41,914 nucleotides of DNA from an uncultured Verrucomicrobiota bacterium (GTDB taxonomy: Bacteria; Verrucomicrobiota; Verrucomicrobiia; Limisphaerales; UBA9464), in assembly GCA_903907995.1 (NCBI GenBank), contig CAIVQH010000021.1, positions 1 to 41,914 on the forward strand, in the 5' to 3' direction. The notes under the pieces are model-generated. The model was not told the origin of the DNA and ran no database searches. It saw only the letters and a list, made by a program, of their open reading frames with translations. The translations under genes and the position numbers were made by a program. This document shows positions 1 to 41,914 of the stretch, piece after piece (position 1 is the stretch's first letter; every line of letters starts with the position of its first letter).

Positions 1-2
1 AC

Positions 3-122
3 ATGCGCCGCGAAGTCGCCGCCTGGCAAACCAGCCGCAACACCCGTGGCGCCCCGGTCAACTGGCGCTTCACCACCCCAGACGCTCGCATCAAACTCTT
101 TCGACTTTATCCGAAACTATAG
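3..122 (+). pseudogene. IS630-family transposase, C-terminal end (cut by window edge)
   Basis: The reading frame is open from the window edge and ends at TAG 120-122. It encodes about 40 residues, including EVAAWQTSRN and NWRFTTPDARIKL, which is the characteristic C-terminus of IS630/Tc1-mariner-type DDE transposases. These enzymes move the element into TA target sites. Only the tail is visible, so I cannot tell whether the element upstream is intact. The stop is followed at once by intergenic DNA, where the terminal inverted repeat would be expected. I could not define that repeat because the partner end is outside the window. Confidence 0.75.
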
Positions 123-379
123 ACGTTACAGGATACTAGGGGGTGGCGTTGACTCCGGCGTCCTCACGGCGGGCAAAGCCACAGGTTCACGCTGCGAGGG
201 GGCGACGAGTTCAACGCGGTCACGCTGCCGCGTGATTTTGCCAATCGCATTTCTGTCGGGTGAGAAGGGGGTCTCAATCCAACGACAGCCGGGAAACAAC
301 CGGCAGTTTGAAGCCAACGGCTGCCGCCAGCGGGCCGCCGGTTACGAAATGGTGGCGTGAACTCCCGATCTCGAAATTC
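123..379. other. Intergenic stretch between the transposase tail and the LysR gene
   Basis: About 257 bases follow the transposase stop. Open frames here are short and show no recognisable protein. The right end of the insertion sequence should lie within the first few tens of bases, but no boundary can be fixed without its left end. Confidence 0.4.
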
Positions 380-1261
380 CTACGCCATCCCCTTGGCGCG
401 CGCCTTGAGGGCGGCGAGCAGGGCGGTGGTGACCGGCGTGAGCTGGCCACGCCACAGCGCGCCCATCACGACCGGGGGCACGTCCGCCAGCGGCAGGGCG
501 CGTAGGCCGGTGGAGAATTCCCGGCCCGGCACCGCCACCGTCAGGCCGATGCCGAAGCCGCTGGCAATATAGCTGTCGATCAGTTCCAACGCCGTCACCT
601 CGATGCTGGGCGGCCACTCCAGACCCCGTTTCGCGAGCAGTTCGCGGAAGCGGCGCGGGATCATCTCATTCGGCGGCAGCGTGACCAGCGGCTCCAATTC
701 GGAGCCGGCGGCCAGCCCGTCGAGCAGCTCGGTCGAGGTCTTCGCCTTGTGGCCCTTGGGCAGCAGCAGGACGAGCGGCAGCTCCAGCAGGGGTTCGCTG
801 TGCAGGCCCGAGGGCGGCTTGCCGTCCAGCACGGTCACGGCGAAGTCGATCTCCTGCCGGTCCAGCCAGTTTTCGACCTGCGGCTGGTGGGCGTCGCGGA
901 GGGTGAGCCGCAGGTTGGGAAATTTCTTGCGCACGGACTGCAGTACCACCGGCAGATGCTCGCGCAGCGCGATGACCGGGGCCGCCACGCGCACCGTCTG
1001 CACCGTGCCGCCCCGGATGCGTTCGCCGACCTGATCAATGTTGCCGAAGAAGGGCAGGATGAAGTCGTAAAGCTCCTGGCCGGCCGCCGTCAGCTCGAAG
1101 GGCCGCCGGTTGAAGAGCTTCACGCCGAGGTCGGACTCCAGTTGCAGGATCTGCCCGCTGATCGCCGGCTGCTGGATGCCGTAGGGCATGTTCCGCACCG
1201 CCTCCATGATCCCGCCGTGCCGGGCGACGTAGTAGAACAGTTCGAGGTGATGCGTGTTCAT
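380..1261 (-). CDS. LysR-family transcriptional regulator
   Basis: This encodes about 293 residues, the usual LysR length. The N-terminus is a winged helix-turn-helix (LELFYYVARHGG, then QQPAISGQILQLE, residues 3-60). It is followed by a substrate-binding-like effector domain. I chose ATG 1261 because the HTH then begins three to five residues in, as in the family; an ATG at 1285 adds eight residues. Neither start has a Shine-Dalgarno sequence. The gene lies downstream of the acetate-type symporter on the same strand, separated from it by a large inverted repeat. It may regulate that transporter, but LysR genes more often lie divergent from their targets, so the link is inference. The effector is unknown. 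Confidence 0.88.
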   Translation of the reverse strand: MNTHHLELFYYVARHGGIMEAVRNMPYGIQQPAISGQILQLESDLGVKLFNRRPFELTAAGQELYDFILPFFGNIDQVGERIRGGTVQTVRVAAPVIALREHLPVVLQSVRKKFPNLRLTLRDAHQPQVENWLDRQEIDFAVTVLDGKPPSGLHSEPLLELPLVLLLPKGHKAKTSTELLDGLAAGSELEPLVTLPPNEMIPRRFRELLAKRGLEWPPSIEVTALELIDSYIASGFGIGLTVAVPGREFSTGLRALPLADVPPVVMGALWRGQLTPVTTALLAALKARAKGMA

Positions 1262-1355
1262 GAGCGGCGGGAGGAGATTGAACAACGAAGAAACAAGGGA
1301 TCAAAGAAAAGCGGTTTCGATGGCAGGTAGGCTGGCGGACCCGGCCGGATCGTGG

Positions 1356-1464
1356 CCGGAGCGCGGCTCTGTGAGCCGCAGCAGGCTGCCTAGCCGGACG
1401 CATTCGCGCTTTTCCAGCCTGCCGTGTCAGGAAAGTTGCTGCGGCTCACAGAGCCGCGCTCCGG
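1356..1464. repeat. Perfect 28-bp inverted repeat with 53-bp spacer
   Basis: Bases 1356-1383 and 1437-1464 are exact reverse complements. Each arm contains its own smaller hairpin, GGAGCGCGGCTC-TGT-GAGCCGC. An inner pair, GCAGGCTG at 1381-1388 and CAGCCTGC at 1415-1422, extends the fold. It lies between the symporter stop and the LysR start. It could terminate the symporter transcript or be a REP-like dispersed element. There is no U-run, which favours the repeat reading. Confidence 0.8.
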
Positions 1465-1497
1465 TTGCTCTTCGTTCCTTTGTTCGTTGGTTGTTCA

Positions 1498-4400
1498 TCA
1501 ATGCGCCCCGTCGTGCTCGCGGATGTATTCCTGCTTCAGGCCGAGGGCTTCCGGGGCGTGGAGGACGAGCATCTTCATGCGGATGTCCGCCGGGACCTCG
1601 CGGGCGGTGAGTTTGGAGACGATCACCATCAGTGTGATGGCGAGCGGGACGGCCCAGATGGCGGGCTGCTCGGAGAGGATGCGCAGAAGCGGATGCGCGG
1701 CCCAGAAGTCGGTGAGGGCATAGGGCTTCAGCGTGGCGAACCAGCCCGGCTCGGGCACACCCAGTGATTTGAACTTCGCCGCCTGCGCGGTGAAGAAGGT
1801 GGTCCAGCTCGCGACCGAGATCGCAGCGACCGCACACAGTCCGCCGGTGAGCATGCCCGTGGCCGCGCCGCGCGTGGTCATGCCGCGCCACCACACGCTC
1901 ATGAAGAGCAGGGGGAAGTAGCTCGCGGCAGCGATGGCGAAGGCCTGGCCGACCATGAAGTTGATCTCGAAGTTCTCGACCAGTGTGCCCAGCAGCACCG
2001 CCACGAGGCCGATGGCCACGGCGCACCACTTGAACATCTGCATCCGCTCCGCCGCCGTGCTCTTGGGCCGCAGGATCCGCCCATACACATCGTGCGCGAG
2101 CGCACCGGTCATGGAGACGAGCAGGCCGGAGAAGGTGGACATAAAGGCTGCGAACGCACCGGCACAGGTGATGCCGCTGAGCACGGAACCCAGCACGCCG
2201 AAGCGTTCGTTCAGGATCGTGGGCAGCTTGAGCACAAGACCGTCGGTACCGCCCACGCCGGCGCCCTCGTACAGCGAGGGCATGAGGTTGCGTCCCAACG
2301 CGCCAAACACTGGCGGGAAGACGTAGAAGATGCCGATGAGGATCATCACCCACATAGTCGTGCGCTTGGCGGCCGCGCCGTCGGGGTTGGTGTAGAAACG
2401 GACCAGGATGTGGGGAAGTCCGGCTGTCCCGCACACCAATGCGATGATGAGCGAGTAGGTGTAGAGCAGGGCGTATGGCTTCGCGTTGATCGGCGTGATG
2501 ATCGCGTCCTTGGTCAGGAAGGCCTTGAAGACGTTGCCGGGCTCGCGGAGGACGGTGATGCCGTTGGTAGTGAGCAGGGAGCGCAGCTTGGTGAGCCGTT
2601 CCGTGATGTTTGAAAAGCTGATGGTGGGCTGTTTGATATTCTGCTGCATCAATGCTGGCGCGTAAGTCAGCACATAGTTGTTATTGAAGTTCCCCGGTTC
2701 GGAAACCAGGATGTTGCGCGCATAAATGTTGGCCAGATCGATTGCTGAAATCTGACCTTCGGGCCAGGAGCCGGGTGTTTCAGCGCGTTCAAGTTTGAAA
2801 GCCAAAAACCCTAGTGTCGATTTGAGATCCTGGCCGAGCGGGACCGCCTTGTTGGTTTCCATTTCGCCATGAAATTCAATTTTTGGCAGTGCCGCCTTGG
2901 CGGCCTTGGTGGTCAGTGGCCCGAACGGGTTCAGCCACGTCTCGTCCTTGGGCGCCTTGGCCGTCAGCGGCTGGCGGGAGACGGAACCAGGGCTGCTGGG
3001 CGTGTTCGCCAGCCCATTGGCGATGTTCCGGTTCCAGACGATTTGTCCCGCCGCATCTGGTAGATTCACATGCCGGTCACCAATGCGCACGATGACGGAA
3101 TGGTAAGAAACGTTGGTCATCAGGGACAGGCCGTTGGTGTCGGCGCCCTTTGTGCCAGCGGCGATCTTGGCGAGATCGCCAGGTGTGGTGATCATCGCGA
3201 ACCCGACACTTGCTCCGGGAGCCAGTGTCATTGATGGGGCCGGGACCTTGGGTGCGGTTGAATTGGATGCAATTTCCTCCACAGCCAGCGCGGCGAAGTA
3301 GGCATCAAGTTTCTTGGTTTCAATGGCGCGGAAATGATCTTCGCCGACCGGCACCAGGGTGATGCCGTTCCCGGCGAGCCCCTTTTCCATCGCCTGCTTC
3401 AACAGCGCAGCGGAATCCCGCTCTCCGTGAACCGTGATCAGAACCCCGTTAAACTTGTGCGGGTCCAAAAGATCTTGCCGGTTCAGTTGACCGTCGAGGA
3501 TCCGGTCCAGTTTGCCCGAAACCTCGGCCTGCCCCGGCAACAGCGTCCGCTTGACGTAGCTCTCGTATAAACCCAGAACCTGAGCAGCGGGAACATTCTG
3601 AAGTTCCATCATGGCTCCGCCAACGCCCGAGGGGAGAGGGATGTCGGTCATCGATTGACGGACCGTCACCGACTGGCGAATGGTTTCGGGACCGTAACCC
3701 TCTTCGGGTTTCACACCCATCGTCGCAGGCTGACCTTTTTCCGCCTGAGCCGGACGAAACTCGATGCCGTAGTTCGCGGCATTGGCGGTGGGCACGAGTT
3801 TGTAATACTCAGGGGTGATATGGAACAGCATCAGTCCGTTGTCGGCCAGGACTTGGGCGATGTGCTGGTCGAACTCATCGCGTGTCAGTGGACCCGACTG
3901 CGAATAGGCGATCCGATGGTTGAGGAGACCAGGTGCCGTATAGCCCGAGACGCTTTTGACGCCCCACTGCCATACGTGGCTCTGCGTGTAGTTCAGGAGG
4001 ATGTCCGCCACAGTGTACGACCCTGCCGGCATCGATACGCTCATCCTCCGTTCTTTCCCGCGAAGGTCGGTCCAGAGATTTTTCCAGCCCGGAAGATTCC
4101 CTCGGGACATTCCCCCGTCATAGACATACAGATTCTCGTCTGGGAGTCGGCCATTGCGGCCGGGCACTGGTCCCACATGGATGGCAACCATCGCCTCGCT
4201 GGCCCTCGTAGCCTCGTGGCTACCGCTGCCATTCACGCCCAACTGCTTCCCGTAACTGCCATACACGCTCATCAGCACGAACACCGGCACCGAGATCGCG
4301 AACATCTTCGCCCAATATTGAAAGGCCTGCACCAGCGTGATGCCCTTCATGCCGCCGAGGGCGACGTTGAGCGTGATGACCGCGCCGACCAGCACCACGC

Positions 4401-4899
4401 CGACCCAGTAGGGCAGGCCCTTGTGGCCCATGAAATCGATGTCCTTGAAGATGTAGGCGAGCGTGGTGCCCGCGCCCTTCATCTGCGGCATGGTATAGAA
4501 AAAGCCGATGAACAGGACGAAGATGACCGCGATCTTGCGGAAGACCGGCGAGTCGTAGCGGCCCTCGGCGAAGTCGGGAATTGTGTAGGCCCCGAAGCGG
4601 CGCAGCGGCCCCGCGATGAACAGCAGGAGGAACAGGTAGCCGCAGGCGTAACACACCGGATACCACAGTGCATCGTACCCGCTCGACATCACCATGCCCG
4701 CGACGCCCATGAACGACGCGGCACTTAGATACTCACCCGAGATGGCGGAGGCGTTCCAGCCCACGCTCACGCCGCGGCCCGCCACGAAGAAGTCCGCCGC
4801 CGACTTGGACTTCCGCGCCGCCCAGAAGCCCATGAAAACCGTCACGACGACCGTGATGGCGCTGAACGCGAGGATGTACGGATCGACCAGAGCAAGCAT
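1498..4899 (-). CDS. actP: ActP-type sodium:solute symporter with a ~585-residue insertion in a periplasmic loop
   Basis: The protein has 1133 residues, against about 550 for cation/acetate symporters. The N-terminal part (1-218) has six membrane helices and SSS-family motifs (AGRGVSVGWNASAISGEYLSAASFMG). The family sequence resumes at about 804 (LALVCGTAGLPHILVRFYTNPDG follows) and runs to the end with the remaining helices. Residues 219-803 are foreign to the family. They hold three similar modules at about 297-372, 430-527 and 714-799. Each starts with an LL..Y or IDLANIY helix and ends in NGITLV followed by an aromatic and a basic residue, as in secretin N domains. The insertion lies between TM6 and TM7, a periplasmic loop in ActP. 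The frame is open throughout, so this is a real fusion and not a broken gene. The DUF485 gene upstream supports the acetate or short-chain-acid symporter call; the substrate is not proven. Confidence 0.9.
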   Translation of the reverse strand: MLALVDPYILAFSAITVVVTVFMGFWAARKSKSAADFFVAGRGVSVGWNASAISGEYLSAASFMGVAGMVMSSGYDALWYPVCYACGYLFLLLFIAGPLRRFGAYTIPDFAEGRYDSPVFRKIAVIFVLFIGFFYTMPQMKGAGTTLAYIFKDIDFMGHKGLPYWVGVVLVGAVITLNVALGGMKGITLVQAFQYWAKMFAISVPVFVLMSVYGSYGKQLGVNGSGSHEATRASEAMVAIHVGPVPGRNGRLPDENLYVYDGGMSRGNLPGWKNLWTDLRGKERRMSVSMPAGSYTVADILLNYTQSHVWQWGVKSVSGYTAPGLLNHRIAYSQSGPLTRDEFDQHIAQVLADNGLMLFHITPEYYKLVPTANAANYGIEFRPAQAEKGQPATMGVKPEEGYGPETIRQSVTVRQSMTDIPLPSGVGGAMMELQNVPAAQVLGLYESYVKRTLLPGQAEVSGKLDRILDGQLNRQDLLDPHKFNGVLITVHGERDSAALLKQAMEKGLAGNGITLVPVGEDHFRAIETKKLDAYFAALAVEEIASNSTAPKVPAPSMTLAPGASVGFAMITTPGDLAKIAAGTKGADTNGLSLMTNVSYHSVIVRIGDRHVNLPDAAGQIVWNRNIANGLANTPSSPGSVSRQPLTAKAPKDETWLNPFGPLTTKAAKAALPKIEFHGEMETNKAVPLGQDLKSTLGFLAFKLERAETPGSWPEGQISAIDLANIYARNILVSEPGNFNNNYVLTYAPALMQQNIKQPTISFSNITERLTKLRSLLTTNGITVLREPGNVFKAFLTKDAIITPINAKPYALLYTYSLIIALVCGTAGLPHILVRFYTNPDGAAAKRTTMWVMILIGIFYVFPPVFGALGRNLMPSLYEGAGVGGTDGLVLKLPTILNERFGVLGSVLSGITCAGAFAAFMSTFSGLLVSMTGALAHDVYGRILRPKSTAAERMQMFKWCAVAIGLVAVLLGTLVENFEINFMVGQAFAIAAASYFPLLFMSVWWRGMTTRGAATGMLTGGLCAVAAISVASWTTFFTAQAAKFKSLGVPEPGWFATLKPYALTDFWAAHPLLRILSEQPAIWAVPLAITLMVIVSKLTAREVPADIRMKMLVLHAPEALGLKQEYIREHDGAH

Positions 4900-4904
4900 G
4901 GGAA

Positions 4905-4940
4905 GGATTTAATTTGGAAAACAGGAAAGCAGGAAAAAGA
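4905..4940. repeat. 36-bp direct repeat, copy 1 (in front of the symporter start)
   Basis: This is identical over 36 bases to 5369-5404. It lies five bases from the symporter ATG (4899). The core on the plus strand is GGAAAACAGGAAAGCAGGAA. The two copies bracket the GxxExxY gene. Confidence 0.9.
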
Positions 4941-4954
4941 CAGGGCAGGGGGAT

Positions 4955-5362
4955 TTAGCGAATGGCTCCGGCTTCCGATTTTGCGGGTTCGACGTGTTCA
5001 CGTCCGACACGTTTGATGGTGAGTGGGATGGCGGCGAAATTGAGCAGCAGCCCAGTTTCCAATCGGGCCGCTTTTAGGTAGGAACGGACGGTGGCGAAAA
5101 ATATCAGTTCCAACTCAGTCACTGCCTTGAGTTCTACAACTACCGCTTCCTCCACCAACAAATCCAAGCGATGCTCGCCGACTGTCTGGCCGCGATATTC
5201 GATGGGGACGCTCTTTTGCCGTTCGAACCGTAGTCCGGAAGCGGTCATTTCCACTGCCAGTGCCTGTTCGTAGACCGACTCCAGAAATCCCGGCCCCAAC
5301 GCCTTATGCACGCTGATCGCGGCTGCGATTATCCGGCTGGTTAGTTGGTCGTGGTGAAGCAT
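4955..5362 (-). CDS. GxxExxY protein (PD-(D/E)XK-like, PDDEXK_3)
   Basis: This encodes 135 residues. The naming motif is present as GPGFLESVYEQAL near residue 23. A nuclease-like core follows, HRLDLLVEEAVVVELKA (around 64-80), which gives the D...ExK arrangement of the PD-(D/E)XK fold. The family is widespread and uncharacterised. It is often carried as a small insertion, for example inside rRNA genes or between operon genes, and nuclease activity is inferred from the fold only. Here it splits the DUF485-symporter pair and is flanked by exact 36-bp repeats, which suggests it arrived as a unit. It may be co-transcribed with its neighbours. Confidence 0.88.
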   Translation of the reverse strand: MLHHDQLTSRIIAAAISVHKALGPGFLESVYEQALAVEMTASGLRFERQKSVPIEYRGQTVGEHRLDLLVEEAVVVELKAVTELELIFFATVRSYLKAARLETGLLLNFAAIPLTIKRVGREHVEPAKSEAGAIR

Positions 5363-5368
5363 CTGAAG

Positions 5369-5404
5369 GGATTTAATTTGGAAAACAGGAAAGCAGGAAA
5401 AAGA
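5369..5404. repeat. 36-bp direct repeat, copy 2 (in front of the GxxExxY start)
   Basis: This copy is identical to 4905-4940. It lies six bases from the GxxExxY ATG (5362). A diverged inverted relative (GGAAAACAGGAAAACCGGAA on the minus strand) lies at about 5416-5452 and encodes the last residues of the DUF485 protein. Confidence 0.9.
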
Positions 5405-5415
5405 AGGGGGACGGT

Positions 5416-5748
5416 TCAGTTTCTGTTCCGGTTTTCCTGTTTTCCAGATTCAACTTCTCTTACTTCTGAGTTTTCGAGCGCGATGGAGCGGCGGATGAAG
5501 ACCCAGGCGATCACCCAGACGAAGGGGAAGAACAGCACTCCGAGGATCAGCCAGGTGAGGGTGAAGCCGCCGACGCGCGTGGCCATGGCCTCGGGCTGGA
5601 AGTAGTTCAGGAGCGGCAGGGCCAGCAGGGCGAGGAGGAAGGTGCCGGCGCAGGCGACGGACAGGCGCAGTTGCCGGCGCTTGAGGCGCGCCAGAAATTC
5701 TTCCGAGTGGATATCGGCGGTCGCTGGGTTTGGGGCAGGGGCTGGCAT
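5416..5748 (-). CDS. DUF485 domain membrane protein (YjcH-like)
   Basis: This encodes 110 residues with two membrane helices (about 29-50 and 61-87) separated by a short loop (YFQPEAMATRVGG), as in the DUF485/YjcH family. That family is normally encoded directly upstream of ActP-type symporters, and its role is probably accessory to the transporter. Here the GxxExxY insertion separates the pair by about 515 bases. The C-terminal tail, rich in E, N and R, is encoded by the inverted copy of the flanking repeat. The natural C-terminus may therefore have been altered when the element inserted. Confidence 0.85.
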   Translation of the reverse strand: MPAPAPNPATADIHSEEFLARLKRRQLRLSVACAGTFLLALLALPLLNYFQPEAMATRVGGFTLTWLILGVLFFPFVWVIAWVFIRRSIALENSEVREVESGKQENRNRN

Positions 5749-5813
5749 GGCGAGAGCCTGCCAAGCGTTCCGGGCGCCGACAATCCCCGTCTAACAATCA
5801 GAGCAATGAAACG

Positions 5814-5844
5814 AAAAAGAGCGCGGACGTGAACGTCCGCGCTC
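5814..5844 (-). terminator. Rho-independent terminator after gyrA
   Basis: Read on the minus strand, a perfect 12-bp stem (5833-5844 with 5819-5830, two-base loop) is followed by TTTTT (5818-5814). It lies about 25 bases beyond the gyrA stop. Its stem begins GAGCGCGGAC, so it also belongs to the dispersed hairpin family seen at 1358 and 40616. Confidence 0.88.
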
Positions 5845-5869
5845 CCTTCGTTGATCGAATGATCTGGGC

Positions 5870-8506
<2,637 letters not shown>

Positions 8507-8509
8507 GGA

Positions 8510-8953
8510 CTAAAGGGAGTCGGTAGGGAGATGGTCGGGAAAGAGCGGGATTTTCAGATGTTGGGCGGCTGCGCGAAGCCGCCGATCCGTTGCGGCCAGG
8601 GGAAAATCTGTACCCAGCTCGCATGTCACCAGGTGAATGGCATCCAGGGTCCGCAACGGAACGGAGGGATGGCAGCGCGACAGTGTGAGCGGGACACGGC
8701 GGAGCACATTGGAATTGAGCGGGTCGAGTCGGATCGTCTGGTCGGCCACCCAGGTTTCAAACTGTGTCCACGCCGCCTCCCGTTCTTCACGCCGGATCAG
8801 GCCATGCCGTTCCTTGGCAAACAGGGCCGCAGAGACCTCCCCGAAGGCCAGTTCCGAGGAACTGATCGGTTCGTTTTGCAGCCGTTGCTCGAACTCGCCG
8901 CTGTCGGGTTCGGGCGTCAGGAGTTTTACCAGGATGGCGGAGTCGCAATACAT
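8510..8953 (-). CDS. PIN-domain toxin (VapC-like)
   Basis: This encodes 147 residues. The PIN fold is recognisable from the N-terminal acidic residue in MYCDSAILVKL (D4), a Glu in the SSELAFGEVSAAL helix, the LRTLDAIHL motif (about 100-108) and the final AATDRRL. These supply the acidic metal-binding site of VapC-type ribonucleases, which cleave RNA, often tRNA, when the antitoxin is lost. It starts nine bases after the antitoxin stop and ends three bases before gyrA, so it lies inside the gyrase operon. VapC toxins act on RNA; nothing here shows that it acts on gyrase. Confidence 0.85.
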   Translation of the reverse strand: MYCDSAILVKLLTPEPDSGEFEQRLQNEPISSSELAFGEVSAALFAKERHGLIRREEREAAWTQFETWVADQTIRLDPLNSNVLRRVPLTLSRCHPSVPLRTLDAIHLVTCELGTDFPLAATDRRLRAAAQHLKIPLFPDHLPTDSL

Positions 8954-8962
8954 GCGGAGTTA

Positions 8963-9208
8963 TCAGCGGTCCTCGCGGCCTTCGCTGACAAGCTGGGTGG
9001 AGTCGGGACCACCCCGCCAGGGAATGCGCTTCAAGTGCTCCGGGATGCCGGTGAAGACCTTGCGGGACGCAGTAGGTTCCCAAGGCACCAAGCGCGCCTT
9101 GGGACGACCGTCCGAGGTGATAAGGATCTCACCCCCGGCGGCCACTTTGTCGAGCAGCGAAGACAAGTTGGCCTTGGCCGTGCGTACCGATACAGATTCG
9201 TTTTCCAT
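8963..9208 (-). CDS. Phd/YefM-family antitoxin
   Basis: This encodes 81 residues. The N-terminal half (VSVRTAKANLSSLLDKVAAGGEILIT, then a GRPKARLVP strand) is the DNA-binding Phd/YefM fold. The C-terminal 35 residues are the presumed toxin-neutralising tail. It precedes the PIN toxin by nine bases in the usual antitoxin-first order. A perfect 20-bp palindrome immediately upstream is a good autoregulatory operator. The gyrB stop is 44 bases upstream. I chose ATG 9208 because the fold begins directly there and the palindrome lies just outside. Confidence 0.85.
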   Translation of the reverse strand: MENESVSVRTAKANLSSLLDKVAAGGEILITSDGRPKARLVPWEPTASRKVFTGIPEHLKRIPWRGGPDSTQLVSEGREDR

Positions 9209-9215
9209 GCGGTAA

Positions 9216-9235
9216 TGTAGTCACGCGTGACTACA
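9216..9235. promoter_or_regulatory. Perfect 20-bp palindrome, likely antitoxin operator
   Basis: TGTAGTCACGCGTGACTACA equals its own reverse complement. It lies seven bases upstream of the antitoxin ATG, inside the gyrB-antitoxin gap. Phd/YefM antitoxins bind such sites to repress their own operon, so it probably marks a separate toxin-antitoxin promoter within the gyrase operon. Confidence 0.7.
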
Positions 9236-9252
9236 AAAGTCAAAGCGCACCA

Positions 9253-11796
<2,544 letters not shown>

Positions 11797-11844
11797 TTAC
11801 CAGCCAAGGGCAGGGGGACAATAGGAAAGTCCTCCTTTAACGCG

Positions 11845-11874
11845 AACGGCTCCCCAACATCTTGGGGAGCCGTT
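11845..11874. terminator. 13-bp stem hairpin after the sigma-factor operon
   Basis: Bases 11845-11857 pair perfectly with 11862-11874 around a four-base loop (CATC). It lies about 25 bases beyond the stop at 11900 and upstream of gyrB. There is no strong U-run on the minus strand, so it may be a terminator of modest efficiency or an RNA-stabilising structure. Confidence 0.6.
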
Positions 11875-11899
11875 TAGCGTGAAACCAAACAGGTTGTGG

Positions 11900-12379
11900 T
11901 CAGGGGGCGGCCGTGATGATCACGAACCAGGCATTGTCCCACGTTTCCTTGTCATCGCCGGCGAGGATGCACAGCTCGCCTTTCTTCAGGGCCTCGATGG
12001 AGTGCTGGACAACCTTGACCCGCTTGGGTTCGGCTCCCGTCTTGAGGTCAAGGAGGCGGATCTCCACATTGCCGTTGCCCAAGTCCTTCAGTTCGACCGC
12101 ACCCTTGTCGCTCAGGGAGACTTTTTTGTGCTCCTTGGCGTTGGCGTCGGTGGAGCACTGGTTGACCACCCAGTAGTGCTTCCATTTGAACTGGTGCAGC
12201 TTGGCGCGGGTCTTGTCGTCGATCTCCTGCCAGTCCTTGCCGGGTGGCTTGTCCTGATCGGTGCCCCAGACGAGCCGTGTTTGCAGCTTCAAATCGGCGG
12301 CCAAAGTGGTGGCGGACAGCAGGAAGACACCAGAAAGCCAGAGGGCGAGCATGCCCCAGCACCGAACAAATATGCGCAT
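11900..12379 (-). CDS. Small secreted protein of unknown function, third gene of the ECF sigma operon
   Basis: This encodes 159 residues. A signal peptide is clear: basic start MRIFVRCWG, hydrophobic core and an ATTLAAD cleavage site near residue 28. The mature part is short, lysine-rich, with alternating strands and two cysteines (NQC, GELC), and has no domain I recognise. It follows the anti-sigma gene by about 50 bases and precedes a hairpin, so it is likely the last gene of that operon. It could be a periplasmic effector or sensor of the sigma/anti-sigma pair; this is inferred from position only. Confidence 0.7.
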   Translation of the reverse strand: MRIFVRCWGMLALWLSGVFLLSATTLAADLKLQTRLVWGTDQDKPPGKDWQEIDDKTRAKLHQFKWKHYWVVNQCSTDANAKEHKKVSLSDKGAVELKDLGNGNVEIRLLDLKTGAEPKRVKVVQHSIEALKKGELCILAGDDKETWDNAWFVIITAAP

Positions 12380-12428
12380 AAAGTGATTTCCGCCGCCTCT
12401 GATTAGGGAAACCGGACCAATTTCGCAA

Positions 12429-12887
12429 TCAGTTAATCCAATGGACGGTCACACCGTCCGCGTCGGACCGGTAAGTCAGCGAGCTGGCTTCCGTCTGGCT
12501 CGAATCCACGTTGGTCGCAACTTCCTTGACGCTGGGCAAGGCGGTCTGTTGCAGCGTCACGGCCACGGCCACGGCGGCCACACCGACCGCCGGAACGAGC
12601 CAGCGGAGCCAGGACGAGAGTCCTGGCTTGGGGTTGGCGGCGTGAGCGGCGGCCCTTGCCTCCTGCTCGATACGCCGCTGAATCTGCGACCAGTAGAACT
12701 CGCGCGTGTCGGCCACCTGGCCGATCGGCTCGTGAGCCCGGATGACCTGGCGCATGGCGCTCAGTTCGCGATGCAACGTCGCCGCCTCGGTGTCAGCCGC
12801 CAGCAGGCGCTGCACATCGGCCCGACGACCGGTGGCCAGTTCGCCATCGACCAGCGCCATGATTTCCAACATTTGCTCACTGCTCAT
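12429..12887 (-). CDS. Membrane-anchored anti-sigma factor
   Basis: This encodes 152 residues. The N-terminal 85 residues are a helical cytoplasmic domain (EIMALVDGELATGRRADVQRLL, then a helix around REFYWSQIQRRIEQEA), which fits an anti-sigma domain. One membrane helix lies at about 93-112 (WLVPAVGVAAVAVAVTL). A short outside tail ends in VTVHWIN. No zinc-binding HxxxCxxC motif is present, so it is not a ZAS-type factor. It starts ten bases after the sigma stop, the normal arrangement for an ECF sigma and its inhibitor. Confidence 0.8.
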   Translation of the reverse strand: MSSEQMLEIMALVDGELATGRRADVQRLLAADTEAATLHRELSAMRQVIRAHEPIGQVADTREFYWSQIQRRIEQEARAAAHAANPKPGLSSWLRWLVPAVGVAAVAVAVTLQQTALPSVKEVATNVDSSQTEASSLTYRSDADGVTVHWIN

Positions 12888-12897
12888 AACGTTCCTT

Positions 12898-13506
12898 TCA
12901 CTCTTTGCGCTCCCGCTTCAAACCCTGCAACAGCGACGCCATGCGCCGCCGGGCATAGAACAGCCGTGACATCACGGTACCAATGGAGATGCCAACCCGT
13001 TTGGCGATCTCCTTGTATTCCAGCCCTTGAAATTCATGGAGCGCGAGGACGGTCCGATGGGCTTCGGTAAGCTTTCCCATCGCCTCATCAATGCGTTTCC
13101 GTAACTCGTCATTCTCTAACCCTTCGGTCGGGTTCGCATGCTCAATCGGCATGTGCCGCTCGACTCCACCCAAATCCTCCTCCATCTGCTCGATGGATTC
13201 GGCCCGCATCTTCTTCTGACGGCGAATCTGATCCAGGCACAGGTTGATGACGATCCGCGTCATCCACGTGGCAAAGGACGATTCGCCCTGAAACTGATGC
13301 AGCCTCTGCCACGACTTAACCCACGCTTCCTGAGACAGATCCAACGCCTCTTCCTCATTCCGCATCATCATCAGTGCCCGGGCAAAAATCTTGTCCCGGT
13401 GCCGGAATACCAGTTGCTCGAAGGCTTCGGTGTCGCCTTCGCGCGACCAGCCGACCAACTGTTCATCAGTTGCGGAAGGATAGTCATTTTTCAACGACAT
13501 AGGCAT
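12898..13506 (-). CDS. ECF (group 4) RNA polymerase sigma factor
   Basis: This encodes 202 residues, typical for an ECF sigma. Region 2 (about 23-95) shows FEQLVFRHRDKIFARALMMM, then DLSQEAWVKSWQRL and the FATWMTRIVINLCLDQIRRQ helix. Region 4 (about 140-195) shows LTEAHRTVLALHEFQGLEYKEIAKRVGISIGTVMSRLFYARRRM. It directs polymerase to a stress- or envelope-type regulon and is presumably held by the downstream membrane anti-sigma. ATG 13500 is an alternative start. Neither has a Shine-Dalgarno sequence. Confidence 0.93.
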   Translation of the reverse strand: MPMSLKNDYPSATDEQLVGWSREGDTEAFEQLVFRHRDKIFARALMMMRNEEEALDLSQEAWVKSWQRLHQFQGESSFATWMTRIVINLCLDQIRRQKKMRAESIEQMEEDLGGVERHMPIEHANPTEGLENDELRKRIDEAMGKLTEAHRTVLALHEFQGLEYKEIAKRVGISIGTVMSRLFYARRRMASLLQGLKRERKE

Positions 13507-13578
13507 GGACGCAGGTGCTCAGCGACTATTCAGCGATCTTTTCGCGGGATACTCCCAGGGGTGACATTGCGGAAACAT

Positions 13579-14241
13579 TTATAACTTACCTTTCGAACTG
13601 GGGATTTGGTCGGCAATGCGGGGATCGCGCTGGCACGCAAAGTCCACCGCCTTGGCGAACGCCTTGAACAGGCATTCCACGACGTGATGCGGCTCCCCGC
13701 CGTAGAGCAGCTCCAGGTGCAGGTTGCATTTGGCCTCATTGGTGAAGCCCTGAAAAAACTCCCGGGCGAGCCCGAAGCGGAAGGCGGAGGACATATCTTG
13801 AATCTTGTCGGCCAACGGGATGCGACGTTGGGACAACTCGTCCATCCCGCGCCAGACCAAATAAGGGCGACCGCTGAAATCGATGACGCACCGGGCCAGG
13901 CATTCATCCATGGGCACATGGGCTTCGCCGGTGAAGGGATTCCGGGGATCGAAACCGCTGCCGTAGCGCCGGATGCCCCGTTTGTCGCCCAAGGCCTGCA
14001 AAAACGCCTGGCCAAGGGCAATCCCGCAGTCCTCCACCGTGTGATGGGCGTCGATGTGCAGGTCGCCTTTGCAACGGAGCTTCAGGTCGCAGACCGAGTG
14101 CTTGGCAAAGGCCGTCAGCATGTGGTCGAAAAAGCCGAGGCCGGTCTTCACCACGGCCTTGCCCTTGCCGTCGATGTTCAACGTCAGGGCGATCTCAGTC
14201 TCGGAGGTGACGCGTCGGAGGGACGCGGTGCGCGAAAGCAT
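13579..14241 (-). CDS. hisB: Imidazoleglycerol-phosphate dehydratase
   Basis: This enzyme converts imidazole glycerol phosphate to imidazole acetol phosphate in histidine synthesis. It has 220 residues and is the monofunctional type with no phosphatase domain. The metal-binding motifs are FFDHMLTAFAKH, DAHHTVEDCGIALGQAF, VPMDECLAR and GGEPHHVVECLFKAFAKA. ATG 14241 puts MLSRTASLRRVTSETEI at the start, as in the family; the longer open frame to 14427 only adds non-homologous residues. An extra stretch of about 12 residues (FDPRNPFTGEAH) sits between RRYGSG and VPMDE, where the family normally has two or three. No other his gene is in the window. Confidence 0.93.
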   Translation of the reverse strand: MLSRTASLRRVTSETEIALTLNIDGKGKAVVKTGLGFFDHMLTAFAKHSVCDLKLRCKGDLHIDAHHTVEDCGIALGQAFLQALGDKRGIRRYGSGFDPRNPFTGEAHVPMDECLARCVIDFSGRPYLVWRGMDELSQRRIPLADKIQDMSSAFRFGLAREFFQGFTNEAKCNLHLELLYGGEPHHVVECLFKAFAKAVDFACQRDPRIADQIPSSKGKL

Positions 14242-14328
14242 GGGGAAAGCTAGGCGCAAGGTTTGCACCGCCAACAAGGTTTTTGTTTGACGTCTTGGCG
14301 GTTCAGACGGGCAATCACGGCCGACACC

Positions 14329-14416
14329 ATGAACGTACGCGCATTCTTTGCCACCCTTTTGGCCTTCGCCTGCCTGCTTGCGGGCGGCTGCGCCACCAAC
14401 CAAACAAAGCGCCCCC
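14329..14416 (+). other. Lipoprotein signal peptide out of frame with the NIPSNAP gene
   Basis: ATG 14329 opens a frame that encodes a classic lipoprotein leader, MNVRAFFATLLAFACLLAGGC, followed by ATNQTKRP. The NIPSNAP coding frame begins at ATG 14417, shifted by one base. The switch falls at a run of five C (14412-14416). With four C the leader would read straight through into PMPDTRVYELR. This is either a real frameshift or an error in a homopolymer. Confidence 0.6.
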
Positions 14417-15121
14417 ATGCCGGACACCCGAGTTTACGAACTGCGCGTCTACACCTTCAATCCCAGCAAGAAGGAGGACCTCCTGAACCGCTTCCGGAAC
14501 CACACGCTGCGACTCTTCAAGAAGCACGGTGTGGAGAGTGTGGGCTACTGGCTGCCTGTGGATGCGTCGGACAACCGCCTGCACTTCCTCCTGCGCTATC
14601 CGAGCCGTGAGGCCCGCGAGGCTTCCTGGAAAGCCTTTATGGCTGACCCTGACTGGCAGGATGCCTACAAGGCGAGTGAGGCGAACGGTGCGCTGCTGGC
14701 GAAGCCGCCCGAGAACTTCTTCCTGCAGGCCACCGATTTCTCTCCGGCCGTGCGGACAGGGGACGTCACTCACGGAGGCGTGTTTGAACTGCGGACCTAC
14801 ACCACACCGACGGGCGTGCTGCCCAATCTGGACGCCCGCTTCCGCGACCACACCGTGGCGCTGTTTGCGAAGCACGGCATCAACAACTACGGCTATTTCC
14901 ACCGCATGGCCGACCAGCCGGCCGCAGAGACGACACTCCAGTACATTGTGACCCACAAGTCCAAGGAAGGCGCCGCCGCCGCGTTTGGCGAGTTTGGCAA
15001 GGATCCCGATTGGGTTGCCGCCAAGAAGGCCAGCGAAGAGAAGGCGGGCGGTTCGCTGACTATCCAAGGCGGCGTGAAGTCGGTATTCCTCGCCCCACTG
15101 GATTTCTCGCCGACGAAGTAA
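14417..15121 (+). CDS. NIPSNAP-family protein, two domains, probably a lipoprotein
   Basis: This encodes 234 residues from ATG 14417. Two tandem NIPSNAP domains are visible: VYELRVYTFNPSKKEDLLNRF through DPDWQDAYKAS (about 5-85), and VFELRTYTTPTGVLPNLDARF through DPDWVAAKKAS (about 118-210). The fold is a dimeric ferredoxin-like alpha/beta barrel. Family functions are poorly known. The original gene most likely starts at 14329 with a lipoprotein leader that is now one base out of frame, so this start would give a cytoplasmic protein. It is divergent from hisB, with 87 bases between the outer starts. Confidence 0.8.
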   Translation: MPDTRVYELRVYTFNPSKKEDLLNRFRNHTLRLFKKHGVESVGYWLPVDASDNRLHFLLRYPSREAREASWKAFMADPDWQDAYKASEANGALLAKPPENFFLQATDFSPAVRTGDVTHGGVFELRTYTTPTGVLPNLDARFRDHTVALFAKHGINNYGYFHRMADQPAAETTLQYIVTHKSKEGAAAAFGEFGKDPDWVAAKKASEEKAGGSLTIQGGVKSVFLAPLDFSPTK

Positions 15122-15143
15122 CTCTGGGAACGGAGAAAAGCTC

Positions 15144-15219
15144 GGTGGGACAAGCGTCCTCGCGAGCCGGGCTGCCTCAAACGTGGGTAGCTTCGGCTCG
15201 CGGGGACGCTCGCCCCACC
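15144..15219. repeat. Imperfect 26-bp inverted repeat
   Basis: Bases 15144-15169 and 15194-15219 are reverse complements at 23 of 26 positions, with a 24-base spacer. The outer ends read GGTGGG and CCCACC. It lies 22 bases after the NIPSNAP stop and may end that transcript. The length and imperfection suggest a dispersed intergenic repeat and not a simple terminator. Confidence 0.7.
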
Positions 15220-15348
15220 CGGCGATGGGTTTTCCCGGGTGGCTCGCTACTTACGTTGTCTCCGTACGGTCATCCCACGATCGGATTGTCACGACGTCAC
15301 TGAATCGTCTTGTTTCGGCCTCTGAGGCTGAACACCTTGTCCCCAGCC

Positions 15349-16092
15349 ATGGCGGCCGAGACGCTGATCATAGTCCCCACCTACAACGAGCGGGAGAATC
15401 TCCCGCAGTTGGTGAAGCGTCTCATGGCCCAGCCGGTCACGCTGGATGTGCTCGTCGTGGATGACAATTCGCCGGACGGCACTGGCCAGCTGGCCGACGA
15501 GATTGCAGCGACCAATCCCCATGTCCATGTCCTGCATCGGGAGTTGAAGCAGGGGCTTGGGCGGGCCTATATCGCCGGTTTCAAGTGGGCCCTGGCGCAC
15601 GGGTACGAGTTCATCTTCGAGATGGACGCAGATTTTTCGCACAATCCCGCCGACATTCCCAAGTTCCTCGAGGCGGCCAAGGCCGAGGATGCCGACCTCG
15701 TGCTGGGCTCCCGCTACAAGGGGGGCATCCGGGTGATCAACTGGCCGCTCAACCGGCTCGTGCTGAGCATCGGAGCGGGCAAGTATGTGCGCACGATCAC
15801 CGGAATGCAGGTCACCGATCCCACGGGTGGTTTCAAGTGTTTCCGCCGCCGCGCGCTTGCGTCCCTGCAGCTCGATTCTGTGCAGAGCAACGGTTACAGC
15901 TTCCAGATCGAGCTGACGCACCGCATCTGGCGGCGCGGGGGAAAAATCGCCGAGGTGCCGATCATTTTCACCGACCGGCTTTTGGGTACCTCCAAGATAT
16001 CCAAGGACATTGTCCATGAGGCACTGTGGATGGTCTGGAAGCTGTGGTGGCAAAACGGCCTGCACCGTTCGCCGCAGCCGCCGGAGGAGTGA
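15349..16092 (+). CDS. Polyprenol monophosphomannose synthase-like glycosyltransferase (GT2)
   Basis: This encodes 247 residues. It opens with LIIVPTYNERENLPQLV and has DVLVVDDNSPDGTG, FEMDADFSHNP (the DxD metal site) and TDPTGGFKCFRRRAL, the standard signatures of DPM1/dolichol-phosphate mannosyltransferases. These transfer mannose or a related sugar from a nucleotide donor to a polyprenyl phosphate on the inner face of the membrane. No C-terminal membrane helices are present, as in the short soluble type. I chose ATG 15349 because the Rossmann strand follows within four residues; ATG 15310 adds 13 unrelated ones. Polyprenyl-phosphate glucosyl or other sugar specificity is possible. Confidence 0.9.
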   Translation: MAAETLIIVPTYNERENLPQLVKRLMAQPVTLDVLVVDDNSPDGTGQLADEIAATNPHVHVLHRELKQGLGRAYIAGFKWALAHGYEFIFEMDADFSHNPADIPKFLEAAKAEDADLVLGSRYKGGIRVINWPLNRLVLSIGAGKYVRTITGMQVTDPTGGFKCFRRRALASLQLDSVQSNGYSFQIELTHRIWRRGGKIAEVPIIFTDRLLGTSKISKDIVHEALWMVWKLWWQNGLHRSPQPPEE

Positions 16093-16103
16093 GTTCCTTC
16101 TGA

Positions 16104-16262
16104 TCAATCTGGAAGAAGCCGTCGCAAAAATTTCCCATTTAACTGATGGTGAGCGGTTGCGATGAAACGGATGCGGTGACGGGCAGCAAGGTGGGTGACG
16201 TCCAAGGCCGTCTCCACAGCTTCAATGAAGATGTGTGAGGGAAATTCCGTGCGGGTGTCCAT
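16104..16262 (-). CDS. Possible small protein of 52 residues
   Basis: A minus-strand frame starts at ATG 16262 and stops at 16104, in the otherwise empty gap between the glycosyltransferase and the hydrolase. It reads as a plausible helical, His- and Arg-rich protein (FIEAVETALDVTHLAARHR, then FIATAHHQLNGKFLRRLLP). It has no Shine-Dalgarno sequence and no homologue I recognise. It could be chance or the remnant of a larger gene. Confidence 0.22.
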   Translation of the reverse strand: MDTRTEFPSHIFIEAVETALDVTHLAARHRIRFIATAHHQLNGKFLRRLLPD

Positions 16263-16279
16263 GTCGGGTTGAAGACGTC

Positions 16280-17482
16280 ATGCATGAACATCAAAATCGC
16301 GAACGATCGCGTAACTGTTGGTTCGTTGCCGCCGCCATTGCTGCCCTGATTCTTGGGGCGATCTTTTCCCGCGTGATTGACCCGGGCGTTCGCGTCAAAA
16401 AAGTGATGCTGGGCACAAACACACCCGCGCTTCGACTTTTCCCCACCGAGCCCGGTCCATATCCCATTGCACTCCTCGCTCATGGAAACGTCGGCTCAAA
16501 AGAGATGCTCTTCCGCTTCGGTGAAGCGCTCGCCGCCGCTGGCTTTGATTGTTACTCCGTGGATCAGGCTGGTTATGGAGAATCGCCGCGACCCTGGTCC
16601 CTCACTAACATCCTGCTCCATTTCCAGGAGAGTGAGCGCACACTTGGAACGGTGGACGTCTTTATCGGGCATTCGATGGGAGGTGGTGTTGGCGCCTGGA
16701 CCGTGCTCAACGCGGGATTTCGCCCCAGGCTTTTTATTGGGATGGGCGCCCCGGTCGAATTGGGCGAACACGGGCCGCAACTGCTCTGGTTGGCGGGTTT
16801 GTTTGATGAAATTTATCGACCTGCCCGGTTGCGAGCGCAAACGAATGCCCAGGTCGTCATCTCTCCATGGTCCGACCACATCCTCGAAACCTATGATCCC
16901 GTGCTCGCGAGGGCCGCGGCCACAGCCGCATGCGCTGCCGTTGGCAAACCGGTCCCCGCCGCTCCGACCGCGTGGAGATGGCGATTGGTCGGGCTTGTGC
17001 TGGGAATGGCAGGTGCGTTGCTCCTTATGTTTCGCCTGCCTGAACTGCATCCTGCCCTGGCACGCATTCGCGGATACATTGTTCCCGCCGTTCTGCTGAT
17101 CGCTCTCGGCCTGACGCTGGGCACGTGGACGAGTGTGACGCCGCAGTTGCGTCGCCTCCCTCAACAGCTGGTTCTGCTGCCCGCAATCTGGATGGCACTC
17201 GCCGGCCTCAACAGACTGCACCTGCCACGCTGGGGCCTGCCTGTGGTCACCGGGATATTGGCGCTCGGCTGCCTGGCGCTTCAGTTTGCCTTCGCGGAGG
17301 TGACCACAGTCTGGCTTTTTGCCACTCTCGTGTGCACCTTTGTGATCGGCGCGCTGCTGTTGTTGTCGGGCGCGCTGGTCGGTCGAATCGCCACTCGTGG
17401 CGGGGCGAGGCGTGACGGCGACATCGCCATGACGATCTTCGCGGGTTATGCCATCGGGCAATTCATGCCACTATTCTACTGA
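16280..17482 (+). CDS. Alpha/beta hydrolase fused to a multi-pass membrane domain
   Basis: This encodes about 400 residues. After one N-terminal membrane helix (about 15-33) comes an alpha/beta hydrolase domain with ALLAHGNVGSKEM (oxyanion region), VDQAGYGES and the nucleophile elbow GHSMGGG. A candidate catalytic histidine lies in SPWSDHILETYDP. From about residue 235 there are five or six further membrane helices up to the C-terminus. A hydrolase with a membrane tail of this size is uncommon; the substrate is unknown and may be a lipid or membrane-bound ester. I chose ATG 16280; an upstream ATG at 16235 adds 15 non-homologous residues. Confidence 0.75.
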   Translation: MHEHQNRERSRNCWFVAAAIAALILGAIFSRVIDPGVRVKKVMLGTNTPALRLFPTEPGPYPIALLAHGNVGSKEMLFRFGEALAAAGFDCYSVDQAGYGESPRPWSLTNILLHFQESERTLGTVDVFIGHSMGGGVGAWTVLNAGFRPRLFIGMGAPVELGEHGPQLLWLAGLFDEIYRPARLRAQTNAQVVISPWSDHILETYDPVLARAAATAACAAVGKPVPAAPTAWRWRLVGLVLGMAGALLLMFRLPELHPALARIRGYIVPAVLLIALGLTLGTWTSVTPQLRRLPQQLVLLPAIWMALAGLNRLHLPRWGLPVVTGILALGCLALQFAFAEVTTVWLFATLVCTFVIGALLLLSGALVGRIATRGGARRDGDIAMTIFAGYAIGQFMPLFY

Positions 17483-17608
17483 AACCCCCGCCTGAAATCT
17501 CCTGGCAATGTGACGCAGCTCTTCGTGCAATTCGCCGGCCGGAGCCGCGAGATTTTCGCCAAGTCGGACACTGAGCATTTTCAAAGCCAATCCCGTCAAA
17601 ATGCCGCA

Positions 17609-17630
17609 GCGCCAAGCCGGCGCATTTTTT
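17609..17630 (+). terminator. Rho-independent terminator downstream of the hydrolase
   Basis: GCGCC (17609-17613) pairs with GGCGC (17619-17623) around AAGCC, followed by A and six T (17625-17630). It lies 127 bases after the hydrolase stop and upstream of the DUF4252 gene. Confidence 0.6.
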
Positions 17631-17718
17631 CTGCAACTATTGGAACGGCTGCCGTGTGTTGAGGGGGCCTGGACGCGAAAATCCCGGTGAACAAAATCAA
17701 CATCAACGCCACGCCTCC

Positions 17719-18339
17719 ATGAAACAAACGCTTCGCACCACCCTCGCCGCCGTTGCCCTTTCCGTGTCGCTGGGACTCGCCGCCCGCGCTGAAAAGTCCT
17801 CCTCGGGTTCCATCGACTTCGGCAAGTTCACGCCTCCCTCTTCCGGCGGTGAATTTGTGGAGGTCAACCTCAAGGGCAATCTCCTCTCGATGGTCGCCGG
17901 CATCGCCGGCAAGGAAGAACCCGAAGTCGCCGACTTGCTGAAGGGGCTCGAAGCCGTGCGGGTCAACGTCATCGGCCTGGATGATTCCAACCGCAAGGAG
18001 ACGGAGGCGCACGTCCAGAGCATCCGTACCGAGCTGGAAAGCAAGGGCTGGGAGCGGATCGTGACCGCGAAGGAGAAGGATCAGGATGTGGGGGTTTACC
18101 TCCGCACCCGGGGCAAGGAGGCCATCGCCGGACTGGTGGTCACCGTGATCGAAGGCGGCAAAGAGGTGGTGCTGGTCAACGTCGTCGGCGACATCCGTCC
18201 CGACCAGCTCAACGCGCTCGGCGACAAGCTCGACATTGAGCCGCTGAAAAAGCTGCACGCCGTCACCCACAAGGAGAAGGAGGACAAGGACGGGGAGAAG
18301 TCTTCGGAACCGAAGGAGAAATCGACGGAGCAGAAGTGA
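17719..18339 (+). CDS. DUF4252-domain exported protein
   Basis: This encodes 206 residues from ATG 17719. The start has a signal peptide (MKQTLRTTLAAVALSVSLGLAARAE). The mature region shows the DUF4252 pattern: FVEVNLKGNLLSMVAGIA, a central LLKGLEAVRVNVIGL, then LESKGWERIVTAKEKDQDVGVYLR and a final strand in VVLVNVVGDIRPDQL. The C-terminal 40 residues are a charged K/E/D-rich tail. The function of the family is unknown. A longer frame to 17656 would place residues ahead of the signal peptide and is unlikely. It is followed after 30 bases by a related gene. Confidence 0.85.
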   Translation: MKQTLRTTLAAVALSVSLGLAARAEKSSSGSIDFGKFTPPSSGGEFVEVNLKGNLLSMVAGIAGKEEPEVADLLKGLEAVRVNVIGLDDSNRKETEAHVQSIRTELESKGWERIVTAKEKDQDVGVYLRTRGKEAIAGLVVTVIEGGKEVVLVNVVGDIRPDQLNALGDKLDIEPLKKLHAVTHKEKEDKDGEKSSEPKEKSTEQK

Positions 18340-18369
18340 TGTCTGGCCGGATCCGCCAAAGCGAACCCC

Positions 18370-19017
18370 ATGACTACTCCCACCGACCCCGCAGCACCGC
18401 GGTCACCCTTTCGTTGGCGCCGCTTTTTGATCGGCGCGATCATCGTGCTGGGAGTTTCGCCGTTCGTGCTGGTCGGGGCGCTGGCGCTGCTGGTTTACAG
18501 CAGCCTGCACGTCGGATCGGATGTGGCCGCCCTGCGCCGCAGCGCGATGCCGGCCTCGGCGGAAGGTTGGCACAAGCAGGTGGAGATCAGCGTGGGCTGG
18601 CTGCCGGTGTTCCTAGCCAAGACGGGGCTTCAGTTTGCCCGGCTCGATCCGGAAGCCCGGATCGCCCTGCGCGCCGCCAAGAGCGGTGAGGTGGCGGTCT
18701 ATCAGCGCCCGGCACACGACCGCCAGTCGGACCATTCCCGCATCCTGGCCGATGCGGACCAGACCATGCAGCGACGCGGCTGGGAGCGGGCTGTGGGCGT
18801 GGTGGATCGGGATGACCTGGTGGCCGTGTATGTTCCCACCGGGCTCAGCTCAGTCCGCAACGTGAAGGCCTGCGTGCTGGTGCTGGACCGGGAAAATCTG
18901 GCGGTGGTCTCCGCCACAGCGGACCTGCGGCCCCTGATGGAGCTGATCCGCGAACGGCCCGAATGGCGCGAGCACCTGCACCCGCACCACGAGGTCGTCG
19001 CGACGGCGGAAAATTGA
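18370..19017 (+). CDS. Membrane-anchored relative of the preceding DUF4252 protein
   Basis: This encodes 215 residues. There is one membrane helix near the N-terminus (about 18-43, FLIGAIIVLGVSPFVLVGALALLVY). The soluble part parallels the upstream protein. MQRRGWERAVGVVDRDDLVAVYV matches ESKGWERIVTAKEKDQDVGVYL, and NLAVVSATADLRPLMEL matches EVVLVNVVGDIRPDQL. The pair therefore probably arose by tandem duplication, one copy exported and the other membrane-tethered. They are co-directional with a 30-base gap. Function unknown. Confidence 0.7.
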   Translation: MTTPTDPAAPRSPFRWRRFLIGAIIVLGVSPFVLVGALALLVYSSLHVGSDVAALRRSAMPASAEGWHKQVEISVGWLPVFLAKTGLQFARLDPEARIALRAAKSGEVAVYQRPAHDRQSDHSRILADADQTMQRRGWERAVGVVDRDDLVAVYVPTGLSSVRNVKACVLVLDRENLAVVSATADLRPLMELIRERPEWREHLHPHHEVVATAEN

Positions 19018-19092
19018 AGCGTGCTCTCGCTTCGGCGAGATCACGGCTAGGAGACGGTCGGCACTGGTCGCATAGGGACCGGTGCCGGCCTT

Positions 19093-19488
19093 TTACTTTT
19101 TGGCCGGCTTCGAGGGCGCGGACTTCGGAAAGATCGCCGGAAAGGATTCCTTGTTGCGCCAGAGCAGGAAGAGTGACAGCGCGCCAAAGACGAGCGCGAT
19201 CGGCAGGCCGCTGCGTTCCAGAAACAGGTGGAAAAGGACGATGTTTACGACCACCGGCCCCAGCAACGTGAGCCCGAGCGGCACGCGATTGATCAGCAGG
19301 AGCAGACCACCGACGAGTTGGAGGCCGGCGACCACCCAGAAGTATTTGCTCGCCATCAGGGCGTGCGTGAATTCCCCGGCCAGGCCGGTGGGCATCGGAC
19401 CCTTGATGAAATTAAGGAATCCGTTCAGGCCGAAGACGACAAAGCCGAGTCCAAGGAGGATGCGGGTGAGGAAGGCGAGGATTTTCAT
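19093..19488 (-). CDS. DoxX-family membrane protein
   Basis: This encodes 131 residues with four membrane helices. It contains the DoxX pattern RILLGLGFVVFGLNGFLNF at the start and FWVVAGLQLVGGLLLLI in the middle. DoxX proteins are small membrane proteins of uncertain function, linked in some bacteria to oxidative stress or quinone-related redox partners. It is alone between the DUF4252 pair and the MFS gene. There is no Shine-Dalgarno sequence. Confidence 0.85.
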   Translation of the reverse strand: MKILAFLTRILLGLGFVVFGLNGFLNFIKGPMPTGLAGEFTHALMASKYFWVVAGLQLVGGLLLLINRVPLGLTLLGPVVVNIVLFHLFLERSGLPIALVFGALSLFLLWRNKESFPAIFPKSAPSKPAKK

Positions 19489-19560
19489 GGAGAGAGAGGT
19501 GACGTTCGGTATGCTTATTACTATGCGAATCGTTCGGCGTCCACTGCGAGTGTCTTCATC

Positions 19561-19629
19561 CTAATCCTAATCGTAATCGTAATCGCCCTTGTTTCCGGCA
19601 GTTTCGATCAAGAGCAGGAGCAGGAGCAA
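19561..19629. repeat. Hexanucleotide repeats (CTAATC/GTAATC and GAGCAG)
   Basis: Bases 19561-19584 are four hexamers, CTAATC twice and GTAATC twice. Bases 19612-19629 are three more, GAGCAG twice and GAGCAA. They lie between DoxX and the MFS gene, in a gap with no gene. Such short-period tracts can vary in copy number by slippage. Confidence 0.65.
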
Positions 19630-19644
19630 GAAATTGCCAGCCGC

Positions 19645-20862
19645 TCAGGCGGCCTGGGCCAGGGCGGAGGTTTCCTGCTCATGCGTGCGCACGCGGCTGG
19701 CCAGCCAGACGCTGATGACCGCTGCCGCGACGGCGATCCAGCCCATCCAAGTGTAGTGTACGAGCTGTCCGGTCGCACTCTCACTGATGACCTTGCCACC
19801 GACGGCCGCACTGCAGCCGGCCGCGAGGTCGCGGGCGCAGCTGTTCAGGCTCATGAATGCGCCCCGTCGTGATGGCGGAACGGCGAGAGACATGATGGCC
19901 TGGGCCGGGATGAACCGTCCGCTGGCAAAAACAAAGAACATGCCTGCCAGGCTGAGCACCTGCCACAGGGGAGCCTGGCCCAGTTGCGTCAGGGTCAGCG
20001 TGACTACGACGGCAACCGCGACCAGGACGTAAAAAATGCGGTGGCGTCCGTGCCGGTCGGCCAGCCGGCCCACCCGTGCGGTGGTCAGCACGCTGCAGAC
20101 GCCGCCGACCATGAACACCAGCCAGACGTTCTCCGCGGCAATGCCCACATTGGACACGAGGAAAGGGGATAGAAAAGGGATGATCGCAAAGTGGCCGAAC
20201 ACCATGACGGCCATGAACAACAGGGCCCGTCCGGCATTGGGATCGCGAAGCAGCTCGATGAAGCTGGCCGCCCCATGCTGGCGTCCGGAAGTCAGATGCC
20301 CACGAATGGGCGGCAGCCAGATCGCGATGAGCAGCCATATGATTCCCGAGAGCGCCGCCAGCAGTATGAAGGGCGCTTCCCAGACGTAGCGATGGGCGAG
20401 CCAAAGGCCGAAGGGCACCCCCAGCGCGGCCGCGAAGGAGAAAGCCCCCATGATCACTCCCATGCCGGCGGCCCGACGTTCGGCCGGGACCACGTCACTG
20501 ACGATGGCCATCACCAGCGTGCCCGAGATTCCGCCAAAGGCGCCGCAGATGATCCGTGCGATGAGCAGGGCGATATGGCTGTGCGCCAGCGCGCAGGCCA
20601 GAGAGCCGGCGGCAAAGCCGGCATAGGCGATCAGCAGCAGAAAGCGGCGGTCAAAGCGGTCCACAAATGGCGCCGCCAGCAGGCCTACGGTTCCTGCGCT
20701 CAGGGTGTACGCCGACACGATCCAACTGAACTGCTCAGCGTTGATTCCCAAGGAGCGCATGAGCTGCGGGCCGAGCGGCATAAGGACCATGAAGTCCATG
20801 ATGTGCGTGAACATCACGGAGGCCAGCAGCAGCAGCAGCGCTCGTTCGGGGAGGCGGGTCAT
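19645..20862 (-). CDS. MFS exporter (DHA1-like drug transporter)
   Basis: This encodes 405 residues with about 12 membrane helices. Motif A of the DHA1 type is near FVDRFDRRFLL between helices 2 and 3. The N-terminus shows LMPLGPQLMRSLGI, as in multidrug or arabinose-type exporters. The start is a few bases after the RND pump stop, so the two are probably co-transcribed. Its place at the end of the TetR-RND cluster suggests a role in efflux. ATG 20865 is an alternative start. Substrates are unknown. Confidence 0.87.
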   Translation of the reverse strand: MTRLPERALLLLLASVMFTHIMDFMVLMPLGPQLMRSLGINAEQFSWIVSAYTLSAGTVGLLAAPFVDRFDRRFLLLIAYAGFAAGSLACALAHSHIALLIARIICGAFGGISGTLVMAIVSDVVPAERRAAGMGVIMGAFSFAAALGVPFGLWLAHRYVWEAPFILLAALSGIIWLLIAIWLPPIRGHLTSGRQHGAASFIELLRDPNAGRALLFMAVMVFGHFAIIPFLSPFLVSNVGIAAENVWLVFMVGGVCSVLTTARVGRLADRHGRHRIFYVLVAVAVVVTLTLTQLGQAPLWQVLSLAGMFFVFASGRFIPAQAIMSLAVPPSRRGAFMSLNSCARDLAAGCSAAVGGKVISESATGQLVHYTWMGWIAVAAAVISVWLASRVRTHEQETSALAQAA

Positions 20863-20868
20863 CAAGGA

Positions 20869-23800
20869 TCAGCCGTGGGCCGGCGCGGCAGCAGGCGGGG
20901 TTGTCGGTGTCGGGGTATGGGCTGGAGCCTCCACCTTCTTGCCGGTAACCTTCGCCACCAGTTTCATGATGACGGTGTAGAACACCGGCGTAAGGAACAG
21001 GCCGAAGACCGTCACGCCGATCATGCCGGTAAACACGGCCACACCCATTGCCTGGCGCATCTCGGCACCGGCGCCGTGGGATTTCACCAGCGGATAGACG
21101 CCGGCGATGAAGGCGATGCTGGTCATCAGGATCGGGCGCAGGCGCAATTTGCACGCTTCGAGCGCGGCCTCGACGATACCCATGCCTTCATGCTGTTTCT
21201 CCCGGGCGAACTCGACGATGAGGATGGCGTTCTTGCACGCCAGGCCCACCAGCACGATCAGGCCGATCTGGGTGAAGATGTTGTTGTCGCTGCCCTTCAG
21301 CATCACGCCGACCATGGCGCAGAGCAGGCACATGGGCACGATCAGAATGATCGCCAATGGCAGGCTCAGGCTCTCGTATTGCGCGGCGAGCACGAGGAAC
21401 ACGAGGAAGAGACAGAGCGGGAAGACGTAGATGGCGGTGTTGCCGGCGATGCGCTGCTGGAAGGTCAGCTCCGTCCATTCGTAGCTCATGCCATTGGGCA
21501 GGCTCTGTTTGGCGAGGTTTTCAATGTACGCCTCAGCCTGACCCGAGCTGTAACCGTTCGCGGGGGCGCCGTTGATCTCGGCGGCGGGATAGCCGTTGTA
21601 GCGCATCACGCGATCGGGACCGGAGCTTTCCTTCACCTTCACCAGCGCGCCGACCTGCACCATCTGGCCGGCGCTGTTACGGGTCTTGAGGCGCACGATG
21701 TCGTCGAGCCGGTCGCGGTAGGGCGCGTCGGCCTGGACGATCACCTGATAGGTACGGCCGAAGCGGTTGAAGTCGTTCACGTAGAGGGAGCCGAGATAGA
21801 CCTGCATCGTTTCAAACAGGTCGCTGAGCGGCACGTTCTGCGACTTGGCCTTCACACGGTCCACGTCCGCCTCCAGCTGAGGCACGTTGACCTGATAGGT
21901 GGAATAGACGCCTTGCAGCACATTGGTGGCATACGCCTGGCCGATGATGCCCCAGGTCGAACCATAGAGCGCCTCCATGCCGAGGTTGTTGCGGTCCTCG
22001 ATGAACATCTTGAAGCCGCCGCCGGTGCTGAGGCCGTTCACGGGCGGGGCCATGATGACGAGACAGCGCGCCTCCTGGATGGCGCCAAACGCCTGGATCA
22101 GCTGGTCGCGGATGGCCGAGCCCGAAAGCTTGGGGGCCTTCCGGTTTTCAAATTCGTCGAGGGTCACGAACGCGATGCCGCTGTTCGGCGAGGCGGTGAA
22201 GCCGTTCGGCGAGAGGCCGGGGAACGCGACCGAGGAGACCACGCCCGGGATCTTCAGGGCGATGTCGCTCATGCGCCGGATCACGGCGTCCGTGCGGTCG
22301 AGGGAGGCGGCGTCGGGGAGCTGGGCCACGCAGATGAGGTACTGCTTGTCCTGCTCGGGGATGAAGCCAACGGGCACGGACTTGAAGACCTTGCCCGTCA
22401 GCAGCACCAACCCGGCATAGACCAGCAGGGCGATGAGACTGCCGCGGATGACGCGCCGGACGCCGGCCGCGTACTTGGCGGAGGACCACTCGAAGAAGCG
22501 GTTGAACGGGCGGAACAGCCAGCCGAGGGCCTGGTCCATGCCGCGCGTGACGAGGTCCTTCTTCGACCCGTGGGCCTTCAGCAGGATGGCGCAGAGGGCA
22601 GGGGAGAGGGTGAGCGAGTTGAAGGCCGAGATGACCGTCGAGATGGCGATGGTGATCGCGAACTGCTTGTAGAACTGGCCGGTCAGACCGCTGATGAAGG
22701 CGGTCGGGATGAACACGGCGCAGAGCACCAGCGCCGTGGCCATGATCGGGCCGGTCACCTCGTTCATGGCCCTTCGCGTGGCCTCATGCGGCTCAAACCC
22801 GAGGGCGATGTTACGCTCCACGTTTTCGACGACGACGATGGCGTCATCGACGACGATGCCGATCGCCAGCACGAGGCCGAAGAGAGAGAGCGCGTTGATC
22901 GAGAAGCCCAGCGCCATCATCACGGCGAACGTGCCGACGAGCGACACCGGCACCGCGACGAGCGGAATGATCGAGGCCCGCCACGTCTGGAGGAAGAGGA
23001 TGACCACCAGCACGACGAGCACGATCGCCTCGAAGAGCGTGTGGATGACCGCCTCGATGGACTTCTCCACGAAGCGGGTCGGATCGTACACGACGCTGTA
23101 GTCGAGGCCGGCCGGGAAGTTTTTCTTCAGCTGCTCCATCGCGGCGCGGACGTTCTTCGAGAGTTCCAGCGCGTTCGAGCCGGGCTGCTGGAAGATCGGA
23201 AGGGCGGCGGCGGACTTGTTGTTGAGCAGCGAGCGCAGGGCGAATTCACCGGCGCCCAGCTCGATGCGGGCGACATCGCGCAGCCGGGTGGTCTCGCCAT
23301 TCGCGCCGGTCTTGATGATGATGTCGCCGAACTCCTCCTCGGTGACGAGGCGGCCCTTGGTGTTGATCTGCAGCTCCACGGAAACCGGACTGGCCACGGG
23401 CTGCTGACCGACCGCGCCGGCCGCGACCTGCACGTTCTGCTCGCGGATGGCATTGACGATGTCACCGGCGGTGAGGCCGCGCGCCGCGACCTTGTTCGGG
23501 TCAAGCCACACGCGCATCGCGTAGTCGCCAGAGCCGAAGATCTGCACCTGGCCGACGCCGGGGATGCGCGCCAGCACGTCCTTCACCTGGAGCGTGGCGT
23601 AGTTGCGGACGTAGATGTCATCGTAGCGTCCATCGCTCGTGAGGTGGACCACCATCGTGAGGTCGGGGGACGACTTGATGGTGAGCACGCCCAGACGGCG
23701 GACTTCCTCGGGCAGCTTGGGCAACGCCTGGGAGACGCGGTTCTGGACGAGCACCTGCGCCTTGTCGATGTCGGTACCCAGCTTGAAGGTGACCGTGAGC

Positions 23801-24072
23801 GTCATCACGCCGTCGCTGGTCGCCTGGGAGAAGATGTAGAGTGAGTTCTCCACGCCGTTGAGCTGCTGCTCCAGCGGCACGGAGACTGTCTCCGAGATCG
23901 TCTTCGGGTTTGCGCCCGGATAGACGGCGCGCACGACGATCTGGGGCGGCACGACCTCGGGGTATTCCGAGATCGGCAGCTTGAACATCGCGATCAGGCC
24001 GATCAGGAAGATCAGCACCGAAAGCACGCCGGCGAAAATCGGCCGGCGGATGAAGAAGTGAGAAAAATTCAT
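20869..24072 (-). CDS. RND multidrug efflux pump, inner-membrane subunit (AcrB/MexF type, HAE1)
   Basis: This encodes 1067 residues, the HAE1 length. It starts MNFSHFFIRRPIFAGVLSVLIFLIG and has the EYPEVVPPQIVV porter region. The proton-relay aspartates lie in GIVVDDAIVVVENVERN (TM4). The protein is a trimer that takes hydrophobic compounds from the periplasm or membrane, driven by protons. It follows the adaptor gene by about 82 bases. No outer-membrane channel gene is in the window, so a TolC-like partner must be encoded elsewhere. Confidence 0.95.
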   Translation of the reverse strand: MNFSHFFIRRPIFAGVLSVLIFLIGLIAMFKLPISEYPEVVPPQIVVRAVYPGANPKTISETVSVPLEQQLNGVENSLYIFSQATSDGVMTLTVTFKLGTDIDKAQVLVQNRVSQALPKLPEEVRRLGVLTIKSSPDLTMVVHLTSDGRYDDIYVRNYATLQVKDVLARIPGVGQVQIFGSGDYAMRVWLDPNKVAARGLTAGDIVNAIREQNVQVAAGAVGQQPVASPVSVELQINTKGRLVTEEEFGDIIIKTGANGETTRLRDVARIELGAGEFALRSLLNNKSAAALPIFQQPGSNALELSKNVRAAMEQLKKNFPAGLDYSVVYDPTRFVEKSIEAVIHTLFEAIVLVVLVVILFLQTWRASIIPLVAVPVSLVGTFAVMMALGFSINALSLFGLVLAIGIVVDDAIVVVENVERNIALGFEPHEATRRAMNEVTGPIMATALVLCAVFIPTAFISGLTGQFYKQFAITIAISTVISAFNSLTLSPALCAILLKAHGSKKDLVTRGMDQALGWLFRPFNRFFEWSSAKYAAGVRRVIRGSLIALLVYAGLVLLTGKVFKSVPVGFIPEQDKQYLICVAQLPDAASLDRTDAVIRRMSDIALKIPGVVSSVAFPGLSPNGFTASPNSGIAFVTLDEFENRKAPKLSGSAIRDQLIQAFGAIQEARCLVIMAPPVNGLSTGGGFKMFIEDRNNLGMEALYGSTWGIIGQAYATNVLQGVYSTYQVNVPQLEADVDRVKAKSQNVPLSDLFETMQVYLGSLYVNDFNRFGRTYQVIVQADAPYRDRLDDIVRLKTRNSAGQMVQVGALVKVKESSGPDRVMRYNGYPAAEINGAPANGYSSGQAEAYIENLAKQSLPNGMSYEWTELTFQQRIAGNTAIYVFPLCLFLVFLVLAAQYESLSLPLAIILIVPMCLLCAMVGVMLKGSDNNIFTQIGLIVLVGLACKNAILIVEFAREKQHEGMGIVEAALEACKLRLRPILMTSIAFIAGVYPLVKSHGAGAEMRQAMGVAVFTGMIGVTVFGLFLTPVFYTVIMKLVAKVTGKKVEAPAHTPTPTTPPAAAPAHG

Positions 24073-24154
24073 GGCAGGGGCTGGAGGGACACACGCGGGG
24101 CTGCGGGCAGGAGACCGGGGCGGGGGGATGACGCATCACCCCGCCCGACGGGCC

Positions 24155-25309
24155 TCACTTCTGGGCGGTTTGCTTCGGCGGCTCGTCCTTCATCGCGGTC
24201 ACCGGCATTCCGGGGCGGACGCGCATGAGGCCGTTGACGACGATCTGCTCACCGGCCTTGAGGCCGGAGCGCACCACGCGCTTGCCGTCCACGACGGCGC
24301 CCAGTTGCACGGGGCGGTACTCGACCGTGTTGGTGGGGCTGAGAGTGAGCACGAATTTCTGGTTCTGGTCGGTGCCCACGGCGCTCTCGCTGATGAGCAG
24401 CACCGGTTCCAGCGCGCTGCCAGGAATCCGGACGCGGGAGTAGAGGCCAGGCATCAGCTTGCCATCGGCATTGGGATAGACCGTACGGAGCGCGATGCTG
24501 CCGGAGGCGGCGTCCAGGCGGTTGTCGATCGATTCCAGGTAGCCCTTGTGGGGGAAGTCGCTCTCGTCGCCCAGCCGCATCTCGACCGCCACGCGGCCCT
24601 GTTCGTCGGTCGCCAGCTTCTTGTCGCGGAGGAGGTGCTGGAACTTCAGCAGCGTGGGTTCGTCCACGGCGGAGTAGGAGTAGATCGGATCCACGGAAAC
24701 GACCGTGGTCATGAGCGTCGTGAAGCCGTCCACGCCCGAGACGTTGTTGCCGACCGTGACGAGCGCGCGGCTGACGCGGCCGTCGATGGGCGACTTGACC
24801 TCGCAGAACTCAAGGTCGAGGCGGGCCGATTCCCGGGCCGCCTGCGCGGACAGGAGGGAGGCCTTCGCCTGCTTGTCGTTCCAGATCTGCTGGTCGGCCT
24901 CGCCGGGTGAAATGGTCTTGGAGTTCAGCAGCTGGTCGGCCCGCTTGGCGTCCCGCTCGGCGATTTCCGCCTGGGCCTGGGCGCGCTGGAGGTCCGCCTC
25001 GGCCCGGTCCAGGGTCGCCTTGCGCGTGCGCGGGTCGATCACGAAGAGCACGTCGCCCTTCTTCACGAGCTGGCCGGAATGGAATCGCACTTCTTGGAGA
25101 TAGCCGGAGACACGAGGGCGCACTTCCACCGACTCAACGGCGTCAAGGCGACCGGTGAATTCGTCGTACTGAACGACTTCCCTCTGTTCCACCGGGGCTA
25201 CGGTGACCGTGGGGGGAGACGGCGGGGTGGTGGCCTGGGGCGTTTTGCTGCAACCGGCAATCACCACGGCTAGCGCGAGCAGATTGGCCGGAATCAGGTA
25301 GGACTTCAT
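24155..25309 (-). CDS. RND efflux adaptor (membrane fusion protein, lipoprotein)
   Basis: This encodes 384 residues from ATG 25309. A lipobox (AVVIAGC) ends the signal peptide near residue 20. The biotinyl-lipoyl half-motif (VSGYLQEVRFHSGQLVKKGDVLFVID, about 66-90) is followed by a coiled-coil hairpin (LDRAEADLQRAQAQAEIAERDAKRA) and the second lipoyl half (KSPIDGRVSRALVTVGNNV). This is the AcrA/MexE layout. It links the pump to the outer-membrane channel. The upstream frame to 25351 lies ahead of the signal peptide. Confidence 0.94.
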   Translation of the reverse strand: MKSYLIPANLLALAVVIAGCSKTPQATTPPSPPTVTVAPVEQREVVQYDEFTGRLDAVESVEVRPRVSGYLQEVRFHSGQLVKKGDVLFVIDPRTRKATLDRAEADLQRAQAQAEIAERDAKRADQLLNSKTISPGEADQQIWNDKQAKASLLSAQAARESARLDLEFCEVKSPIDGRVSRALVTVGNNVSGVDGFTTLMTTVVSVDPIYSYSAVDEPTLLKFQHLLRDKKLATDEQGRVAVEMRLGDESDFPHKGYLESIDNRLDAASGSIALRTVYPNADGKLMPGLYSRVRIPGSALEPVLLISESAVGTDQNQKFVLTLSPTNTVEYRPVQLGAVVDGKRVVRSGLKAGEQIVVNGLMRVRPGMPVTAMKDEPPKQTAQK

Positions 25310-25388
25310 GGGCAGGGTCAGATGGTCGTTTGGCGCGGGAAAATTGCGCATGCCGCGCGCATGTCAAAAATTTGGCGGCGGGTGATGA

Positions 25389-25739
25389 TCACGCCGTCAG
25401 CACAATGGCGCTGCGGGCCAAAATGTCCTGCTGTCGGCTATGCCACTGGCTCATCGCGTGTACCCTTTCCTCGGCGAGGGCCGGCAGCACCAAAATCGGA
25501 AACGGTGTCTGCAGGGCCAAAGCCTCGGCTTCGGTCAAGGCGCGATGGATGAGCGGCTGCGGGAGATTCTGGGCGCTTTGCCAGGGAAGGGTGCGGCGGA
25601 GTTTGGCACCCAGCTGCCAGAACTGTTCGGTGGCGGAAAAATGGTGAGGTGATGGCCGGTTTGTTAAGGCGGGGGCCTGTTTCCTCGGAGCGGCCCAATG
25701 CCGTTTGGATGCGATCTGCATGGGTGGCAATGTTGCCAA
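25389..25739 (-). CDS. Small protein of unknown function, between TetR and the efflux genes
   Basis: This encodes 116 residues. The C-terminal half reads like a folded protein (EAEALALQTPFPILVLPALAEERVHAMSQWHSRQQDIL), while the N-terminus is basic and low in structure. I do not recognise a family. It lies in the TetR-adaptor gap on the same strand, 79 bases ahead of the adaptor. It starts seven bases after a TetR-type half-palindrome, so it may be the first gene of the regulated operon. It could also be a non-coding leader. Confidence 0.42.
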   Translation of the reverse strand: MATLPPMQIASKRHWAAPRKQAPALTNRPSPHHFSATEQFWQLGAKLRRTLPWQSAQNLPQPLIHRALTEAEALALQTPFPILVLPALAEERVHAMSQWHSRQQDILARSAIVLTA

Positions 25740-25745
25740 CTAAAC

Positions 25746-25755
25746 TGAGCGGTCA
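25746..25755. promoter_or_regulatory. Candidate TetR operator
   Basis: TGAGCGGTCA is symmetric at 8 of 10 positions. It resembles the TGACCGGTCA-type cores bound by TetR/AcrR repressors. It lies between the TetR gene and the efflux operon it probably controls. A TTGACC element overlaps it on the minus strand. Confidence 0.35.
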
Positions 25756-25802
25756 AGTATTTCTCAGTGCCCTTCTACCAAAGTGGTAGCAGAGGTGGAG
25801 AA

Positions 25803-26408
25803 TCAGGCCAAGACCGGCTTGATGCCCAACAGGCACATCACGGTCGGTTCAAGCTCTTCGAGGACCGTGAGGCTGTTCTCAATCTTGGCCTGCATCATCA
25901 GGCCCAAGATGCTGCAGGAGATCTGTTTGGAGGTGGCTTTCAGATCCTTGATCCCGATCAGGCCTTGGCGTTGGGCGTCCGCGATGGCGGTTTCGAGGTA
26001 GCGCTGTCCCCGCTCCATCATTTCCTGGGTTTTGGCGCGAATCTTCGGATCCTGGGTGGCGAGTTCCGATCCGACATTGGCGTAGGGACACCCCACCACG
26101 TGGCCGTATTTCTCGAACTTCTCGCGCTGGGCCGCGTAAATCGCACGGCACCAAGCCTCAATGCGTTCGAGCGGTTCGTGCTGCGGGGAAAAAACCTCGT
26201 CGTAAAATGGCCGCTTTTCCTGCCAATGCGCCTCATAGGCCGCCACCGCGAGGTCGGATTTGCTCGGGAAAAAGTGGTAGAAACTACCCTTGTTGACCTT
26301 CGCCTGGGTGCAGATGTCGTCCACACTCACGCTGCCGTAACTGCTCGTCCAAATCAGGTCGAGCGCGGCGGTCAACAGCTTTTCCCGAGCGTCACTGGTG
26401 CGTCCCAT
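25803..26408 (-). CDS. TetR/AcrR-family transcriptional regulator
   Basis: This encodes 201 residues. The DNA-binding domain is at the N-terminus (AREKLLTAALDLIWTSSYGSVSVDDICTQAKVNKGSFYHFFPSKSDL, about 6-52), with the usual GSFYHFF recognition helix. The C-terminal half is a ligand-binding helical bundle. It is encoded just upstream, on the same strand, of the small unknown gene and the RND and MFS exporters. It likely represses that cluster until a pump substrate binds. There is no Shine-Dalgarno sequence. Confidence 0.92.
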   Translation of the reverse strand: MGRTSDAREKLLTAALDLIWTSSYGSVSVDDICTQAKVNKGSFYHFFPSKSDLAVAAYEAHWQEKRPFYDEVFSPQHEPLERIEAWCRAIYAAQREKFEKYGHVVGCPYANVGSELATQDPKIRAKTQEMMERGQRYLETAIADAQRQGLIGIKDLKATSKQISCSILGLMMQAKIENSLTVLEELEPTVMCLLGIKPVLA

Positions 26409-26471
26409 GAGGTTTCCTAGGTGGTGTTTGTGTTTGGCTAGTGGAACGCGGTGCCAGTCGTCAAGCTATTG

Positions 26472-26822
26472 TCAGTTCAGGTGGGAACTGATCTTGCCGG
26501 CAATCGTCCGTTTGGACACCGCGCCGATAATCTGATCCACGACCCGACCGTGCTGGAAAATCAGCAGCGTCGGCAGGCTGGCAATCCCATACTGCGAGGC
26601 CGTCGCAGGGTTTTGGTCAACATTGAGCTTGGCCACCCGGGCGCGCCCGGCAAATTCCTGCCCAAGTTCTTCCAAGGCAGGCGCAATCATGCGGCAGGGG
26701 CCGCACCATTCGGCCCAAAAATCCACCAGCACCGGCTGAGCCGAGCTCAGCACATCCTCATTGAAGTTCAGATCGGAGGTCGTGAGGACAGCCTTCGATT
26801 CATTCTCTTTTACAGTTTGCAT
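26472..26822 (-). CDS. trxA: Thioredoxin
   Basis: This encodes 116 residues. The active site WAEWCGPCR (about 36-44) is canonical and the cis-proline is in ASLPTLLIF. It reduces disulfides of cytoplasmic proteins using thioredoxin reductase. The N-terminal extension of about ten residues ([10 protein letters not shown]) is slightly longer than usual. It is downstream of the glycogen phosphorylase on the same strand, but a hairpin lies between them. Confidence 0.95.
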
Positions 26823-26901
26823 AACTCACTTTCTCTTCGTTAACGATCTCAACATGGCGCATTTTACTGGTCAGTCAACAATCGCGCATCGCTGAAAGGA
26901 A

Positions 26902-26924
26902 ACAGGCACCTGTTCGGTGCCTGT
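26902..26924 (-). terminator. Terminator after the glycogen phosphorylase gene
   Basis: ACAGGCACC (26902-26910) pairs perfectly with GGTGCCTGT (26916-26924) around TGTTC. On the minus strand it is followed by TTTCCTTTC. It lies about 40 bases after the phosphorylase stop. Confidence 0.65.
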
Positions 26925-26964
26925 CTGCCTGTTTGATGATCCACGAAACCAGTGAGCTGCCGTG

Positions 26965-29115
26965 CTATTTCGTGAGGTAGTACTTGGTCGTGTATTCCTG
27001 AACCATGCGCCAGGTGCTGTATTGCGCTGCCAACGTGGCCATCGAGTGGCGGATCTTGCGGATCCACTGGCGGGGCACGCCGGTGGCGTCGCGGTTGAAG
27101 AAGCTGGGAATGACCTCTTCCGTCAGGGCCTTGTAGAGATTTTCGCTGTCCACTCGGTCCTGCTCGTTCACACCGGCCGGATGGGAGTCAGGGCCGATGG
27201 CAAAGCCGTTCTGGCCGTCGTAACCCTCGCGCCACCAGCCATCCATGATGGAGAGGTTCATGCAGCCGTGCGGGGTGGTCTTCATGCCGCTGGTGCCGCT
27301 GGCCTCCAAGGGTCGGCGGGGATTGTTCAGCCAGATATCGCAGCCGGCCACCATCTGCCGGGCCACGTGGATGTCGTAGTTCTCAATGAAGACGAGATGG
27401 CCCTTCAGCTCGGAGAACTTGCTCAGGTGGATAACCTTCTGGATGAAGGCCTTGCCCTGGTCGTCGCGGGGATGTGCCTTGCCCGCAAAGACGAACTGCA
27501 CCGGGCGGGCGGAGTCCTTCACGAGCTTCACCACGTTCTCGAACTGGTCGAAAATGAGCGGGGCGCGCTTGTAGGTCGCAAAGCGGCGCGCAAAGCCGAT
27601 GGTGAGCGCGTCGGGATTGAGGAAGGCGTCGAAGGTGATGAAGTCACCCTGGCTGAAAGTGCGGCCCTGCAGCAGCAGCCGGCGGCGGGTGAACTCAATC
27701 AGCTCGCGGCGTAGCTTATACCGCAGCGCCCACAGCTCCTCATCGGAAATGAAGGCGGGATCCTTCACCTTCTGCCAGAATTCGGGGTAATTGGCCTCGT
27801 AAACAAAGGCGGACTCGGGCCGCCCCTGTTCGACAAACTTGCGCCGCCAAACCTTCCGGGCGGTGCCCTTCATCCAGCCGACCAGGTGGATGCCGTTGGT
27901 GATGTGGCCGATGGGAACTTCGGCCGGCGTCTTGGCACCAAAGAAGCCCTGCCACATCTCGCGGCTGACCTGGCCGTGAAGTTCGCTCACGCCGTTGGCC
28001 GCGCGGGAGTAGCGCAACGCCAGCGCGGTCATGCAGAACGGGGAGCCCTCCTTGCCAGGATGCTCATTCCCCAGCTCCATCAGCTGCTGCTGCGTGAGCC
28101 CGAGGTGCTGGCCGAACTTCGGGGCGACATAGGCGACGAGGTCATTGCTGAAGCGGTCATGCCCGGCCTCGACCGGCGTATGGGTGGTGAAGAGGCACTC
28201 GTGCTTGGTCAGGGTCTCGGCCTCGGCGAAGGACTTGCCGGCGGCCATTTTCTCCCGGATCAGCTCCAGCGTGAGGAAGGCCGCATGGCCCTCGTTCATG
28301 TGGAACGTGGAAGGCTGCACGCCGAGCTGGCGGAGCAGGCGCACGCCACCGATGCCGAGCAGGATTTCCTGCATGATCCGCGTGGTGGAATCGCCGCCGT
28401 AAACGCGGTTCGTGAGGTCGCGGTAGTGGCCCTCGTTTTCCGGGCGGTTGGTGTCGAGCAGATAGACCGGGACGCGGCCCACGTTGATGCGCCAGGCGTG
28501 AAAACGGATGGTGGAACCGGCGATGCGGACACTGCCCACCAGCGGTTCGCCGGATGCGTCCAGCACCGGCTCCAGCGGCAGATTTTTCGGCTGCAGCAGG
28601 GTGTAGGATTCCTGCTGCCAGTTGTCGTGGTTGAAGGACTGCTGGAAGTAGCCTTCCCGGTAAAACAGGCTGATGCCGACGAAGCCAAGACCGAGGTCAC
28701 TGGCGGATTTGGCGTGGTCGCCCGCCAGCGCACCCAGGCCTCCGGCGGCGATGGGCAGGGTTTCATGGAAGGCGAATTCGGCGGAGAAGTAGGCCACGGG
28801 GTTGGCCGCGAGCGGAGCCGCATTTTTGGCGGCCCACGTGTCTTTCTCCCCCATGTAGGCGGCAAAACTGGCCAGCACCTTGCGCACCCGGTCGGCAAAA
28901 CCCGGGTCCTGCAGGCGCATGCGGAGCTCGTAGTCCGAGACCTCCAGCAGGATGGCGACGGCGTTGTGGTAGAGGTTCTGCCAGCCACGCGGGGAAAGTT
29001 CGTGGAAAACTTCCTGGGCGTCCTGATCCCAGCTCCACCAGATGTTGCGGGCCAGACGGTGGAGGCCGGTGGTGAGCTGCGTCAGTTCAGCGGGCGTCAG
29101 AGGATTCGTGGTCAT
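26965..29115 (-). CDS. glgP: Alpha-glucan (glycogen) phosphorylase, short GT35 type
   Basis: This encodes 716 residues from ATG 29115. The enzyme releases glucose-1-phosphate from glycogen. It belongs to the shorter archaeal/bacterial phosphorylase group (TIGR02094 type). Conserved stretches include YFSAEFAFHETLPIAAGGLGALAGDHAKSASDLG, FHMNEGHAAFLTLELI and TPVEAGHDRF. The cofactor-binding lysine lies in EASGTSGMKTTPHG (about residue 604). The upstream frame to 29175 lacks homology, so ATG 29115 (MTTNPLTPAEL) is preferred. DUF5679 is encoded upstream on the same strand. Confidence 0.93.
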   Translation of the reverse strand: MTTNPLTPAELTQLTTGLHRLARNIWWSWDQDAQEVFHELSPRGWQNLYHNAVAILLEVSDYELRMRLQDPGFADRVRKVLASFAAYMGEKDTWAAKNAAPLAANPVAYFSAEFAFHETLPIAAGGLGALAGDHAKSASDLGLGFVGISLFYREGYFQQSFNHDNWQQESYTLLQPKNLPLEPVLDASGEPLVGSVRIAGSTIRFHAWRINVGRVPVYLLDTNRPENEGHYRDLTNRVYGGDSTTRIMQEILLGIGGVRLLRQLGVQPSTFHMNEGHAAFLTLELIREKMAAGKSFAEAETLTKHECLFTTHTPVEAGHDRFSNDLVAYVAPKFGQHLGLTQQQLMELGNEHPGKEGSPFCMTALALRYSRAANGVSELHGQVSREMWQGFFGAKTPAEVPIGHITNGIHLVGWMKGTARKVWRRKFVEQGRPESAFVYEANYPEFWQKVKDPAFISDEELWALRYKLRRELIEFTRRRLLLQGRTFSQGDFITFDAFLNPDALTIGFARRFATYKRAPLIFDQFENVVKLVKDSARPVQFVFAGKAHPRDDQGKAFIQKVIHLSKFSELKGHLVFIENYDIHVARQMVAGCDIWLNNPRRPLEASGTSGMKTTPHGCMNLSIMDGWWREGYDGQNGFAIGPDSHPAGVNEQDRVDSENLYKALTEEVIPSFFNRDATGVPRQWIRKIRHSMATLAAQYSTWRMVQEYTTKYYLTK

Positions 29116-29267
29116 GCGATCAATTTGGCGTGTCCAGTCCGCGGGGTTGGGTGGCCGCGAAGTGCGGACAAGCAACTACCCGTCGCGGTTGGGCGACGTA
29201 AACGAAAAACGCCAAAGATTTTTGCGGCCAAATCCGCCCGGCAAGGGCCCATACGGGTCAACTTGCG

Positions 29268-29480
29268 TCAGACGGCCGCAGCCGGCGGGGTGGCAGGAGT
29301 GGCCGCGTCAGGCAGCGGCGTCGCCACGGTGGCGGCCTTGCCGCCCAAAATCTTGAACATCACCGCGCCGCAGGTGGGGCATTTGCCCTTCACCGCCTTG
29401 CGGCCGTTTTTCATCGTCTCTTCCACGGCATCGGCGATCGGTTTCTTCGCCTTGCACTTCACGCAGTAGCCTTCAGCCAT
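29268..29480 (-). CDS. DUF5679 zinc-ribbon protein
   Basis: This encodes 70 residues. CVKCKAKK (C6, C9) and KCPTCGAVMFKI (C34, C37) form a four-cysteine zinc ribbon as in DUF5679. The C-terminal 20 residues are an alanine/proline-rich tail. An AAGGA element lies eight to twelve bases ahead of the ATG, one of the few Shine-Dalgarno-like signals in the window. The function is unknown; small zinc ribbons of this type may bind nucleic acid. Confidence 0.85.
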   Translation of the reverse strand: MAEGYCVKCKAKKPIADAVEETMKNGRKAVKGKCPTCGAVMFKILGGKAATVATPLPDAATPATPPAAAV

Positions 29481-29590
29481 AAGTTTCCTTCGGTAGTGGC
29501 CCCCGGGCCGGATCGAAATTCGTGAGGGGAAAGTAGGTGGCGGTTGGAAGAGGTGTCAACCGGCGTGCCGCCCACCGGTCCGGATTGCAG

Positions 29591-29622
29591 TTGACAGAAT
29601 GTCTTTCTTGCCTCCCTAGGGT
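29591..29622 (+). promoter_or_regulatory. Possible promoter for the DUF4190 gene
   Basis: A consensus -35 box TTGACA (29591-29596) lies 36 bases before the start codon. The best -10-like element, TAGGGT (29617-29622), is at a 20-base spacing, longer than ideal. Confidence 0.25.
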
Positions 29623-29631
29623 AGGTGTTCC

Positions 29632-30321
29632 ATGACTCCCGCCTCTTCGCCCGCGACCGGTACGGATGAATCCAAACTGAGCCTGCTCGCCGTGTCCTCG
29701 CTGGTGTTCGGGCTGCTGGGCTGCACAGGGATCGGGGGAATCGCCGGCCTTACCTGCGGGATCATCGCCCGGCGGAGGATCCGGCGCAGCGAGGGGCGCC
29801 TGGTGGGCGGCTGGCTGGCCACGGCGGGCATCATTCTTTCCGTGCTGATGCTGATGCTGCTGCTGGCGGCGGCGTTGGTGCTTCCGGGCCTGATGCGGAT
29901 GCAGGCGGTGGGACAGGGCATGACCCGGCAGAATCTGAGCCGGATCGACAAGGCGCTGCATTTCTATGCGGCGGACAATGGCAACAAGCTGCCCCCGGCG
30001 GAAAACTGGTGTGAAACCCTGCGGCCCAATCTGGGCGCGCGGGCCACGGAGCTGTTGCGGCGTCCCGGCAGCCCCTCCACGGCCGCGTGCGGTTACGGCT
30101 ACAACGCCGACGTGGCCGGGCTGGTGGTCGCTGACGTGAATCCGCAGACGGTCGTGCTCTTCGAGCTGGCCGCCCCGGAGTGCAACGTGTCAGGCAAGGA
30201 AGAGCTGCTCCGGCATCCGGGCACCAACAGCCCCAATGACCGGGTGTCCGTGTTGCTCGCGAATGGAAACGTGCGGTGGCTGACGGAGCCGGAGCTGAAG
30301 GCGCTCCGTTGGAAGCCCTGA
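29632..30321 (+). CDS. DUF4190-domain membrane protein with a pseudopilin-like C-terminus
   Basis: This encodes 229 residues. Two hydrophobic segments (about 16-45 and 60-92) with a Gly-rich hairpin (VFGLLGCTGIGGIAGLTCGIIARRRI) are the DUF4190 pattern. The outside domain (NLSRIDKALHFYAADNGNKLPP, then NDRVSVLLANGNVRWLTEPEL) resembles the globular part of type II secretion-like prepilin proteins common in Verrucomicrobiota and Planctomycetota. The function is unknown. It ends 17 bases before the convergent ligase gene. Confidence 0.75.
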   Translation: MTPASSPATGTDESKLSLLAVSSLVFGLLGCTGIGGIAGLTCGIIARRRIRRSEGRLVGGWLATAGIILSVLMLMLLLAAALVLPGLMRMQAVGQGMTRQNLSRIDKALHFYAADNGNKLPPAENWCETLRPNLGARATELLRRPGSPSTAACGYGYNADVAGLVVADVNPQTVVLFELAAPECNVSGKEELLRHPGTNSPNDRVSVLLANGNVRWLTEPELKALRWKP

Positions 30322-30338
30322 GTGCCTCTCGGTCGCGG

Positions 30339-31076
30339 TCAGCGACGGCGATGCCATTCGGGCCGGCCATAACGGTCGGCCAACGCCTGCCGCATCGCGG
30401 CGGTCGGCAAGTGCGTAAGACATTCCTCGGCCTGCCACTCATTGCGTAGCGCGTCCACGACGGCGGACGCAGCGAGACCCGTGTTGGCCACGAAATCCAG
30501 ATGGTTGCGGGACTCGCGGTAATCGGGCTGGGCTGAGGGAAACCGCAACAGCGCGGCAATCAGGCTCAGGTCGAACTGACACAGGATCGTCCCGTGAAAA
30601 AGCAGGCCCTGCCGCTTCCGTCGCTGCGCATTGCCGGAGAATTTCCGCTCACCCTTGGGCCCGGCGAACGCGAGGTCGGTGTGACCGCGCACATGTACGC
30701 CCTCCCCGAGGAGCGTCGCCAAAGCCCGGCGGTTGCGTTCCATGATCCAGCGGTTGGCCCCGGTGATGGTGGATAGCGGCCCTGCTTCTTCGATTCGCAA
30801 GGTCAGGCCATAGTTCAGGCAGCCCGGCCCCTGTACGACGGTTCCGCCGCCACTGCAGCGCCGCAGGATGGGCACTTCGCGCTGCATGCACGCTGCCTCG
30901 TCAACCTCGCGGGCGATCTCCTGGCCGTAGCCGACCACCACGAAAGGGCTGGCAGATTCCCAAAACCACAGCGTGTCCGGCCCGCCCGCCTCCGTGGTTT
31001 CCAGCAATGCGTCGTCCCACGCCAGAAGTTCGGCCGGGGACGAGAATGGGATCGGACAAAGGTTTCGCAAACGCAT
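30339..31076 (-). CDS. Lipoate-protein ligase A / biotin ligase-family protein
   Basis: This encodes 245 residues from ATG 31076. The LplA/LipB/BPL fold is seen in VVVGYGQEIAREVD, the RRCSGGGTVVQGPG motif (about 72-85), GHTDLAFAG and KFSGNAQRRKRQGLLFHGTIL, where the lysine contacts the acyl-adenylate. The enzyme would attach lipoate or octanoate to lipoyl domains such as those of pyruvate dehydrogenase or GcvH. The start overlaps the stop of the large membrane protein by one base (TGATG). A longer frame to 31415 only runs antiparallel over that gene. aceE lies 5.5 kb away. Confidence 0.9.
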   Translation of the reverse strand: MRLRNLCPIPFSSPAELLAWDDALLETTEAGGPDTLWFWESASPFVVVGYGQEIAREVDEAACMQREVPILRRCSGGGTVVQGPGCLNYGLTLRIEEAGPLSTITGANRWIMERNRRALATLLGEGVHVRGHTDLAFAGPKGERKFSGNAQRRKRQGLLFHGTILCQFDLSLIAALLRFPSAQPDYRESRNHLDFVANTGLAASAVVDALRNEWQAEECLTHLPTAAMRQALADRYGRPEWHRRR

Positions 31077-34000
31077 CAATTCGACATCCAACGTTGCAGC
31101 AGCGCGACCAGAATCGCACCCGCGATCGGCAGCAGGGACGCACCGATGACCGGATTGCCGGCCAGGCCCACAAACGCCCCTCCTTTGAGTGAACGCACCT
31201 CGTTCACCATGTCTTCCGCCTCCTGATACACCGCGTGTTCCAAATCCTGCGCGGAACGGGTCCGGTTGATGCGGGCGTGGTACAAAAGGTTGTCCAGCGC
31301 CGCGACACTCTTGTCGCGCGAGCTCTTCGCCGCCCTTTGCAGGACCAAAATGCTGTAAACCGCCAACAGGAAATGAGCCACGCTCACGATAAACCAGCTC
31401 AAGGGCCAGGGCCACATGTAGGTGATCGTATTGTAGGAAAGCATGAGGAAGAGGAAGGACGTTGCCGGGAAATACAGCATGGTGCCGATTCCACGCGTGA
31501 TCTGGTCGATCAATTTTACATCCACATAATCCGCAATCAGCCGTTCGTCAATCAGGCCATGCCGGTCGCGCAGCATCTTGATCGTCGATGAGGGGTAGGT
31601 GGTCGGCCCCTGCGTCAGGCATTTGATGAACCATCCGCACAGCATTGCGGAATCGACGGTCCAGAAGGCCAGTGTCAGAAACACAAGGAACGTGCCGTAA
31701 CTCATGAAGAAGTGAACGGCTCTCCCTTCGTTGGCTCGCAACGGGGGCAGGCTATTGACCCCATGTCCCGCGAAAAACATGTACGCCATGGTGGCCAGGA
31801 AATAGAGGAGAATAAATCGGACGATCCGGAAAAGCCTGGGCCCCATGCCAGCCTTCCGCTGGTAAAGCCGCCAAAGGGCACTCGCATCGACCGGGCTCTG
31901 ATGTTCCGGGACTGCGGGCAGGCTCCACCTTTTGAAGCAGAGCCGGAGTCTGGGCCAAAACTTCCATTCCGGGTTCTCCGGCTCCTCCATGACATCCAGG
32001 GGAAGGCGATAGGTTCGGGAGGCGGTAAGCGCAACTTCGCTGAGCTGCAGGTAGGACTCGACGAGGAAAACCAGCGAACAGAAGATCGTCACGCCCAGCC
32101 CCAGCAAGGTGGGGAAGATTGAAGTCCCGCTCAGGAAACCTCCATTCTCCCGGACAATCATCCTGGTAAAGTAAATCGCCGCGATTGCCAGGGAGATGAT
32201 GGCCGTGATGAACAGGATCTGAAGCGTTCGCAGACGGATTCGACGGGTTGAAAACAGCCTCCATGCTGCAGCCCGGGCCTCCTCGGCCGCTTTCGGAACG
32301 CTGGACAGGTTCCATCTTTTTTCGGCTTTGCCGTCGTACTTTTTGGGGAGCACATCGCCATCCACCTTGGACCGGTAATAATTGTAGCTCAACCTGTCCA
32401 ACAGCGCATCCAGCCTGCGACGCCATGAGATGATCCGGTCCAGGGTCTGGGGGTCATCGACCGTCCGCTCGCCTTCCGACGGGTGCAGATCGGGGGATCC
32501 GGACAGGGGGAGACGCAGCAGCTCCAGATTCAGTTCATTGGCGACATTCAGGGTCATTTTTGAGTATAAAAAGTAGAGATTCCAGGTGGCGACGAACGGC
32601 GCGACAATTTCCTGGATGAGCAGACGCGAATAAATCCATCGGTTCTCCTCGGCCATCATGGTTTCGGACTGTTCAACGATGGTTTCCGGGTAGATTCGGT
32701 CGGGAGATTTTCCGGCGGCCTTAAGGAATGATGCCCAGACCGTTGCCTTCAGCTTGCGTGCTCCATAGGCGTCTTCCGCTCCAAATCCCCCCTCAGCTAA
32801 CTCAACCAATATATTATTTAAAAACTTGGAAACATCATTTTCATTGGTGCATTTGACTTCGATAATCTCTGATATGTCGTCGGTATTGGCACCCTTCGCC
32901 GGGGTTTGAAATTCTTTGATGAGGGTTGAATAGAAAATATAGAATCGTTTGCTTTTAAAGAACTCCAAGATTCCCTTGGCCTCTGTCACATCGGCCGGGA
33001 CAAAGCAAACTGTTGAAGGCAGGGAGGGCGGTGTCCATTCAATGCCATTTCTTCTAAAGATCTCCGCCACAAGTTGATGTGCGTAATGCCATTGTGGGGC
33101 CGCCTTCCCAACGTGATCGGAAAGCGGACCCGCTTCCCGATTCGCCTGCCAGTTCCGTCCAGCTTCAAGGGCCTTCAGAAACTCCTTCAACCAGGGCTTC
33201 TGCGTCAGCCTGAACGTATCATCGCTGCCCGAGTTCTCCACGCCACCTATTGCGATCGCTTCGACAAGCTTGTTAAGCAAGTTTGCAAGGGAGGTTTTGT
33301 CGCTAGCCTGCTCTACTGACGGCCAATCGCCTTCGGGCAAAATTGTTGCCAATCTTACATATGCTTCTAGAAACGGCGTTGCCGTGATAAACTTCCTGAG
33401 CTGGACCACGTTCAATACATCGGAGGCGGAAAACTGGCATTGGCATGTGGGATCGGCCGCCGTCGGCCCGCTGGATGGCGGGCAATTGCTTGCATGTGGA
33501 TCCCTGAAATCGGGCTCGCACGGTCCGCCTTCACGCCCCCCAGCGTCACATTCCTCGTTGATCAGCCGGTGGTTGTTCAACGCCTTCTTGAGGATTTCCA
33601 AACATTTGGCGTCAGCCGGCTCTTTCGGAGCCGCTGTATTCCGCCGGGACGAGACATACTGGTTGCGGATATGCCATAATCCCCGATTGCCACCAAGGTC
33701 TTCCTCCCTCAACCACAATGGTTCGGCGAGGTACTCACATCTGTCGGAACGAATGGATCGGATAAACTGGGAAGTATAGCAGGCCAGGGCCAGGATGGAG
33801 CCCATCAGCAGTATGACTATGAGGCAGCGCTTCCACGCAATCTTCCCGGCGAAGCCCTCCTCCACTGTGGGATGAATGGACGGGGACCGCTCTGTGGAAG
33901 GGATGGGGGCGACGTCCAAGGGACCCTTTCGACCGATCTCAAATGTCCTGGGGGCCACGACATACCTCTGTGCCTGCAGGCCATTCCCGCCCGTGACCAG

Positions 34001-35863
34001 ATTTTTCAGCTGGGTGTCGCCGCAGGCAAGCAGGGTTCCTGCAAAGAGCGCTGTTTGCCGGCTGTCACGGAATGAACCGACCCGGGTCTGAAAGTTTGGA
34101 TTCAGCTCCAGCCCGTAACCGCTCACCACCACCATGTTGTGCGTATAGTCCCACTCTTCCGGTTCCCATAGCCGGGCATCCAGCTCGGTAGTGACAAAGA
34201 CCGCAAAGGGCAGCCTTGACCGGACGGCTCTTAAAATGAGCAGCGTGTCGTTGATGTCGCCCCCGCCGATCACCACGGCGCGGACCGCACCATCAGATTG
34301 ACTCCGGAGATTCTCGTCCAGTCGCTCGATGTTGTCCGCCAAGCGCTCCAAGGAATCCATCTGGTTTGGGCCTGAGGCGAGGTTGGCCCGTCGGTTGATC
34401 CGTTCTGCGGCACTCCGGTAATCGGTGCTTTCCCGTTTTCCGTGATCTCTGCCGCCATCATCTTTTTCCTGGGCATCGATTGCGCCGCCATCCAGGCCGG
34501 CAAGGAACGTGAAAACGTGGAGGTTTCTCGCTCCGGGATGGCGTGCATCCGTGAGGGAATCGGACCGATGTGCCGAGAGCTGGCGCTGGAGCAGCACATT
34601 GGAGAAAAGATCCGGAAGCGATCGACCGATCATCGTGGTGGCGTCGGCAATGACGACCACATGGTCTGCGGTACCCGTTTCCAGATCGACGTCCCGTGCC
34701 TTCAATTCTTCCAGCGCCTGTACGGCGAGGGCCGAATCGGGCACCGCCAGATCGAACGCCGTATTAAAACCATGCTTGGGATTGGCGGTTAGCCGTTCCC
34801 GAACGGCGTCGCGGGAAAGTTCCAGCGTCAATCCTCTTTCTTCCTCGTTGAGAAGTTTCGAGGTCGAGGCACGAGGCAACGCCACGATGATGGAGTCCAG
34901 TTTATTTGTGGCGCCGTCAATAGGAGCGCCCGGATCATGAATGTCTTCGAGGATTTCCCTCAGTGTCTCAGATGAATAGGGGCCAAGGAGGGTTACTCTG
35001 ACTGCGGCATTCGCGCGGGAGGGAACTGCATTTGGGCTTACGGGAACCACATTTGTGAAGGAAGCCGTTATGCTCGCGCTGGATGGGGTGAAATGCGCAC
35101 TGACAAACATCATGTTCGTGCCGGAGGGGGGTGCCTTCGTCTCGGAAGGAAGTGCGCACCGAATCTGGTTGGCGATCGCTTCCAGGCGCTGCATGGGCTT
35201 GCCCGACAGCATTTCCTCGTCAAGCCAAACGACAACGACATCGGTCGTTTCAACATTTGTCGGGTATCGGGACCGAAAGCTGCGTGAGAAACCCTCAAAA
35301 GGAAGAAACAGTCTCCTTGAGCTGTTGTTCGTCGGGGAACATCCGTTGGTCAGCGCCGATTTCTCTTTGAGGGCGACTGTCGCCGTCCAGTTGGTGGTCT
35401 CCCACAGACCGATCTTGTCCGCATGATCCGGCGCGAAGCCGGTCTCAGTCAGGCCTGCGACGACGGCGTGCCGGGCCCGTATCCTTGCCTCTCGATCCTC
35501 CGAGGACGCCCCCCCGGGCACGGTGACCAGGACCACTGAGATGACATTGTTCGCATTCGCGTCTCCGGCAGTGTTCCGTTCCTGTCGCGAACGTATCTCC
35601 TGGGGGAGCTCGCCCCTATATTTCTCCAGCTCCGCATCCGTAGGATCAGTCCAAAACAGTGCGAAGGGATCTTCCAGAATGCTCAAATCATGGCGCTGTT
35701 CAGACACCGACATGTGCGTCCGGATGGATTTTCCGGCGGGTCTTGGGGTGCGGAATTCGTGCCCCGCCAGGAGCAGGCCGCCGATCAGTGTCAGGATTGT
35801 CAGGACCAGAGTCGGATCCAACTGCAACTGGGGTTTGCTCTCGGAGCTGGTGGAATTGGACAT
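31076..35863 (-). CDS. Very large membrane protein of unknown function
   Basis: This encodes about 1595 residues from ATG 35863; a GTG at 35920 would add 19. TM1 is at about 18-36. A large domain follows (about 60-660) with repeated strand-helix units such as VVLVTVPGGASSEDREARIRARHAVVAGL, DVVVVWLDEEML and VVIGGGDINDTLLILRAV followed by FAVFVTTELDARLW. It resembles type-1 periplasmic-binding or receptor-like folds. TM2 is at about 680-700. The soluble centre (700-1210) has a cysteine cluster (about 767-810). The C-terminal part has about seven helices (1214-1592). I recall similar uncharacterised giants in Proteobacteria and Planctomycetes but cannot verify this. The stop overlaps the ligase start, which suggests translational coupling. 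Confidence 0.85.
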   Translation of the reverse strand: MSNSTSSESKPQLQLDPTLVLTILTLIGGLLLAGHEFRTPRPAGKSIRTHMSVSEQRHDLSILEDPFALFWTDPTDAELEKYRGELPQEIRSRQERNTAGDANANNVISVVLVTVPGGASSEDREARIRARHAVVAGLTETGFAPDHADKIGLWETTNWTATVALKEKSALTNGCSPTNNSSRRLFLPFEGFSRSFRSRYPTNVETTDVVVVWLDEEMLSGKPMQRLEAIANQIRCALPSETKAPPSGTNMMFVSAHFTPSSASITASFTNVVPVSPNAVPSRANAAVRVTLLGPYSSETLREILEDIHDPGAPIDGATNKLDSIIVALPRASTSKLLNEEERGLTLELSRDAVRERLTANPKHGFNTAFDLAVPDSALAVQALEELKARDVDLETGTADHVVVIADATTMIGRSLPDLFSNVLLQRQLSAHRSDSLTDARHPGARNLHVFTFLAGLDGGAIDAQEKDDGGRDHGKRESTDYRSAAERINRRANLASGPNQMDSLERLADNIERLDENLRSQSDGAVRAVVIGGGDINDTLLILRAVRSRLPFAVFVTTELDARLWEPEEWDYTHNMVVVSGYGLELNPNFQTRVGSFRDSRQTALFAGTLLACGDTQLKNLVTGGNGLQAQRYVVAPRTFEIGRKGPLDVAPIPSTERSPSIHPTVEEGFAGKIAWKRCLIVILLMGSILALACYTSQFIRSIRSDRCEYLAEPLWLREEDLGGNRGLWHIRNQYVSSRRNTAAPKEPADAKCLEILKKALNNHRLINEECDAGGREGGPCEPDFRDPHASNCPPSSGPTAADPTCQCQFSASDVLNVVQLRKFITATPFLEAYVRLATILPEGDWPSVEQASDKTSLANLLNKLVEAIAIGGVENSGSDDTFRLTQKPWLKEFLKALEAGRNWQANREAGPLSDHVGKAAPQWHYAHQLVAEIFRRNGIEWTPPSLPSTVCFVPADVTEAKGILEFFKSKRFYIFYSTLIKEFQTPAKGANTDDISEIIEVKCTNENDVSKFLNNILVELAEGGFGAEDAYGARKLKATVWASFLKAAGKSPDRIYPETIVEQSETMMAEENRWIYSRLLIQEIVAPFVATWNLYFLYSKMTLNVANELNLELLRLPLSGSPDLHPSEGERTVDDPQTLDRIISWRRRLDALLDRLSYNYYRSKVDGDVLPKKYDGKAEKRWNLSSVPKAAEEARAAAWRLFSTRRIRLRTLQILFITAIISLAIAAIYFTRMIVRENGGFLSGTSIFPTLLGLGVTIFCSLVFLVESYLQLSEVALTASRTYRLPLDVMEEPENPEWKFWPRLRLCFKRWSLPAVPEHQSPVDASALWRLYQRKAGMGPRLFRIVRFILLYFLATMAYMFFAGHGVNSLPPLRANEGRAVHFFMSYGTFLVFLTLAFWTVDSAMLCGWFIKCLTQGPTTYPSSTIKMLRDRHGLIDERLIADYVDVKLIDQITRGIGTMLYFPATSFLFLMLSYNTITYMWPWPLSWFIVSVAHFLLAVYSILVLQRAAKSSRDKSVAALDNLLYHARINRTRSAQDLEHAVYQEAEDMVNEVRSLKGGAFVGLAGNPVIGASLLPIAGAILVALLQRWMSN

Positions 35864-36596
35864 GGCATCTGTGTTGGTTATCCGGAGGGTGATCCATGAA
35901 CGGCCCGCGCCAAGGATCACACCGCTAGCCTGGGTTTCGAATCTCTGAACGTCTAATCTGCACTGTTGTTATTTCACAAACACTACATCAAGGTCCAGTG
36001 ATAAATGTAATACATATGTAAACGGAAGCAAGGTGCTGAGAGATGATTGCGAACAGTTTTGAGGGGCCAAACTGGCGGCGAAAAGGGCGAGTGTCTTAAT
36101 CGCTCGCAGCCGAATTGCACCGACGCTTTCAGTCAGGTTGGTGACTGCTGAGCCATGCTTATCATAGAGTCTGCGTTCCAACGGCTTACAGGACTGCCAA
36201 TAGTGAATGATCGGCTCGCCTTAACCCGCAGTTGGCAACGGCATTGGCCTTGTCGTGTCGTTGGTCATCTCTTCTGGAAATCCACGAAGACGAGCATTGA
36301 GTCAGTTATTCGCCCCCAACAGCTGAAGCGCTCTGTCTGCCCTTCGGCTCTTTGCCTGCCTGGCAGAGTTCCTTGCCGGCCTCAGCCGGGAGGGTAGGAG
36401 GCCCCACCCGCCCGCTGCTTCCGCCCCCGTCCGTTTCGAATGGGTCTTACCGTGGTTCCGACCGCCGTGACGGCCGAGGCGGTGAGCCAGACGCGGCAGT
36501 TCGTCTCCACCGACTTCCTTGTGGCCTGCCAACCGGGCGTTCGGAACCCTCAAAGCGCGCTTGGCAGGACCCGAGTTTGGCCTAACCTTACCGCCC
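35864..36596. other. 733-base intergenic region between divergent genes
   Basis: This region separates the large membrane protein (minus) from aceE (plus), so it should hold both promoters. The part near 35960-36030 is AT-rich and includes the palindrome TACATATGTA (36011-36020). A minus-strand TTGCTT with TACATT 16 bases away is a weak promoter candidate. Near aceE, CCTGCCAA and TTGGCAGG form an 8-bp inverted repeat at about 36541-36584. Short open frames here match nothing I recognise. Confidence 0.45.
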
Positions 36597-39347
36597 GTGT
36601 TGACTTCGACCGACTCTCTTAATGGACATGCCGGCAATGGAAACGGAAATGGGACCGCCCATTCCGACCGTCTGGCGTCCCGCCCCGGCTCCGACCTCAC
36701 CCGCTACAGCGATTCGCTGGGTGATTTCGCCGGGCTGGTGCTCGCCGGCAAATCGCCGGAGCAGCAAAAACTCATCATCGCCGACTTCATCGAGGAACTC
36801 CGCGCAAAGGGCCACCCGATCCCGACCGTCACCTCGACGCCGTACCTGAACACCATCCCGGTGGACGAGCAGCCCGACTACCCGGGCGATCTGGAGATGG
36901 AGCGCCTCATCCGCGCGCACGTGCGCTGGAACGCGATGGCCATGGTGGCCAAGGCCAACAAGACCACGAATGTTGGCGGCCACATCGCGACCTTTGCTTC
37001 GCTCGCTACGCTCTATGAAGTGGGTTTCAATCACTTCTTCCGGGGCGACAATGACGGCAAGACGGCGGACATGATCTATTTTCAGGGTCACGCCTCGCCG
37101 GGCAACTACGCCCGCGCCTTCCTCGAAGGCCGGCTTGATGAGAAGCACCTGAAGAACTTCCGGCAGGAGTTGCAGGATCATCCCGGCCTCAGTTCCTATC
37201 CGCATCCGTACCTGATGCCGGATTTCTGGCTGTTCCCGACCGTCTCGATGGGTCTGGGACCGATCCACTCGATCTATCAGGCGCGCTTCAGCCGCTACAT
37301 GCAGGCGCGCAAGCTGACGCCGGCGGGGCACGATCCCATGGTCTGGGCGTTCATCGGGGACGGCGAATCCGACGAGCCCGAGACACATGGCGCCATCGGC
37401 ATGGCCGGCCGTGAGGGTCTCGACAATCTGGTCTGGGTCATCAACTGCAACCTGCAGCGGCTCGACGGGCCGGTCCGGGGCAACGGCAAGGTCATCCAGG
37501 ATCTCGAAGGCCAGTTCCGCGGTGCGGGCTGGAATGTCATCAAGGTGGTCTGGGGCAGCGATTGGGACGCGTTGCTGGCGAAGGACAAGACCGGCCTGCT
37601 GGCGAAACGCATGGAGGAGGTCATCGACGGCGAGTACCAGAAGTACATCGTCGAAAGCGGCGCCTACATCCGGAAGAATTTCTTCGGCAAGTATCCCGCA
37701 CTGCTCGACCTGGTGAACCATCTGAGTGACGACCAGCTCAAGCGGTTAACGCGCGGCGGTCACGATCCGCGCAAGGTTTATGCGGCTTACAAGAAGGCGA
37801 CCTCACGCAACGGCCACCCGACGGTCATTCTCGCGAAGACGGTCAAGGGCTACGGCACCGGCGCGGCGGGCGAGGGCAAGAACCCGACGCACGGACTCAA
37901 AAAACTCGAGGAGCGCGACATCCGGCATTTCCGCGAACGGTTCTCCATCCCGTTGGAAGACGAGGTCATTGCTGAACTCCCGTTTTACCGGCCACCGCAG
38001 GACAGCGCGGAGATGAAATATCTGCTTGAACGCCGCACGGCGCTCAATGGCTTCAATCCGGTCCGCCGGGTACGGGCCGAGAAGCTGGAGACACCGGCTT
38101 ACACCCAGTTCACCTCGTTGCTCAACGCGTCGGTGCTCCAGAAGGCCTCGACCACCAAAGCGTACAACCTCCTGCTGAGCGCCCTGCTGCGGGACAAGCA
38201 TGTGGGCAAGTTCATCGTGCCGATCATTCCCGACGAGGCGCGCACCTTCGGCATGGAAGGGCTGTTCAGCCAGGTCGGCATCTACAGCTCCAAGGGGCAG
38301 CTTTACAGTCCGGTGGCCCAGACCGAGGACAACGTCAACACGCCCTATATCGAGAAGAAGGACGGCCAGTTGCTGGAAGAGGGCATCAACGAGGCCGGCT
38401 CCATGGCCGACTTCATCGCCGCCGGCACGTCGCACGTGACCTACGGCGTGCCGATGATCCCGTTCTACATCTACTACTCGATGTTCGGCTTTCAGCGCGT
38501 CGGTGACCAGATCTGGCTCGCGGGCGACAGCCGATGCCGCGGCTTCATGGTCGGGGCCACGTCCGGCCGCACCACGCTGAACGGCGAAGGTCTCCAGCAT
38601 CAGGACGCCCACAGCCACCTGATTGCATCGACCGTGCCGAACCTGATGAGCTACGAACCGGCTTACGGCTACGAGCTGGCGGTCATCGTCTGCGACGGCC
38701 TGAAGCGCATGTACGCGGAGGGGGAGGATATCTTCTATTACGTCTCCGTTCACAACGAGGACTACCAGCACGCGCCGATGCCCGAAACGCCCGGCGTGGT
38801 CGAAGGCATCCTGAACGGCCTCTACAAGTTCAAGCCCGGCAAGGACGGCTTGAAGCTAAAGGCGCAGATCATCGGCTCCGGCTCGATCCTGCTCTCCGCG
38901 CTCAAGGCGCAGGAGATTCTCGAACGCTACGGCGTGAGCGCCGACGTGTGGAGCGCGACCAGCTTCAAGCGCCTGCGGAGCGAAGCGCAGGCCGCCAAGC
39001 GCTGGAACATGCTCCATCCGACCGAAACGCCGCGTAAGAGCTACCTCGAAACCACCGTCGAAAAGGAAACAGGCGCGTGGGTCGCCGTCAGCGACAACCT
39101 CAAGCTCGTGGCCGATCAGATCGCGCCGTGGATTCCCGGCGGCCTGATGACACTGGGCTGCGACGGCTTCGGTCGCAGCGAAGTCCGCCCGATGCTGCGC
39201 CGCTTCTTCGAGGTGGATGGCGAATGCACCGCGATCGCCACGCTCTACAAGCTGAGCCAGCGCGGCGAAGTGCCGGCGACGCTGGTCGCGCAGGCCATCC
39301 GAGACCTGAGTGTCGATCCCGAGAAGGTTTACGGCATCTGCGTCTGA
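36597..39347 (+). CDS. aceE: Pyruvate dehydrogenase E1 component, homodimeric type
   Basis: This encodes about 916 residues from GTG 36597. E1 decarboxylates pyruvate with thiamine diphosphate and passes the acetyl group to lipoyl-E2. TPYLNTIPVDEQPDYPGD, the ThDP motif GDGESDEPETHGAIGMAGREGLDNLVWVINCNLQRLDGPVRGNGK and the C-terminal LGCDGFGRSE are typical AceE. No ATG lies in frame before residue 100, so the start must be GTG 36597, TTG 36600 or further upstream. The N-terminus includes a GNGNGNG stretch not typical of AceE. No E2 or E3 gene is adjacent. A lipoate ligase homologue lies 5.5 kb away on the other strand. Confidence 0.94.
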   Translation: MLTSTDSLNGHAGNGNGNGTAHSDRLASRPGSDLTRYSDSLGDFAGLVLAGKSPEQQKLIIADFIEELRAKGHPIPTVTSTPYLNTIPVDEQPDYPGDLEMERLIRAHVRWNAMAMVAKANKTTNVGGHIATFASLATLYEVGFNHFFRGDNDGKTADMIYFQGHASPGNYARAFLEGRLDEKHLKNFRQELQDHPGLSSYPHPYLMPDFWLFPTVSMGLGPIHSIYQARFSRYMQARKLTPAGHDPMVWAFIGDGESDEPETHGAIGMAGREGLDNLVWVINCNLQRLDGPVRGNGKVIQDLEGQFRGAGWNVIKVVWGSDWDALLAKDKTGLLAKRMEEVIDGEYQKYIVESGAYIRKNFFGKYPALLDLVNHLSDDQLKRLTRGGHDPRKVYAAYKKATSRNGHPTVILAKTVKGYGTGAAGEGKNPTHGLKKLEERDIRHFRERFSIPLEDEVIAELPFYRPPQDSAEMKYLLERRTALNGFNPVRRVRAEKLETPAYTQFTSLLNASVLQKASTTKAYNLLLSALLRDKHVGKFIVPIIPDEARTFGMEGLFSQVGIYSSKGQLYSPVAQTEDNVNTPYIEKKDGQLLEEGINEAGSMADFIAAGTSHVTYGVPMIPFYIYYSMFGFQRVGDQIWLAGDSRCRGFMVGATSGRTTLNGEGLQHQDAHSHLIASTVPNLMSYEPAYGYELAVIVCDGLKRMYAEGEDIFYYVSVHNEDYQHAPMPETPGVVEGILNGLYKFKPGKDGLKLKAQIIGSGSILLSALKAQEILERYGVSADVWSATSFKRLRSEAQAAKRWNMLHPTETPRKSYLETTVEKETGAWVAVSDNLKLVADQIAPWIPGGLMTLGCDGFGRSEVRPMLRRFFEVDGECTAIATLYKLSQRGEVPATLVAQAIRDLSVDPEKVYGICV

Positions 39348-39384
39348 GCTGCCTCCAGATTGCTACAGGATCAAATCCGCAAGG

Positions 39385-39415
39385 CGCCCGGCGTGAGAAA
39401 TCGCCGGGCGTTTTT
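39385..39415 (+). terminator. Rho-independent terminator after aceE
   Basis: CGCCCGGCG (39385-39393) pairs perfectly with CGCCGGGCG (39402-39410), followed by five T (39411-39415). It lies 38 bases after the aceE stop. Confidence 0.93.
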
Positions 39416-39509
39416 GCATCTGGCCCCGGCTAATCGGTCGGATTGGCCAGATTACTACGTACTGTGAACATTTGATTTTCCGGGACATCCAACGCTATTG
39501 TTCCGCTGC

Positions 39510-39575
39510 ATGACGTTCTTGCTCAAGCTGCTGCTGGCGTTCGGGACGGGCTTCGTGATGATGGCCCTGCTATGA
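39510..39575 (+). CDS. 21-residue hydrophobic mini-protein
   Basis: A very short frame encodes MTFLLKLLLAFGTGFVMMALL, a single predicted membrane helix. Its stop overlaps the start of the next gene as ATGA (39572-39575), the same overlap seen at the next gene junction. The precise overlap favours real translation, for coupling or as a small membrane peptide. There is no Shine-Dalgarno sequence. The size alone makes this uncertain. Confidence 0.5.
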   Translation: MTFLLKLLLAFGTGFVMMALL

Positions 39576-39952
39576 AGCGGTTTGGCTATTGTCGCGATCC
39601 GCTCTTCCTGCTGGCCTGCGCGCTTTACGCACTGAACCGCTGGGCGGTGAAGCCGCACGTTCACTCGCCGTTCCTGCGCGGCCAGTTCAATGACTGCCTG
39701 CTGATTCCCTGCGCCCTGCCGCCAGTCCTGTGGCTGCAACGCCGCCTCGGCCTGCGCCGGGAAGACGGTTTTCCCACGGGACAGGAAATCATTTTCCACC
39801 TCGTGGTCTGGTCGGTGCTCTTCGAGGTCATTGGCCCGCACATCATGAATGTCACGGGGGACATCTGGGACGCAGTTGCCTACGCCGCCGGTGGGCTCGT
39901 CGCCTGGATCTGGTGGCGTATGCAGGCGAAAGCCGCACCCCATCGGGCATGA
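39572..39952 (+). CDS. Membrane protein of unknown function
   Basis: This encodes 126 residues with three or four membrane helices (about 9-25, 42-56, 72-93 and 99-115). The N-terminus GYCRDPLFLLACALYALNRW and the region FLRGQFNDCLLIPCALPPVLWLQRRLGL look like a conserved small membrane protein, but I cannot name the family. Its ATG overlaps the stop of the 21-residue frame, and its stop overlaps the methyltransferase start as ATGA. The three are therefore probably one translationally coupled operon. Confidence 0.72.
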   Translation: MKRFGYCRDPLFLLACALYALNRWAVKPHVHSPFLRGQFNDCLLIPCALPPVLWLQRRLGLRREDGFPTGQEIIFHLVVWSVLFEVIGPHIMNVTGDIWDAVAYAAGGLVAWIWWRMQAKAAPHRA

Positions 39953-40587
39953 GCTTTGACCTTCTGGCCCCGCATTACCGCTGGATGGAGGCGGTGCTCG
40001 CGGGTGACCTCCTTCAGCGCTGCCGCACACGCTGGCTGGGGGAGGTTCGGGAGTCCCGGCACGCGCTGCTGGTGGGAGAGGGGAATGGGCGGATGCTCAA
40101 GGCTTGCCTGGCCCAGTTGCCCGGCTGCCGGTTCACCGTGCTGGACCAGAGCGCGAAAATGCTGGCCAACGCCCGACGCCGATGGGAGCGCGCCGGCGGC
40201 GGACAACACGTCGTCTTCCAACAGGCCGATCTGCGTGACTGGCGGGCGGATGGGGCAAATTTCGATCTGGTCGTCACCAATTTCTTCCTCGACTGCTTTA
40301 CGGCCGAGGAACTGCCGCGGGTCATCGGGAACATCAGTGCTGCCGTATCGCCGAAGGGCCGCTGGTTGCTGGCGGATTTTTCCGTGCCGACTGCCGGCTG
40401 GCGGCGCATCCGGGCCCAAGTGGTGCTGGCGCTGGCCTACGGCTTCTTCCGGCAGGCGACCGGCATCTCGGCACGCCGGGTGACGGCACCGGATGACGAA
40501 CTTTCCCGCGTCGGCTTCCAACTGCACCAGCGCGATCGCTTCAATCACGGGCTGCTGCACGCGGACCTGTGGGCAAAAGCCGGCTGA
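39949..40587 (+). CDS. SAM-dependent methyltransferase, class I
   Basis: This encodes 212 residues from ATG 39949. The Rossmann-type motifs are ALLVGEGNGRMLKACLAQLPG (motif I, about 38-58), FTVLDQSAKMLANARRRW (acidic residue of motif II), a DLRDW segment and FDLVVTNFFLDCFTAEEL (motif IV region). The C-terminal part includes GRWLLADFSVP. The substrate is unknown; the family includes methyltransferases of quinone and small-molecule pathways. It overlaps the preceding membrane protein by ATGA. Confidence 0.88.
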   Translation: MSFDLLAPHYRWMEAVLAGDLLQRCRTRWLGEVRESRHALLVGEGNGRMLKACLAQLPGCRFTVLDQSAKMLANARRRWERAGGGQHVVFQQADLRDWRADGANFDLVVTNFFLDCFTAEELPRVIGNISAAVSPKGRWLLADFSVPTAGWRRIRAQVVLALAYGFFRQATGISARRVTAPDDELSRVGFQLHQRDRFNHGLLHADLWAKAG

Positions 40588-40615
40588 GAACTGTCTGAGC
40601 CGGAACGATGCAATA

Positions 40616-40638
40616 GGAGCGCGGACCGTCTGGTCCGC
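40616..40638. repeat. Member of the GGAGCGCGG hairpin repeat family
   Basis: GGAGCGCGGACC-GTCT-GGTCCGC folds into a hairpin of seven base pairs (GCGGACC with GGTCCGC) behind a GGAGC lead. The same lead occurs at 1358 and, as the first bases of the terminator stem, at 5819. It lies after the methyltransferase stop at 40587 and may help end that transcript. Confidence 0.6.
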
Positions 40639-40802
40639 CAGTCGGGCCTGCGGGCTCGCGCGACTTCGGAAGCTTCACCCCGACGTTTCACAGTTGAGTG
40701 AGCCCCTGAGCCGAAGGGAAATTCGGATACTGCAAGTTCGGGGAGTTCCTCTGCCGCGCGCAATGAGCGGTTAAACAATGCCGCGTCAACGCTTACGGAA
40801 AG

Positions 40803-40837
40803 CAAAAAGCCCGGCCAATGCAGGATGACCGGGCTTT
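40803..40837 (-). terminator. Rho-independent terminator after the PEP-CTERM gene
   Basis: CCGGGCTTT (40829-40837) pairs with AAAGCCCGG (40806-40814). Read on the minus strand the stem is followed by TTTTT counting the last stem bases. It lies about 19 bases after the PEP-CTERM gene stop. Confidence 0.85.
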
Positions 40838-40855
40838 GAAAACAAAGCGGAAGCC

Positions 40856-41470
40856 TTACTTGGACTGCCGGCTGCGACGCAGGAGCAAGGAGGCGGCACC
40901 ACAGCCAGCGGCGGTGATCGTGGCCCATTCGCCGGGCTCGGGCACCGTGGTCACCGTGATGCTGCTGAGTGCGAGGAAGGTGCCGGCAGGAATGGTGCTG
41001 TCAAAAGTGCCGATGGTGTTGGCGGCAATCGAAAAGGTGCCGCTCACCGAGTTGTCGCCGGTGGTGGCGAGCGAGTTGGCCGAACTGGTTGTTGAACCCG
41101 AGGCGCTCAGGCTGAACGTGCCGCCCGGCGTGCCATCAATCTCGCTGATATTGTAGCCGGTCACGGTTACGTCGGAGTCGAACTTGAAATTGAAGGACGA
41201 CACATACACGCCGATGTTGCTCAGGTTGAGATCGCCAGCTCCTCCCCCGCTCCCCGTCACTTGGCCAAAATCGAAAACGTCCATGCCGCCGTTGCTTTCG
41301 ACCGGGTTGGTGAGCGTCAGTGTAACCCCGCTGACAGTCTTGGAATAGGAGGTGGAACCCTCAGTGCCGTCAAAGGTGAAAATGATCACCCCGGCCTGGG
41401 CCGCTGCGACCGGAATCATGACGGCAGCCAGCAGGGCCATCTTGGCGGTGGAACTCGTCGTGGGATTCAT
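40856..41470 (-). CDS. PEP-CTERM sorting-motif exported protein
   Basis: This encodes about 204 residues from ATG 41470; ATG 41476 is also possible. The signal peptide (about 5-26, ends VAAAQAG) is followed by a beta-rich, Gly/Ser/Thr-rich mature domain. The C-terminus carries the sorting motif VPEPGEW, a hydrophobic segment (ATITAAGCGAASLLL) and basic RRSRQSK. PEP-CTERM proteins are processed by an exosortase and displayed outside the cell. The gene has its own promoter and terminator. No exosortase gene is in the window. The mature domain is not recognised. Confidence 0.88.
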   Translation of the reverse strand: MNPTTSSTAKMALLAAVMIPVAAAQAGVIIFTFDGTEGSTSYSKTVSGVTLTLTNPVESNGGMDVFDFGQVTGSGGGAGDLNLSNIGVYVSSFNFKFDSDVTVTGYNISEIDGTPGGTFSLSASGSTTSSANSLATTGDNSVSGTFSIAANTIGTFDSTIPAGTFLALSSITVTTVPEPGEWATITAAGCGAASLLLRRSRQSK

Positions 41471-41523
41471 GGACATAGGCGTCTGAAAAGAGCTAATATT
41501 AATTCCTCACTGGCGTGCGAGAA

Positions 41524-41552
41524 AATTTAACTGGCGGACAAAAGTATGTCAA
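41524..41552 (-). promoter_or_regulatory. Sigma-70-type promoter for the PEP-CTERM gene
   Basis: On the minus strand TTGACA (41552-41547) is separated by 17 bases from TAAATT (41529-41524). The -35 box is perfect, the -10 box matches four of six and the spacing is optimal. It ends about 50 bases before the start codon. Confidence 0.65.
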
Positions 41553-41683
41553 CCGCAAACTACTAAGATTCCATCTGAAACCATCGCTACGGGAGCCGCT
41601 TGACGGTGAATGAGGGGGCCCAGCGATACAATACACCTCGTACTTCCGCGATCGGGCGGCACGATGTCCCTTCTCCCATATAG

Positions 41684-41914
41684 TTGGGAAGAACGGGTGG
41701 GACTTTACCGGTGCCGGTCGCAATCGAAATTCAGATCAGCACGCTCTCGCCTGAAACCATCACCCATCGAACGGAGGAATACACCAGGCTCGGCATCTAC
41801 GTCCTCTGGTTGCTGGAGTGGACTCCTGAGTTGAGCACGACTAGCTATAGCCCGCGCCACTTCGAGCGCTGGCTACACGCGACCTACTTTGGACGCGTGT
41901 ATTTCTGGAAAAGA
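41684..41914 (+). pseudogene. CoiA-like competence family segment, incomplete at both ends
   Basis: The frame runs open to the window end and reads VAIEIQISTLSPETITHRTEEY, then LGIYVLWLLEW and FERWLHATYFGRVYFW. This is the core of CoiA-like proteins, where the E.Q motif belongs to a nuclease-like fold. An in-frame TAG at 41681-41683 cuts off the upstream part and the only starts are TTG 41684 or GTG 41711. The N-terminal half of the family is not visible in this frame. The gene is therefore truncated, broken by a frameshift or stop, or starts unusually late. The rest lies beyond the window. Confidence 0.5.

Follow-up and report, generated by a model that had tools for sequence, protein, structure and literature searches.

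What occupies the middle of the symporter gene in this DNA, and what such a segment might do for a carrier, are the questions raised by the locus. The window (the whole stretch analysed, 41,914 nucleotides) holds on its minus strand a stop-free ORF of 1133 residues (1498..4899), which matches the Pfam family SSF (PF00474) with 167.6 bits against a cut-off of 22.8. SSF is the sole Pfam family on the protein and is matched in two stretches that are contiguous along the profile, positions 1–172 and then 201–406, with the middle of the protein uncovered. The first stretch falls in the N-terminal membrane part of the core (residues 1–215; 4255..4899, minus) and the second in the C-terminal membrane part (residues 807–1133; 1501..2481, minus); between them lies a loop of 591 residues (216–806; 2482..4254, minus). 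An earlier note on this DNA had described a symporter of about twice the family length with an intact frame and both membrane halves, which agrees with these matches and with the lengths of the other SSF ORFs in the same genome (613–633 residues; a draft of 60 contigs, rated 95.67% complete).

The closest NCBIfam models are those for VC_2705, MctC and ActP, and every curated cut-off is missed: TIGR03648 (VC_2705 family) scores 278.5 against 320.75 bits, and the ActP models TIGR02711 and NF006903 score 203 against 1099 and 250.5 against 750 bits, so we label the symporter ActP-type and name no substrate. Judged from its sequence, the core is to be read as an intact SSF core of the ActP type, and it is probably an ordinary cation-coupled carrier with small carboxylates as its probable substrate class, given its likeness to ActP and the VC_2705 family and the DUF485 gene upstream (5416..5748, minus; PF04341, E 2.3e-11). 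The latter is the probable partner gene of the symporter, by analogy with yjcH-actP. A DUF485-like gene on the same strand, ending at most 1.5 kb upstream, accompanies 65 of the 75 symporter ORFs whose upstream sequence extends to 600 nt or more. In the window, the genes preceding the symporter on its strand are a PDDEXK_3 gene, the DUF485 gene, gyrA and gyrB, with a LysR gene on the downstream side.

SSF proteins have their N terminus outside, and the position of the expanded loop follows the sixth helix. With six helices before it, the insert would therefore be periplasmic. Against the roughly 13 helices of the SSF family, a simple scan found 12 hydrophobic segments, with one weak helix missed, as judged by eye. 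A full-length AF2 model (mean pLDDT 54.8) likewise shows strands and helices where the modules described below lie; its membrane part is poor and the model was left out of the topology reading, so that a periplasmic position of the modules is one that we infer from the helix count.

Three domains can be delimited in the loop, all on the minus strand: module A (residues 286–381; 3757..4044), module B (430–538; 3286..3612) and module C (718–804; 2488..2748), the last of which abuts the next helix directly. They are mutually homologous, with hhalign probabilities of 97.4 (A/C), 95.6 (A/B) and 92.9 (B/C), and correspond to the three similar modules that the earlier note had placed at about 297–372, 430–527 and 714–799. 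The note was also right that the whole insert sits in one loop between two helices, but its proposal that the short loop had been replaced does not hold, since the ancestral loop linker KAPKDETWLNPFGPLTTKAAKAA persists at residues 648–670 (2890..2958, minus) with modules flanking it on both sides. This linker, which in family loops takes the form KAPxDxxWLxPFGPLTTKAAKAA, is kept in all 97 distinct orthologous loops (90 match the pattern and seven have close variants). GC3 of the loop is below that of the core in 22/22 expanded genes and in 60/75 short-loop genes, so that codon use within the gene is uneven.

As a raw sequence, the insert found nothing useful in Pfam (no family at E ≤ 10), NCBIfam or PDB sequences; biosensor entries matched in the sequence search were taken as chance. 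A profile built from 20 symporter modules only (A1) was more informative. Against a six-frame translation of the window's own genome it matched, at E ≤ 10, the three modules themselves and one other place (1.1e-5), which is the N-terminal domain of GspD preceding its Secretin_N and Secretin domains. Among 39 genomes of the family, 29 contain an A1 match at E ≤ 0.01. The 41 matches listed there fall inside symporter ORFs in 16 cases and outside in 25; 20 of the latter were examined and comprise 18 secretins, one protein with six Secretin_N matches and one membrane-anchored single-module protein, and three of the remaining five are the same GspD domain. At the level of the order, 159 of 194 genomes have a match at E ≤ 0.001. 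Seventy loci from the module searches hold 71 module-bearing ORFs (47 secretins, 20 symporters and four others), or, with five duplicate loci removed, 66 distinct ORFs (45, 17 and four), a count that covers loci chosen from the family and order searches, with many order-genome matches lying outside it. The remaining four comprise two small membrane-anchored proteins, the six-Secretin_N protein and a GspD-like ORF truncated at a contig end. Pfam analysis of ten such proteins found PF00263 and PF03958 in 8/8 members of the GspD class, and a sub-threshold match to type_II_gspD_N0 (PF21305) where A1 matches in 6/8, none exceeding the cut-off. In GspD secretins here (L138 and other loci) the N0 domain sits behind a long proline-rich leader.

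Taken singly, the 20 symporter modules are, by their Pfam scores, too divergent for assignment: one touches the PF21305 model, at E 0.15 amid several chance families and short of the cut-off, and PF03958 (Secretin_N/N1) is not among the families matched at E ≤ 10. Comparison in the reverse direction is clearer. A profile of 31 GspD N0 domains matches 13/22 expanded inserts at E < 0.01 but 0/75 short loops and 0/462 shuffled or reversed decoy inserts, although the GspD set had been gathered with A1 and this test is not wholly independent of it; full independence holds for the Pfam matches and for the fold comparison. The two profiles align to each other with a probability of 98.3 (E 1.1e-14). 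A1 itself matches 20 of the 22 expanded inserts, 14 of which had contributed to it, and the two profiles jointly match 21/22 at E < 0.01; only the insert of L027 is matched by neither. Against PDB sequences at E ≤ 10, A1 has six matches, of which four are to GspD-type entries (E about 0.7), and a profile of B-type modules has one match, which is unrelated.

Structure prediction points to the same family. AlphaFold2 applied to the insert (18 sequences; mean pLDDT 60.6, pTM 0.35) gives confident islands that coincide with the three modules, joined by links of low confidence (249 of the 591 insert residues fall below pLDDT 50). Modules A and C are predicted as strand-helix-strand-strand-helix-strand-strand with a short extra helix, an order of strands and helices like that of the type II secretin N0 domain; in module B one middle strand is unformed. 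The first ten rows of a Foldseek search of the PDB are all entries with secretin N0 or STN-type domains, with a best E of 5.1e-3, none at or below 0.001, and unrelated folds from row 11. In VIA-align comparisons, where a Z under 8 alone may reflect a common arrangement, module A superimposes on XcpQ N0 with Z 8.3 (71 residues, rmsd 1.7), module B on LspD with Z 7.7 (rmsd 3.5) and module C on MxiD N0 with Z 6.3 (rmsd 2.5), and STN-type domains (FoxA, FecA, FpvA, PupB and PupR) match at lower Z, 4 to 5. The modules are thus predicted to have the N0 fold of two helices and about five strands. The likeness to small secretin domains seen in the earlier note stands as far as the periplasmic type is concerned, supported by profile searches in both directions, by the predicted fold and by structure comparison, but the domain is N0/STN and not Secretin_N/N1. 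That the protein is an intact symporter core with three GspD-N0-related domains in one loop is, on these combined comparisons, nearly certain.

Orthologues show how the loop is built up. A protein search gave matches at E ≤ 0.001 in 55/58 genomes, the window's own genome and distant SSF proteins included; in genome contigs there were 363 candidate stretches, 358 of which encode a relative, and the analysis went on with the best 80 of these. The loop was measured in ORFs holding both membrane parts, drawn from 134 loci. Of the 97 distinct orthologous loops so obtained, 75 have 59–101 residues and 22 have 160–591. In the 90 loops that match the linker pattern, lengths are stepwise: 11–22 or 124–163 residues after the linker and 25–71 or 159–442 before it, with extra sequence after the linker in 15 loops, before it in 14 and on both sides in seven. 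Drawing 193 genomes from the phylum yielded the carrier at E ≤ 1e-40 in 12, namely the window's own genome and 11 that belong to other orders of the class; in these 11 the two halves are 42–69 unmatched codons apart.

Five members of the window's genus have five different loops: A, B, linker and C in the window (G000); B, linker and C (G003); A, linker and C (G005); linker and C (G002); and an N-side insert with the linker (G004). A1 finds no module in the G004 symporter, so its N-side insert is not counted as N0-like. Module A is common to the window, L058 and L061, and module B to the window and L055. On a quick tree of 99 cores, which includes five added through the module search, the 27 expanded rows require at least 14 changes, among which gains are not separable from losses, and a single clade of expanded carriers is rejected (p-AU 7e-63). 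The fusion that the earlier note proposed to seek in other genomes is therefore found, with in-frame inserts carried by 21 other distinct orthologues whose assemblies are separate; the conserved insertion that it had expected is not, because the loop is expanded in only 22/97 and the module sets vary. Orthologues free of modules have an equally conserved core, which implies that the modules are dispensable for the core.

Small membrane-anchored proteins with a single N0 module and no symporter or secretin part also occur (L188, 4225–4914; L217, 1279–1902; L218, 1489–2202; L166, 848–1846). Stand-alone proteins with a B-type module were found in G151, G182 and G041. In G151 the gene (L188) follows the symporter on the same strand at a distance of about 260 nt; no symporter core was found in the 12.0 kb (G182) and 11.0 kb (G041) around the other two. 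An argument from fusion and fission was set aside, as the symporter adjoins in one case of three, an adjacency that does not argue for a complex shared by symporter and stand-alone module.

Between close species the module set of the loop is hypervariable, with the core nearly unchanged. The window and its nearest relative, G003, have symporter cores that are 99–100% identical (99% in the C-terminal membrane part; dS 0.40–0.43), aligned neighbourhood DNA that is 89–96% identical and GspD N0 domains that are 96% identical (dS 0.115). Across a hypervariable block delimited by DNA alignment of the two (2569..4224, minus), only the linker (2891–2977, 88.5%) and module B (3287–3653, 67%) align; G003 lacks module A, and its module C is 35% identical to that of the window, with 84% identity in the final 25 residues. 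Parts of 5400–25351 are uncovered by the alignment, and the intergenic stretch with the PDDEXK_3 gene (4906–5461) does not align either, G003 having a different small ORF instead, so the variability is not limited to the modules. A second pair, L060 (G002) and L062 (G004), has flanks 92–97% identical and GspD N0 domains 94% identical (dS 0.10); between the membrane parts the linker alone aligns, one member having a C-side module and the other the N-side insert along with a frameshift close to the linker. For L045 and L044, 92.6% nucleotide identity in the core accompanies 34% amino-acid identity in the insert.

As a control, 82 genes gave 29 pairs with third-position core identity above 0.68, pairs that share genes and are not independent. 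Aligned insert identity is 0.34–0.48 in the four pairs in which both loops are expanded and 0.54 in the one mixed pair, whereas loop identity is at least 0.77 in 22 of 24 short-loop pairs (0.52 and 0.57 in the other two). In all three of the close expanded pairs that could be computed, dS is higher in the insert than in the core (e.g. 1.72 versus 0.24), values (NG86) that come from poor alignments near or above saturation and are used only as "higher than flanks"; L074/L083 was not computable. In short-loop pairs, loop dS is near core dS in 7/8 computed, the exception being L090/L086 (1.09 versus 0.16). L056 and L059, a more distant expanded pair, have equal insert and core dS and an insert dN/dS of 0.18, which points to constrained, in-place evolution as another course open to a module. 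Replacement of the module block by recombination is, on this pattern, rather probable. No close donor for the window's modules was found among the 22 expanded inserts; its module C is 37.5% identical to that of its sister and 36.8–38.5% to more distant ones, the sister being no closer.

We propose, with a probability of about 0.5 for the reading as a whole, that an ordinary carrier bears N0 modules that serve in recognition or docking and that have diversified by gain, loss and replacement between conserved flanks and a conserved linker. The core would work like other SSF proteins. The modules would act as periplasmic protein-recognition or docking domains, as N0/STN domains do in GspD, VirB7 and TonB-dependent transducers, and may anchor the carrier to an envelope partner that itself changes, or shift the carrier's gating. 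The helix that follows the loop is the broken gating helix in LeuT-like folds; because module C ends at this helix, a bound partner could act on gating. A recognition or docking function, taken by itself, is a tentative assignment, which we rank above a loop with no selected role because N0 domains bind partners elsewhere: GspC binds the N0 domain of GspD (PMC3169554) and the N0 domain of VirB7 binds itself (PMC3093366). Counting against the reading are the failure to find the GspC family in this genome, the equally conserved core of module-free orthologues, the weak Foldseek E-values and sub-threshold Pfam scores of single modules, the L027 insert that neither profile matches, the poor membrane part of the full-length model and the variable stretch at 4906–5461 outside the modules.

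The main rival to recognition or docking is that secretin-related N0-type domains entered a tolerant periplasmic loop, where they drift, duplicate and are lost or swapped near-neutrally. It would account for the patchy distribution of expanded loops and the many changes on the core tree, for very fast divergence of the insert next to an unchanged core and for the lower GC3 of the insert, though most short loops have this too. We hold it somewhat less likely, and several observations speak against it. The dN/dS values of the L056/L059 insert and of module B between the window and L055 (0.35) point to constraint, the predicted folds are confident, and large in-frame domains are retained in a core gene. 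Furthermore, in close pairs the insert has a dS clearly higher than that of the flanks, which drift alone explains poorly, unreliable as dS is there. Doubtful, in our view, is a more specific account of the variability, by which the loop is a recognition cassette whose N0 blocks are swapped between lineages by recombination through the near-invariant flanks and linker. The driver would then be a fast-changing periplasmic partner or attacker, such as phage ejection proteins, contact-dependent toxins or a self-recognition partner, and the exchange of blocks would resemble that in surface receptors and specificity subunits elsewhere.

Homology of the modules to GspD N0, and the presence of GspD in the window's own genome, might suggest that the carrier is linked through them to the type II secretion apparatus, the modules taking a place in the GspD N0 ring, for instance, or closing it off. 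This is very unlikely: GspD N0 is nearly unchanged between the window and G003 where the symporter modules are almost wholly different, so that the expected co-variation is absent, GspD is present also in relatives with a short symporter loop, and the GspC family, the known partner of N0, was not found in the window's own genome by a search that was positive in control genomes (E. coli and Caulobacter vibrioides). An assembly chimera or an unrelated fold, which the earlier note had named as grounds against its own reading, is a negligible prospect despite the draft state of the genome and the low-confidence residues of the insert, given in-frame inserts in the 21 further orthologues from separate assemblies, the modules shared with L055, L058 and L061, and profile and fold evidence that agree on predicted islands matching N0 domains.

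Several known systems come close to this protein. The SSF symporters ActP, MctC and those of the VC_2705 family have the same two-half core and a DUF485 gene upstream and supply the nearest models, but here the curated cut-offs are missed and the loop carries three N0-type domains. Type II secretins (GspD, XcpQ, LspD; PF21305) have the closest N0 domain, with the predicted fold of the modules at Z of about 8 to XcpQ/GspD N0; in contrast to them, the symporter has no secretin domain (no Pfam match to PF00263) and no N1–N3 domains, its modules miss the PF21305 cut-off, and an inner-membrane carrier harbours N0 within one of its loops, as up to three or more copies. Compared with TonB-dependent transducers and PupR, the symporter lacks a TonB barrel or anti-sigma part, and the match is weaker than that to GspD N0.

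The known settings of N0/STN domains are outer-membrane and secretion machines together with the signalling proteins that partner them. N0 has likewise been added to a family usually without it in Xanthomonas VirB7 and DotD, outer-membrane lipoproteins of type IV secretion in contrast to the uptake carrier here, and the same report describes the N0 topology as confined to a limited group of proteins, each of which takes part in transport across the outer membrane (PMC3093366). Added domains on an SSF/SLC5 carrier have a parallel in SLC5-STAC-kinase fusions such as CrbS (PMC5715377); there a cytoplasmic kinase is joined through STAC, whereas here the domains lie inside a loop and Pfam matched no kinase domain in the symporter. 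In the literature searched, which left most subscription journals outside its scope, we found no description of a symporter with N0, STN or secretin domains, of its modular growth or of its block-like variability; N0 domain and symporter are each known, and the combination is what lacks a precedent there. The presence of one to several N0-type domains within a loop of an uptake carrier of the inner membrane widens the known range of N0/STN domains, and near-identical carriers with zero, one, two or three modules form a natural series for testing the effect of N0. Block-wise hypervariability beside an almost frozen carrier raises the question of a periplasmic driver.

Other features of these loci deserve mention. 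The gap between the DUF485 gene and the symporter holds a PDDEXK_3 gene in the window (4955–5362, minus) and in L065 (3502–3981), of the GxxExxY type, and a different small ORF in L055 (about 560–1060) and L062 (about 3500–3962), which we take to resemble a four-helix-bundle S23-type protein; two sorts of small accessory gene seem to swap at this one spot. Elsewhere in the window, a minus-strand open frame of 1614 residues without a Pfam match (31076–35920) could represent a genuine large protein or simply a frame left open in GC-rich DNA. At about 15128–15248 lies a short element of roughly 80–110 bases with dozens of matches in G003; often a single site is matched on both strands, as would be expected of a dispersed palindromic repeat.
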